Of a stretch of DNA of 64,000 nt, positions 1-64,000 are shown one piece after another. The position numbers and the translations under genes were made by a program. The notes beneath the pieces are model-generated. The model saw only the letters and a list, made by a program, of their open reading frames with translations, did no database searches and had not been told where the DNA came from. The stretch is taken from the NCBI GenBank assembly GCA_008360975.2, contig CM039210.1, forward strand, positions 15,936,293 through 16,000,292. Reading direction: 5' to 3'. This stretch comes from Lichenostomus cassidix. Lineage: Eukaryota > Chordata > Aves > Passeriformes > Meliphagidae. Numbering within the stretch: position 1 is the first letter of the stretch; each line of letters begins with the position of its first letter.

Positions 1-43
1 AGGATGTCAGCCCCTCAGTCGATCGTGCAGCCAGGCAAATCCT

Positions 44-61
44 GTCCCATCTGGGGTGCCA
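44..61 (-). other. Primer binding site, tRNA-Arg type
   Basis: Read on the minus strand, these 18 bases (TGGCACCCCAGATGGGAC) would pair with the 3' end of a tRNA-Arg(CCU)-type sequence. The same 18 bases recur at 54284-54301 after another LTR. Bases 1-43 are the adjoining untranslated leader, and the rest of this provirus lies to the left of the window. The tRNA assignment comes from knowledge of tRNA 3' ends, not from a search. Confidence 0.65.
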
Positions 62-63
62 AA

Positions 64-508
64 TGAAGCACGGAATTGACTCCACAACTCAGATAGTTAT
101 GAAGTAGGTATGTGTTTATTCCAGCTGGGGTGCATGGGGGGTAGCCCCTCCAAAGACATGCACGCCCTCAGTGGCACTTCACTAGGTTTATATTAGGTTA
201 CAGATTACATATGCATAAAGTTAGACAAAGTCCCTGTACATATTCAATACCTATCCCCGCTTCGTATTAGAATGAGCTCAAAGTTCATTTAAATATGCTC
301 GCGCAAGCGCAGTGTTTTCAGATTAATTGTGGGCGAGGGTCCCGATGATTAATTATGACAGGTGCGCATGCTCCCTTGGTCCTTGGTCCTAGTCCAAGCC
401 TGAGAACCAACTTGTACCGGTCCTGGGGTCCAAGGGCAGGATGCTCGGTTACACTTGGTGGTTTTTCTCAATTACTTGGCTCTCTTCTCTTATCCTCCCC
501 AATACCAG
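64..508 (-). mobile_element. 5' LTR of a tRNA-Arg-primed ERV (minus)
   Basis: On the minus strand the LTR ends in CA two bases before the primer site. It carries a polyadenylation signal (TTTATT on the plus strand, about 113-118). Its R-U5 part resembles the LTRs ending at 54280 and 59878, so it is a diverged relative of elements G and D. The U3 boundary near 508 is a guess because no target duplication is visible within the window. Confidence 0.5.
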
Positions 509-659
509 GTAGGCACAAATTCATTAAGAAAATAATAAATGGATCGCAGCTGGCATATCGTAGTAAATCATTATACAATCTCTGGCTCTCTAAATCAGTT
601 TAAAAATATTATCCAGCTTCTAGCTCTTTTACATTAGTAATTTCTATTTTACCCTAAAT

Positions 660-1000
660 CAGTATCCATTGTAATATTTGTGAAAAGCCATCATTATGAT
701 ATGTTTTTTTCACACCATGATTAAAAACCCCACAATCTCACTGATGGCACCAGTCTTTAAGCCATGTGTTGATCACGTGGGTTCTCTTGTTCCTTTCAGT
801 ATTTTTCCCTGCTACCAAAGGGATTGTGGAAAGCACCACCGGCACTCCTGTTCCTTTACCCAATTGCTCCAATGCCCTGAAGTTCCTTTTAATCACCTTT
901 GGACTTCTGTCTTCAAGCTCATTGCTGCCAACCTGAACAGCTAACAGTAGGTAATAATCAGAGGGCTCTACCAGACCTGGGAGTTTCCCAGTAATGTCTC
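660..1000 (-). mobile_element. CR1 LINE fragment, ORF1 esterase-like region (left part)
   Basis: Translated on the minus strand, this matches the region at 45470-45750 of the longer CR1 in this window, including the SDYY and VQVGS stretches. The reading frame is old and carries no complete protein. ERVL provirus A interrupts it exactly after GTCTC at 996-1000. The CR1 resumes at 10558 with the same GTCTC, which fixes the limits of provirus A. Confidence 0.7.
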
Positions 1001-2114
1001 TGTTCTGGGTTTGGTGGTTTTTTTTTTTTTTTAATTTTCTCCCATCTGCTACCTGGAAGAAGGACAATGTGGAGCACAGCGTTGCCTGAGAGACAAATGG
1101 GGGCAATTAGAAAACAAAAGATGTAGCTGGGTGTCACAACATTTCATTGAGATAGCCCTGGCTGGGGGCAGGTTGGGAGAGATACTGCGAGATTTTGGCT
1201 GGGGGGTCAGGGGGCTGGGCTCAGCTCCTTGCTTTCTCTCACTCTCGGGATTGGAGGGGAGACAGGCTGTGGTCGCTCTGGGGAAAAATTTGCCACCACT
1301 GTGGAGTTCCATGTCCTGCTGTCTTCTCCTACCATGAGTGAAGCTCTGCTCGTAAGAGCGGCTGTTGGACTGAGACCTTATTAACACCCTACCTCACTGG
1401 AAAGGACCCTCACCATTTACTCGGGTGCCTCAGGGGAAGACCCGGGACCCCAAGCCACTCCCCCCTCCAAGGAAGCCTCTCCTGGCTGCGTTCAGGAGCC
1501 CGGCTACAGCTGCCCAGCCCCGCTGTTTTTTCTGCCACTACTCCAGGTTTTTTGCTACACTGTAACTCAGCACCCCATGCTGGCCGGGAGACCCCGCGGC
1601 TCCTGCTACCACTGCAAAATTTCTGTTACATTTTGCTTACCACGTTGGGGTCTGCTCGCCTCTGCTGTTCAAGCTTGCTGCTTCCAAGGTTCCTGCTGCA
1701 GCCCATTTCACCATCCGGCCTGCCTGCCTTTACTACATGAGAGAGACGCGGCTGAGCTCATGCCACAGTGCCCCCTGCAGCCATGGGGGAATCATCAAAT
1801 CTGCCCTGCCCGGCCGGGAGCCCAACACCACCGCTGTCGGCTGTGACTGTAACTGCACCAAAGGGGAGGGCATGTGACAACCAAGAGAAGGCTGTTACTG
1901 GGTTTCTGGTTTTGTTTGTTGTTGCTGCCGTTGTTGTTGTTTATTTGCCTTGTTATACAGACTAGTAAAGAACTGTTATTCCTTTTCCCTTATCTTTGCC
2001 TGAAAGCCCCTTAATTTCAAAGTTATAATAATTCGGATGAAAAGGGGTAATATTCTCCATTCCAAGGGAGGCTCCTGCCTTCCTCAGCAGACACTTGTCT
2101 TTCAAACAAAGACA
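1001..2114 (+). mobile_element. 5' LTR of provirus A
   Basis: The LTR starts TGTTCTGG directly after the GTCTC duplication and ends AAAGACA, as the 3' LTR does. The last 600 bases align by eye with 9900-10557, including the GCGGCTGAGCTCA and GGCTGTTACTGGGTTTCTGG stretches. The first 450 bases (U3) look different from the 3' LTR. It contains a T-rich run at 1019-1033. Confidence 0.65.
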
Positions 2115-2304
2115 TAGTAACAGGACCCATGGTTAGATAAGGAGCTGCAAATGGAAAAAATAGAGCCACAACCATATGCCAACCAAACCAGGGTAGGCTA
2201 GACCACATTGTGCCACTTAACAAGGTTTCTATATTCCACACACAAAAAATAGGTTATTGATGAACAGTTATTCCTTTTTCACCCTTTGCTCTTCATGCCC
2301 TCAG

Positions 2305-2323
2305 GCCCCACCACTGGGTGCCA
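2305..2323 (-). other. Degenerate primer binding site of provirus A (tRNA-Lys type)
   Basis: It lies between the LTR end (2329) and the gag leader and corresponds to the intact site of provirus F at 35592-35609. Several bases have changed (GCCCCACCACTGGGTGCCA on the plus strand). Confidence 0.6.
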
Positions 2324-2705
2324 AAATCTGTCTTGGTTTGAAAGACAGGTGTCTGCCAAGGAAGGTGGGAACCTCCCTTGTAATGGAAAATATGTGGTGT
2401 GAGTTCAGCTCATGTTGTTAATGGCAGGCGGGCTGGATGGTGGGATGGGCTGTAGCAGGGATCTCAGAGCAGCAAGCTGGAACGGCAGGGCTGGCTCACC
2501 CGGGGTAGCGAGCAAGAGATAGCAGAAACTCCGCAGCTGTAGCAGGAGCTGCAGGAGTTCTGGCAGGCATGGGGTGTTGGGTTACAGTGTAGCAAAGACC
2601 CGAAGCAATAGCAGAAAAATGACGGGGGTTGAGCAGGGAATCTCTCCCCTGGATAGCTCACCTACAATGGCTAGTCCCTGGGTCCAGGCTGTGCAGAGGC
2701 GGGGT

Positions 2706-3300
2706 TGTTGGAAAATATATCAGGTTAAAAATTTTGTATAACTTTAGTCAAAAGCTTTGTTTGTCTTTACCCTGGGAAAAGGAATTTTAGGTTTCTTTCA
2801 GGGCATTGTTCTACCAGATGAGGTCTGGTGGACTCAGCATATCAACAGATTGGGAGTGACCCCGAAGATAACCAGAAAGATAAAGGCTGTTAACAGAACA
2901 TCCGCCGGGACATTGTGCTTATCAACAGGACATGGTGGCTATCACAAATGGCTACCCCAGACCACCTCCAGCAGAGCTGAAGACATCCTGGCCCAGAAAA
3001 AGGACTGATAAGAAAAACTGATGAAGAATCTAATTAGCATCAGAGGCGAGGAGATTCAGATCCAACGGGAAACTGAATACTGGGGGTTTGCTCAACTTTA
3101 GACCAATGAACACTGACCCAATGCTTTCCTATGTATTGTTACTGTATAAAATATCTGAAAAATCGAGTAAAATTTGTGTATCCTGGAATGATTCTCTCTG
3201 CACACCCGGGCTATGTGTGGATGAGATGATTTCTGTGGTACATCCTGACCAGAACAACACCCTGGCCAGATAATAAAGTAATGCGTTGACTCTCTAACAT
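2706..3300 (+). mobile_element. Nested solo LTR starting TGTTGGAAAA
   Basis: This block interrupts the inverted LTR. It begins TGTTGGAAAA, like the LTR at 47500-47856 read on its minus strand. A TATA-like TGTATAAAATA lies near 3143 and AATAAA near 3271, followed by a run ending CTCTCTAACA. I could not find a clean target duplication, so the 3' edge is approximate. Confidence 0.5.
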
Positions 3301-3706
3301 TAAAATGTTGTTGGAGGGTTTTTGTATTTTTTCCCGCAGATTCAGTGACAGGGTGGCTCTCAGCAGGGGATAGGGTACTCTTAGTCCCGAGTTCCCAGCG
3401 CAGCATGCACTGGCTCTGAGCTCCGAAAACAGCAATGATGCAGAGAAACAAGCCAGCAAGCCCAGTCACAGTGCCGGAGGAGAAAGAAACAAAAAGAAAC
3501 AGGCAAACCCAATGTGCAACAGTATCTCTGCTCAGAGAGACCCTGCTGCCTGGCTGCCCGAATTGCCTGCGCTGCAGGAAAGGGCGGAGCTCCCCTTCGC
3601 AAGATTCTGGAGCCGGAGGAAGGAAGAGAGGGGGTGACCATTCCAGACACAAAAAAAAAAGAACAAAAAAACAAAGATGGAATGGGATAAAAACATATCC
3701 CCAAGA

Positions 3707-5114
3707 AAGACTGTCATTCAGTTCACACAATGGGTCAATAAGGTGAGGAATTAATGGATTTTTAACTTCCTCTGGAAGGCAGGTACATGGATACATGGCT
3801 ATCACACACTAGGTGTATGTTTTTGGGGTCTTGATAATAATGGTACCCATTGTGAGGAAGTAACACTGGGAGAAGTTTTCTCCCAACCCTTCACTGTCGT
3901 GGTTTGACCCTGGTCAAATGCCAGGCACCTACGATATCTGCTCTCTCTGCTCTCCCCTGCCACACCTGGGCAGAGGAGAGGAAAAGGTTAATACACAAAG
4001 GGTTTGTGAGTTGAGACAAGGAACCAGGAGAAGATGTAATTAGGGCAAAACAGGCTGAACTTAAAGTTGCAAAGGGATTTATCGCTAACAAAGTCAGAGG
4101 AGGCTAATGAGAAATAAAAATAAGCTCTTAAGACACCGTTTCTCCACTCACCTCCCTCCCTCCTTCCCACCAACAGCACGGGGGGGCAGGGCATAGGGGT
4201 TAGGTCAGTCCATCACCGAGATGATCTTCCACTGCTAAGAGAGAGGAGTCGTCCTCTGTGTAGCCATGTGGTCCCTCCCACAGGAGACAGCTGTCCATGA
4301 ACTCCTCCGGCGTGAGTCCAAATCTCACTAGCAGCAGCCTGAATCTGCTGCAACATGAGTCCCTCATCCATGGGGTGCAGACCTCCGAGGCCGGGCTGTT
4401 CCATCTCAGGAGTAAGGCCTCTCTCTCCACTGGGACTCCCACTGGATCACAGCTTCCTCCAGGCATCCACCCGATCTGGTGTGGGCACCTCCCCACAGGC
4501 TGTGGGTGGATCTCTGCATCCCCTGAGGACCCCATGGGCTGCAGGGGGACAACCTGCTTCCCCATGGTCCTCATCACGGCCTGCAGAGGAAATTCAGCTC
4601 CGGTGCCTGGAGCACCTTCTCCCCCACCTTCTCCACTGACCTTCGTTTCTCCATGTTGTTTTCCCTCACATATTCTCACATCCTCCCCCTCCTCTGGCTA
4701 AAAAGAAGTGCGTGCCCACATTGTTTTGATTTCTTCTTAAATATGTTACCACAGAGGCGTAACCAACATCTCTAATGTGCCCAGGCTTGGCCAGCAGCAC
4801 ATCCATCATCTTCAGAGCCATCAGAGATTGGCTCTGCTGGCTATGGTGAAAGCTTCCAGAAGCTTCACACAGAACACACAGGAGCCATCTTTGTGGCCCC
4901 TCTACCACTACCAAAAACTGGACCAAGCAAAACCAACACATTCACCCATTTCTTTGGGCCTGCCCCACCAGCATTTGAAGGGTTCCGATATTCTCGAGCC
5001 TCAGCTTCCTGTGGCCAAGCGTCTAGCTACAACAGAAGGGAAGATGATATGTCAGATCCCCTTGAAGGAACCTCTGGAATGTATGCCCAGGGAGGGAATG
5101 ATAACCAGGGCTAG
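3707..5114 (+). pseudogene. ERVL gag remnant of provirus A, split by an LTR
   Basis: Bases 3707-3894 translate to a segment homologous to residues 44-103 of provirus F gag: the QWxNxVxN, GTW, CFW, NGTxCEE and FSQPF stretches are recognisable, with an in-frame stop after the first of them. A solo LTR (3895-4940) follows. Gag then continues at 4941 (FGP) but jumps, by internal deletion, to the gag C-terminus (NRREDDMSDPLEGTSGMY). It ends at UAG 5112-5114. The capsid region is missing. Structural protein; non-functional here. Confidence 0.7.
3895..4940 (-). mobile_element. Solo LTR, about 1.05-kb family (minus)
   Basis: It is flanked by TTCAC on both sides (3890-3894 and 4941-4945). It begins TGTCGTGGTTTGACCC and ends CAACACA. 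It aligns as reverse complement with the LTR at 41427-42509 along its length. The 5-bp duplication fits an ERVL-class integrase. It interrupts the gag remnant of provirus A and is therefore younger than A. Confidence 0.85.
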
Positions 5115-7532
5115 AGGGGACCTGCTTCTAGCCACGTAGAGGCATGGGAGAATCGTGTCTTTTGGACTGTGTGGAAGGGATGGCCTGGCACATCAGAGCC
5201 AGAAAAATATGAATCCTTGGTTGATACTGGTGCACAGTGTACTCTAATGCCATCAGAACATTTGGGGCCAGAACCCATTTCTATTGCCAGGGTGACAGGG
5301 GGATCGCATCAGTTGACCCTGTTGGAAGGTGAGGTGAGCTTGGCTGGGAAGGAGTGGGAGAAACATCCCATTGTGACTGGTCCAGAGGCCCTGTGTATTC
5401 TGGGAATAGACTTTCTCCAGAACGGCTATTTCAAAGACCCAAAAGGACTCAGGTGGGCTTGTGAAATAGCTGCTGTGGAGGCAGAGGGCATTAGGCAACT
5501 GAACACCTTGCCTGGACTATCAGATAATCCTTCTGCAGTTGGACTCCTGAGGCTGGACGAAAAACAGGTACCAATTGCCACCTCACTAGTACACTGCTGG
5601 CATTACCGGACAAATCGTGATGCTGTGATTCCCATTCACAAGCTGATCTGTGAGCTTGAGATCCAAGGGGAGGTCAGCAAGGCCCACTCATCCTTCAACA
5701 GCCCCATTTGGCCTGTGCGCACATCTGACGGAGAATGGAGATTGACTGTGGACTATCATGGCTTGAATGAAGTGACTCCACCACTGAGTGCTGCCATGCC
5801 AGACATGCTGGAGCTCCAGTATGAGCTGGAGACCAAGGCAGCGAAGTGGTATGCCACTACAGACATTACAAATGCATTCTTCATCATTCCTCTGGCAGTA
5901 GAGTGCAGGCCTTTGTTTGCCTTCACTGGGAGAGGTGTGCAGTACACATGGAACTGACTGCCCCAGGGGTGGAAGCACAGTCCCACCATCTGCCATGGAC
6001 TGATCCAGGCTGCTCTGGAAAAGGGTAAGGCTGTGGAACATCTGCAGTACATCAATGACATCATTGTGTGGGGGAACACGGAAGAAGTATTTGAGAAAGG
6101 AGAGAAAATCATCCAGATTCTCCTGGAAGTTGGCTTCACCATCAAAAAGAGTAAAGTCAAGGGACCTGCCTGAGAGATCCTGCTCCTGGAAGTGAAGTGG
6201 CAAGACGAGTGGCATCAGATTCCTTCTGAGGTCATCAATAAGATCACAGCAATGTCTCCACCAACCAACAAGAAGGAGACGCAAGCTTTTCTAGGCTCCA
6301 TAGGTTTCTGGAGGATGCACATCCCTGAGCACGGCGAGACTGTGAACCCTCTCTACCTGGTGACCCGCAAGAAGAATGATTTCCACTGGGGCCCTGAACA
6401 GCAACAAGCCTTCGCCCAGATCAAGCAGGAGATTGCTCACGTAATAGCCCTCGGCCCAGTCAGGACAGGACCAGAAGTGAAGAATAGGCTCTACTCTGCT
6501 GCCGTGAGCAATGGTCTGCCTTGGAACCTTTGGCAGAAGGTGCCGAGTGAGATTCGGAGTCGACCACTGGGATTCTGGAGCCAAAGCTACAGAGGGTCCG
6601 AAGCCAAATACACTCCTACAGAGAAGGAAATCTTGGCAGCCTATGAAGGAATTCAAGCTGTCTCAGAGGACACAGAAGCACAACTCCTCCTGGCTCTCTG
6701 ACTACCAGTGCTGGGGTGGATGTTCAAAGGAAAGGTTCCCTCTACCCACCGCGCCACCAATGCCACATGGAGCAAATGGATTGCCCTCATCACACAGTGT
6801 GCCCGCATTGGAAACCTGAATCGCCCTGGGATCTTGGAAATAATTACAGTTGTCCCAGAGGTAAAAATTTTGGTCTGAGTGACGAAGAGGAGCAGGAACA
6901 GGTGACTCGTGCAGAGGAAGCTCCACCCTACAACCAACTGCCAGCAGAAAAAACATGCTATGCTCTTTTCACTGACGGTTCCTGTCACATTGTAAGGACA
7001 AATCGAAAATGGAAAGCAGCTCTATGGAGCCCCACACGACAGGTCACAAAAGCTACTGAAGGAGAAGGTGGATAGAGCCAACTTGCTGAACTCAAACCTG
7101 TCCAGGTGGCCCTGGACACTGCCAAAAGAGAGAAGTGGCCAAAGCTCTACCTTTACACTGATTTGTGGATGGTAGCCAATGCTCTGCAGGGTTGGCTGGA
7201 AAGGTGAAAAAAGGCCAACTGGCAGCACAGATGAAGACCCATCTGGGCTGCTGAAGAGTGGAAAGACATTGCCAATAAGGTAGAGAGGCTACCTGTGAAA
7301 GTCCGCCATGTGGATGCCCATGTCTCCAAGAGTCAGACTAATATGAGGAACACCGAAACAATGAACAGGTGGATCAGGCTGCAAAAATAGAGGTGTCCCA
7401 GATAGACTTGGATTGGCAACCCAAGGAAGAGTTGTTCCTAGCTCGATGGGCCCATGATGCCTCAGGCCATCAGGGCAGAGATGCCACCTATAAGTGGGCA
7501 TGAGACTGAGGGGTGGATTTAACCATGGACAG

Positions 7533-7804
7533 TGTGGCAGCACAGAAACCTTTCCCACGGGAATTTTTCTCTTCTTCTTCTATGTTTTATAAATAAAGAT
7601 AAAATTTCATGTTATTGAAACGGCCTTTTGGATACAGGAGGTCAAATGCCTGGGCCAATCAATCCCGGGGGGAGGATGACTGTTGGCCGAATCCGAACAG
7701 CCTTCTGAAGTGTATATAAATCTGTTAATTATTTAATAAAGTAGTTCTTTTTAGCACTCTGAAAGGACTCATCTCTTCACTCCGCTAGTGGTCAAACAGC
7801 GACA
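7533..7804 (+). mobile_element. Solo LTR, about 270-bp family, copy 1
   Basis: It begins TGTGGCAGCACAG and ends CAGCGACA. It is flanked by GGACAG (7527-7532 and 7805-7810), a 6-bp duplication typical of alpha/beta-type (ERVK-class) integrases. A TATA-like GTATATAAAT lies near 7710 and an AATAAA near 7735. It splits the integrase of provirus A. Relatives lie at 14774, 16262 and 47397. Confidence 0.85.
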
Positions 7805-7929
7805 GGACAGTATCTCCCAGGTTATCCATGATTGTGAGACGTGCACCGCGATCAAGCAGGCCAAGCAGGTGAAACCCCTATGGTATGGTGGAAGGTGTCC
7901 AAATATAAGTATGGGGAGGCCTGGCAGAT

Positions 7930-8637
7930 TGTGGCAGGATGCCCCTCCCCATTCTCTCTCTCCCTGATCGGTCACCGGAGATGGATGGCTCAGATTAGGT
8001 TGATAGCTTAATACAGGCTATCTAGTAGTGGCGCCTGAAAGTCTAAGGTGAGATGAAGAGAGAATGCAAAAAAATTTTAGTGACCACAAATCCACACTTT
8101 TTATCCTATAAAAACACCACAAAATCTCAGCAAAGGTAGAAGCTTTTCTACATGGACGTGGGAGCGTGAGGGAAAGTCTTCTCCCCAGGTGTCTGGACGC
8201 AGCTCTGTGGTAACTTCTTGCAAGACTGAAGGAGGATTCTAATGCATCCCAGCTCCAAAATTGGATTTGGTAAGATCATTGGTTTCCTAAATTGTATTCT
8301 TCTTTGCTAGCCATAATAACACTAATAGGTACCTTTTTAGCACTCTATTGTTCTTAGTCTCCCTATTTTTGGCAATATATATATATGTTTGTTTAGCTAT
8401 GAGTAGCTTTTCATATATTGTATAGTAATAAGTTGTTTGGTTCTTTGCTCCATTCTCTCTTGTGTCTAATAAACAATAATTTATTTTATATTAGACCTAA
8501 ATCGGCTGTCATTATAAGGACTTGCAAGCGAGACTGAGTTTTTGGGGTGCTGGTCACTCTGAATAGGTTTGATCACTAGTTGTCATAGGCCTAGGCAGCT
8601 GGTAAAATCAATCCACCCTTTGTCTCCACTCATGACT
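7930..8637 (+). mobile_element. Solo LTR, about 700-bp family, copy 1
   Basis: It begins TGTGGCAGGATGCCC and is flanked by CAGAT (7925-7929 and 8638-8642). It matches, as reverse complement, the LTR at 10807-11504. A TCTAATAAACAATAA stretch near 8465 supplies a polyadenylation signal. The final bases are CATGACT, so the canonical terminal CA is altered. It is inserted in the integrase core region of provirus A, next to the catalytic region (CAGATTGATT). Confidence 0.8.
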
Positions 8638-9426
8638 CAGATTGATTGCATTACACTGCCCCAAACCTGCCAAGGCAAGTGCTACATACTCACAATGGTA
8701 GAAGCCACCTCTGGGTGGCTGGAGACCTACCCTGTGCCTCACACCACTGCCCGTAACACCATCCTGGGCCTTGAAAAGCAAGTCCTTTGGAGGCATGGTA
8801 CCCCCAAGACAACTGAATCTGATGAGACTCATTTCAAGAACAGCCTTATAAACACCTGGGCTAGGGAACATGGCATTCCTTATCATGCACCAGCTACTGG
8901 GAAAGTGGAGTGGTGCAACGGTCTGCTTAAAACCACTTTGAAGGCTCTGGGAGGGAGTACTTTCAAAAATTGGGAGCTGCATTTAACAAAGGCCACCTGG
9001 TTAGCTAACACCCGAGGTTCCAGCAACTGAGCTGGCCCTGCCTAATCTGAACCCCTCCGTACAACAGATGGAGATAAGGTTCCGATGATACACATGATAG
9101 GTATGTTAGGGAAGACAGTCTGGATTAATTCTGCCTCAAGCAAAGAGAAATGCACCTGTGGGGTTGTCATTGCTCAGGGATCAGGTTGCACCTGGTGGGT
9201 GATGCAAAAGGATGGAGAGACACGATGCATACCTGAAGGGTACCTTGTTTTGGGGTAAACCGTCCACCACACTGTGCCTGTATCCATTTCTGCATGTATA
9301 TACGTATATATGTATATACTTAGGGTAATGCATGTATGTATATAGTTATAGGTGTAAATACGTGTGTTTGCAGTTGAAATATATTAATTTGGGTATTAAT
9401 CAAATGATATGGGATAAGGGGTGGAA

Positions 9427-10557
9427 TGTCTTGGGGATTGTTCATTCTATCCCATATCCATTTTTGGGTTTGTTTTTTGTTTTCTGTCCGGGGTGGGTGC
9501 TGCCCCCCCCCCCCCATCCTCCCTGCTCTGGCTCCAGGAGTATTGCAATGGATGAGAGCCAGCCTACCATTTCCTGCAAGAGTTGGGGGGGACAAGGGGC
9601 AGTTGCTTTTTCTTCCAGTGGGGCGATTTGGTCCCCACAGCCACATAGTGGGATCTCTCTGAGGAGAGATACAGTTGCCATTTGGCTTTTGCCCGTTTTT
9701 TTCCTTTCAGCACTGTGACTGGAGCTTGCTGGCTTGCTTCTCTGCTTCTCTGCTGCTTGGGAGCCAAGAAACAGTGCATGCTGTGCTGGGACCTGGGAGC
9801 ACCCTGTTCCCCGCCAGAGGCCGTCCCGCTCTGTGCAGCCTGACCCAGGGACCAGCCATCGCCGGTGAGCTAACCAGGGGAACAATTCCCTTCTCAGCCC
9901 TACTGTTCTCTGCTGCTGCTTCAGGGTTTCTTGCAACACTGTAATCTGACACCCAAATACCCCGTGGCTTTGGGTACAGCCCAGTTTCTCCTACCTTTTG
10001 TTTGCCACTCCTGGAGGTCTTGCTTGCCTCTGCCATTCCAGCTTGCTGCTTCTGAGGATCCTGCTACAGCTCACTTTGCTATCTGGAGGGGCACCTGGAC
10101 CGATTGCCCCCCCGTGAGTTTTTAAAGGACGCCTTTTCCATCTCTTCTGCCAGTTGCGCCTGCCATTACCCATGTGAGAGAGATGCGGCTGAGCTCACGC
10201 CACAGCGCCCCCTGCAGCCGTGAGAGAATCATTGCACCTGCCCTGCTCAACAGGGAGCCCAACAGCTCCCCTGCCGGCTGTGACCGTAACTGCACCAAAG
10301 GGGAAGGTGCTTGACAGCTGAGAAAAGGCTGTTACTGGGTTTCTGGTTTTGTTTGCTGCTGCTGCTGTTGTTGTTGTTTGTTTGCCTTGTTATACATATA
10401 CATACTAGTAAAGAACTGTTATTCCTTTTCCCAGATCTTTGCCTGAAAGCCCCATAATTTCAAAGTTATAATACTTCAGAGGGAAGGGCCTCATATTCTC
10501 CATTCCAAGGGAGGCTCCTGCCTTCCTTGGCAGACACCTGTCTTTCAAACCAAGACA
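9427..10557 (+). mobile_element. 3' LTR of provirus A
   Basis: It begins TGTCTTGGGG after a purine-rich stretch (GGGATAAGGGGTGGA) and ends AAACCAAGACA. GTCTC and the resumed CR1 follow. It contains a C run at 9504-9516 and a GTT/GCT repeat region near 10355-10380. The 3' portion matches the LTRs of provirus F and the solo LTR at 52952 on the opposite strand. Confidence 0.75.
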
Positions 10558-10806
10558 GTCTCTTACTCAGGCCCCAGAGAGGCAGTAGAGGAATGGGTCT
10601 GACTGGCATATCAGGCCCTCTGTTGCCCTCAAAAGGGAATTGCCTATGACAATTACCTTTCTTTTTTTCTTCAGTGACTTCTAACCCTTGATAAACCAGT
10701 GTGAATAGCAGGCTGGTGATCCTCTAGCTTGGACCAAGTTTAACAGTGCCTCTGTCTCTGCTTGTTTACGTCTGCCTGGGTGTTGCTTTGGGGATCCCCT
10801 GGTTAG
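10558..10806 (-). mobile_element. CR1 LINE fragment (right part)
   Basis: It resumes the CR1 broken at position 1000: the first 30 bases (GTCTCTTACTCAGGCCCCAG and onward) match the corresponding place near 45715 of the longer CR1. The similarity fades further right. The LTR at 10807 ends it. Confidence 0.55.
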
Positions 10807-11504
10807 TGTTACGAATGGAGACAGGAGCTTAGATGAATTTCTGCCTTTTGCCTAGGCCTTTGGTAGCAGGCAGTAGTTCTTACTGGGATGGCCAGCACCC
10901 CAAGACCCAGTCTCGTTCACAAGTTCTTTAATAATGGCCGATTAGGTCTAATATGACATAAATTATCATTTATAAGACACAGAAAATAACAGACATAAGA
11001 CTTAGGACAAAACTACATACTACACAGGAATAAAATAAAACTACAAGTAGCTAAAAGTGCAGCATGCGAAAAGGTACCTATTATTAATCGCTAGCAAGAA
11101 ATAATATAACTTAGGAACCAATGTGTAGCGTACCAACACAAATTTGGTGCTGAAATAAACCTCGGAATCCTTTCACTCAATCCCCAGGAAAGTAACCAGC
11201 AGAGGCTGCATCCAGACTCCAGGGAGAAACTTCTTGCACATTTCCAGAGTGTGTGTAGGAAACTTATGCCTCTGTGATATTTTGTGTGTCTTTTATAGTG
11301 TAAAAGTGTGTCTTTCAGTCATGTATTTATTCTTTTCATCTCTTTCCACATCTGCTCTCCATACCAAGATATGGATTCTGGGTTGGAGGCTCCAGACTCT
11401 CGGGCACCAAGAGATAACCCCTTGATGGGCTTTTGACCCAACCTGAGTTATCTATACACCAGCCATGGAGATAGAGAGAGACAAGGGGGGGACGTCCTGC
11501 CACA
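10807..11504 (-). mobile_element. Solo LTR, about 700-bp family, copy 2 (minus)
   Basis: It is flanked by GTTAG (10802-10806 and 11505-11509). On the minus strand it begins TGTGGCAGGACGTCC and ends GTAACA. It is the same family as 7930-8637. A further minus copy starts at 11570. Confidence 0.85.
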
Positions 11505-11569
11505 GTTAGCAAGGTGACAGAAATAAATTTACTCTTTTTTTTTAGCCATGGGTTTGTGGTTATCCCAGC

Positions 11570-12110
11570 TGTTATGGATTGAGTGGAAGCTTTAGATAAG
11601 CCCTGTCTTAGAGTCAGATTTTTGGCAGCAACTTTATTTAGATGACCTGCACCTAAATCACTCTGGCTTGCAAGTTCTTAAGAATGGCTGATTAGGTCTA
11701 TTATAAAATGAATAATTTCTTGAATAAACAGGAGGTAACAGACAAAAGGCCTTAAACAGAGTTACTTACTACACAATATAAAAAAAAAAAATTACTAGTA
11801 GATTATGTTAACAGTGCACGACATTAAGGTACCTATATTAAAGCTAGCAAAGAAATAGTATAGGTTAGGAGTCAATGTAACTTATCACCGAAATGACAAT
11901 AGTGTACACAGAGTCCTTTCACTCAACTCTCGAAGGAGTAACCACAAAGCAGGCATCCCAAACTTTAGGGAGAGACCCCCAAACACTTCCAGTGAATGCG
12001 CAGAAGATTTCTGCTTTGTGAAAGTTTGGTGCAGCTTTTATAGTTTGTAAAGTTAAGTGTCTGTCAGTCAGAAATTCCAGCTTATCTTTCCACATCTCAC
12101 TTCCACAGCA
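11570..12110 (-). mobile_element. Truncated LTR, about 700-bp family, copy 3 (minus)
   Basis: It begins TGTTATGGATTGAG and aligns with 10807-11504 through the GGCTGATTAGGTCTA, AAAGGTACCTA and CCTTTCACTCAA stretches. It loses similarity near 12110, where the gag remnant of provirus B begins, so the U3 end is missing and no duplication can be seen. Confidence 0.65.
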
Positions 12111-12164
12111 AGATGTTTGCTGTCAGCTGAAAGCATCAATTCCATGGTGCTGAAATAACTCACT

Positions 12165-13178
12165 ACAAGGCCGGAGCCGGAGATCACTCGCTCTCTGTCC
12201 CTGGGGGAGCTGCGGGACCTACGGAGAGAATTCACCCGGCAGGCAAATGAGTCCATCCTGACCTGGCTGATCTGCATCTGGGACGCTGCAGCTAATGACA
12301 CCATTCTGGATGGAAGTGAGGCCAGGCAACTGGGATCCCTGTACCAGGATGTGGTCATTGACCAGGGGATTGGGAGAACCCAGGAAACTCTCAGCCTCTG
12401 GCAGCAATTACTGACAAGTGTATGGGACAGATACCTCTGTAAAGAAGACCTCCAGATGCACCAAAGAAAATGGAACACAATAGAACAAGGTATCCGATGC
12501 CTGAGGGAATTGGCCGTGCTAGAGATCATTTTCTCGGAAAACGAGAGATTCCCTAAGAGCCCAGATAATGTCTAGTGCACTTCACAAACGTGGCTAAGAT
12601 TCGCGCAGCTCGGACCAGAGATATACTCTCGTTACCTGGCAACACAGAAATGGAGGGAAGGAGAGGACAAGGTGGGCGTGTTAGCCAACAAACTGAGAAT
12701 TTACAAGGACACCGTCAGTGCCCCACTACACACCCATGTCTCATCGGTGGAAACAAACCTGGCCGAGCAAGTCCGGAGCTTGATTGAAGAGGGCCACCAG
12801 AAACTAAGGAAAGAACTCAAAGAAGGAATTTTCCATGCCTCACCGAAACCAACCAGAGTCTCTGCCATCAGGAGCAGGCGTCCCCCAGCCAGGGAAAGAA
12901 GACAAACTCCGCGACGTGACCTCTGGTTTTTCCTACAGGAGCATGGGGAAGACATGAGAAAGTGGGACAGGAAACCCACCTCCTCCTTAGCAGCCCGGGT
13001 ATGCGAATTGAAAAGAGAAACATCCACTTCAGGAGGCTCATCTAGGTTCAACACTGCTCCAGTCTCTTGTGGACAGAACCCCAGACAGAATGGAAACGAT
13101 AATATGACTGATCCTTTTGAAGAGACCTCAGGAACACGTTTGCAGGAGGAGAGCATCGTGCACCAAAACCAGGATTAG
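12165..13178 (+). pseudogene. ERVL gag remnant of provirus B
   Basis: It covers the capsid-like half of gag. Translation shows the same landmarks as provirus F gag: a WLxxxWD stretch near 12264, IEQGIRxLRE near 12480, a charged helix near 12790-12830, RRPPARER near 12885 and LWFFLxxHGEDM near 12925. A stop at about 12573 and frame changes break it. The N-terminal membrane-like part is absent; the truncated LTR abuts instead. It ends at UAG 13176-13178, followed by AGG GGC CCT as in A and F. Confidence 0.7.
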
Positions 13179-14773
13179 AGGGGCCCTGCCTCTAGCCAGG
13201 TAGAGGAAAGGGATAACCGGATCTACTGGACTGTGTGGATCCAATGGCCTGGCACGTCTGACCCACAAAGATATACGGCTTTGGTTGATACCGGTGCTCA
13301 GTGCACTCTGATGCCATCCAGGTATGTGGGGACTGAATCCATTTCTATTTCTGGGGTGACAGGAGGATCCCAGCAGCTAACTGCACTGGAAGCTGAAGTG
13401 AGTTTAACTGGGAACGAGTGGCAGAAACACCCCATTGTGACTGGTCCAGAGGCCCCATGCATCCTCAGCATAGACTATCTCAGGAGTGGATATTTCAAAG
13501 ACCCAAAGGGATATCGCTGGGCTTTTGGGATAGCAGCTGTAGAGACACAAGACATAAGACAACTGAATACCCTGCCTGGTCTCTCAGACGACCCGTCTGC
13601 TGTAGGACTACTGAGAATTGATGAGCAACAGGTACCAATTGCTAAAGCAACAGTGCACCGCCGGCAATACCGCACTGACAGAGACTCTGTGGCCCCCATC
13701 CATAAGATGATTCGGGAACTGGAGAGCCAAGGGGTGGTCAGCAAGGCCCACTCACCCTTTAACAGCCCTATATGGCCGGTGCGTAAGTCCAGTGAAGAAT
13801 GGAGACTGACAGTGGATTACCGTGGCCTGAATGAAGTCACACCACCACTGAGTGCTGCTGTACTGGACATGCTAGAACTTCAGTACGAGCTGGAATCCAA
13901 GGCAGCAAAGTGGTATGCGACCATCAACATTGCAAATGCCTTTTTCTCCATTCCTCTGGCAGCAGAGTGCAGGCCTCAGTTTGCTTTTACCTGGAGGGGC
14001 ATGCAGTACACATGGAACTGACTGCCCCAGGGGTGGAAGCACAGTCCCACCATCTGCCATGGACTGATCCAGGCTGCATTGGAAAAGGGTGAGGCTCCAG
14101 AACATTTGCAGTGTATTGATGGCATCATTGTGGGGGGGGAACCAGCACGGAAGTATTTGATAAAGGAGAGAAAATCATCGTAATTCTCCTGGAAGCCGGT
14201 TTCGCCATCAAGAAGAGCAAAGTCAAGGGACCTGCCCGAAAGATCCAGTTCCTGGGAGTGAAGTGGCAAGACGGATGACGTCAGATTCCTTCTGAGGTCA
14301 TCAATAAGATCACCGCGATGTCTCCACCAACCAGCAAAAAGGAGACGCAAGCTTTCCTAGGCGCCATAGGCTTTTGGAGAATGCACATCCCTGAGTACAG
14401 CCAGATTGTGAGTCCTTTCTTCCTCATAACCCGCAAGAAGAACGATTTCCACTGGGGCCCTGAAGAGCAGCAAGCCTTCACCCAGATCAAACAGGGGATT
14501 GCTCATGCAGTAGCCCTTGGCCCAGTCAGAAGAGGACCAGAGCTAAAGAATGTGCTTTACTCTGCAGCTGGGAGCTATGGTCTGTCCTGGAGCCTTTGGC
14601 AGAAGGTGCCTGGTGAGACCCGAGGCCGACCACTGGGATTCTGGAGTCGAAGTTACAGAGGGTCCAAAGCCAACTACACTCCCACCGAGAAGGAAATCCT
14701 GGCAGCCTATGAAGGTGTCCAAGCCGCCTCAGAGGTGATCAGCACAGAAGCACAACTTCTCAAGGCACACTGA

Positions 14774-15034
14774 TGTGGCTAGCACAGGTCTTTCTCGTGA
14801 GAACATTCCGCTGTGTTTTATAAACAAAGATAACGTTTGGATGTTTTTTAAACAGTGTCTCGAGATTTGGACAGTTCAGGCCTGGCCAATCAGGCCTAGG
14901 GGGAGGTTTCTGGCTGACCAATCTGGGCGACCTCTGAAAAGTCTATATATATTGAAATCAAAATAATAAACTTCCTCTTTCTTGCCACACTGAGAACTTG
15001 GGTCCTTTTCTCTGCTAGCGGCTCAACAGCGACA
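14774..15034 (+). mobile_element. Solo LTR, about 270-bp family, copy 2
   Basis: It begins TGTGGCTAGCACAGG and ends CAGCGACA. It is flanked by CACTGA (14768-14773) and CACCGA (15035-15040), a 6-bp duplication with one change. A TATA-like CTATATATA lies near 14943 and AATAAA near 14964. It is inserted at the end of the RT connection region of provirus B. Confidence 0.85.
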
Positions 15035-16261
15035 CACCGACTACCGGTGCTGGGGTGGATGTTCAAGGGAAAGGTTCCCTCTACTCACCATGCCACTGAT
15101 GCCATGTGGAGCAAATGGATTGCCCTCATCACACAGCGCACCCGTACTGGAAACCCGAATCGCCCTGAGATTCTGGAAATTATAACAAACTGGCCTGAAG
15201 GTGAGACTTTTAAATTATCTTCAGAAAAAGCAGAGGAGCAAGTAACACGTGCCGAGGAAGCAACCCCGTATAACGAGATGCCGGAGAGTGAAAGATGTTA
15301 TGCCCTCTTCACCGATGGGTCCTGCCGAATTGTAGGTGCAGATCAAAAATGGAAAGCTGCAGTGTGGAGCCCCACACAATGAGTTGCACAGGCTACCAAG
15401 GGACAAGGTGGATCAAGTCAGGTTGCGGCGCTTAAAGCTGTCCAGCTGGCTTTGGATATTGCCGAACGAGAGAAATGGCCAAGGCTCTATCTCTACACCG
15501 ACTCCTGGATGGTAGCCAATGCGCTGTGGGGATGGTTAGATTGCTGGAGAAAGGCCAAGTGGCAGCGCAGAGGAAAACCCATCTGGGCCGCTGAGATTTG
15601 GCAGGACATTGCCGCCCGGGCAGAAAAGCTGACCGTGAAAGTTCGACACATGGATGCACATGTGCCTAAGAGTTGGGCTAATGAAGAGCATCGTAACAAT
15701 GAGCAAGTGGACCGAGCTGCCAAGGTGAAAGTGTCACAGGTGGATCTGGACTGGCAGCACAAAGGAGAATTATTTCTAGCTCGTTGGGCCCATGATGCCT
15801 CTGGTCATCAAGGGAGAGATGCAACGTACAGATGGGCTCGTGACCGAGGGGTGGACTTGACCATGGACAGCATCTCACAGGTCATCCACAGCTTCAAGAC
15901 CTGCGCTGCAAGCAAACAGGCCAAGCAGGTGAAGCATCTGTGGTACCATGCACGATGGACAAAGTATAGGTATGGGGAAGCATGGCAAGTTGACTACATC
16001 ACCCTTCCCCAAACCCACCAAGGAAAGCGCTAGTGTTGACCATGGTGGAAGCAACCACGGGATGGTTCAAGACCTACCCTGCGCCTCATGCTACTGCCTG
16101 GAACACCATATTGGGTCTTGAAAAGCAAGTCCTGTGGAGACATGGTACCCCTGAGAGAATCGAGTCTGACAATGGAACCCATTTCAAGAATGGCCTTATA
16201 AGCACCTGGGCTAGAGAACATGGAATTGAATGGATAAACCATATCCCCTATCATGCACCAG

Positions 16262-16531
16262 TGTGGCTAGCACAGACCTTTCCCGTGAGAATTCTTTCTC
16301 TCCTCTTCCTGTGTTTTAGAAACAAAGATAAATTTGGATGTTTGTTGAAACAATTTCTCAAAATATGGACAGTTCAGGCCTGGCCAATCAGGCCTAGGGG
16401 GAGGCTTCGAACTGACCAATCTGGGTGACCTTTAAAAGTCTATATAAGTTGGAATTAAATAATAAAGCTTCTTCTTGATGCCACACTTTGAACCTGGATC
16501 TTCTTTCTCTGCTAGTGGCTCAACAGCGACA
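16262..16531 (+). mobile_element. Solo LTR, about 270-bp family, copy 3
   Basis: It begins TGTGGCTAGCACAGA and ends CAGCGACA. It is flanked by an exact CACCAG (16256-16261 and 16532-16537). A TATA-like CTATATAAG lies near 16440 and AATAAA near 16460. It splits the integrase of provirus B between the second Asp and the Glu of the catalytic triad. Confidence 0.88.
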
Positions 16532-16959
16532 CACCAGCTGCCGGGAAAGTTGAACGGTGCAACGGACTACTTAAGACAACTTTGAAGGCACTTGGCGGGG
16601 GGACCTTCAAAAATTGGGAATTGAACTTAGCAAAGGCCACCTGGATGGTCAACACGAGAGGCTCCATCAATCGAGCCGGTCCTGCCCAGTCCGAACCTTT
16701 GCACACAGTGGACGGAGATAAAGTCCCTGTGGTACACATGAGAGGTATTTTAGGAAAGACTGTTTGGATTAGTCCCACCTCAGGCAAAAGCAAACCCATC
16801 CGTGGGGTTGTTTTTGCCCAAGGACCTGGTTATACTTGGTGGGTGATGCAGGCAGATGGGGAAACCCGTTGTGTACCACAAGGAGACCTAATCTTAAGTG
16901 AGAACTGTGTGTAAAAATTAGGCAATGATGTAGATGGTAATAGAATAAGGGGTGGATAA

Positions 16960-17890
16960 TGTCCTAGGTTACAATATAGATGTATTTAAGTATTCTATTA
17001 CCACCAGCTGTGGGCCGTTAGCTGTTATCACCTGCTAATGTGATGCCTTAAATCACTGGTAAAAATTTTGAGACGCAGACACACAGTATAGGAAAAGGGT
17101 ATTACCTTGGTTTAATAGGATCTCAGATGCACACCGACGACCAAGCTCCCGACGATATCTCTGTATATTATTTTATGGACAGCCTAGATTAGCATACCTA
17201 TCTAAAAGTCTCCAATAAGAAGTCTAACAAATGAAGTAATTGCCTCCTAATTAAAATTACTTCTCCCCAAAAAGGTTACAACTTAGTTTACAAAAACATG
17301 TCTTAGTGATGGGGCTCTGTTTAAGGTTGGTGCCTCATGCTCTTGAGATTGTGGTGTTTGTTTCGTCTTCTCCAAAGAATTCTGAGCAGGGGAAGGGTGC
17401 TAGGGTGATAAACATGTAGGGTTAAGATACAGGGAGTAAAAAGTACAGGAATGGGGAAGAGTAAAAGGATATATATAAAGAGAGTATAAAAGTAAAATAA
17501 AAAGGACAAAAACCCATCAGGCATCAATGGCCCATCCCTGATAACAGACAATGGGCCATCAAGGACCCACCACATGACTCATGGTCTTATCTCACCCTAT
17601 TGTGAGATGCTCTGCCCAGGAGGGAGGAACCAGGTGTTCCCACCTGGATATAACCTGGCCTTGGAACTGCCTAGGTAGCCCTGTCTACTGGGTTCCCAGA
17701 GGACAAGAGCTACCACTGGACCTTCAGCCAGAGACCAGACCTTCCACAGGATCACCACTTCGACTGAACTACTTCATTTGGACTGCTACCACCACCCAAC
17801 CCGGGTGTCAGGTTGTATCTGACTTTTTCAGTGCTTTTCCTTGTATTATTTCACTTATTTTTAATTGTTCCTGTTAATTTTAGTCCTGAC
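16960..17890 (+). mobile_element. Probable 3' LTR region of provirus B, composite
   Basis: A purine-rich stretch (AATAAGGGGTGGATA) precedes TGTCCTAGGTTACA, placed as the 3' LTR starts of A and F are. The following 900 bases have no coding potential. They are rich in pyrimidines after 17700 and may hold a further insertion around 17060-17330. No end with CA plus duplication could be fixed, so the extent is provisional. Confidence 0.4.
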
Positions 17891-18089
17891 TTGTGATCTC
17901 CCACTGGTTTGTTTTCAAACCAATACATGGATTTAGATTTCATTTATGTCGCACAATAAAGCATCGCAGATGTCCTTTGGGGAGTTCTGATTTACTAATG
18001 ATATCTATTTCTGGTACCACTGTCCCAATAGTGCATATTCCTTGCCATTTAGGTGGCAGAGCTTTTCTAGCTAAATTTCCACATAGCCA

Positions 18090-18572
18090 TTAGTACCCCA
18101 TGTTATCTGGAATAGGCCACCATTGTGTATTTAGGATACTTTTATTTGTTACATCTAAATATGAATTACATTTGGGGTAGTTTCCTACCATTATTCTTGA
18201 CATACAATTAGGTGACTTTGTTCGTTGTAGAGGGGTTGCCTCTGATTTTTCTGGACATCTCTGAACACAAGAGGCATTCACAGCTGTTAATTTTACCGAT
18301 AAGATTTGTTTATCTATGGTGTTGCGTGTTACCTTTTCTTTAAAAAGGTGCATTACATCAGTTGGAGGAAAACTATTTGAGAATGTGTTTGGGATGGGAA
18401 GTCTCATTAGTTGAATACTTTCATCTGAATGGGTGGGAAACTGAGAGCAAATCCAGCAGTTGCTGCTGTTTGTTATCAGTGTTACGGCTTGCATGAGTTT
18501 TAGGTGTGAGTTTCTCTTACAGGGGTCAGGTAATATTTGTTCAATGTGTGTCATGTTAGAGGAAAAATACAT
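18090..18572 (-). pseudogene. Gamma-like env surface-subunit fragment
   Basis: This is a 160-residue minus-strand open frame with several Asn-X-Ser/Thr sites, spaced cysteines and a CWIC motif. A CXXC of that kind is characteristic of gammaretrovirus-type surface subunits, where it forms the labile disulfide to TM. It lies just downstream (minus sense) of the integrase remnant at 18800-19233, in normal pol-env order. Signal peptide and TM are not visible. It is a fragment of one ERV, probably of the family of remnant E. Confidence 0.55.
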
Positions 18573-18799
18573 ATCATTACCTTCCTCTGTTCCTCACTTA
18601 CCCATCTGGGATTTGAGCCTTGGTTTGTCAGTCTCAAGGCCTTGCTGGGATGGTTGACTATTCCAGACAAAATTAGCCAGACAAAATTATTCTGAAAATA
18701 TAAAAGAAACCGTTTAGCATTTCCCATCTTAGCACCTCTGATTTCGTTGCAGCTTTATCTGCAATGGATTTGCTGTTTGTCGTACTGTCCAGAGTGTTT

Positions 18800-19233
18800 C
18801 TTCTGGGTCTGGGGCTGGTTTGATTCACGAGTAATGGATCCAGGAGTCTCTACCAGTTGTTTTTACTGCTGTATGAGTAGTCAATAGAACTTGATAGGGT
18901 CCTTTCCACTTGGGCTGAAGGGGTTCTTCACTCCACGACCGGACGTAAACCCAATCTCCTGGCTGATGAGGGTGCACTTGAATATCCAATGGAACTGGTG
19001 AGGCTAAAACGACAAACTTATGCAGCGATGAAAGTGTTTTTCCCAAGGAAATTACATAATCTTTCAAACGATGACCACCCATTACATGGTTTTCCCCAGG
19101 AACAATCACGGTTTGGTAAGGTCTTCCATACAGGATTTCAAATGGGCTTACCTTTTCTTTGGAACTTGGCTGAATTCTGATTCTAAGTGAAGCCAAAGGC
19201 AGAGCCTGTGGCCACTTAAGTGAGGTTTCCTTG
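18800..19233 (-). pseudogene. Gamma-like pol remnant: integrase C-terminus
   Basis: The minus frame shows the integrase C-terminal region ([32 protein letters not shown]) and the tail WIHYS. It is nearly identical to 28080-28515. The upstream pol is missing because the LTR of ERV C begins at 19234. Confidence 0.75.
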
Positions 19234-19717
19234 TTGCAAAACCATGAATAAAGACTTTAGTAGTAGTCATGCTAAGGCTTGGAGGGATCAGTAGGCCTGA
19301 GTGTAAACAGTGTTGTGTAGCGAAGTTGTCAGTAGCGATCAAAAGGATCAATAGAGCATACTGAGGAGGGTAGAAAGACTTGTCTAAGGAATGTAGCTAT
19401 AGAACAGTTTGTTTATTTAAGTAATCTGCTAAGTGAAGTGTGTGACTTATCTAATAGGGTGTAGTAGATTAATGATGATAAAGAATGTTCAGTTAACGAA
19501 AACCAAAGTCACAATGTAATCATAAATCAGGTAGATGTGTCTAGAAATCAAATTCGTTGAGATGAAGCAATTTGGAAAGAAAACATATATATACTCAGTG
19601 ATTTTGTAAAAGGTGGGGGCTCTGACTTTGGACATTAGTCCTCAGGTCCCCAGGGCCCTCAATAAAGCACCACATAAAATAACTTCGGTTGTTTTGTGTT
19701 CCTCGGTTCGGGCAACA
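19234..19717 (+). mobile_element. 5' LTR of ERV C
   Basis: It ends GGCAACA six bases before the primer site, with AATAAA at 19661-19666. The start at TGTTGCAAAACC (19234) is where the minus pol remnant breaks off. No second copy of this LTR is in the window, so the 3' end of the provirus is lost and age cannot be judged from LTR divergence. Confidence 0.6.
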
Positions 19718-19723
19718 GTTTTC

Positions 19724-19741
19724 TGGCGACCGCGGCAGGAC
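19724..19741 (+). other. Primer binding site of ERV C (tRNA-Arg-like)
   Basis: TGGCGACC is followed by a weaker match to the complement of tRNA-Arg (UCG/CCG type). The opening TGG and the distance from the LTR are right; the tRNA assignment is tentative. Confidence 0.5.
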
Positions 19742-20137
19742 TCCGAAGGTGGCTGGGGCGGTTCACGTCCTGATCTACTCCACGCCGGCACCGGGTGATT
19801 CTCGGGGAGTCATCGGTTCGTGCCCGACCCCCATGCCTGTTGGACAACTGCAGGAGGTAAGCCCGTAAGGTGCTTTATTAGTTTAATACTGGGTACCTGC
19901 CCATAAGACGAGGCGGCGAACCTCGCAGGGTTGGGTTATAGACGTCTTGGGGAATGCCTAGGCGCCGACCATAAGACGAAGCGAAAGCTACGCTGGTTCG
20001 GCACTTGCCCCTCGCGGCGACGAGAAGTGGCAAGTTGGTTGGTTTGGTTGCTGTCCTCTTTCTATACTTGGTGCTGTTGATATCTGTATTCTCTGCATGT
20101 TACCTGTTATTCTCTGCATGTTACTTTCTGCTTTGCT
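19742..20137 (+). other. ERV C leader with possible splice donor
   Basis: The untranslated leader holds a donor-like CAGGAG/GTAAGC at 19851-19862, suitable for splicing to env. Two similar blocks, CATAAGACGAGGCGG near 19902 and CATAAGACGAAGCGA near 19970, each with nearby self-complementary bases, could form hairpins of a packaging region. The role is inferred from position only. Confidence 0.45.
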
Positions 20138-21664
20138 ATGATGCCTTTTAAAACCTTTAAAGCATTGGTACAAGCTAATGGTAAAGTACCGGGGAACACC
20201 CCATTAGGATGCTTGCTGGGAAGATGGAAAAGTGCTGGGTTTTACCAAGACTTAAGCAAAGGAAAAATGATAGATTTTTGTAATCATGTGTGGCCTCTCT
20301 ATGCTTCTGAGGGTGGACCGGAGTGGCCTGTCAATGGTACTGTTGATGAGAACATAATTAATCCATTGATGTATTATCTAAGGGATAATGAGAAATGGGA
20401 TGAGGTACCTTATTTGGATTTGTTCCGTTATTTGGGGTCTAAAACAGAATGGCAAAAGGAGTGTGGTATGCTATTGTTGCAAGCGGGGAACGATGGAAAT
20501 GAACGTATTGGGTGCAAATCGCGTGAAACCTGTGTGAAATGTGCAGTACAGTTCTCTGGTCAAGGTGAGGATTTATCTCTAATGGTTGCCCCCTCTCGCC
20601 CTGTTCCCTCTGCTCCGCCGTACAGAAGTGGGGAAGGAGATATAGATGATACTGATACTGATGAGGATGAGGATGATGAGGAAAATAAAAAAGAATACCC
20701 GGAAGGACCTGGAGTAAATCATACCTCAGTCACCCTCCATCCCCAGACTCCTTCCCCAAGCCCCTCCCGAAGCATACAAAGAACCCCCATAGCGGCACGG
20801 ACTAGACAGGGAAGGCGGAATCAAGAGGAACCCCGAATGATAGCCCCCTTAAGGGAAGCTGTGGGCCCCCGTGGTGAGAAAGTTATTATTAAAGTACCTT
20901 TTTCTCCAGGAGATTTGGTGATTTGGAAACAATCAGCTGGGAGTTATCGGGAGGATCCTGAGCGGGTGGCCCGCGTGGTGAAGATGATAATTAAAACTCA
21001 GAATCCAGATTGGAATGATTTACAAGTATTATTAGATACATTAATGGATTCTACAGAAAAAGAGATGGTTTTACGGGCAACCAGAGAACGGGCTAGGGAA
21101 CAGCTCTGGTTACGATTGATGATAGGGGAAACGATAGATCAGATGGTCCCCGGGGATGATCTGGGGTGGGATCCGAATGAGTTAGAAGGCTTACAGAGGT
21201 TAAAAAGGTACCAGGAATTGTTGATTGAAGGCGTCTGGACTGGGATGCCCAAAACCTTAAATTGGTCTAAACTGTACTCAATAAGACAAGAAAAGAATGA
21301 ATCCCCTTCAGCATTTTTAGAGAGACTTAAAGAGGCAGCACGGCGTTTCACTAGTTTGGATGTGGAGAGGGAAGAAGGTCAGTTACAATTGGCATTGTTG
21401 TTTATGGGTCAGTCACAAGAGGATATTAGGAAAAAGTTGCAGAAATTAGAAGGGGAAGACACACGGCGCGTAGATAAGTTGTTGGAGGTAGCTTGGAAAG
21501 TTTATAATAATAGAGAAAAGGAAACGGCTAAACGACAACAGGCCGGAATTCTTGCGGTAATTCAGCAGTCTGCGTTTCGGGGGGGTTACGGGGCCGGGGA
21601 AGGGGAGGAAGGGGAATTGGACGGGGAAGGGGAGGATTCGCTCGGGGGAGAGGAGGATTTTTAG
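20138..21664 (+). CDS. gag: Gag of ERV C (matrix to capsid)
   Basis: An open frame of 508 residues. The protein starts Met-Met-Pro, so it lacks the Gly2 used for myristoylation by many gag proteins. A PSAPPY late-domain-like motif sits at 157-162, followed by a strongly acidic stretch (168-183) and a proline/serine-rich linker. The capsid-like region includes a major-homology-type element at about 381-400 (ESPSAFLERLKEA). The frame ends in an acidic glycine-rich tail at 21662-21664. This tail is probably out of frame: a run of seven G at 21579-21585 marks where the -1 frame becomes basic (RGRGG type) and leads to the zinc knuckle. Gag forms the particle shell. Whether it is expressed is unknown. 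Confidence 0.8.
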   Translation: MMPFKTFKALVQANGKVPGNTPLGCLLGRWKSAGFYQDLSKGKMIDFCNHVWPLYASEGGPEWPVNGTVDENIINPLMYYLRDNEKWDEVPYLDLFRYLGSKTEWQKECGMLLLQAGNDGNERIGCKSRETCVKCAVQFSGQGEDLSLMVAPSRPVPSAPPYRSGEGDIDDTDTDEDEDDEENKKEYPEGPGVNHTSVTLHPQTPSPSPSRSIQRTPIAARTRQGRRNQEEPRMIAPLREAVGPRGEKVIIKVPFSPGDLVIWKQSAGSYREDPERVARVVKMIIKTQNPDWNDLQVLLDTLMDSTEKEMVLRATRERAREQLWLRLMIGETIDQMVPGDDLGWDPNELEGLQRLKRYQELLIEGVWTGMPKTLNWSKLYSIRQEKNESPSAFLERLKEAARRFTSLDVEREEGQLQLALLFMGQSQEDIRKKLQKLEGEDTRRVDKLLEVAWKVYNNREKETAKRQQAGILAVIQQSAFRGGYGAGEGEEGELDGEGEDSLGGEEDF

Positions 21665-21774
21665 TCGCAGGGATGAGCCAGGGTGGACAGGAACAGTTGG
21701 GTCCTAATCAGTGTGCATTTTGTCGTCAATTCGGACACTGGTAGAATGAGTGTCCTGTAAGAAACGGGATTGGG
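21586..21774 (+). pseudogene. Nucleocapsid part of ERV C gag, with in-frame amber
   Basis: In the pol frame this stretch encodes an Arg/Gly-rich segment and one CCHC zinc knuckle starting CAFCRQFGHW. The knuckle is interrupted by TAG at 21742-21744, after which NEC supplies the last cysteine. It continues without another stop into protease. The gag frame upstream is different, joined at the G run 21579-21585. The knuckle binds genomic RNA in the family. Confidence 0.7.
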
Positions 21775-24700
21775 ATGAGTAATGTAGGGTTGATGGGAGG
21801 TTTCCCCGTACCGCCGGTAGATGGCGCCCAGACACAAGCACAGGCAATGATGTTAGGAAACTATAGGGACCAAAGCAGACTAGACCGGGATCTGAAGGTG
21901 AGGATAGAAATAGGCGGACAGGAGCAGGAATTTATGGTTGATACAGGGGCTACTCACTCAGTTTTAAATAAACGGTTGGGACCCATAAGTGACACAACTA
22001 TACAGGTAATAGGAGCTACGGGACAATTGGAGGAAAGGCCTTTTCTACTACCCCTTAATTTAAAATTCGGAGGAAAGGAACTGGATCATCAGTTTTTGTA
22101 TATGCCAAACTGCCCTCAGCCTCTGTTTGGACGGGATTTGCTGTCTCTATTAAATGCTAAAATTATATTTGAACAGGGTCGAGATAAATTGGAAATTCCG
22201 GATGAAGAAATCGGGAAAATATTTGCAATAAAAGAAGTGGACTCAGTACCGATTCCAACAGAGATTGAACATGCAGTGGTACCCTGGGTTTGGGAGGTGG
22301 GAACTCCGGGAAAATCAAAGGTTGCCCAGCCGGTGGTAGTTGAGCTAAAAGAAGGAGCTAAACCGGTTAGGATAAAACAGTATCCCATTAAAGCAGAGGC
22401 TCGGCAGGGAGTAGCTCCGCTGATAGCGCAGTTTACAGTGCAAGGATTATTAAAGGAATGTGAATCAGAGTATAATACTCCTATATTCCCGGTGAAGAAA
22501 CCAAATGGTAAGTATAGATTAGTTCAAGATTTAAGGGCTATAAACGAGATAGTTAAAGACATTCACCCGGTGGTTGCCAACCCTTACACATTGTTAACAT
22601 CTGTATCGGAACGATTTAAATGGTTTACTGTGATTGATTTAAAGGATGCCTTCTTCTGCATCCCACTGGCAATAGAGAGCATGAAGTATTTTGCCTTTGA
22701 ATGGGAAGAACCAATGACAGGAAGGAAGAAACAGCTCACCTGGACCAGACTGCCTCAAGGATTCAAAAACAGCCCTACCATCTTTGGTAATCAATTGGCA
22801 AAGGAATTAGAAGAATGGAAAACGACTCAGGTGAGAGAATCTCCATATTCTTATGTAGTATTGCAGTATGTAGATGATATTCTTTTGGCCACAGAAGACA
22901 AGAAGGTATGCCTCCGATTAACTGTTGCATTATTGAATATGTTGGGGCAAGCAGGATACAAGGTATCCAAGGAAAAAGTACAACTGGTCAGAGAAAGCGT
23001 CCTGTACCTAGGATGTGAGCTAACACAAGGCCTCAGACGTTTGGGGGTTAATAGAATTGAAGCTATATGCTCCATTCCACTCCCTAGAAATCACCAGGAG
23101 TTAAGATCCTTTCTGGGAATGGTTGGATGGTGCAGGCTATGGATTCCGAATTTCGGCCTGATAGCAAAACCCCTATATGAGGCTCTAAAAGAATCCCAAT
23201 TGAAATGGAATACAAACAGGGAAAAGGCGTTCCAGGATTTGAAACAAGCATTAAAAGAAGCCCTGGCCTTGGGGTTGCCAGATTTAAACAAAGACTTTCA
23301 ATTATATGTGAATGAAAGGCAGAAACTAGCATTGGGAGTTCTAACCCAGAAGTTGGGATCCTGGAAGAGGCCTGTGGGATATTTCTCCAAACAACTGGAC
23401 ACTGTAAGTACCGGTTGGCCGTCATGCTTGCGGGCCGTTGCGGCTACGGTACTTCTCATTCAGGAAGCCAGGAAACTTACCATGGGAAAAAGAATGACGG
23501 TGTATGTTCCCCACATGGTACTAGCTGTCTTGGAGCAAAAGGGGGGTCATTGGCTATCTTCCAGTAGAATGCTGCAGTATCAAGCTATTCTAAAAGAACA
23601 AGATGACATAGAACTCCAAACGACTAATCATATTAATCCAGCAGAGTTCCTCCACAGTGAGATGGAAGAACATGAGCTCTCCCATGACTGTGTGGAAGTG
23701 ATTGAACAAGTTTATTCGAGCCGAGCGGATTTGAAGGATGACCCCCTGGATGCTCCAGACTGGGAATTATTCACCGATGGTTCCAGTTTTATGGAAAACG
23801 GTACCAGGTATGCGGGATATTCAGTGGTTACAGTTACTCGAGTTGTGGAGGCACAAGCCTTGCCACCAGGTACGTCAGCCCAAAAGGCTGAGATCATTGG
23901 ACTCACTCGAGCCTTGATATTGAGCACTGGGAAAACTGTAAATATTTGGACTGATTCCAAGTATGCCTTTGGTGTGGTGCATGTTCACGGAGCACTATGG
24001 AAAGAAAGAGGACTTCTTAATTCCCAAGGGGCTGTAATAAAACATCGCACAGAAGTGTTAGCATTGTTGGATGCTGTACACCGACCAGAGCGAGTGGCCG
24101 TTATGCATGTCCGGGGACATCAGAATGAAGAAGGAAAAATCTACCAAGGTAATCATTTAGCAGATGTAACTGCAAAGCAGGCAGCTCGTCAAGTATGGAC
24201 TCAGATGGCTCTCATACCAACTAAGGTAAACCCCGTTACACCTTATATGCAACAAGCTCCAAAGTATTCACAGGATGATGAAAAACTAGCCATGTTATTG
24301 AAAGCTCGGAAAGGAGCAACAGGATGGTACATAACCAATACAGGACAAGTAGTTGTTCCCATACAGATAATGAAGGCCATCCTCATAGCTGAACATAACA
24401 AAAGTCATTGGGGAGCAGAAGCATTGGTACAATTTTTGAAGAATGAAATAATTTCCAATCAGATGTTAACGTTGGCAAAACGGGTGAATGCAATGTGCCC
24501 AGTTTGTTTAAAGAATAATCCTATTGTCAGGAAACAGATTCAGATGGGAAAATTACAAGTAGGACCAGAACCGGGAGATTATTGGCAGGTGGATTTTTCA
24601 GAATTACCCAAAGCACAAGGGTATAAATATATCCTGGTGTATGTGTGTACCTTTTCAGGGTGGCCAGAGGCCTTTCCGTGTAGGACTAATCAGGCAAAAG

Positions 24701-25398
24701 AAGTAGTGAAAACTCTCTTGAAAGAGATAATACCTAGATTTGGAGTACCTTTGGGGTTGTCATCAGATAGAGGTCCTCACTTCATTGCTAATATTGTGCA
24801 GGATGTAGCACGGATGTTAGATATTGCTTGGAATCTCCATACTCCTTGGAGACCGCAATCTAGTGGGCAAGTAGAAAGAATGAATCAAACTTTAAAGGGC
24901 CAAATTAAGAAAATCTGTCAAGAAGTCAAATTACAATGGCCTCAGGCTTTGCCACTTGCTCTCCTCCGAATTAGAATCAAGCCAAGGGAAAGATTAGGCG
25001 TGAGCCCCTATGAGATACTATATGGAAAACCTTACCATGCAACTACTTTAAAAGGAGACCCGCATGTGGTAGGGGATCAGGCAGTATATAATTATGTTGT
25101 TTCTCTGCATAGAGTTCTCAGTGCCTTGCGTGGAGCCCTGCAGTGGAACAGACCTCTTCCACTGGAAAACCCTGTGCATGATGTTCAACCAGGAGACCAA
25201 GTATATGTGAAGAACTGGTTCACAGACCCACTGAGAGAATCATGGGACGGCCCGTATCAGGTGATACTAACAACATTCACAGCAATCAAAGTGGCCGGAA
25301 TCGACTCCTGGATACATTACACGCGAGTCAAGAAGATGCCAACTCAGTGGGAATCCCAAGTCGTGTCCCCCATGCGATTGATTTTACGAGCAAAATGA
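21775..25398 (+). CDS. pol: Pol of ERV C (protease, RT, RNase H, integrase)
   Basis: An open frame of 1207 residues with every pol domain. The aspartic protease motif VDTGAT is at 55-60. RT has LVQDLRAIN, LPQGFKNSP and the catalytic YVDD at 365-368. RNase H has TDGSS with Asp 668. Integrase has the His pair 874/878 and a CPVC zinc site, the catalytic triad Asp940, Asp998 and Glu1034 (35 residues between the last two), and a C-terminal WDGPYQV segment. The shared gag-pol frame and the overlap with env (ATGA, 25395-25398) point to a gamma-type organisation. No stop or frameshift interrupts it. The first Met is only the ORF start; in life it would be made by stop suppression from gag. Confidence 0.9.
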   Translation: MSNVGLMGGFPVPPVDGAQTQAQAMMLGNYRDQSRLDRDLKVRIEIGGQEQEFMVDTGATHSVLNKRLGPISDTTIQVIGATGQLEERPFLLPLNLKFGGKELDHQFLYMPNCPQPLFGRDLLSLLNAKIIFEQGRDKLEIPDEEIGKIFAIKEVDSVPIPTEIEHAVVPWVWEVGTPGKSKVAQPVVVELKEGAKPVRIKQYPIKAEARQGVAPLIAQFTVQGLLKECESEYNTPIFPVKKPNGKYRLVQDLRAINEIVKDIHPVVANPYTLLTSVSERFKWFTVIDLKDAFFCIPLAIESMKYFAFEWEEPMTGRKKQLTWTRLPQGFKNSPTIFGNQLAKELEEWKTTQVRESPYSYVVLQYVDDILLATEDKKVCLRLTVALLNMLGQAGYKVSKEKVQLVRESVLYLGCELTQGLRRLGVNRIEAICSIPLPRNHQELRSFLGMVGWCRLWIPNFGLIAKPLYEALKESQLKWNTNREKAFQDLKQALKEALALGLPDLNKDFQLYVNERQKLALGVLTQKLGSWKRPVGYFSKQLDTVSTGWPSCLRAVAATVLLIQEARKLTMGKRMTVYVPHMVLAVLEQKGGHWLSSSRMLQYQAILKEQDDIELQTTNHINPAEFLHSEMEEHELSHDCVEVIEQVYSSRADLKDDPLDAPDWELFTDGSSFMENGTRYAGYSVVTVTRVVEAQALPPGTSAQKAEIIGLTRALILSTGKTVNIWTDSKYAFGVVHVHGALWKERGLLNSQGAVIKHRTEVLALLDAVHRPERVAVMHVRGHQNEEGKIYQGNHLADVTAKQAARQVWTQMALIPTKVNPVTPYMQQAPKYSQDDEKLAMLLKARKGATGWYITNTGQVVVPIQIMKAILIAEHNKSHWGAEALVQFLKNEIISNQMLTLAKRVNAMCPVCLKNNPIVRKQIQMGKLQVGPEPGDYWQVDFSELPKAQGYKYILVYVCTFSGWPEAFPCRTNQAKEVVKTLLKEIIPRFGVPLGLSSDRGPHFIANIVQDVARMLDIAWNLHTPWRPQSSGQVERMNQTLKGQIKKICQEVKLQWPQALPLALLRIRIKPRERLGVSPYEILYGKPYHATTLKGDPHVVGDQAVYNYVVSLHRVLSALRGALQWNRPLPLENPVHDVQPGDQVYVKNWFTDPLRESWDGPYQVILTTFTAIKVAGIDSWIHYTRVKKMPTQWESQVVSPMRLILRAK

Positions 25399-27779
25399 AA
25401 ATTGTAATTGCTGTATTTCTAGTTATGCTAAAAATATTACCTGTTGATGAACATGTACTTGTCACTGTTTCAGATCCTGTAATCGGAGCAATGGAAGGAA
25501 TGACTGTAAACTTGACTTGTGAAATCACTGATGACCAGGGAGCTGGAGTCGATGAGATAAGTACATATTGGAGAAAAGAGCAAACACTCACTAATGTTAT
25601 CAATAGTACATTTTGGGATAAGGACACACAAAGAGGCAATACCACATTACAACTTACCAACGTTAGCATGGAAAGTGCTGGGATATATACATGTCTGGTA
25701 AAAATTAGGTGGAGTTTTGATTATAAACAAATCACACTAGGGGTTATGACATGGCAAAGCAACTCGGCAATAAAAGTCTCACCTTACCAAGCATCAGTTG
25801 ACATGTGGGATGGTCCACCCTCAAAAATAAATTGCTCATTCACAGCCCAACATGAATGTAGCAGCATGTTCACAGTTACTTGGTGGAAATTAGCTAGACA
25901 GATAATGTGGGAAAGGCCGGAAGGAAAGAGTGACCTGCAGGCAGGAAGCGATAGTGGAATTGGATGGTTAAATGATACTCAGGCACGTGTGGGGAAAAAT
26001 GAGGGATTATATCTCTGTGTGATAAGCTGTGGTTCTATGATGGGGTACGGGAAGAGAGAAGTACAAGGAAAAAGTCATCTAATGGATGGGTTAAGACCTA
26101 CCCATGGGATTTACCAGGCGGTCCGTGGTACTTCTGTAATTTTATTTTGCCAACCAGAGCGTGGAATTGTTTTCTCTGAGTTTGGATGGTGGTTTAAGAA
26201 AGGAAATGTCCAGGAAGGGGGGAAATACCAATTAGAGAAGCGATTAGGAGGCATGTTAACTCTAGTGATACAGGATGTTCAACCAGAGGATGAAGGGACA
26301 TATTGGTGTTGGATTGCCCAAGATGCATGGTGGACACACGCTGTGACTTTGGTATCCCTTACTAGGGCACGAATAAATAAAAGAAGAATTAGAGATGTTG
26401 AAATTGGAAATAAAACCTGGGTTTTTCACCATAACCCAGAACAAGAAAACTTAATTGTAGGTTTAATTCGAGACTTTGGAGAAATGCAGAATGTTTCTAA
26501 AATCACTGCTTGTTTACCTCTGCCTCGAGCAGCGGGAGAACCAATTCCATGGGGAATAGTTCCCGTCACTGATTTGTCTGAGGCATATGTACATGTAACT
26601 TGGAGCTGTAAATTGGTTCCTAATGAGTACTATGACTGGAAAGAGGGTTGTATGTTGGTCCAGAGGGTTACTGAACACCAATGCAGGCAGATGCCAGGAT
26701 ATTATGCATGGCTGACAACATCAAGAGGTAATAAGTGTGTTGTTTCAGGGCCTGTTTCAGAACCGTGTAACAAAGTGACTCTCAAGGAACAAAAGGTTAG
26801 AGAGGAAGAAGTCTGTCAAAATGTTACCCAGACCCAGTCTTTAGAAGACGAATGGGGAACAATTTGGGGACCAAGCCTTTTAGAAACATATAGCTACTTA
26901 GGACAAGTTAATTGGTGCATACAATGGACAGGAAGTAAAAACCAGACTTACACTGAGGTAATGAACCTCCAGACTACCAGACGGGAGAAGAGGGACCAAA
27001 AAGACATCTGGAATTGTACCCAAGTAATCACATGTGACACACCAAAAGATAAAATAGGGCTCGTACCAGTAAGAGTCTTGCTAAAATGGGGATGTGAATG
27101 TCGAGGATACAACCATAAAATTACAGACCAAATTCAAGGAGATGAAAATGGGAAGAGAATCATCAGTTGTAAATCTACTACTATCAGAAGTCCAGGAAAC
27201 CTAGTTTGGGTTATGGGGCATGGAAAGTGGACCACCCATATGCCAATAGATGGGCCTGTCACACAAATTACTTTAGGAATTCCGACCTTATGTCCGTTTT
27301 GGAAACAGTCTAATTTGACCCGACAATCAGCTAGGACTAAACAAGACTTGGATGATGAAAACGAATGGCATGAGCCAACCAGTGGAGTTAAATTCGGGTG
27401 GGCTTTGGAATCCTTGTTTGCACCTATAGCTTCATATCGGAACAGGGATACGCTCTACAAACTAATGGGGCAGACTGAAAGATTGGCAGCAGCCACTAAG
27501 AAAGGATTTAAAGATTTCAATATTCAGTTACAGGCTACCACAAGAATGACATTACAAAATAGAATGCAGTTTATTAAAGGAGAAGCGGTGCGGGGGAGGC
27601 ACACTGGGGGCTCTCGGGTGGGGCGGTCCACGCAGCTGCCGGGTGCAGAGCAAGGCGGGGCTGGGGTCGCGGCCACACCACACCGAGAGAACAAAGGGAG
27701 GGGGTTTTTAGGGGGAGGTGCGGGGTTTCTCGGGGAGGGACAACAGGGGCGGAGCCAACGGGGCTCCGGGACAACATGA
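25395..27779 (+). CDS. env: Env of ERV C with N-terminal Ig-like domains, TM truncated
   Basis: The start codon overlaps the pol stop. A signal-peptide-like N-terminus (1-20) is followed by three Ig-like units. Unit 1, about 22-118: Cys42, Trp59, GIYTC ending at Cys100. Unit 2, about 128-225: Cys147, Trp163/164, GLYLC ending at Cys208. Unit 3, about 238-325: Cys252, Trp265/266, DEGTYWC ending at Cys305. A basic cluster (324-333) leads into a cysteine-rich surface subunit (ITACLPLPRAAG at 370-381; CECR at 567-570). A weak cleavage-like site lies at 643-650, then a helical TM region, LYKLMGQTERLAAATKKGF at 687-705. The retroviral part stops near residue 725 (27567), before any membrane anchor. 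The remaining 70 codons are read from unrelated GC-rich DNA. Fusion machinery is therefore incomplete, and the product would be secreted or unstable. Confidence 0.8.
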   Translation: MKIVIAVFLVMLKILPVDEHVLVTVSDPVIGAMEGMTVNLTCEITDDQGAGVDEISTYWRKEQTLTNVINSTFWDKDTQRGNTTLQLTNVSMESAGIYTCLVKIRWSFDYKQITLGVMTWQSNSAIKVSPYQASVDMWDGPPSKINCSFTAQHECSSMFTVTWWKLARQIMWERPEGKSDLQAGSDSGIGWLNDTQARVGKNEGLYLCVISCGSMMGYGKREVQGKSHLMDGLRPTHGIYQAVRGTSVILFCQPERGIVFSEFGWWFKKGNVQEGGKYQLEKRLGGMLTLVIQDVQPEDEGTYWCWIAQDAWWTHAVTLVSLTRARINKRRIRDVEIGNKTWVFHHNPEQENLIVGLIRDFGEMQNVSKITACLPLPRAAGEPIPWGIVPVTDLSEAYVHVTWSCKLVPNEYYDWKEGCMLVQRVTEHQCRQMPGYYAWLTTSRGNKCVVSGPVSEPCNKVTLKEQKVREEEVCQNVTQTQSLEDEWGTIWGPSLLETYSYLGQVNWCIQWTGSKNQTYTEVMNLQTTRREKRDQKDIWNCTQVITCDTPKDKIGLVPVRVLLKWGCECRGYNHKITDQIQGDENGKRIISCKSTTIRSPGNLVWVMGHGKWTTHMPIDGPVTQITLGIPTLCPFWKQSNLTRQSARTKQDLDDENEWHEPTSGVKFGWALESLFAPIASYRNRDTLYKLMGQTERLAAATKKGFKDFNIQLQATTRMTLQNRMQFIKGEAVRGRHTGGSRVGRSTQLPGAEQGGAGVAATPHRENKGRGFLGGGAGFLGEGQQGRSQRGSGTT

Positions 27780-28075
27780 GGGACAAGCGGGGGAGCAAAT
27801 GAAATATAACTAGGGAGGGGATTACAAACAACCCATGGGGGAAGCCCGGCAACAGAACATTCTAGTGAGGGCAAGCAGCAGGGGCGGTGATAGGGGCGGG
27901 GAAGCGAACTTTAAACCAATAAACTTAGGAAAAACTTTCCAGGGGAGGGAGAGTACGGCTCATGGCCCGGCCTCCTCCGAGCCCCAGGATATGGCATCTT
28001 CAGTGGTTTCTGCATGGATGGCATTGGCCAATGGTCCTGGGGACTCGGGATCCGCGGCATCGGGCCGCCGTACCT
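27568..28075 (+). other. GC-rich segment of unknown origin between ERV C and remnant E
   Basis: No protein similarity is visible. It is purine-rich with GGGGCGG boxes, and near 27917 AACCAATAAACTTAGGAAAA resembles the end of an ERV internal region or an LTR. It truncates the C env at 27567 and meets the minus pol remnant at 28076. It could be a piece of another LTR or a host CpG-rich segment. Confidence 0.35.
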
Positions 28076-29440
28076 CTACACTTCTGGGTCTGGGGCTGGT
28101 TTGATTCGCGAGTAATGGATCCAGGAGTCTCCACCAGTTGTTTTTACTGCTGTATGAGTAGTCAATAGAACTTGATAGGGTCCTTTCCACTTGGGCTGAA
28201 GGGGTTCTTCACTCCACGACCGGACGTAAACCCAATCTCCTGGCTGATGAGGGTGCACTTGAATATCCAATGGAACTGGTGAGGCTAAAACGACAAACTT
28301 ATGCAGCGATGAAAGTGTTTTTCCCAAGGAAATTACATACTCTTTCAAATGATGATCACCTATTACGTGATTTTCTCCAGGAACCATCACGGTTTGGTAA
28401 GGTCTTCCATACAGGATTTCAAATGGGCTTACCTTCTCCTTGGAACTTGGCTGAATTCTGATTCTAAGTAAAGCCAAAGGCAGAGCCTGTGGCCACTTAA
28501 GCGAGGTTTCCTGACAGATTTTACTCATTTGTCTTTTTAGGCTTTGATTCATTCTTTCAACTCTGCCACTGGATTATGGTCTCCAAGGAGTATGCAAATC
28601 CCATTTGATTCCTAAAGTTTTGGACAGGTTTTGCACAATATCTGCGATGAAATGGGGTCCCCTATCAGAGGACATTCCTAAGGGGACTCCGAACTGAGGT
28701 ACTATTTCCTTTAACAATATTTTAGTAACTTCTTTAGATTTGTTGGTGCGACAGGGAAAAGCTTCAGGCCATCCAGAAAATGTATCAACCAAAACTAGCA
28801 GGTATCAAAATCCCTCTTGCTGAGGTAATTCAGAGAAATCAATTTGCTAATAGTCACCTGGACAATTTCCTCTTTTTGTGGTTCCAGGAGAAGGTCTTTT
28901 GTAGGACTGAGGATTGTTCTGCAAGCATATTTTACATTTCCCAACAATACTTTTAATGATTCCAGTCATTCTTACACTGACTACTTGTGGCTTTAAGCTA
29001 TCAATAATAGCTTCTGCCCCCCAATGTGTTTCCTTATGCTTGTCTTCAGCTATTTGTCTCATTACTGCTTGAGGTACTATAACTTGTTTTTGTGATGTCA
29101 CCCACCACCCCTCAGAGTTTAGGTGGGCTTTTAAGTGTTCAACTAACATTTTATCATGGGTTTGGTATTCCGGGGTTACTTGTGGAAGGTTCGTGTATTT
29201 TGATGGAACAACTATAAGGATGCTTTTCTCTGCCACCTCTTTAGCAGTTTTATCTGCCAATCTGTTTCCAACATTAGTCGGTGTATTTCCAAATTGATTA
29301 GCTTTACAGTGCATAACAGCCACTTGGATTGGTAGCTGAACGCTATCCAGAAGTTGTTTAATAACATCTCCATACTTAATAGGAGATCCTTGTGCTGAGA
29401 GGAGCCCTCGTTCTTTCCAGATAGCTCCATGAGCATGTAC
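28076..29440 (-). pseudogene. Gamma-like pol remnant E: RNase H end and integrase
   Basis: Minus-strand pieces in pol order: end of RNase H (HAHGAIWKERGLL near 29430), integrase zinc region (HKETHWGAEA and CKICLQNNP), core (DTFSGWPEAFPCRT, SSDRGPHF), and C-terminal region ([20 protein letters not shown]). Stops near 28850, 28795 and 28573 break it. The 28080-28515 part is nearly the same as 18800-19233. Provirus F interrupts it at 29446. Confidence 0.8.
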
Positions 29441-29445
29441 CACTC

Positions 29446-30338
29446 TGTCTTGGTTTGAAAGACAGGTGTCTGCCAAGGTTGAACCCTCCCCTAGAGCAGA
29501 GGATGTGATTTTCCTTCCCCTCCTCCCTCCGAATTATTTAATTTTGTAAATCAAGGGCTTTCAGGCAAAGGTATGGGAAAAAGGAGTATCAGTTCTTTAC
29601 TAGTATCTATAAACAAACAATAACAATAATAGCAAACCACAACTAGAACCAGAAAACCAAACAGCAGATAACGTGAGCTGCTGAGCCTTCTCCTGTGTGG
29701 TGCAATCACGGTTGCAAGCAGCAGGGGCGCTGTTGAGCTCCCTGCCGGCCTGGGCAGGTGCGATGACTCCCGAGCGGCTGCAGGTGGCGCTGTGGCGCAG
29801 GGTCAGGTCACCGTCCGGCAGCTGCAATGGCGGACAGGCTGAGAAACACGCAGGGCAGCAGGAAACAGCTCAGGGCAGCGAGAGAACAGGGCAGTAGGAG
29901 CGGGCGCTCTCTCTCTCCGGCCAGCGAGAATTTCTGCAGTCACAGCAGACGCCGCAGTCTCGTGCGGCAGAGGGCGGGGGCAGGCAGCAGGGGCCGCGGG
30001 ACTCTCCCGGCAGCAGCCACGAGGGAACGCAGCCCGGGGGGGGAAAACGTGCCCTTCCTCGTGAGGAGAAAAGTTGAATCAAAGCTCACCCAGCCAGGAG
30101 AAAAGAGAAACGGGGCACAGTTGGATTTCCTCTGGTAGCAGCTGGAAAGCAAAGAGCCAGCAGCCTCTACCCTCAGCGTCCGAACCACGAGAGAGAGTGT
30201 TCCCAGGGCCGGCTCTTCCCTTACCTTGCCCTGCCCAAAAACCTAGCTTTTGTCTTTTACAAAAGCCTTGATCGCTCTGAACATCGGACTATTTGTTGCT
30301 TAGTAACAGGAATGGGAAGAAATTCTCAACCCCCGACA
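29446..30338 (-). mobile_element. 3' LTR of provirus F
   Basis: On the minus strand it starts TGTCGGGGG and ends AAACCAAGACA. The U3 side is preceded by a purine-rich tract (30339-30365). It is nearly identical to 35615-36478 and related to the solo LTR 52952-53866. Confidence 0.88.
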
Positions 30339-30474
30339 TAATCCACCCCGAATTTTTCCCATTCCAACATGTTACCTTGAGCTTAAACATTTAGATTATA
30401 TACACACATGCATTACTCTAATTATATACATATATACATACAGATATGGATACAGGCACAGTGTTATGGACAAT

Positions 30475-33153
30475 TCAACCCCAACTAAGGTCTCCCTGAG
30501 GTATGCATCGTGCTTCTCCATCCTTTTGCATCACCCACCAGGTACACCCTGGTCCCTGAGCGAAAACAACCCCACGGGTGGGTCTGTCTTTGCCTGAGGT
30601 AGAATCAATCCAAACAGTTTTCCCTAGCATGCCTCTCATGTGTACCACTGGAACTTTATCCCCGTCTGCTGTTTGCAGGGGTTCAGATTGGGCAGGGCCA
30701 GCTCGGTTGGTGGAACCTCGGGTGTTAACTAGCCAGGTGGCCTTGGCTAAATGCTGTTCCCAACCTTTAAAAGTCCCCCCGCCTAAAGCTTTCAAGGTGG
30801 TTTTTAGCAGACCATTGCATCGTTCCACTTTGCCAGCAGCAGGTGCATGATAAGGAATGTGGTACACCCACTCAATGCCATGTTCCCTAGCCCAGGTGTT
30901 TATGAGGCTATTTTTAAAATGAGTCCCGTTGTCTGACTCAATTCTCTCAGGGGTACCATGCCTCCACAGGACTTGGTTTTCAAGGCCCAGGATGGTGTTA
31001 CGGGCAGTGGCGTGAGGCACAGGGTAGGTTTCCAGCCACCCCGTGGTGGCTTCTACCATTGTGAGCACGTAGCACTTGCCATGGCGGGTTTGAGGCAGTG
31101 TGATGTAATCAATCTGCCAGGCCTCTCCATACTTATATTTAGACCACCTTCCACCATACCACAGGGGTTTCACCCGCTTGGCTTGCTTGATGGCAGCACA
31201 TGTCTCACAATTATGGATTACCTGGGAGATACAGTCCATGGTTAGATCCACCCCTCGGTCTCGTGCCCACTTGTAGGTGGCATCTCTGCCCTGATGGCCT
31301 GAGGCATCATGGGCCCATCGAGCTAGGAACAGCTCCCCCTTGTGTTGCCAATCCAAATCTATTTGTGACACTTTTATCTTTGCAGCTTTATCCACCTGTT
31401 CGTTGTTTCGGTGTTCCTCATTAGCTCGGCTCTTGGGGACATGGGCATCTACATGACGGACTTTCACAGGTAGTTTCTCCACCCTAGCGGCAATGTCCCG
31501 CCATTCATCAGCAGCCCAGATTGGTCTTCCTCTACGCTGCCAGCTGGCTTTCTTCCACCTTTCCAACCAACCCCATAGAGCATTGGCTACCATCCATGAA
31601 TCAGTGTAGAGGTAAAGCTTTGGCCACTTCTCTCTTTCAGCAATGTCCAGGGCCAGCTGGACAGCTTTGAGTTCAGCAAGTTGACTCGATCCCCCCTCTC
31701 CTTCTGTAGCCTCTGCGACCCGTCGTGTGGGGCTCCATACAGCTGCTTTCCACTTCCTATTTGCCCCCACAATACGACAGGAACCATCAGTGAACAGAGC
31801 GTAGCGTGTTTCATCTTGTGGCAGTTGGTTGTAAGGTGGAGCTTCCTCTGCGCGAGTCACTTGTTCCTGCTCCTCTTCATCCGTGAGGCCAAAGTCTTCA
31901 CCTTCGGGCCAATTTGTAATTATTTCTAAGATCCCAGGGCGATTCGGGTTTCCAATACGGGCGCGCTGTGTGATGAGAGCAATCCATTTGCTCCACGTGA
32001 CATCAGTGGCATGGTGGGTTGATGGAACCTTCCCCTTGAACATCCACCCCAGCACTGGCAGTCGGGGTGCAAGGAGAAGTTGGGCTTCCGTACCAATTAC
32101 CTCTGAGGCGGCTTGGACTCCTTCATAGGCTGCTAGGATTTCCTTCTCAGTGGGAGTATAGTTGGCTTCGGACCCTCTGTAACTTCGGCTCCAGAATCCC
32201 AGTGGTCGACCTCGAGTCTCGCCAGGCACCTTCTGCCACAGGCTCCAGGACAGACCATTTCCCCCGGCTGCAGAGTAGAGCACATTCTTCACTTCTGGTC
32301 CTGTCCTGACTGGGCCAAGGGCTACTGCATGAGCGATCTCCTGCTTGATCTGAGCAAAGGCTTTTTGCTGTTCAGGGCCCCAGCGGAAATCATTCTTCTT
32401 GCGTGTCACCAGGTAGAGAGGACTAACAATTTGGCTGTACTCGGGGATATGCATCCTCCAGAAACCTATGGCGCCTAGGAAGGCTTGTGTCTCCTTCTTG
32501 TTGGTTGGTGGGGACATCGCTGTGATCTTGTTGATGACTTCGGTAGGAATCTGACGTCGGCCATCTTGCCACTTCACTCCTAGGAACTGGATCTCTTGGG
32601 CAGGTCCTTTGACTTTGCTCTTCTTGATGGCGAAGCCGGCTTCCAGGAGAATTTGGATGATTTTCTCTCCTTTCTCAAACACTTCTTCCGCTGTGCTCCC
32701 CCACACAATGATGTCGTCGATGTACTGCAGATGTTCCGGAGCCTCACCCTTTTCCAGAGCAGCCTGGATCAGTCCATGGCAGATGGTGGGACTGTGCTTC
32801 CACCCCTGGGGCAGTCGGGTCCAGGTATACTGCACGCCCCTCCAGGTGAAAGCAAACTGAGGTCTGCACTCTGTTGCCAGAGGAATGGAGAAAAATGCAT
32901 TTGCAATGTCAATAGTGGCATACCACTTTGCTGCCTTGGACTCTAGCTCATACTGGAGCTCCAGCATGTCTGGCACAGCAGCACTCAGAGGTGGAGTCAC
33001 CTCATTCAAGGCACGATAGTCCACAGTCAATCTCCATTCTCCGTCAGATTTGCGCACAGGCCAGATGGGGCTGTTAAAGGATGAGTGGGCCTTGCTGACC
33101 ACCCCTTGGCTCTCCAGCTCACGGATCATCTTGTGGATGGGAACCACAGCATC
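30475..33153 (-). CDS. pol: Pol of provirus F (RT, RNase H, integrase)
   Basis: An open frame of 890 codons after the TGA at 33154-33156. Counting from the codon at 33147: RT has LTVDYRALNE, LPQGWKHSP and an intact YIDD at 142-145. RNase H has FTDGS with Asp453 and YTDS with Asp516. Integrase has His613/His618 and Cys647/Cys650, then Asp680, Asp739 and Glu775 in DD35E spacing. It is the intact counterpart of the A and B remnants and the best template for judging their decay. YIDD and the lack of env fit class III (ERVL, spuma-related) elements. It is made in life as part of a gag-pol polyprotein; here one stop separates it from protease. Confidence 0.9.
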   Translation of the reverse strand, partial: DAVVPIHKMIRELESQGVVSKAHSSFNSPIWPVRKSDGEWRLTVDYRALNEVTPPLSAAVPDMLELQYELESKAAKWYATIDIANAFFSIPLATECRPQFAFTWRGVQYTWTRLPQGWKHSPTICHGLIQAALEKGEAPEHLQYIDDIIVWGSTAEEVFEKGEKIIQILLEAGFAIKKSKVKGPAQEIQFLGVKWQDGRRQIPTEVINKITAMSPPTNKKETQAFLGAIGFWRMHIPEYSQIVSPLYLVTRKKNDFRWGPEQQKAFAQIKQEIAHAVALGPVRTGPEVKNVLYSAAGGNGLSWSLWQKVPGETRGRPLGFWSRSYRGSEANYTPTEKEILAAYEGVQAASEVIGTEAQLLLAPRLPVLGWMFKGKVPSTHHATDVTWSKWIALITQRARIGNPNRPGILEIITNWPEGEDFGLTDEEEQEQVTRAEEAPPYNQLPQDETRYALFTDGSCRIVGANRKWKAAVWSPTRRVAEATEGEGGSSQLAELKAVQLALDIAEREKWPKLYLYTDSWMVANALWGWLERWKKASWQRRGRPIWAADEWRDIAARVEKLPVKVRHVDAHVPKSRANEEHRNNEQVDKAAKIKVSQIDLDWQHKGELFLARWAHDASGHQGRDATYKWARDRGVDLTMDCISQVIHNCETCAAIKQAKRVKPLWYGGRWSKYKYGEAWQIDYITLPQTRHGKCYVLTMVEATTGWLETYPVPHATARNTILGLENQVLWRHGTPERIESDNGTHFKNSLINTWAREHGIEWVYHIPYHAPAAGKVERCNGLLKTTLKALGGGTFKGWEQHLAKATWLVNTRGSTNRAGPAQSEPLQTADGDKVPVVHMRGMLGKTVWIDSTSGKDRPTRGVVFAQGPGCTWWVMQKDGEARCIPQGDLSWG

Positions 33154-33657
33154 TCAATTAGTCCTGTATTGCCGGCGGTGCACTGTCGAGGTGGCAATTG
33201 GTACTTTTTGGTCCTCCACCTTTAAAAGTCCGACTGCAGAAGGGTTCTCTGATAGTCCAGGCAAGGTGTTCAATTGCCTCACGCCCTCTGCCTCGACAGC
33301 AGCTATTCCAAAAGCCCACTTGAGTCCTTTCGGGTCTTTGAAATAGCCGTTACGGAGGAAGTCTATGCCCAGAATACATGGAGCCTCAGGACCAGTCACA
33401 ATGGGATGTTTTTGCCACTCCCTCCCCGTCAGGCTCACCTCGGCTTCAACCAGGGTCAACTGCTGTGATCCCCCCGTAACCCCAGCAATAGAGATGGATT
33501 CTGCTCCCGCAAGTCCCGATGGCATTAGGGTACACTGCGCACCTGTATCAACTAGTGCTTCATATTTTTGTGGCTCTGATGCGCCAGGCCATCGAATCCA
33601 CACAGTCCAAAAAACACGGTTTTCCCGTACCTCTACCTGGCTAGAGGCAGGGCCCCT
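33154..33657 (-). pseudogene. Protease of provirus F, ended by a premature TGA
   Basis: It continues in the gag frame after UAG 33658-33660. It carries the active-site DTGAQCTLMPS stretch near 33545 and a GIDFLRNGYFKDP segment. The frame ends at TGA 33154-33156 in the linker before RT, where copies A and B encode Arg or Asp-type residues and stay open. The enzyme cleaves the gag-pol precursor in this family. Confidence 0.82.
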
Positions 33658-35529
33658 CTAGCACTGGTTATCATTCCCTTCCTGGTCATACATTCCAGAG
33701 GTTCCTTCAAGGGGTTCTGACCCATCATCTTCCCTTCTATTGTACCCAGCAGGTCGGCCACGGGAAGCTGAGGCTACCTTCGCTTTAGCAGAGCCCCCTC
33801 GGTCAGCATTTCCCTCCTTAAGCTGACGCACCCGTGCTGCCAGGGCAGTAGTGGGCTTCCCATCCCACCTCCTCATGTCTTCCCCATGGTCATGCAGAAA
33901 AAACCACAACTCAGCTCATGGGGTGTACCCTCTCTCCCTAGCTGGGGGACGTCGGGCTCTGGTATTGGGACCCATGACTCTCACTGGTGCCACATTGATC
34001 CTCCTCATCTCGTCCCTAATCTCCTCCCTCAGGTCCTTCATCTCCTCTTTCATCTCCTCCCTGAGGTCTTCAACCACAGCAGAGACCCGAGCCTGCATCG
34101 GGTCACTGATCACACTTGCATAATACCTGAGCCTGTCAGCTATTGAACCCACCGTCTCTCGATTGCCATCAACATTAATAGTTGCAAGGAAAGGGGCATG
34201 ATGCTCTGGCCCTCGCCTTGTAAGGCTCCACATCATTTGCGCGGTGCACCTGACCTTATCAGGGTCATTTTCGTGCTGTCCATCCCCCCCAAAGAGCATC
34301 TCCATTATGGCTGCTTCTCTCAGCCGTTGGATCCCTTCCTCAATGGTCTTCCAAGTCAATTTACGGTGGGGATCCTGCATTCTGTCTTTGTTGTCAAACT
34401 TCTCTCTTACACCCATTAAAAGCCTCTCCCAGAGAGAAAGGGGCCCTGGCTCCCTTGCGAACACTTTGTCAACAGCCGGGTCTTGGGCCAAGGGTCCCAA
34501 ATTCCTTGCTTCATTATTATCCAGCTGCACTCCTGGGCCCATAAGGTCCCAAACCCGAAGTAACCAGGTTACGAAAGCTTCGTGCGCCCGTCTCTTAACA
34601 TCATCTCGCAGATTACGGAGAGTATCGAAGTGGAAGGACTCAGTGATGATTATGGGCTCAGATTCTACTGCTGGTTGTGAGGGCAATGGCTCCCCATCAT
34701 CATTAACTGGGCATACTGATTTGGTCTTATACTTTGTACGCACCAGAGGGGCAACTTTGGCTGGCTGTGGCTGCTCTTGGGATTCAGCTGGAACCTGGAT
34801 GGTCGCAACATCTGTGGGTTCCACTGCTGCACCATCAGACTCTTTCCCTTTGGGGCGAGGAGAGGGTTTTACACCTGCTAGGGAGATGTATTCCTTCAGC
34901 AGCTGGTGTATTCTGTGTATCATCTCCTCCACTGGCACCCCCACCCATTCTGGACGGTTTGTTTCTGAGGCAGGCTGTTGGACAGAGTCAGGCTGTGGGG
35001 TATCCCCAGGCTCTGCGACAGCCTTGGGCTCTGTGGCTGCATCCCTATTCCCTGGCACAGGTGTTGGAATGGTTACCCAGGGTATTTTCACCTTATTCCG
35101 GAATGCAAGGTAGGATAAACCTATCAGCCACAGCAACACCAGGCACTGTATGATATCATAAGCATTTAGAGAGTTTCCAAACCTTTCGAGCATTAGTTGG
35201 GTAGGCCCAAAGTAATGAATAAAAGGTTGAGAAAAACCTTCTCCTGGTGTTATCTCCTCACAAAAGGTACCATTACCAAACAAACTCCAAAAACATGTAC
35301 TGACGGTGTCAAAAAACTGTAGCCATGTGCCTGCTGTTAAAATGAACTGAAAGATCCAGAAGTTCTTCACCCTATTGGCCCATTGTGCAAACTGGATGAC
35401 AGCCACAATAACCTTAGTTATAGGACCCATGTTTAGGTAGGGAGCTGCAAATGGGAAAAATGTGGTCACAATTATGTGCCAACCAAACCAGGGTATACTC
35501 AACATAACACCACTTAATGAGGTTTTCAT
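33658..35529 (-). pseudogene. gag: Gag of provirus F with hydrophobic N-terminal module
   Basis: The first ATG is at 35527-35529. Residues 8-30, 57-72 and 124-143 are strongly hydrophobic, the last followed by basic RNKVK, giving a membrane-protein look. NGT at 86-88 is a possible glycosylation site. A long proline/acid-rich linker, a capsid-like helical region and a Glu/Lys/Arg coiled-coil-like stretch (LREEMKEEMKDLREE) follow, then RRPPARER. One TGA at 33913-33915 interrupts the frame near the C-terminus. It would end at UAG 33658-33660, the point of suppression into pol. No zinc knuckle is seen. Fragments of the same N-terminal module occur in provirus A (2115-2300 and 3707-3894). Confidence 0.75.
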
Positions 35530-35591
35530 GTTCACCACACTAAGATAGGTCTCACAGAAACTGCTATTCCTTTTTCTTCCAATGCCCTCGA

Positions 35592-35609
35592 GCCCCACGT
35601 TGGGCGCCA
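35592..35609 (-). other. Primer binding site of provirus F, tRNA-Lys(1,2) type
   Basis: The minus strand reads TGGCGCCCAACGTGGGGC, the sequence used by tRNA-Lys(1,2)-primed retroviruses including spumaviruses. It stands five bases inside the 5' LTR end at 35615. Confidence 0.85.
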
Positions 35610-35614
35610 AGATC

Positions 35615-36478
35615 TGTCTTGGTTTGAAAGACAGGTGTCTGCCAAGAGAGGTTGAACCCTCCCCTAGAGCAGAGGATGTGATTTTCCTTCCCCTCCTCCC
35701 TCCGAATTATTTAATTTTGTAAATCAAGGGCTTTCAGGCAAAGGTATGGGAAAAAGGAGTATCAGTTCTTTACTAGTATCGATAAACAAACAATAACAAT
35801 AATAGCAAACCACAACTAGAACCAGAAAACCAAACAGCAGATAACGTGAGCTGCTGAGCCTTCTCCTGTGTGGTGCAATCACGGTTGCAAGCAGCAGGGG
35901 CGCTGTTGAGCTCCCGGCCGGCCAGGGCAGGTGCGATGACTCCTGAGCGGCTGCAGGTGGCGCTGTGGCGCAGGGTCAGGTCACTGTCTGGCAACTGCAA
36001 TGGCGGACGGGCTGAGAAACACGCAGCGCAGCAGGAAACAGCTCAGGGCAGCGAGAGAACAGGGCAGTAGGAGCGGGCGCTCTCTCTCTCCGGCCAGCGA
36101 GAATTTCTGCAGTCACAGCAGACGCCGCGGTCTCGTGCGGCAGAGGGCGGGGGCAGGCAGCAGGGGCCGCGGGACTCTCCCGGCAGCAGCCACGAGGGAA
36201 CGCAGCCCGGGGGGGGAAAACGTGCCCTTCCTCGTGAGGAGAAAAGTTGAATCAAAGCTCACCCAGCCAGGAGAGAAGAGAAACAGGGCACAGTTGGATT
36301 TCCTCTGGTAGCAGCTGGAAAGCAAAGAGCCAGCAGCCTCTACCCTCAGCGTCCGAACCACGAGAGAGAGTGTTCCCAGGGCCGGCTCTTCCCTTACCTT
36401 GCCCTGCCCAAAAACCTAGCTTTTGTCTTTTACAAAAGCCTTGATCGCTCTGAACATCGGACTATTTGTTGCTTAGTA
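35615..36478 (-). mobile_element. 5' LTR of provirus F, cut by assembly gap
   Basis: It matches 29446-30338. About 29 bases of its U3 start should lie inside the run of N. It contains CTCTCTCTC and GC-rich blocks near 36080-36220, like its partner. Confidence 0.88.
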
Positions 36479-36978
36479 NNNNNNNNNNNNNNNNNNNNNN
36501 NNNNNNNNNNNNNNNNNNNNNNNNNNNNNNNNNNNNNNNNNNNNNNNNNNNNNNNNNNNNNNNNNNNNNNNNNNNNNNNNNNNNNNNNNNNNNNNNNNNN
36601 NNNNNNNNNNNNNNNNNNNNNNNNNNNNNNNNNNNNNNNNNNNNNNNNNNNNNNNNNNNNNNNNNNNNNNNNNNNNNNNNNNNNNNNNNNNNNNNNNNNN
36701 NNNNNNNNNNNNNNNNNNNNNNNNNNNNNNNNNNNNNNNNNNNNNNNNNNNNNNNNNNNNNNNNNNNNNNNNNNNNNNNNNNNNNNNNNNNNNNNNNNNN
36801 NNNNNNNNNNNNNNNNNNNNNNNNNNNNNNNNNNNNNNNNNNNNNNNNNNNNNNNNNNNNNNNNNNNNNNNNNNNNNNNNNNNNNNNNNNNNNNNNNNNN
36901 NNNNNNNNNNNNNNNNNNNNNNNNNNNNNNNNNNNNNNNNNNNNNNNNNNNNNNNNNNNNNNNNNNNNNNNNNNNNNN
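36479..36978. other. Assembly gap (500 N)
   Basis: Exactly 500 N, the usual placeholder for a gap of unknown size. It hides the start of the provirus F LTR, its target duplication and the upstream part of remnant H. Open frames drawn across it are meaningless. Confidence 0.98.
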
Positions 36979-36986
36979 GGGACCAT

Positions 36987-37346
36987 GTGGTCAAATGTAA
37001 TACCCCTAATTGTAATTGCTATCCCTTTGTATGTTTTGTATGCAAAGTATGTAGAGAAAAGTGGTGGACCCATTGCACCAAGGGAAGGCCTCCTATGGAG
37101 GTCTGCCCAACCTGCTATAAAGCAGAATGTAAGCAAACCGAGCATTTGTTACGATTGGCTGTTAAATTGGGGAGATTACGACAGGGGACGCCCGAATGGT
37201 GGGATATTTACCTCCATGGGATTCGCCCTAAATTTTATTGTTACCACTCCAATGAACCTAAGCCGATAGTGGCAGAAATCATTGGAGGAGACTGTAGAAA
37301 AAAAAAAAAATGTGGCTCACTTACCCTGCCATGGTCCAGTGGTTAA
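36987..37346 (+). CDS. Cysteine-rich ORF upstream of env in remnant H
   Basis: I do not recognise this 119-codon frame. The first 50 residues hold 11 cysteines in metal-binding-like pairs (CNCYPFVCFVCKVC, then HC, EVCPTC, AEC), with aromatic and basic residues between them. A helical stretch (HLLRLAVKLGRL) and a C-terminal YLHGIRPKFYCY segment follow. It ends shortly after a run of 13 A (37299-37311), where a frame change is possible. It lies between the gap and a gamma-like env, so it could be an accessory gene, an alternative env leader or the tail of a larger protein hidden in the gap. An overlapping hydrophobic frame (MWSNVIPLIVIAIPLYVLYA, 36983) competes for the same DNA. Confidence 0.45.
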   Translation: MVKCNTPNCNCYPFVCFVCKVCREKWWTHCTKGRPPMEVCPTCYKAECKQTEHLLRLAVKLGRLRQGTPEWWDIYLHGIRPKFYCYHSNEPKPIVAEIIGGDCRKKKKCGSLTLPWSSG

Positions 37347-37850
37347 ACATAAAAACTGAGACAGTTATAAAAACAGATCATTTACCCCGGAGCCCCCCCG
37401 AGGAATATCCTTGCTGCCAAGAAGATGGTGACCCCCGTGGCTCGCAGCAACCGAGTCGACGGGCGAGGCAGAGGGATTGAACCTGGGAGAGTAAAGACAG
37501 TCCGTGGGACTATGAAAAGATCTGGACCGAGCTGCCCCAAGTCTTGGAAGGACTTTAAAAGGGTTCAAGAGCCCAAGCAGCAAAGTGGGTATCAAATACA
37601 GGTAAGAAGTACATGTTCAGCCATGGGACCATCACTTACATGATGTATATATATGTGTAGCTTAATTTTGTTAAAATGTATCATGAGTAGCACTAGCCAT
37701 CATCCTCATGAACTGTTTAAATGGTCTCTGATCCGATGGGAAGATCAACACATCATACAAACACAAACTACTGTGGGAAACCCCTCTTTTCAGATCCCAG
37801 TCGGGTCATTAGGACCATACTAGTATCTGAATCGTACTACAGATTACTAT
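37347..37850 (+). pseudogene. Remnant H: broken region with splice-donor-like site and env start of homology
   Basis: Short frames follow: an acidic/proline piece (SPPEEYPCCQEDGD near 37387) and a donor-like ACAG/GTAAGAAG near 37598-37609. Between 37680 and 37850, fragments resembling the middle of a gamma-type surface subunit (GNPSFQIPVGSLG near 37777) appear in an interrupted frame. No complete gene. Confidence 0.4.
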
Positions 37851-38132
37851 ATGTGCCCAAGTTCAAATCCTGGTCTTGAGTACTGTAATCAACCAACAGC
37901 TTATTATTGTGCACATTGGGAGTGTGTAACTGTAGCAGGAAGTTGGACTCCCAGGAACAGTGACAAACATATTTCCACAGGATGGTATCCTCAAGGGTGT
38001 ACATCACCTACTAAGTACAATTATATTGACACTGGGAACTCAACCATAGCAACATTGCTAGCTTTAAGAGCTACTAGAGCCAGTACAGGTATAGCATCTC
38101 TTGTAAACAAAAATTTACTGCTCTGCGGGTAA
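37851..38132 (+). pseudogene. Gamma-like env remnant of H: surface subunit piece fused to fusion-peptide region
   Basis: This open piece has the spaced cysteine/aromatic pattern of a gamma-type surface subunit (YYCAHWECV near 37903), then jumps to a small-residue hydrophobic stretch (ATRASTGIASLV near 38073) like the start of a transmembrane subunit. It ends at a TAA at 38130-38132. Most of the surface subunit and the cleavage site are deleted. It cannot mediate entry. Confidence 0.65.
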
Positions 38133-38534
38133 TATGCTGACCACACAGGGGTAGTGAGAGATGCTATGTCTGAACTCCGTAAAAGATTAGAAAAACGCAA
38201 AAGAGAAAGAGAAAACACCCGGAATTGGTATGAAAGCTGGTTCAATACATCCCCGTGGCTTACAACCATGTTATCTACCCTAGCGGGACCTCTGGTTGTA
38301 CTAATATTGACACTTACATTTGGACCATGTATATTCAATCAACTTTTAAGTATAGTTAAAGGAAGATTGGAAGCAGCACACCTAATGCTAGTTAAGGCTA
38401 AACTAGAGATAATACCCGATCAGCAAGAATATGATATGGCCGAAGAACTGATCCTTAGCACAGAGGCCTTAAGGCGATTTAGTGAACAAAATGGTATTAA
38501 AGAAAGGGGGGGGATTGTGATAGATAAGGATTGA
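38133..38534 (+). pseudogene. Gamma-like env remnant of H: membrane anchor and tail
   Basis: The frame continues after the TAA with a charged helix ([14 protein letters not shown]), an aromatic membrane-proximal stretch (WFNTSPWL), a 25-residue hydrophobic anchor ending LTFGPCIFN, and a cytoplasmic tail to 38534. The immunosuppressive and cysteine-loop region that should precede it is deleted. A polypurine tract overlaps the last codons. Confidence 0.75.
38501..38514 (+). other. Polypurine tract of remnant H
   Basis: AGAAAGGGGGGGGA stands directly before the LTR start. It primes plus-strand DNA synthesis in retroviruses. Confidence 0.75.
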
Positions 38535-38941
38535 TTCTCTAAATCGCAACAGGAAAACAGGGCCCCCACGGGCCAAAGACCTCCTGCTGGCATAAGCAGA
38601 ACTTAAGCATCCTGTTTACACAAGGCTTATACAAAACTTGCAAGGTTTAGGAAGAAGGGCAGGCTGCGAACGTGACTACGACCTTTTGGAAGGCAGCGGC
38701 GGACCCTCTAGCAACAGCAACAGACTACGCAGACACAGCCTTATCTCCAACAAATGACACGTAACCCGGAAAAAGGGACTGCATAAAACCTCGGCACACA
38801 CAAACCTCTGCGCGGTGTGTCTTAGGCAGAGCAAAGGAGCCTGCCTAGCCCGCCCAGCACTGCTTTGACCTGTATCCGCTTGCTTGAATAAATTACAAAT
38901 TACTGAATTGGAATTGTCTCTGATTGACTTATTGAGACCCA
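38516..38941 (+). mobile_element. 3' LTR of remnant H
   Basis: It begins TGTGATAGATAAGG after the polypurine tract. A TATA-like GCATAAAACC lies near 38782 and AATAAA at about 38888. The likely end is GACCCA at 38941. It differs from the LTR of ERV C, so H is a separate element and not the 3' half of C. Confidence 0.65.
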
Positions 38942-41262
38942 ATTTATAACTGTGGTATGTTAATCCAATCTCCGTAGGGTGATACTATATCTCTTAAAAA
39001 AATTAAAGAAAGCTCCTTTCTCTAGGTAAAGTCAAGTAAAACTAGCTAGAGAGATACAATAAAATTTCTAAAGTTATATTGTTTCTGACACTGGTGGGAT
39101 CCATGGAGTTGTGATATTTTCTTTAATCTGTCTCTGTCACTCTCTTTCTGTCCCTTCACCTCTTTTCTATTCCTTTCTCTTCCTTCTTCCCTCTCTCTCT
39201 CTCTCATACTTACTATTAAATAAAATCCATACTATTGACATCGGCATATGGTCTTGTTTGCACCTTAATTCGGGCAGAGGCATTTCTAATAACTTTAAAA
39301 ACTGGACCATAACACCTGTTAACACCATCTCTTTTTTGCATGCCAAAAGACTAATGCTAAAAGCAATGCCTTTGTGACACTTCATATTACAGAAGGATAG
39401 CAGAGTTCTTCATGTTTTTATCTTAGGGCTTCTTTGGAATCACAATAGGGGGCAGACGATTTGAAAGCACACAACAGATGCATTGTTCTGCTCTAATTTT
39501 TAACTTGAGCCTTATATCTTTATTGCACTTTTTAGTCACTTTTGACCCAGATGGATCCTTAGTCTAGCTTTGCTGAACTAAATGGATTTACACTGGGAAT
39601 TAATTTGGCTCATTAAAGTAACATCTATCCAGATGTTTTCTTCATTTTAAAAGAGTGAAAAATTACTCCCATAAATAATACTCCCTCAGGGAAAGGGAGA
39701 TGAAAAAAATACAGAGAGAAATGAGAGAGATAAAAATACAGAGAGATAAAGAAGTACAAACAACAAAACTTTCCAATAACTATGATGGAGCCCATGCAGG
39801 AACAAGTTTTCTGGCAGGACCTGTGGCTATTTAGGGGACTCACACTGGAGTAGTCCATTTCTGAAGGACTGCACCCCATGGAAAGGACCCACAAAGAGAA
39901 GTTAAGTGGAAGATTGTGTCCTGTGGAAGGGACCCCACGATGGAACAGGGGAAGAGTGTGAGTAGGAAGGAGCAGCAAAAACATGTGATGAACTGACTGA
40001 TCCTTGCTCCCTACCCCCCTCTGCCACTTAGTGGGAGAAGGCAGAGAAATCAGGATTGAATGTGACCCCATGAAGAAAAGAGGGGTGAGGGGGAAAGTGT
40101 TTTAAGACTTGTTCTTATTTTTCATTACCATACTCTGACTTCTGATTGGCAATAAACTAATTTCCTGGAGTTCAGTCTGTTTTACCCATGATGGTAATTT
40201 CTGAGTCATCTCCCTGTCCTTATCTCAACCTATGAGCCTTTAGTTATATTTTCTCTCCCTCATCCTGTTGAGGAGGGGGAGTGAAGAGGCTTAATGGGCA
40301 CCTGCCATCCAGCCAATGCTAGCCCACCACAGGTTGCCATGTAACATGTTGCACAAATATTTGAAGTTTTTTCCTGTACAGGTCAAAGAACCATTGGGAC
40401 AAAAATGGTAACTTAAAGGAAGAGAGATTTGTTTGAAATGCAATAAAGAGAACTGAAGGGCATGAAAGTAGCTGAAAAATGATACTGTGTTTGACTGTCT
40501 AGGAAATGGATGTATGTTTCTGGGATATCTTGCCTGTTTCCTAAAGAATGAGATATATGTGTATTGCTTAATCTAGCCTCATATCTGGGTAGCAGTGATA
40601 ACAAGGTTATGTCTATTCTAATGGGTTTCTTAAAATTTGTCAATTGTGCAACATCAGGGATTCTAGGGAGAGCACCAGTATAGGTGAGATTTCTTTATCA
40701 GTGGTATTTAATAATGCATGATACAATCTTCTTTAGCTTGCTTGCTGTAAAGGTCCTACTGAGTCCATATAAGTTCTTAAAAAAAATTGATTTTGCTCAG
40801 TGATTAAAACTTTGGTCTCCTTTTTTTGTGTGTTAGTATAGATTCTTTTAAAAATATCATTTAAACAACACTAGAATTAAAATACTAGGGCACTAAAGCC
40901 ATGTTTGTTAGAGTTCAACCCACCCATTAAATAATTTTTCTTTCAGTTAATAAAATAGGCATGTTTCAATTGCATATTTTTATAAATACCACCAAATTCT
41001 TACCAGCAATAAAACCTCATGGCAGAGTTCCATGGGTGAACTGTGAATTTTCTGCAAAATATATACATATTTTGAGAGTTTTAAATTCAGAAGTTCTAAA
41101 TGTGTCTCAAAATTTCACTTTCCAAGTAAGTCAGATCTCTTATTGTTCTTATAATACTTATACTAGGAACGAGATTAATGCTGTTCAACTAGCTCTAGTT
41201 TAGAATTTATTTTCTTTGGTATTCTCTGTATGCCAAAAATATATGATTAAGTTTAAACAGAC
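38942..41262. other. No gene seen: AT-rich noncoding DNA
   Basis: About 2.3 kb without convincing coding frames or recognisable repeats. It contains a pyrimidine-rich, CT-repeat stretch (39120-39210) and several AATAAA-type strings. It may be host intergenic or intronic sequence. Confidence 0.5.
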
Positions 41263-41426
41263 TCAGAATCATAGAATATCCTGAGTTGCAAGGGACCCGC
41301 AAGGATGACTGAGTCCAACTCCTGGCCCTTCACAGGACACCCGCAAGAATCGTATCATGTCCCTGGGAGTGTTGTCCAAATGGTTCGTGAACTCTGGCAG
41401 CCTTGGGGCCATGACCACTTCCCTGG

Positions 41427-42509
41427 TGTGTTGGTTTTGCTTGGCCCAGTTTTTGGTAGTGGGGGGGCCACAAAGATGGCTCCTGTGTGAAGCTTCTGGA
41501 AGCTTTCACCACGTCCAGCAGAACCAATCTCTGATGGCTCTGAAGATGATGGATATGCTGCTGGCCAAGGCTGGGCCAATTAGAGAGGTTGGTTACGCCT
41601 CTGTGATAACATATTTAAGAAGAAATCAAAACAATGGGGTACGCAGTTCTTTTTAGCCAGAGAAGGAGGAGGAGGAGGTGAGAACATGTGAGGGAAAAAA
41701 CCATGCAGACACCAAGGTCAGTGGAGAAGGTGGGGGAGGGAGTACTCCTGGCACCGGAGCCGAATTTCCTCTGCAGGCCATGGTGAGGACCATGGGGAAG
41801 CAGGTTGTCCCCCTGCAGCCCATGAGGTCCACGGGGATGCAGAGATCCACCCACAGCCTGTGGGGAGGTGCCCATGCCGGAGTGGGTAGATGCCTGGAGG
41901 AGGCTGTGGTCCAGTGGGAGTCCCAATGGAGAGAGAGGCCTTGCTCCTGAGATGGAACAGCTTGACCTCGTATGTCTGCACCCCATGGACGAGGGGCCCA
42001 CGTCGCAGCAGGTTTTTTGGGAGGACTGTCTGCCTGTGGGAGGAGGCTCACGTTGCAGCAGGTTTGGGCAGACTGCTGCTCGTGAGATGGACCCATGGAG
42101 AACTGTCTCCCGTGGCAGGGACTGCATGGCAACACAGAGGATGACTCCTCTCCCTGAGCAGCTGAAGAAGATCTCAGTGATGGACTGACCAAACCCCCAT
42201 ACCCTGTCCCCCTGTGCCGTTGGTGGGAAGGAGGTAGGGGGGTGAGCAGACAAACGGTGTCTTTAAGGACTTTATTTTACTTCTCATTATCCTTCTCTGA
42301 TTCCGTTAGCAATAAATCACTTTGCAACTTTAAGTTCAGCCTGTTTGGCCTTGAAGTATTTTTTTCCGGATTCCTTATCTCAAGTCATGAACCTTTTTGT
42401 GTGTTAACCCTATTTTTTTTCCTCTCCTCTGCCCAGCTGTGGCAGGGGAGAGTGGAGAGAGCAGGTGTTGTGGAGTGCCTGGCATTTGGCCAGGGTCTAA
42501 ACCACAACA
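41427..42509 (+). mobile_element. Solo LTR, about 1.05-kb family (plus)
   Basis: It begins TGTGTTGGTTTTGC and ends CCACAACA. It is flanked by CCTGG (41422-41426 and 42510-42514), and the CR1 reads across when it is removed. It contains CAATAAATCA near 42310 as polyadenylation signal. It is the same family as 3895-4940 and 63227-64000. Confidence 0.9.
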
Positions 42510-43185
42510 CCTGGGGAGACTGTTCCAGTGCCCAACCACCCTCTGGGTGAAGAACCTTTTCTTAATATCCAACCTAAAGCTCCCCTGTCACAGCTTCATT
42601 CCATTCCTTTGGGTCCTGTCACTGGTCACCAGAGAGAAGAAATTGGTGCTGCCCTTCTGCTTCCCCTCATAAGGAAGTTGTAGACTGCAATGAGGTCCCC
42701 CTCAGTCTCTTCTTCTCCAGGCTGAACAAGCCAAGAAAGCTCAGTCACTCTTTGTATGGCTTCCCCTCCAGGCCCTTCACCATCTTTGTAGCCCTCCCTT
42801 GGATGCTCTCTGATAGCTTTAGATCTTTCTTATATTGTGGCACCCAAAACTGCCTCCAATGGCTCAAGGTAACACCGCCCCAGTGCAGAGCAGAGCGGGA
42901 CAATCACCTCCCTTAACCTGCTGGTGATACTGTGCCTGATGCCTTCCAGGACACAGTTGGCCCTCCTGGCTGCCAGGGCACTGCTGACTCATCTTCAACT
43001 TGCCATCAACTTGCCATCAACCAGGACCCCTAGGTCCCTTTCCACAGCACTGCTCTCCAGAGCCCTTTCCCCAGGCTGTCCGTACATCCAGGGTTGCCCC
43101 ATCCCAGGTGTAGAATCTGGTAGTTGCCTTTGTTGAACTTCATACGGTTGGTGATTGCCCAGCCCTCTCATTTGTCAAGGTCTCT

Positions 43186-43587
43186 CTATAGGGCCTCTCT
43201 GCCTTCGAGGGAGTCAACGTCTTCTCCCAATTTAGTGTCGTTGGCAAACTTACTTAGTATACCTTCAAGTCCTGCATCCAAGGTGTTTATGAAGATGTTG
43301 AAGAGAACTGGGCCTAAAATGGAGCCCTGTGGAATCCCATTAGTGACCAGCCAGCAGCCTGATGTTACCCCATTCACTATAGCTCTTTGTGGCCAACTCG
43401 TGAGCCAGTTGCTCACCCATCGCATGGGGTGTTTATCCAGCTGAATGCTGGATATTTTGTCCAGAACAATACTGTGGAAGACTGTATCATAAGTTTTACT
43501 GAAATCCAAAAATATTACATCACCTCTCTTCCCTTGATCAACTAGGTGGGTTACCTTGTCATGGAGGGAAATTAATTTTGGCAACAC
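43186..43587 (-). pseudogene. CR1 reverse transcriptase fragment
   Basis: The minus frame of 133 residues shows the palm motifs [18 protein letters not shown] and KFANDTKLG, plus DFSKTYDTV. The catalytic pair reads AND instead of ADD, so the enzyme would be inactive even if expressed. Confidence 0.8.
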
Positions 43588-44594
43588 GACTTTCCCCTCA
43601 TGAAGCTGTGCTGGCTGTGACCAATGACTACATTGTCTTTCAGGTGTTTTTCAATAACTCCCAGAATAATCTTCTCCATAATTTTACCAGTCATCAAAGT
43701 GAGACTGATAGGCCTTTAGTTTCCAAGGTTATCCTTCTTGCCCTTCTTGAAAACTGGGACATTTGCCAGCTTCCAAACAACTGGGACCTTTCCAGATCCC
43801 AAGACCATTCAAAAATCATTGAGAGAGGCCTCACAATGACATCAGCCAGCTCTTTGAGTATTCTCAGATGAATCCCATCAGGTCCCATAGACGTATAGGG
43901 ATCCAGCTGGAGCAGCAGATCCCATACAAGTTTGGGTCGACTGGGAGTTTATCATTCTCAAAGCCACGGTCCTCCAGCTCAGGGCACTGGGACCCCCTTC
44001 ATCTGTTATTAGTGTTGAAGACAAAGGCAAAGAAAGCTTTAAACACCTTTGCCTTGTCCATGTCCCTGTTTTTGAGGTGACCATCCTCATCTTGTAATGG
44101 GCCAATGTTATTTCTTCACTACCTTTTGTTATTAATATCTTTAAGAAAACCTCCTTTTATTGTCTCCCACAGTATTGGCAGCTTCAACTCCAGTTGAACT
44201 TTGGCCACATTAATTTTCTCCCTCCAGTGACAAGCAGTATCCCTTTATTCTTCCCATGTCACCTGACCTTGCTTCCACTGGGCATACATCATCCTTTTTT
44301 GCCTTAGCTCCAAAAGAAGATTCCTGTTCATCCAAGCTGACCTTCTGCCTCACCTGCTTGACTTGTGACATTTAAGAATTGCCTGCTCCTGTGCCCTTAG
44401 GAGGTGGTACTTAAAAAGTGACCAGCACTGATGGACCCCAGCACCTGCAAAAACATTTTCCCAGGGGACCTTGCTCACTAGTTCCCTGAGCAGCCTGAAG
44501 CCAGCTCTCCTCATGTCCAGGGTTGCTGGCACTTTTCCTTCTGTCAACACAGATTTTAAACTTGATTGCTTCATGGTCACTGTGGCCAAGACAG

Positions 44595-45127
44595 TCACCA
44601 ATCTCCACTCACAAGACCCTCTCTGTTGACAAGCAGCAGATCAAGGAGGGCACCCTTCTGAGTCCGTTCCCTTAGGACCTGTACCATGAAGTTGTCATCC
44701 AGGTGTTTTAGCAATCTCCTGGACCTGTTTGTGCCAGCTGTGCGGTGTTCCCAGTTAACATCCAGCAAGTTGAAGTCCCCCACAAGGACAATGGCAGTTG
44801 ATTTGCAGGCGTCCCTTAGTTCCTTGAAGAATAATTAATTGATATCATGGTCCTGGCTAGAAGATCTATAGTAGACTCCCACAGTGGCATCTGCATTATG
44901 TTTGCCCCTTGATTCTTACCCAGATGCTCTCAACTGTGCCATTTCTAACTGTGAGCTCCATACATTCTAGCCCCTCCATTACATACAATGCCAACCCTTC
45001 CACCTTGTCTGCTCTGCCTATCCCTCCTGAAGAGCCTGTAACCATCCATCATAGCACTCCAGTCACAGGATTCATCCCACCAGGTTTCACTTATATGAAT
45101 GATGTCATGTCTCTGGGACTCAGCCAA
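44595..45127 (-). pseudogene. CR1 endonuclease fragments
   Basis: Two minus frames cover an APE-type endonuclease: the N-terminal part (ISETWWDESCDW, then GYRLFRRDR; 45127-44945) and the GDFNLLDVNW motif (44783-44595). A frame break separates them. Confidence 0.75.
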
Positions 45128-45321
45128 AGCTTTGAGCTCCTCTTGCTTGTTCTCCGTGGTTCATGTGTTGGTGTAGAAACAGTTCAAGTGTGGTTCATTG
45201 TAGCTGACACCTCATGGAGCAGATTAAAGGATCTCACTAGTGCTCATTTCCTCACGTTTTGGCACACTATCCCATCGCTCATCACTGGCGAGCTTGGTTT
45301 TGTCCCTTTCCCCCTTCCAAG

Positions 45322-45750
45322 CTAGTTTAAAGCTCTGTCAATGAGCCCCGCTGGCTCCTGTGCTAGAACACTTTTTCCCCTCTGAGAAAGGTGCATCCCA
45401 TCAGGTGTCACTAGACCAGGTGTTGAATAGATCCTCCCATGGTCAAAAATCCCCAAATTATTCCGATGATACCAGCCTTGGAGCCATGTGCTGATCTGAT
45501 GGGTCTGCCTGTTCCTTTCAATATTATTTCTTGCTACTGGAAGGATCAAGGAAAACACTACATCTGCTCCTGATCCTTCAACCAATCATCCCAAGGCCCT
45601 GAAATCCCTTTTGATTACTCTCAGACTTCTCTTTGTTATCTTATCACTACCAACTTGAAGAACCAATAGTGGATAATAATCAGAGGGCTATACTAGACTG
45701 GACAGTTTCCTAATAATGTCCCTTACCCGGGCCCCAGGGAGGCAGTAGAC
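45322..45750 (-). pseudogene. CR1 ORF1 C-terminal fragment
   Basis: The minus frame ends with the TPDGMHLSQRGKSVLAQE stretch, the GDSL/esterase-like C-terminus of CR1 ORF1. The upstream part parallels the fragments at 660-1000 and 10558-10806. Confidence 0.7.
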
Positions 45751-45902
45751 TTTTAGAATTTTTTATTTCTTTAAATTGACAGTGCTCTGCTCTACCATGC
45801 TACATTTGCCACAAATAACATAGTTTTAATAAATTGAGAGCCCCAAGTCTGACTAAAATGAAATTATTCAAATAGGTCAAACCCATCTTGTCTTCACCCC
45901 TG

Positions 45903-46388
45903 TGCTGCTTCGACCCCCGAAAGACTGCCAGCTGCCCCAAAAGCAGCAACGGAAAGGCGGCTGGCAGCGCTGAACACGGCCCCGGGCGCGCAGCCGCGAT
46001 GAAGCAATCAGGCGAGTGCGGCTTCCAGGAGAACAGTAGCGCTTTAGGAAAGCGGTAAATACGAAAGAGGCGTAGACTCCTGCGTTTGGGATTCTAGAGG
46101 GTTTATTATAGGAACGGGGGTGGAGGACAAGGTAAAGGATAGGGTAGCCTAGAATCCGGAAACCCAGAAGCCCCGAGCCCGGTTCTGCACAGTGTTAAAA
46201 GGGCGGCGAGCACGGGGCGTGTCCAGACCCAGAGGACCTATCAGGAAGGGTCTTAGGGTGAAGGGCAGGCTTACAAACCAGTAACAGTATTGCAGGGGAC
46301 GGTACATGACTTTTAACCAATGGGATGTTTTAGCTGGGGGAAAATTCTGGAACAGAAATTATAAATTCAAAGCTAGTTCACTGCAACA
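45903..46388 (-). mobile_element. Solo LTR, 486 bp, 6-bp duplication (minus)
   Basis: It is flanked by CCCCTG (45897-45902 and 46389-46394). It starts TGCTGCTTCG and ends CTGCAACA. The reverse polyadenylation signal TTTATT at 46102-46107 shows minus orientation. GC-rich with several CpG. A 6-bp duplication fits an ERVK or alpha-type integrase. Confidence 0.82.
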
Positions 46389-46394
46389 CCCCTG

Positions 46395-47390
46395 GTACTA
46401 TAATCTTTTGTATCTGAATGGATTCCCTTTGAAGTCTATTTATTCTCTATTGTTTCATTTTTGTAATGTTGAGTGCTTTTTGTAATTTTCTTTTATCTGC
46501 TACATATTTCAAAGGAACAATTAAAAATGTCAGAATGCCATAGTTTCTAAGTCTCCATGGCAGTTGTTGCTTTTAAATTATCTTTTCCAAAGTATTTGTG
46601 TGTGGTGTGAGATTTAGATTCACTCTGAACCACTCTCTTGAGATTTTCTGAAAGTTAGCCAAAATACCAAAAAAATTATTTCTCTATCCAAGCAGAATTC
46701 TTGTGTTTCAGTTTCCAGTTCACACATGAAGTAATGTGTTGGTATACAAAAGAGATATTTTGTTATTTCGGTTATAGATACAATTTAAAATTGTTCTTCT
46801 GTGATGGTATTAAGGCATGTTCTGTTATGATGATGAAGGGAAGGTTATTGTCTAAGCATCAGTGTTGATAGGAAAGATGTGTGTTAATGTCTTTACAAAT
46901 AATTCCATGGGTGAGGGTATGGATGTTAATGTCTTTGAAATGGGTCTTAATGTCTCTACCAATTTAGCCACAGGTTTGTTACAGAGCCCGGGCAGTTTGA
47001 CTCCTGAAACAGACAAATGGGTCAGCACAAGCCTGAGTTTCTGAACTTTGGGGCAAAATGACAGGTTCAAGGGGGAATATGTGGTAGGTGGTTTGGAAAG
47101 ACTGTACCTTCCTAGTACCTCAGCCAATGGGGAAAGGAAGAGGGCAACCTGCAGCCAGGAGTTTAGGAAAAAGTAGGCTGTGCCCTCCAAAACCTCGAGA
47201 GAGAAAACCCCACAGGTGTATGCCCCAGTGAACTCTCTCCCTTTATTTGAATAAAGTTACAGGACTCCTCTGTCTCCCTTTGGACATAAACCTCTGGCGT
47301 CATTAATAGTTTTCCAAACAATGTACACAATAGCTCCACATTGGCAGACAGAACTGTTTTCTGTGTCTGCAATACAGGATGCTAGCATTG
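46395..47390. other. No gene seen; possible old LTR near 46870-47330
   Basis: No coding frame stands out. Around 47240-47260 a TTTATTTGAATAAAG string with a short CT-rich tail resembles an LTR polyadenylation region. No duplication was found. Confidence 0.35.
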
Positions 47391-47396
47391 GTAGGG

Positions 47397-48030
47397 TGTC
47401 GCTGTCGAGCCGCTAGCAGAGTAAAGAGGACCAGGTTTTCAGTGGCATAAAAAAGTGTCTTTTATTATTTAATTCCAACTTATATAGACTTTTGAAAGGT
47501 GACATAACGACGAGAGGGAACTCACAGCAGTCTCAATGTGAGATATAGAGTAAGCTCCGTTTTATTTCACCAAACGAGAAAAACTTAAATACTGTTACAG
47601 ATGTTACTAATTATAGTTACACACGTATCTGCAGTCTGTTCTCACACATTCAGGGATCCTCCTGGTAACTCCCTTTTTCTTTCTCATAACACTTCTGACT
47701 CCCTATTCTTTCCCATGACATTCTTCTCACAGAACATTCTCAGGTAAACAAGTCACTGTAGCTTGTTAGGATTTTACTGAGGCCTGAGTATGCTGAGGCC
47801 CTGCTCAGGTATATTCAGTTAGCATAAGTTTTGCTGGAAAACTGCGTTTTCCAACAGAAAGGTCACCCAGATTGGTCAGTCCGAAACCTCTCCCTGAGCC
47901 AATTGGCCAGGCCTGAACTGTCCAAATCTCGAGACACTGTTTTTAATAACAACCAAAATTTATCTTTGTTTATAAAACACAGAAAAAAGAGAGAAGAGAG
48001 TTCCCATGGGAAAGGTCTGTGCTAACCACA
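47397..48030 (-). mobile_element. Solo LTR, about 270-bp family, copy 4 (minus), interrupted
   Basis: It starts TGTCGCTGTCGAGC and ends GCTAACCACA, the reverse of copies 2 and 3. It is flanked by GTAGGG (47391-47396) and GCAGGG (48031-48036). It is split by the LTR 47500-47856 with its own duplication. Confidence 0.85.
47500..47856 (-). mobile_element. Solo LTR, 357 bp, nested inside copy 4 (minus)
   Basis: It starts TGACATAACG and ends TTTTCCAACA. It is flanked by GAAAGG (47494-47499 and 47857-47862). The minus-strand start TGTTGGAAAA resembles the LTR at 2706. The reverse polyadenylation signal TTTATT is near 47560. Confidence 0.87.
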
Positions 48031-48036
48031 GCAGGG

Positions 48037-49063
48037 TAGGGTGCTTTTGAACCTGGGAAGTGGTGTGTCTTATGCATCTCTTGCTGGTGTGCTGTGATCC
48101 CTTCAGGCTGATGGCTAGCTAGGCTTTTCAGAAGGCTTCACAGTACTCTAACATAGATTAGGGAAAAAGGTGATTATCTTTAATTACCATGTCTATTCAT
48201 CATTCACTAGAAGAGAGTGCATGGGAGCATCTGTAGCAGTGTTTCAGCCTTAGTGCCACCTTCAACCACTAGCTTGGGATCATCACAGAGAGGAGCCATG
48301 CAGGGGACCATGTAAGGGTTCAATCTCCAGCAATCCTGGGGCTACAGATGGAGAAGGGACTGTCTTCCAAAAGCAAAGTGTGGCTCATGGGGGTAAAATG
48401 ATCACTCACAACTAAAGCTTCCAGTGATTCCAAATCGAAACCATGACATTGCAGGCATAACAGGAGAGGAAAAAGAAAAGGCAGGAAAAGAAAGCTAACA
48501 GGGCAGGTGGGGCAACAGGGCTGGGGTTGGCTGAGGCAAGGGAACAGAGTGGTGCCATGCCCAGCTGCCTGTGCACACCACCACAGGTCCCCTGAATGAG
48601 TCCTCATGGCAGGGACAGACACTTGCCACCAACCACCTCACCAGGGGAAGAAACCATCACCACCCTCAGCAGCACATGCAGGCACCTGGCACATTCCACT
48701 CCTATCCCATTGAGCCACACCTGAGATGCAAGAGGGCCCTGACATCTCTGCGTATACACCTTGGCCATTCCACCCAGCCTCTCTGGATTGTGCCAGGGCC
48801 CATGTGTGGAGGTGTCATTATGCCTTATGGCTGAAGCTGCTGTCAGTAGCAGCCTCCTTTTCCCTCCTTCTCCCTGCGAGCTGCTGATCTGCAGCTTCAA
48901 TTTAACCCCCGCCAGACTAGTGTTTGTCTCTCAGCAAACACTTTTCTCTGGGATTGATTATGTTGCCCATTTCATCTCGAACACCACCTGACCGCCTGCC
49001 TGCTTGCCCTGCAGGGAACCTGGCTGTCTGCCTGCATGCCCGCCCCTCCTGGGCCACAGTTAT
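48037..49063. other. No gene seen
   Basis: Moderately GC-rich DNA with short open frames only. No repeat of known type was recognised. It precedes the pentamer array. Confidence 0.45.
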
Positions 49064-49148
49064 GTGGCGTGGCGTGGCGTGGCGTGGCGTGGCGTGGCGT
49101 GGCGTGGCGTGGCCGGGCCGGGCCGGGCCGGGCCGGGCCGGGCCGGGC
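49064..49148 (+). repeat. Pentanucleotide array (GTGGC)10 then (CGGGC)7
   Basis: Ten exact GTGGC units (49064-49113) switch abruptly to seven exact CGGGC units (49114-49148). The short overlapping ORFs here are artefacts of the repeat. Every unit carries a GGC, and the unit boundaries create CpG in both halves. Confidence 0.95.
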
Positions 49149-49599
49149 CAGGCTGGGCCACAGAGCTCTGTCTGTGGGGCTGAGGAACACTGCTCACTCC
49201 TGCGAGGTTAGCAGTCTGGTGGTCTCCCATGTCACGTGGTGAGGGTCACGCTCCCGCCCTGCGCAGAACCAGTCATTGTTCCTGTGCCTGATGGGGAGAG
49301 TACTGGAGACTTGCTTGCTTTGTTCCCTGATAGGTGCCTTTCGTCGTCTAGTTATTCTCCCTACGTGAGGGTGAAACAGCAGGCGCAGGGTTGGCTAATA
49401 TCGAGCAACCTTGATACTCTATGGTTCTGTCTTTGCAGGCAGTTCAGCGGACAGCTTAGTTGGGCCTCTGGCTGCCGGGGTCCTGGTGTGACCTCTGTGA
49501 GGTGAGGCAAGATGTGAGTCAAGTGGGAGCTAGTGGGTGGTTGGTCTTTGATGGGTGTTTGGTTGCTAAGGTGGAGGTGGCGTGGAGCGGCAGATTTAT

Positions 49600-49671
49600 G
49601 AGCTTGGAGGAGAGTGAGGCTGAGCAGCTGGAGCAGCAGCGGCGGATGAGAGCGACTCGAGCATCATGGTA
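49600..49671 (+). CDS. Possible first coding exon of a host gene
   Basis: I do not recognise the gene. An ATG opens a short Glu/Gln/Arg-rich frame (MSLEESEAEQLEQQRRMRAT) that runs without interruption into a donor-like ATG/GTAAGAG at 49668-49677. The 400 bases upstream are GC-rich with CpG and the pentamer array, as in a promoter. No second exon can be identified in the window. It could be chance. Confidence 0.3.
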
Positions 49672-49679
49672 AGAGAGAG

Positions 49680-50546
49680 GATAGCTCCTATGTGTGGGCC
49701 GGTTGGGGGACTCGGGCTGCGGGACTGAGTCTCTGGAGATGTAACCTCTGCACTGGAAGGAGCTGAATGGGTGAGATGGTACTTATGGATCTCACTTGGC
49801 TCTGTGCTTATGAGCCGGGGGTAGGGGCCCTCTTTGCTCCTCTGCTCTCTTGTGACTTAGGGCTGAGGATGTGACTTATTGGGGATGAGGGGATGTCTGG
49901 AGCAGAGAGTAAGCCAAAAACCCCAAAATACCCAACACCCCCTTCTCCCCCAGCAAAAGTGTTATAGCTGGTCTCTGTTACTAGTACTTGTTGGAGAAAT
50001 ACTGTTCTGTTTTCAATCTCACAATGACTTTATACTGGTATGTTTTTATGTCACAATGGTTATTTTCAAATCTGGTTCTTTTTCAGTCAGAAGTAGTCAA
50101 AATCGATGCATTTAATGGTCTGTATCAGGTTTAAGATGCACTTTTCTAAATAGAAATGTGCATACATGTATATATGGGAATTCACACCCCATATAGCCAA
50201 GAAAGAATAGAGCATGTAATGATTTGAATCAGCTGTTATCTTAAATATTTTTAAAAGCTTTACCAAGTGCTCTGATTTATGAGATATTTGGCTTCAGATG
50301 ACTTTTTTAATAGATGTCTTATCATAGACACAAGCTATTGCACCTGGCATAACTTACGGTGAATCAGCTTCTTGTAATACAGACAGAAACAGAGAAGAAT
50401 GAAGCTTGACTGGTGTAATTTCTAATAATGATATAAGCTGTTTGGATATCTCTAGTTTAAATAGCAGAGACATAAGTATTTTATGAGCTGTCCTGGAGTG
50501 ATGTTATGATAATCCTTTATCCCCTATCGTTGGCTTATATGCTCAA
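49680..50546. other. No gene seen; would be intron 1 of the possible host gene
   Basis: AT-richer DNA with no coding signal, running into the A run at 50547. Confidence 0.35.
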
Positions 50547-51045
50547 AAAAAAAAAAAAAAAAAAAGTGGTCCTGTCGCTTTAACTACGTTTAGCCGCAGA
50601 GAGAAACGCGGGTTGTTTTGAAAACTTTTTCCCCAAGCCTCGCGCGGGGGAGGATTCTTCGCTCGGCAGAGACTGCGCGCTGGATCGGCTGTCGGAGTGG
50701 GCTCTGTTCCGGTTGCTTTTTTTTTTTTTTCTTTTTTTTTTAATTTTTAATTTTTCTTCATTTGGACCCCTTTTCTTCGATCTGCTTTGTCACCCGAAGA
50801 CCCAAGGGAGCCAGAGGACGGCAGAGTTCTTGGGGAGCTCCGCCCAGCCCCCAGGGCGGGCGAGGAGGGGAGAGGCTACGTCTGAGGAAAAGGACTCTTT
50901 TTTTCAATCAGGTTTAATAATTTTTTTTCCCCTTGGTTTTCCCCTTCCCCTGTGCCTTGCAGGGCACTCTGCGTGGTTTTATTAAATAAATAGTTTTTTC
51001 TTCACTTCCATCTAAGAAATTCTGTTGGGGGGGGTGTCAGAGCCC
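50547..51045 (+). mobile_element. A run followed by GC-rich LTR-like block
   Basis: About 21 A residues are followed by a block with GC-rich and T-run segments, ATTAAATAAATAG (about 50980) as polyadenylation signal, and a pyrimidine tail ending in a G run. The layout is LTR-like, but no duplication and no second copy were found. Confidence 0.35.
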
Positions 51046-51962
51046 TTCGCTCTCGGAGGAGAGAGAGAGTTTTATCATTAATCCGAGACATGAGCTCACA
51101 TCCTTTGCTATAAAGATATATTGAATTCTGTGTTTAGGTCTTAATTCCAATGTGCAACACCAGGATTGGCTGAGTCCATTTTTAATATACTTGCCAAATA
51201 TGGGATATATGGGGCACCCTAGGACTACATTTGTACTGGTGTAAAAAGTCCATTTTATATGTGCCATTAACACATATATTTCTGATTCTACTTGCACATC
51301 TGTTAGTTCTGTTTGTTTAGGAACCTGCAAAGAAATGTGTAGCTGTTGGGTGGTTTGAGGGCCTTGTTTTGGGTTGTTGTTGTTCCCCTTTCGTGCATAT
51401 ATTTCTTTTCATAGAAGTTAGAATATTGAATCAAAAAAATTTAAATACTTGCATTGTTTGTAGGATTCCATGGGTGCTGTCATCAAGCACTGTACATGAA
51501 ACTGGCTTTGGAAGGTTGTGGTCTAATAGCTAGTTTTCTCAATGTAGATCCTTATTAAAAAATAACAAACCCCAAAGGATTTTTTTTGTTGCCTGATAGG
51601 CATGAAAAATCAGAACCAATTTTTCTTATCAGTTGCTGGAAGTATGGAAAAATAATCCTTGCATATGATTCCATGATATAAGGAAAATTAAAATATTATC
51701 TGTGATGGTCTGCTCTTATGCTGTTTGAAGGCTGTAATCTCCAGCAGCAAGTCAAGAACAGAATTAAATGTTCACCAGTTTCTTTTGCATTTAAAAGTTT
51801 ATAAATTAAATTATCAACATAATTTGCTAGCTACAGTATTCCAAGTTGTTGCCATTGGGACTCATCTATGTAGTTATGCTCACAAATTTGAATTCTACAC
51901 AAAGATCCTAATACTACCCAAGGCCATGTTTAGACTGTTCAGCAGAGGCATTAAAGACAGTT
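51046..51962. other. No gene seen
   Basis: AT-rich DNA without recognisable genes or repeats, up to the 3' end of a CR1 at 51963. Confidence 0.45.
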
Positions 51963-52872
51963 CATAGAATCATCAATGTTGGAAGAGACCTTTAAGATCA
52001 TCAAGTCCAACCATCAACCCAGCACTACCCCTAAACCACATCACCCGGTGCCAGATCCAGATGCCTCTTGAACACATCCAGGGATGGTGCCTCCACCACC
52101 TCCCTGGGCAACTTGTTCCCATGCCTGACCACCCCAACAATGAAAACTTTTTTCTAATATTCAATCTGACTCTTCCCCTGTCTCACCTTAAGGCCATTTC
52201 CTCTTGTCCTCTCACTGCAGGCACAGGAGAAGACACCAGCCCTCACCTCACTACAACCTCCTTTCAGGTAGTTGTAGAGAGCGATGAGGTCACCCCTGAG
52301 CCTCCTCAAAACAAACCCAGCTCCCTCAGCCATTCCTCATAAGACATGTTTTCTAGACCTTGCATGAGCCTTGTTGCCCTTCTCTGGACACACTCCAGCA
52401 CCTCAATGTCCTTTTTTAAGTGAGGGGCCCAAATGTGAATGCTGTACTCAAGGTGTGGCCTCACCAGTGCCGAGTACAGGGGTATGATCACTTCCCTGGT
52501 CCTGCTGGCTACACTATTCTTGATAGAGGCCAAAATGCCATTGGCTCTCTTGGCCACCTGGGCACACGCTGGCTCATATTGAGCTGGCTGTCGACCAGCA
52601 AGCACCCCCTAGTGTTGTTCTGCCCAACAGCCCTCAAGCTACTCCTCCCCCAGCCTGTAGCGCTGCAAGGGTTTGCTGTGACCCAAGTGCAGAACCTGGC
52701 ACGTTGCCTTATTGAACCTCATGCAGTTGTCCTTAGCCCATTAAGTCTGTCCATACTCTTTGCAAAGCCTTCCTACCCTCGAGCAGATCAACACTCCCAC
52801 CTGACTTGGTGTCATCTACAAATTTACTGAGGGTGCACTCAATTCCCTTGTCCAGATCATCAATAAAGATAT
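51963..52872 (-). mobile_element. CR1 LINE, 3' part (minus)
   Basis: The plus strand begins CATAGAATCATCAATGTTGG, the reverse of a CR1 3' end, and goes on with the usual CR1 3' untranslated region and the end of RT ([11 protein letters not shown] near 52340; VDDTKSGG near 52800, where the catalytic pair is again altered from ADD). It is ended by an LTR near 52873. Confidence 0.8.
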
Positions 52873-54280
52873 TGAGAAAGATTCTCTGAGCTTTTGCCCC
52901 CCCTTCCACCAGCACAGCGGCACCTGTTTGTGGCTTCCAGGGTTGAAGGCTTGTCTTGGTTTGAAAGACAGGTGTCTGCCAAGAGAGGTTGAACCCTCCC
53001 TTAGATCAGAGAATGTGATTTTTTTTTCCCTCCCTCTGAATTATTTAATTTTGTAAATCAAGGGCTTTCGGGCAAAGGTATGGGAAAAAAGGAATATCAG
53101 TTCTTTACTAGTATCTATAAACAAACAATAACAATAATAGCAACCACAACTAGAACCAGAAAACCAATAGCAGATAACTTGTGAGCTGCTGAGCCTTCTC
53201 CCGTGTGGTGTAATCACAGTTGCAAGCAGCAGGGGCGCTGTTGAGCTCCCGGCCCGGCAGGGCAGGTGCGATGACTCCCGAGCGGCTGCAGGTGGCGCTG
53301 TGGCGCAGGGTCGGGTCAGTGTTGGGGAGCTGCAATGGCGGACAGGCTGAGAAACATGCAGGGCATCGAAAAGCAGCTCGGAGCAGCGAGAAAGCAGGGC
53401 AGCAGGGGCGGGCGCCGGCTCTCTCTCTCTCTCTCTCTCCCCTGCCAGCGAGGATTTCTGCAGTCACAGCAGATGCCGCGGTCTCGTGCGGCAGAGGGCG
53501 GGGACAGGCAGCAGAGGCCGCGGGGCTCTCCCGGCAGCAGCCGCGAGGGAACGCAGCCCGGGGGGAAAACGTGCCCTTCCCCGTGGGGAGAAAGGTTGAA
53601 TCAAAGCTCACCCAGCCAGGAGAAGAGAAAAAAACAGGGCACAGTTGGATTCGCTTTGATCCCAGGCGAAGAGCAAAAAAGAGCAGCCTCTCCTCTCAGC
53701 GTCCGAACCAGGAGTGAGAGTTCCCAGGGCCGGCTCTTCCCTTACCGTGCCCTCCCAAGCACACCTTTTGTCTTTTACAAAAGACTTGATGGCTCTAAAA
53801 CACCCAACTATTTGTTGCTTAGTAACAGGAATGGGAAGAAATTCCAAAGGTACTCAACCCCCCACAAGGCTGAACTCTTAATTCAAATTCAAATTGTAGG
53901 TAACAGCTCTGGCCTGATGGCTTATCAGCTAAAGCATGCATTTGAAACCAGCACAGAAACCGCTGAATCATCCCATGAAGGACCTTCACCTTGGAGGGGG
54001 CTTTGGGGGTCTCCAAAGACCACCAGGACATACAGAGAATACGTGGTGCACATGCTAATGATATTAATGACTTCCGAGAAATGATTTGTATAACCACTCA
54101 TATCCTGAAGAATGTAATTATTATTCATGAATTTTACCTATAACACTGTGTCTTTGGGGGTACTGAGGTGTGTGTGTTTGGTGGAAACAATTCCCACACA
54201 TCTGGTGCACTGAATAAAGCAAATACCCACTTCTCTGATTTGGCCTCTGAAGTGTCTCTGAGCTCGATTGGGGCGAATCA
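52873..54280 (+). mobile_element. 5' LTR of provirus G, interrupted by a solo LTR
   Basis: From about 54050 to 54280 it is nearly the same as 59645-59878: the CCTGAAGAATGTAAT, GAATAAAGCAAATACCCAC and GGGGCGAATCA stretches. The upstream part shares CCCTTCCACCAGCACAG with 59543. It ends CA at 54280, three bases before the primer site. The exact 5' edge against the CR1 is uncertain. The inner solo LTR occupies 52952-53866. Confidence 0.7.
52952..53866 (-). mobile_element. Solo ERVL LTR of the provirus F family (minus)
   Basis: It is flanked by AGGCT (52947-52951 and 53867-53871). It starts TGTCTTGGTTTGAAAG and ends CCCCCCACA, and aligns throughout with 29446-30338. It holds a CT repeat (53421-53440). 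The 5-bp duplication agrees with provirus A. Confidence 0.92.
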
Positions 54281-54283
54281 AAC

Positions 54284-54301
54284 TGGCACCCCAGATGGGA
54301 C
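54284..54301 (+). other. Primer binding site of provirus G, tRNA-Arg type
   Basis: TGGCACCCCAGATGGGAC, identical to the minus-strand site at 44-61. Confidence 0.75.
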
Positions 54302-55040
54302 CCTGACTCTGCTCAGCTGCCGGATCCAGGGGTAAGCAGACTTCCCAGTCGCAACCCTGAATTTTCAGGGGGAGCTCAGCTGTCCTTTGGCTCACGGTGG
54401 GAGTAGACTAAGGACCATCTGCACCAAATTAAGGTATTTGCTACTTTTAAAATAAATGCCTGCAGGTCCGGGGTGCTGGTCCCCGAGGGTGGGTTGAGAC
54501 TGGGTCTCCCAAAATTAGTCCCGGGCAAGGGGTTGGACCCCGCTGTCAAGAAAAGGTACTTTTAAAGGGTTGGACCCCGGGATTGGACCCCGCTATAGTG
54601 AAAGGTACCTTTAAGGGGGTTGGACTCCACTGTACTACACCACCATACTGTGATTTTTGTTCTGTCTGTCGTTATTTTGTCACTGTATTACTGTGTCATT
54701 ATTTTGTTACTGTGTGAGTGGGAATGAATGAGAAAAGTGAAGCGACTGGCCAAGAATGAATGAGTATAAATCATATATAAACTGTTGGTTTGGAGTATCT
54801 GGAGGGGGGCAGATTGTATTATTGAAGGGAAAGATTTTAACTGCTGTGATAAATACATAATAATATAGTGTTGGCTTTTCGTAGATATTCATTGTGTGTA
54901 TGGTTTTATTCTTTTTACAGAAGTAGTCTTGTCATAAAGATAGAGGTATATAACCAATGTTTTAATTTCTGTTATGAACTAGATTTCAATATAGTAGTAA
55001 AATAACTAGTAAAAGTAGTTTAAAAGACTTTCCTTTACTA
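54302..55040 (+). other. Leader of provirus G with repeats and splice-donor-like site
   Basis: The untranslated leader has a donor-like CCAGGG/GTAAGC at about 54327-54338. A degenerate repeat at 54531-54632 contains GGTTGGACCCCGCT and AAAGGTACxTTTAA blocks in two to three copies. No gag frame follows; sequence of another kind takes over near 55040. Confidence 0.5.
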
Positions 55041-55051
55041 ACCACACTACC

Positions 55052-55504
55052 TGCTTGACTGGATAACACCCAAAAAGAAGACCTGCCATTGATACCTGAC
55101 TATCAGCCTATAACTAGATGCAAGGACTATGGACCCAAGCCCAAACTGGGAGACGATAACCAAGGCTGGAAGAAACCACAGCCGAAAAAGCGCATGCTCT
55201 AAAAAGGTGGGACCAAGGAGGAGCCATGCAAAACAGTTCTTGGAACATGCAAAATAGTTTTGAGAAAAGTTTGAATATGCATGAATGCTTATGAATAGGC
55301 ATGAGGCTGACGCAATACAAAGAGTATTTAAGACAACTCCCTCACTGGCAGGTGTGCTTCTTGGCTTAGGACCAAGCACCCAGCGCTGTTTCTTTGCTTT
55401 ATTGTTTGGTGTCCCCTATTGTCTTTTATTAAACTTTTAAATTTCAACAGGAGAGTGAAGCTCGTTTTTCACACTGCTGAATTGAAAACACTCAGACCCC
55501 AACA
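55052..55504 (+). mobile_element. Possible LTR
   Basis: It has a TATTTAAGA box near 55324, a CTTTTATTAAACTTTT polyadenylation region near 55420, and an end reading CAGACCCCAACA. The start TGCTTGACTGG is tentative and no duplication was seen. Confidence 0.4.
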
Positions 55505-58500
55505 CCTTTCTAATATTGCTCCTTTAGATTTTGCCTTTAAAATTCTGTTTTGTGTGTGGAAACAGTTGTGAAACTTAAACTTAGTGCACATGTATTAATT
55601 GTGAGAGGAAGTGATATTGTCTATTTGCTCAAGTGCTTTTGAAATTTTTTAATGTGTGTGCACGTACTGTGTTTGCAAAATTTTACCTGTGTTAATTTGC
55701 ATTTTGCCGGCATATAAATTTATGCGGGGACAGGCGTGAGATAAAAATAACTAATTGAATCTAATAAGTACCTCTTTAGAACTCCTGTGTGTAGCTGCTG
55801 GAATATGGCTGTATAGAATGTTGTAGTAGATAGAGCTTGCAAGTAAATAAGAGTAAAAAAGAAGGAAGAGAGGAGAAGTATTTCAAGACCCTCCCCCATC
55901 TTGCCTAAAATTTTGGCAGCTGACCCAGGGCGAGCTGCAATTCCCTGTATCCTCCTGTTTCAGAGCAGCAATAGCAAGCGCAGAGGTGCGGGGCTGGGTG
56001 CACTGGCTGGGGGACTGTGGGGAGGTGCGGAGCCGAGCTAGAGCTGTGAGACAGCTGTGAGCTCAGCACCAGGCAGTCCCTGACCCTGCCAGCCCCTGGG
56101 GCAGGGCGGCTGTGGCCTCCCAGCCTCCGTGAGGCTGCGGGACACCCTGGTCACCTTTGGTGCTGCTGGCCTTGCCTGCTGAGAGCCTAGGAGGGGGCAG
56201 GGCTGCGTTTGGATACTGCAGAGGGAATGTTTAGAAATGTAGATTGTCTGTTAAGAGTTCTGTCTGGGTCACCAGAATGACTTTGTAAGACAATGAGCAC
56301 CCTCAGGCAGTAGTGGGGGTGGGGGATAGAGGAAGGGCAGAAGCCCCTGAACAAACTGGTTAAAAAGATACTGCAAATGTATGTAAGAAAAGATAAAGAA
56401 AAGGCAAAGGCAAAAGTGATGCCAAAGGTATTACAGCCCCAAAAGAATAAACTGCGAAGTCCCCGGGGCAGAGGAGACAGAGCCAGCCACCAAGACATGG
56501 CAAAGGCATTCCCTCCTCAGCAAGAGAAAGCTGATCAGAGCAGCAGCTGATAAGAGATCAGACTGCTATCTGCAGGACAGAGTCACTGAAAGCAGGAATG
56601 TCTGTAGAAACAACTGAATCCTCAAGAGGTTCAGTCCTCTCTGTATGGTTTGTTGTCATGGCAAGTAACTTTTGCAAAAGTGTTTTTCCCCATGCTTTGA
56701 AAATTTAGCAGCCACTTTTGGAGAACACGGTGGCCTGATGCTAATTTTGTGAGTTGCCAGATCCAGTGGCTGGCAGCTATTCATTGTCTCAGAATGTAGC
56801 CAGAGGCTGGCCGCACTGTCTGCAAAAGTTGTGCAGTCAGGGCTCTGATGGTAAATGAAGCCTAAAGGCTGACAATAGGAATATACCTCATAAGTTTCAC
56901 ACCAAGCTAAAGATTTATTAACTCAAAGAACATCTGAGTAGATGACCAGCACAGTTATTGTACTGTGAATCTTGTCTAGTAAAACAAGAGTATTTAAGAA
57001 AAACCCCAAAAAAACCAAAAAACAAGGGGTCTGACTCAGCCTCCTTAAAGAAGTTGAAGAAAGCCCATGACTGCACAACATTCAGGTAATAAATCTCCAG
57101 ACCCATGCTAGGGAAGATTTGCGAGGCACTCCCTGGTCTGGGGAGAAAATGTATTTAGTAGTGAGTCTTCAAAAGTACTAGAAGAGTAACAATTTAAAAG
57201 ATACACTATCATTAATGAAAGAAAGTTAAAATAAGTGAAACATTGCCTCTCACATAGTCAGCTTGAGCAGCAGAGCTGTAAGTGCTTGTAAAATCCTGCA
57301 AAGTATATCGAGACAAAATAGTGAATATTTTTTACTAATTCTAAATATGCATATAGAGTAATACATGCATTTAAGAAATTATAAGAAAAAAAATTATTAA
57401 CCTGCAAGAGTAAAACATTAGTTCATTAAATCTTCATTTCTCACTTATTAAAAACTTGATTTGTATAAGAATTTCCAATAGAGAGTTGAAAGAGGCAAGA
57501 ATTCATCCTTCTCCCCACTCTAACATGTGTTATCACTGTGCAAGTTTGTTTTAACATCCTTAAGTGTGTCCTCATCAGATAAAAAGCTGTGTGAGACAAG
57601 GAACCACTCAAGCCACAGAAGCAAAAGAACTGCTAACTTCCCTCACAACTGTGAGATCTATGGCCAGAGACTCCTCTCCAATGTGAAACTCCAGACAAAG
57701 AAGACACAAAAGAACCATATTGGACAATATAATATACAGTAAATCAGTTAAAAGCTGCAACACCAAAATGAAACTCATTAAATGGTTTTGCCTTTTGTAT
57801 TTCCAGAACAGTGTTATCCACAGTCAGCTATCCTAGCAAAACCTTGTAATAATTGTAATGGCAAGTATGGCTTCAGATGCAAAGGGGTAAGTAAGCCAGA
57901 AAAAAAAAAAAAGAGAAAGCTATATGGGCTTAAATCTAAATTTGTGAAATTGAAATATAACAATAACAAAATAATTTTACTTTTAAAATGAAAAGGTTTC
58001 AAAAGGATGGCTGGCTATTCTACTAAGTAGTTCTAACTGTTGCTGTTTAATGCATATTTGTTTGCCCAGTGTTTGAGAATGCTAAGCCCCACAAAAGGAA
58101 AATACTGCCTTTGAAAAACCGCTAAAAGTCATAGACCAATCTGCCAAGCTTTGGGCTCTGCAATTTTAAAGATAATTTTAAATTTAAAATAGCAGTTAAA
58201 AGTGCCATTTTTCAGTAGCACATTTGAGGTCCTAAAAAGAGCTCGCAAAATCGTATAAAAGGATCCTAAACGTCTGTTGATTTATGTGAGTGGCTAATAT
58301 TTGTGAGCATATTTTTTCTGTAAATTGAAAGATAATCTAGATTTACAGAGAGTAAAACAAAAGACTGAAAAGGAGAGAAAAGATAGCCTAATGGATCACA
58401 AGCAAAAGACTAACAGTATGAGAGTCTTAGTCAGTTATCCTTTATGCTTTCTTCTCTCCTTTCTGCTCTGTTTGCTAGAAATTCTACCAAGGTGAGGAAG

Positions 58501-58980
58501 AAAAGTACCCCATTTTGCAAGCAAGAAAAGCTATCAGTGGTCCTGGTCACTGTCTGGAGCCATGATGTGAGCTGCCAAAACTAGAAAAATTAATGTCTCT
58601 GAGACACTTCAAAATGCCAGTGTGTGTGGTGTGTGTGGGGAAGGGGCAGGTCAGACCTTGCCCTGGTGAGACAGTGAACTGCCTCTTAACTCAGCCCCAG
58701 AGCATCCCAGCCCTACAGTGAGGTCCAGTCATGGACACAGCAGAGGCAGTGCTGCACAGAGCTCCAAGCCCAGCCCTGTAGTGGGGCCAGCCATGCACAC
58801 AGCAGAGGCAGTGCTCCATTCTCCCCATCCCTGACTCCAGAGGAACCTGCTGGCGGATGGAAGGCCCAAGAAAGCCAAAAGAATTAACATTCCTCTTAGA
58901 ATTTCTATAGATTCTGTCTTTCTTCTTTTTCTTCAAAATAACTGCTCAACCAGTATCTCTCCACATTAGTGTTGTTTCTC
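55505..58980. other. Mostly unassigned DNA inside the provirus G interval
   Basis: No convincing gene. A GC-rich block lies at 55900-56200 and AT-rich DNA afterwards. Short Lys-rich frames near 57780-57990 come from an A run. The interval separates the G leader from the G env fragment, so it is either inserted host-like DNA or unrelated DNA between two element pieces. Confidence 0.4.
58706..58831 (+). repeat. Two-copy tandem repeat, 63-bp period
   Basis: CCCAGCCCT blocks start at 58706 and 58769. Both copies carry GACACAGCAGAGGCAGTGCT or a close variant. Confidence 0.7.
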
Positions 58981-59300
58981 AACAAAGCTTACTCCGAACT
59001 TTTATACTAATATATAAACCCACCAATTTTCACAGTTTTGCCAGGTAGTTTATACCCTGGCCCAAAGTAAGTAAACTAAAGAAGAATCGTTCTACCATTG
59101 TAGAGACCATAATGAATGCCACTGCAGATGCCATAAGAGCACAGCAAATCAAGATTAAGAACATCTCACAATTAACTATAGATTTGCTGTATGCCAAAAG
59201 AGAAAGAGTATGTACAGTTATAAATACAAGCTGTTGCAATTATGTTAATCCTAACTTAAACAAATGTATATAATAGTTATTTGTGTTATTGCATTGTTAT
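58981..59300 (+). pseudogene. Env transmembrane-subunit fragment of provirus G
   Basis: A frame through 59090-59250 shows a heptad-like stretch (AIRAQQIKIKNISQLTIDLL), then CTVINTSCC, a CX6CC arrangement as in gamma/alpha-type TM subunits. Stops follow and the anchor is degraded. A related piece is found in provirus D (63048-63220). Confidence 0.6.
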
Positions 59301-59451
59301 TTACTGTCTGCAATAGTAGTTATTGTTGTATGATATTATGTACTTGAAATTGCAGTGCTTATATTCAATGGCAAAAGTACAAATTTAGATATGAAATAGA
59401 AAAAAAGTACTTTTCATGACATACAAGATTTGTAAAGAATTACAAAATTAC

Positions 59452-59467
59452 AAAAAGAAAAGGGGGG
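59452..59467 (+). other. Polypurine tract before the G/D LTR
   Basis: AAAAAGAAAAGGGGGG plus A stands between the env fragment and the LTR. Confidence 0.65.
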
Positions 59468-59878
59468 ATTCAGAAAGGAGTGGTCAAATAGAAAACCCAA
59501 ATCTATTTGCACTTCAACCATTCTTGTTTCTTTGAGCTTTCAGCCCTTCCACCAGCACAGTGCCTGTCAGTTCTGGCCTTGTGGATTCCCTTAATCTTAT
59601 CAAGATAAAAGGGGGCAAAAGGAATCCTTTTGCCATTGAGCACAAGAAATCGCTAATAATATTAATGACTTATGAGAAGTAATTTGTATAACCACTCCTA
59701 TCCTGAAGAATGTAATGAATATTCATTAATTTTACCTATAACACTGAGTCTTTGGTGTACTGAAGTGTGTGTGTTTAGTGGAAACAATTCCCCACACATC
59801 CGGTGCACCGAATAAAGCAAATACCCACTTCTCTGACTTGGTCTCTGAAGTGTCTCTGAGCTTAATTGGGGCGAATCA
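59468..59878 (+). mobile_element. LTR between G env fragment and D pol
   Basis: It matches the R-U5 part of the LTR ending at 54280 and ends GGGGCGAATCA at 59878. AATAAA lies near 59811. It follows a polypurine tract and so acts as a 3' LTR. No primer site follows: pol-coding sequence begins at the next base. The U3 start lacks a clear TG. Confidence 0.7.
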
Positions 59879-62800
59879 GTATGGGATGTCAAAATTCCAG
59901 GAAGATCAAAACAGGCTTCCTCAGTGGTTATTGAACTGCTGGAAGGAGTACAGCCAGTATCAGTAAAGCAATATCCACTAAGGCATGAAGCACGGGTAGG
60001 AATAGAACCAATAATTGCTAAATTTATTGATCAAGGGTTGTTGAGAGAATATAGGTCTGCCTACAGTACCCCAATTCTACCAGTGCAAAAGCCAAATGGA
60101 AGTTACAGATTAGTACAGGACCTGAGGGCAATAAATGCAATAACAAAACCACTACATCCTGTAGTGTCTAACCCTTTCACCTTGCTAACAAAATTGCAAA
60201 GTGACTGGGTGTGGTTTTCAGTTTTAGATTTAAAAGATGCTTTCTTTTGTCTGCCATTAGCTGAAAGCAGTCAGGAAATTTTTGCCTTTGAATGGGAAAA
60301 CCCCAAAACAGGGAGAAAAATCCAACTTACATGGACTGTATTGCCACAAGGATTCAAAAATAGCCCCACAATATTTGGAGATCAATTAGCTAAAGAACTG
60401 GAAGGCTGGACGCCGCCCCTTGGGGAAGGTACACTTCTGCAGTATGTTGATGACCTACTAATAGCAACAAGGACTCGTGAAGACTGCAAGAATTGGACTG
60501 TAAGCCTTTTAAACTTCCTGGGACTAAATGGATATAGGGTCTCTCCTGAGAAGTCTCAGTTGGTCCTCCAGAAAGTTACATATCTGGGATATGAATTGGC
60601 AGGAGGAGAGAGAGCCTTGGGAAACAACAGGAAGGAGGCAATCTGTCAAATGCCCCGGCCAACTACAATCAAAGAACTGAAAACCTTTCTGGGCATGACA
60701 GGATGGTGTAGGTTGTGGATCCCTCGTTATGGGTTGATTGTGAAACCCCTGTACCTACTCCTAAAGGAAACCAAGGGGACCTACCTATGCTGGACACCAG
60801 AGACTAATAATGCATTTGTAACTCTGAAACGTGAGCTAATGCAAGCCCGGGCATTGGGTATACCAGATATCACTAAACCTTTTCAGTTGTTCTCACATAA
60901 GAGGCAAGGACTGGCGTTGGGACTTTTGGCACAGAAGCTGGGACCCTACAAAAGGCCAGTGGCTTATTTCTCTAAGCAATTGGATGTGGTCAGCCGAGGA
61001 TGGCCCGCCTGCCTGCGTGCAGTGGCAGCTGTGATCCTGGACATAGAAGAAGCCCGCAAGTTCACAATGGGCCAGAAGATAACTGTTTTTGTCTCTCATA
61101 CAGTGTCAGCAGTGCTCACACAGAAAGGAAATCACTGGTTAACCCCATCTCGCTTTCTCAAATATCAAGCTGTCCTAGCAGAATCAGACAATGTGAGTAT
61201 CCAGGTAACCAACATCTTAAATCCAGCAGCTTACCTCCAGGGCAGAGCTACCGAAGAGCCTGTACAACATGACTGCATTGAAACCATGGAGGCAGTTTAC
61301 TCCAGCCGTCCAGACCTGAAGGACTCTCCGCTGGAAGATGCGGAAAACTGGTTCACTGATGGAAGCAGTTATGTCAGAGATGGTAAACGCCTTGCTGGGT
61401 ATGCAGCTACAACCACAGATGCCGTCATTGAAGCAAAACTGTTACCTGTGGGGACATCTGCTCAAAAGGCTGAGATAATAGCTCTAACTCGAGCCTTGGC
61501 ACTAGCCAAAGGAAAGCCTGTCAACATTTGGACTGATTCAAGGTATGCTTTTGGGGTGGTACATGCTCATGGGGCTATCTGGAAGGAGAGGGGTTTATTA
61601 ACCTCGCAGAAGAAAGAAGTCAAGCATGCTACTGAAATCTTACAATTGCTAGAAGCAGTGCTGAAACCTTTAAAAGTGGCTATAATGCATTGTAAAGGGC
61701 ACTCCCAGGGGAACACCATCCCTGAACTGGGAAATGCTATGGCAGACAAAACAGCAAAGGCAGTGGCTGGTGCAGTTCAAATACAAGCCCTAGCTCTAAT
61801 CCCTTCTAGCATCCTTATGGGTGAGAAACCCCCACTATATGACACCGATGATTTGAATTGGATACAAAAAGAGAAAGGACAAATAGGAGCAGACGGGTGG
61901 GCTAGAATAAAGGATCTCCTGGTCATACCCAGAAAATTGTTATTTATCCAAAGCGAACATTCCAAAACACATTGGGGAGTTGATGCCTTACATAACCATT
62001 TAAAGAGCAAAGTGATAGCAACAAAATTAAAGGAGACAATCGAGGACATAACTTCCACTTGTGAAATCTGTCTTAGAAACAACCCTAATACCACTGTTAG
62101 GCAAAACACTGGAACAATCCTCAAAGGAGCCTTACCAGGGGATGTATGGCAAATTGACTTTTCTGAATTACCTAGAAAAGGGGGATACAAGTACCTTTTA
62201 GTCCTCACAGACACTTTCTCCGGTTGGCCGGAAGCCTTCCCTTGTAGAACAAATAAAGCTAGAGAAGTTGTTAAAGCCTTAGTACAAGAAATAATTCCAC
62301 GATTTGGGGTACCCAGGGAAATTAATTCTGATAGGGGATCACACTTTGTAGCTCAGGTGGTTCAGGGAGTAAGTAATCTACTAGGCATATGCTGGCAACT
62401 ACATCCACCATACAGGCCACAGGCAAATGGACAAGTCGAAAAGATGAATCACTTAATAAAGCAACAATTAGCCAAAATTTGTCAAGAAACCAACTTATAT
62501 TGGTATCAGGCTCTGCCCATGGCTTTGCTAAGAATTAGGGGAAAACCACGGCTCAAGGAAAAACTGAGTCCCTTTGAAATTTTGTATGGAAGGCCCTATG
62601 GAACAAATGTGATTCACAATGACAGTGTGGCTCTGGTAGGGCAAAACTATCTAATAGATTATGTAAAATATTTAGGTCAAAAGTTACAATCAATACACAC
62701 TACTGTTGTTAATTGTAAACCCCCACCACCTGATAAACCCTTTCATAATGTGAATCTGGGGGACTGGGTTTATGTTAAGTCTCTTTCAGGAAATCCACTC

Positions 62801-62977
62801 CAGGAAAAGTGGGAAGGACCTTATCAAACGTTGCTGGTGACTCATACAGCAATTAAAGTACAGGGAAAATCGACTTGGATGCATTATACCAGGACCAAAC
62901 TCGCACCAAGACCAGAGTGGGAGACAAGAAGAACAGGACCTCTGCGCCTTCAAATACGAAAAATCAATACAACATGA
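59879..62977 (+). CDS. pol: Pol of provirus D (RT, RNase H, integrase; protease missing)
   Basis: The frame is open from 59849 in the LTR and reads pol from VWDV (59879), the point just after protease by alignment with ERV C pol. Numbering from the codon at 59924: RT has LVQDLRAIN, LPQGFKNSP and YVDD (174-177). RNase H has FTDGSS and WTDSRYAFG. Integrase has HSKTHWG, a CEIC zinc half, the triad Asp745, Asp803 and Glu839 in DD35E spacing, and the C-terminal WEGPYQTLL. There is no internal stop over 1017 codons. Gag, protease and primer site are absent, so the enzyme would have no normal way to be made. The stop overlaps an env start as ATGA (62974-62977). Confidence 0.88.
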   Translation, partial: VWDVKIPGRSKQASSVVIELLEGVQPVSVKQYPLRHEARVGIEPIIAKFIDQGLLREYRSAYSTPILPVQKPNGSYRLVQDLRAINAITKPLHPVVSNPFTLLTKLQSDWVWFSVLDLKDAFFCLPLAESSQEIFAFEWENPKTGRKIQLTWTVLPQGFKNSPTIFGDQLAKELEGWTPPLGEGTLLQYVDDLLIATRTREDCKNWTVSLLNFLGLNGYRVSPEKSQLVLQKVTYLGYELAGGERALGNNRKEAICQMPRPTTIKELKTFLGMTGWCRLWIPRYGLIVKPLYLLLKETKGTYLCWTPETNNAFVTLKRELMQARALGIPDITKPFQLFSHKRQGLALGLLAQKLGPYKRPVAYFSKQLDVVSRGWPACLRAVAAVILDIEEARKFTMGQKITVFVSHTVSAVLTQKGNHWLTPSRFLKYQAVLAESDNVSIQVTNILNPAAYLQGRATEEPVQHDCIETMEAVYSSRPDLKDSPLEDAENWFTDGSSYVRDGKRLAGYAATTTDAVIEAKLLPVGTSAQKAEIIALTRALALAKGKPVNIWTDSRYAFGVVHAHGAIWKERGLLTSQKKEVKHATEILQLLEAVLKPLKVAIMHCKGHSQGNTIPELGNAMADKTAKAVAGAVQIQALALIPSSILMGEKPPLYDTDDLNWIQKEKGQIGADGWARIKDLLVIPRKLLFIQSEHSKTHWGVDALHNHLKSKVIATKLKETIEDITSTCEICLRNNPNTTVRQNTGTILKGALPGDVWQIDFSELPRKGGYKYLLVLTDTFSGWPEAFPCRTNKAREVVKALVQEIIPRFGVPREINSDRGSHFVAQVVQGVSNLLGICWQLHPPYRPQANGQVEKMNHLIKQQLAKICQETNLYWYQALPMALLRIRGKPRLKEKLSPFEILYGRPYGTNVIHNDSVALVGQNYLIDYVKYLGQKLQSIHTTVVNCKPPPPDKPFHNVNLGDWVYVKSLSGNPLQEKWEGPYQTLLVTHTAIKVQGKSTWMHYTRTKLAPRPEWETRRTGPLRLQIRKINTT

Positions 62978-63226
62978 TCTGGATCATGCTAGTGACACTG
63001 GTAATTGGGGCAGGTGCATGGGACCAAAATGCATACCTTCAATTAATTGACAGTTATAAATACAAGCTGCTGCAGTTACAAAATACGAACATTGCATCAG
63101 ATCACATTAGATGACACTTCTTGAAGGTTTAAAGAGGTATGGGACAAACTTATAGCATGGTTACCCAACTTAACCTGGCTTAAACAATTGTTTGTTATAG
63201 TTAATTGTATTTTTGCATTGTCACTT
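62974..63226 (+). pseudogene. Env of provirus D, nearly all deleted
   Basis: A signal-peptide-like start (MIWIMLVTLVIGAGAW) is followed after about ten residues by a jump, in another frame, to the TM cysteine motif (TVINTSCC, 63049) and a membrane-anchor-like stretch (LFVIVNCIFALS). The surface subunit and most of TM are gone. A TGA near 63122 interrupts the rest. An LTR at 63227 ends it. Confidence 0.65.
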
Positions 63227-64000
63227 TGTGGTGGTTTTGATTGGCCCAAAACATCAGCGAAGTGTTTTTAACATCTAGGAGAAATTTGGGCCCCTCAGAA
63301 GCTGTTCTAGTAGGCCTAGGGAGGTGTCTGAGGGGTGGGGTGTGGCACAAAGATGGCTCCTGTGTGTCCTGAGTGCAAGTTCTGGAAGTTTTTACATCAA
63401 GTCCAGCAGAGCCAATCTCTGATGGCTCTGAAGGTGATGGACATGCTGCCGGCCAAGTTTGGGCCAATTGGAGGTGCTGGTTACGCCTCTGTGAAAACAT
63501 ATTTAAGAAAAAGTCAAAACAAAGCAGGCGCGCACTTCTTTCACTTTGTAGTTGGAGGAGGAGGAGGTGCAGGTGAAAATATGTGAGGGAGAACAGCATG
63601 GAGATTGCCAAGGTCGGTGAAGAAGGGGGGAGAAAGAGGTGCTCCAGTGCTTCCGGCACCAGAGCTGAAACTTTCTGCTAGCCGTGGTGGAAGCTATGGG
63701 GGAGCCAGAAATTCCTCCTGCAGCCCATGGAGTCCATAAGGATGCAGAAATACACCCACAGCTCTCTCCAGAGGAGGAGGTGGATGCCTGGAAAAGACTG
63801 TGAACCAGTGGGAGTCTCATCTAAGAGTTAAAACTGCAAAAGGCCTTGACTGAGAGAGATAGGCCTTGCTCCTGGCATGGAAGCAGCCTGGCCTCAGCTC
63901 GGGAGAGTCTGCACAGCACCTTATGGACAAAAGACTCATGTTGCAGCAAAAATTCGGGCGGGATGTTGCTCGTGAGATTGGACCCACGCCAAAGAAGTTC
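63227..64000 (+). mobile_element. LTR, about 1.05-kb family, cut by window end
   Basis: It begins TGTGGTGGTTTTGATTGG and follows 41427-42509 through the GGCTCCTGTGTG, CAGAGCCAATCTCTGATGGC and GAGGAGGAGG stretches. The remaining 300 bases lie outside. The left flank CACTT (63222-63226) should recur after its end. Confidence 0.8.

What the first reader, a model, noticed from the sequence alone, without database searches (positions are those of the whole stretch)
25395..26370. Retroviral envelope with three N-terminal immunoglobulin-like domains
Between the signal peptide and the recognisable surface subunit of ERV C, one uninterrupted frame has three successive units, each with the Ig hallmark of Cys, core Trp and a G-x-Y-x-C closing motif (Cys42/Cys100, Cys147/Cys208, Cys252/Cys305). 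The third ends DEGTYWC, very like V-type domains of CD300/pIgR-like receptors. I know of no standard gamma- or beta-type env built this way. It suggests capture of a host Ig-superfamily gene, perhaps for receptor binding, decoy or immune interaction. The frame and the pol overlap are intact, so this was probably the viral arrangement and not a later fusion.
Basis: partly seen in the sequence, partly recalled or inferred. Interest (0 to 1): 0.9.

Follow-up and report, generated by a model that had tools for sequence, protein, structure and literature searches.

The report
Bird retrovirus envelope wearing antibody-like domains
A lineage of bird retroviruses carries, at the front of its entry protein, three immunoglobulin domains of the kind found on host immune cells; the arrangement recurs in several birds, is kept under selection in the genome studied, and is matched by a free-standing protein of a bird poxvirus, which suggests an immune-modulating gene shared between viruses and hosts.

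Summary
At 25452-26369 an uninterrupted env frame encodes three tandem Ig domains (Pfam ig 3.9e-16; AlphaFold2 pLDDT 84) between signal peptide and SU. It is not a local insertion: this genome holds 38 full-length copies of the Ig segment at 97-100% identity, 34 of 38 without a stop, pN/pS 0.23, like SU (0.21). Proviral proteins with at least one such Ig unit occur in 13 named bird species, with three units (some gene models cut) in five. Ten sister loci fetched from the same genome have related pol, SU and TM but no Ig unit; a tree of SU+TM splits Ig-bearing from Ig-less rows at 100/100: one gain or one loss, most simply one gain, with later loss of units. So the module was added to an already complete Env. 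An RxxR site lies between module and SU in 17 of 20 rows. The closest viral structure is the free-standing shearwaterpox protein SWPV1-183 (36% identity over all three domains, E 3e-35). Most likely it acts as a displayed or shed B7-like immune modulator. Donor, direction of transfer and function are not shown. Ten paper searches listed no description of it.

The parts
18800..19231 (+). 5' terminal direct repeat (LTR, at least part of it)
   Evidence: 432 bp, 96.8% identical to 28081-28512, K2P 0.033; exact LTR ends not resolved
20138..21664 (+). gag
   Evidence: Gag_p30 1.2e-34
21775..25398 (+). pro-pol
   Evidence: RVP, RVT_1, RNase_H, rve, MLVIN_C
25242..25394 (+). open upstream extension of the env frame inside the end of pol; similar in homologues, but the pol overlap may explain that
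25395..25451 (+). env start codon and signal peptide
   Evidence: hydrophobic stretch, helix 3-12 in the model
25452..25754 (+). Ig unit 1, V-type, B7-like
25755..26075 (+). Ig unit 2, divergent, with two further invariant cysteines
   Evidence: beta sandwich in the model; no Pfam match above cut-off; weak PDB profile matches
26076..26369 (+). Ig unit 3, V/I-type, DEGTYWCW
   Evidence: Pfam ig 5.6e-8, V-set 3.3e-7; titin, CEACAM, pIgR
26370..26444 (+). linker with a basic RxxR site between Ig module and SU
   Evidence: RxxR in 17 of 20 rows, this copy among them
26445..27380 (+). SU core, present also in Ig-less sisters
   Evidence: 49-61% identity to the 19 Ig-bearing or fragment rows, 42% to the duck one
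27384..27566 (+). N-terminal part of TM; the frame leaves the family sequence at 27566
28081..28512 (+). 3' terminal direct repeat (LTR, at least part of it)

Best explanation
This is a provirus of a bird retrovirus lineage whose envelope protein carries an accessory module of three Ig domains ahead of an otherwise complete SU and TM. Shown: the module is a true Ig array, is multi-copy in this genome, lies between signal peptide and SU, recurs in proviral proteins of 13 named birds (in full in fewer), is under purifying selection among the copies here, was largely inherited together with SU, is absent from a sister clade, and has a close structural and sequence match in an avipoxvirus protein. 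Inferred: it was gained once, about when the Ig-bearing and Ig-less clades parted, and units 2-3 were lost several times. Inferred mechanism: the module is translocated with Env, folds outside the entry machinery, is shown on virions and infected cells or cut off at the RxxR site and shed, and engages or blocks a B7-type receptor or another Ig-superfamily partner on immune cells, so damping the response; a free-standing version does the same job in avipoxviruses.
For: Ig domains. Multi-copy: 48 matches, 38 covering 1-325 at 97-100%, 34 of 38 without a stop. Selection: pN/pS 0.23 (0.13-0.40, 19 distinct copies) against 0.21 (0.10-0.40, 21 copies) for SU. Other birds. Ig-less sisters: 0 of 10 fetched loci match units 1-3 at E 0.01, and integrase and SU matches lie about 183-245 nt apart there against about 1055 nt here (and arithmetic). 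SU+TM tree: 18 Ig-bearing against 4 Ig-less rows, 100/100. The unit-1 tree gives back two of three SU clades. Add-on rather than receptor-binding domain: the sister ORFs of L029 and L031 run signal peptide, short stretch, SU, basic site, TM. Junction site: RxxR in 17 of 20 rows, other windows 0.17, shuffled linkers 0.40; none is seen before SU in the three Ig-less sister ORFs L029-L031 (read by eye). Free-standing homologue SWPV1-183, 332 aa, 36% identity over 318 columns, E 3.2e-35; the next viral match is E 2.7e-13 at 11%.
Against: No binding partner, expression or cleavage is shown. RxxR is a minimal motif, absent from 3 of 20 rows, only about twice as common as in shuffled linkers, and the Ig-less duck row has it too. 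B7 likeness of unit 1 rests on solved structures only; antibody and adhesion Igs fit the model at similar Z, and whole-array TM-scores to PDB chains are low (0.2-0.4). Taken singly the units give wide intervals (unit 1 0.12-0.99, unit 2 0.11-1.06). Several reduced forms come from gene models that may have spliced units out. Loss of units 2-3 in several lines argues against one fixed function of all three. A single loss in the Ig-less clade is not excluded by an unrooted tree, and that clade is only the duck row and one sister family.
Confidence: 0.55

Rival explanations
1. The Ig module is an accessory attachment or receptor-binding region: it tethers virions to a counter-receptor on target cells, changing tropism.
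For: [quoted passage not shown] selection like SU; adhesion-type Igs among its matches.
Against: Ig-less sisters have the SU core; reduced modules occur beside SU and TM; the pox relative stands alone, outside any entry protein.
Confidence: 0.25
2. The module is mainly a glycan-bearing shield or spacer that hides SU from antibodies.
For: Six N-glycosylation sequons in the 325-residue segment of this copy.
Against: Cores and cysteines of the Ig folds are conserved, more than a mere shield would seem to need.
Confidence: 0.1
3. The module is an insertion of a host gene into this one copy, or an assembly artefact.
For: Ig-less homologous env genes exist in this genome.
Against: 38 full-length copies on nine contigs and the same order in other birds.
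Confidence: 0.01
4. The Ig array belongs to the older Env and was lost in the Ig-less clade (duck row and sister loci).
For: The tree is unrooted, so one loss costs the same as one gain.
Against: Known gamma-type Envs have no such array (recalled; the passages of PMC9967133 seen mention none), so loss would have to be early and general.
Confidence: 0.12

Closest known systems
SWPV1-183 / CNPV081 Ig-like domain proteins of avipoxviruses
   Same: Match over the whole three-Ig array, nearly the same length (332 aa against 325), 36% identity over 318 aligned columns, E 3.2e-35; SWPV1-183's best canarypox match is CNPV081, 54% (PMC5390406, passage).
   Different: A free-standing gene of a large DNA virus, with no SU or TM; its own sequence could not be fetched here, so no tree with it was made.
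Uncharacterised proteins of other bird genomes with the same order (LOC127060434 Serinus canaria, LOC120324666 Pipra filicauda and others)
   Same: Signal peptide, Ig, SU, TM; 51% over 98% for the canary.
   Different: The number of units varies from three to part of one.
Gamma-type retroviral Env
   Same: SU-TM build with R-x-[KR]-R site (16 of 18 rows), TLV_coat match in the duck and a sister row.
   Different: No CxxC (0 of 7) and C-x9-CC instead of CX6CC in 6 of 7; Ig module added in front.
B7 family (CD276, PD-L2, PD-L1)
   Same: Unit 1 profile and fold.
   Different: Host membrane proteins; identity of 22-25% in structural alignment; unit 2 has only weak profile matches.
Friend MLV receptor-binding domain
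   Same: Also a beta sandwich of Ig-like topology (recalled).
   Different: No Ig sequence hallmarks known to me (recalled); here there is sequence homology to the Ig superfamily.

Membership tests
Immunoglobulin superfamily | Pfam Ig/V-set/I-set match above curated cut-off | tested here: met
   Units 1 and 3 yes, unit 2 alone no; whole protein yes
Immunoglobulin superfamily | Ig beta-sandwich fold with paired cysteines and core tryptophan | tested here: met
B7 family | IgV domain nearest to B7 IgV domains | tested here: inconclusive
   Unit 1 best matches CD276, PD-L2, PD-L1, but only solved structures were compared; no tree with bird B7 genes
B7 family | IgV followed by an IgC domain | tested here: inconclusive
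   Unit 2 profile has only weak matches (best E 0.011)
Gamma-type retroviral Env | CX6CC in TM | tested here: not met
   C-x9-CC in 6 of 7 homologues scanned, none in the seventh; this copy ends before it
Gamma-type retroviral Env | CxxC in SU | tested here: not met
   0 of 7 homologues scanned; alpharetroviruses lack it too (PMC9967133, passage)
Gamma-type retroviral Env | TLV_coat-type TM | tested here: met
   Duck homologue 6.6e-8, sister L031 2.8e-5, both above cut-off; this copy's own SU+TM piece has no match
Avipox CNPV081-type Ig-like protein | Three-Ig array with clear sequence homology | tested here: met

The most novel reading that the evidence does not exclude
A three-domain Ig gene circulates between unrelated bird viruses: it passed directly between this retrovirus lineage and avipoxviruses (most simply retrovirus to poxvirus, as with the retroviral provirus in fowlpox), serving in one as a cleavable N-terminal module of Env and in the other as a free-standing protein, in both as a B7-like immune modulator. 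In support, the 36% identity to the pox protein (Foldseek columns) lies inside the 34-53% range among the Env modules themselves (21 pairs by MAFFT; the two measures differ).
Probability: 0.35. Interest if true: 0.93.

Novelty: new variant of a known kind. Interest (0 to 1): 0.83.

Why it matters
Retroviral capture of host genes is known mainly from defective, tumour-causing viruses (recalled); an Ig-superfamily module fixed inside the envelope of a lineage found in several songbirds and a mousebird would be a lasting, selected capture at the host-virus interface. The avipoxvirus match makes gene traffic between a retrovirus and a large DNA virus of the same hosts directly testable with sequences that already exist, and the Ig-less sister proviruses in the same genome give a natural control for what the module does.

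Tried and rejected
Local insertion or assembly artefact: rejected by 38 copies and by other birds. Ig-like RBD only (MLV type): rejected because the match is at sequence level. Duplication of one unit into three: units 1 and 3 resemble each other as Ig domains do (hhalign probability 93), unit 2 resembles neither well (26 and 23); no sign of recent duplication. Source gene in the host: the profile search gave six hits and the single search one, provirus-linked or uncharacterised bird proteins and one unnamed; these searches need shared exact words and did not list the pox relative either, so absence is not shown. Scans of viral contigs confirmed no relative (pol; Ig alignments). AlphaFold2 of SU+TM was poor (pLDDT 57), and its viral fold search gave no match below 0.001 (Echidna ERV env at E 0.023, probability 0.75). 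NCBIfam gave no match. Congruence by raw identity was weak (r 0.20 between Ig and SU identities of 21 pairs); the unit-1 tree agrees better, yet clade B of three was not recovered. W chromosome: 36 of 48 matches lie on one 24-Mb contig; W is a guess, not tested.

Rows left out before counts: the SU+TM tree used 22 rows; P0018, P0020, P0023-P0025 were left out as fragments or composites; 3 of the 10 sister loci entered it, because only these had an open piece with the start motif. P0013 and P0017 were counted there as one-unit rows although they keep only part of unit 1. The ten sister loci were chosen by me from the more distant rows, where 108 of 338 candidates were scored. Of the 28 copy loci L001-L028 given to the call, pN/pS used 24 gapless for Ig (19 distinct), 26 for SU (21 distinct) and 6 for pol; L029-L038 were left out of it. 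Four of 38 Ig copies have stops. The unit-1 tree used 17 rows that I chose.
Full report

Context. gag (20138-21664), pro-pol (21775-25398) and env lie between 432-bp direct repeats that are 96.8% identical. The copy in the window is defective: at 27566 it leaves the sequence shared by the seven other copies compared, so the rest of TM is missing, and it has no R-x-[KR]-R match at the SU/TM boundary.

Not a local accident. In the window's own genome (1.10 Gb) the Ig segment has 48 matches, 38 of them full length at 97-100% identity, on nine contigs; 34 of the 38 have no stop. The SU search lists 43 long matches of the same family at 95-100% among 114 matches, with 108 of 338 candidates scored. 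Twelve of the 38 Ig rows list an open frame of 930 residues and one of 948, so Ig, SU and TM are one protein in the family. Pairwise comparison gives pN/pS 0.23 for the Ig segment (bootstrap 0.13-0.40), 0.21 for SU (0.10-0.40) and 0.16 for a pol stretch from 6 copies; single units give 0.34 (0.12-0.99), 0.30 (0.11-1.06) and 0.23 (0.09-0.61). Selection therefore kept the module as a whole while the family multiplied; for unit 2 alone this is not secured. Eight copies seem to share a break between Ig module and SU (Ig frame 458 residues in seven, 417 in one; SU frame 490 in all eight; breakpoints not compared), a small subfamily in which the Ig part is a separate ORF.

Other birds. A search of 5.8 billion proteins returned 23 hits, all from birds where named; a second, with the Ig profile, added Chloebia gouldiae. 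At least one Ig unit is seen in proteins of 13 named species: Serinus, Pipra, Zosterops, Prinia, Colius, Myiozetetes, Melospiza, Manacus, Hirundo, Acridotheres, Catharus, Oenanthe and Chloebia. All three units with TM are in P0003 (Serinus canaria), P0004 (Pipra filicauda), P0005 (Zosterops borbonicus; the model begins inside unit 1) and P0006 (unnamed); P0008 (Colius striatus), P0019 and P0025 (Hirundo) have the array with unit 1 cut or damaged and no TM in the model. P0007 (Prinia), P0021 (Oenanthe) and P0011 (Melospiza) keep two units, others one or part of one. Some reduced forms may be gene-model artefacts; P0016, from a 2323-base contig, has hardly room for introns.

Sisters without the module. 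Ten loci taken from the more distant SU matches of the same genome have integrase (50-87% by aligned piece, weaker pieces of neighbouring elements aside), SU (26-58% by piece) and TM (61-72%) of the same kind; 6 of 10 also match the overlap leader. None matches units 1-3 at E 0.01, and the integrase and SU matches lie about 183-245 nt apart against about 1055 nt here. In L029 and L031 the sister env ORF runs signal peptide, about 40 residues, SU, TM. The duck homologue P0022 also has SU and TM behind an unrelated stretch. A tree of SU+TM without Ig splits 18 Ig-bearing rows from 4 Ig-less rows (the duck and three near-identical sister loci) at 100/100, and rows with three, two or one unit are mixed within the first group. 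A unit-1 tree gives back SU clades A and C, but not B. Reading: one gain (or, unrooted, one loss), largely joint descent with SU, and several later losses of units 2-3.

The pox link. Against predicted viral structures the top hit is SWPV1-183 of shearwaterpox virus: E 3.2e-35, TM-score 0.65/0.63, rmsd 6.7, 36% identity over 318 columns of 332 residues; the next hit is E 2.7e-13 at 11%. The genome paper lists it as best matching CNPV081 Ig-like domain protein, 54% (PMC5390406, passages); several Ig-like domain proteins stand in the albatrosspox table (PMC8151833, passages). Identity among the Env modules is 34-53%, so the pox protein is about as close to this Env as other Envs are, with the caution that the measures differ. 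Retroviral sequence inside large DNA viruses is known: reticuloendotheliosis viruses integrated into genomes of large DNA viruses (PMC3754887, abstract), a provirus in fowlpox virus (PMC9578705, passages). The pox sequence itself could not be fetched, so direction stays open: retrovirus to pox, pox to retrovirus, or one host gene taken twice.

Mechanism. The SU core stands without the module in the sister clade, the pox relative is free-standing, unit 1 is B7-like, and a basic RxxR site lies between module and SU in 17 of 20 rows (this copy and the Ig-less duck included; 16 of 19 without the duck; 0.17 of other windows, 0.40 of shuffled linkers). Together these favour an accessory immune modulator, displayed or shed, over a receptor-binding domain. 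Cleavage, shedding and binding are inferred, not shown. The envelope is gamma-like but not a canonical gamma-type Env: no CxxC (0 of 7) and C-x9-CC in TM (6 of 7) (definition from PMC9967133, passages).

Literature. Among the titles and abstract openings listed (some lists are capped, such as 20 of 205 and 15 of 424) none describes a retroviral Env with Ig domains. Henzy and others 2014 on recombinant bird retroviruses, seen only as a reference, was not held, so earlier mention there is not excluded.

Noticed in passing
window 27566-28080: After the break in TM the frame runs on into G-rich sequence that is not Env; the seven other copies compared do not share its start.
   Followed up: partly
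G000 copies, e.g. L002, L004: Eight copies appear to share a frame break just behind the Ig module, so the Ig part is a separate ORF; breakpoints were not compared.
   Followed up: partly
window 59924-62977: Another gamma-like pol ORF of 1017 aa (MLVIN_C), 74-78% identical at DNA level to short parts of this pol.
   Followed up: no
window 30478-33147 (-), 5169-5954 (+), 13233-14018 (+): pol pieces of further ERVs; the window is a cluster of ERVs.
   Followed up: no
P0029 (Hirundo gene model): A gene model that runs from integrase through part of Ig unit 1 into a C-type lectin domain; probably a prediction artefact joining a provirus to a host gene.
   Followed up: no
P0022 (duck): Gene model with a reverse transcriptase of another kind (RVT_thumb) followed by this SU and TM without Ig; may be a recombinant or a fused model.
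   Followed up: no
G000:C32: 36 of 48 Ig matches lie on one 24.1-Mb contig, as might be expected for an ERV-rich W chromosome (guess).
   Followed up: no
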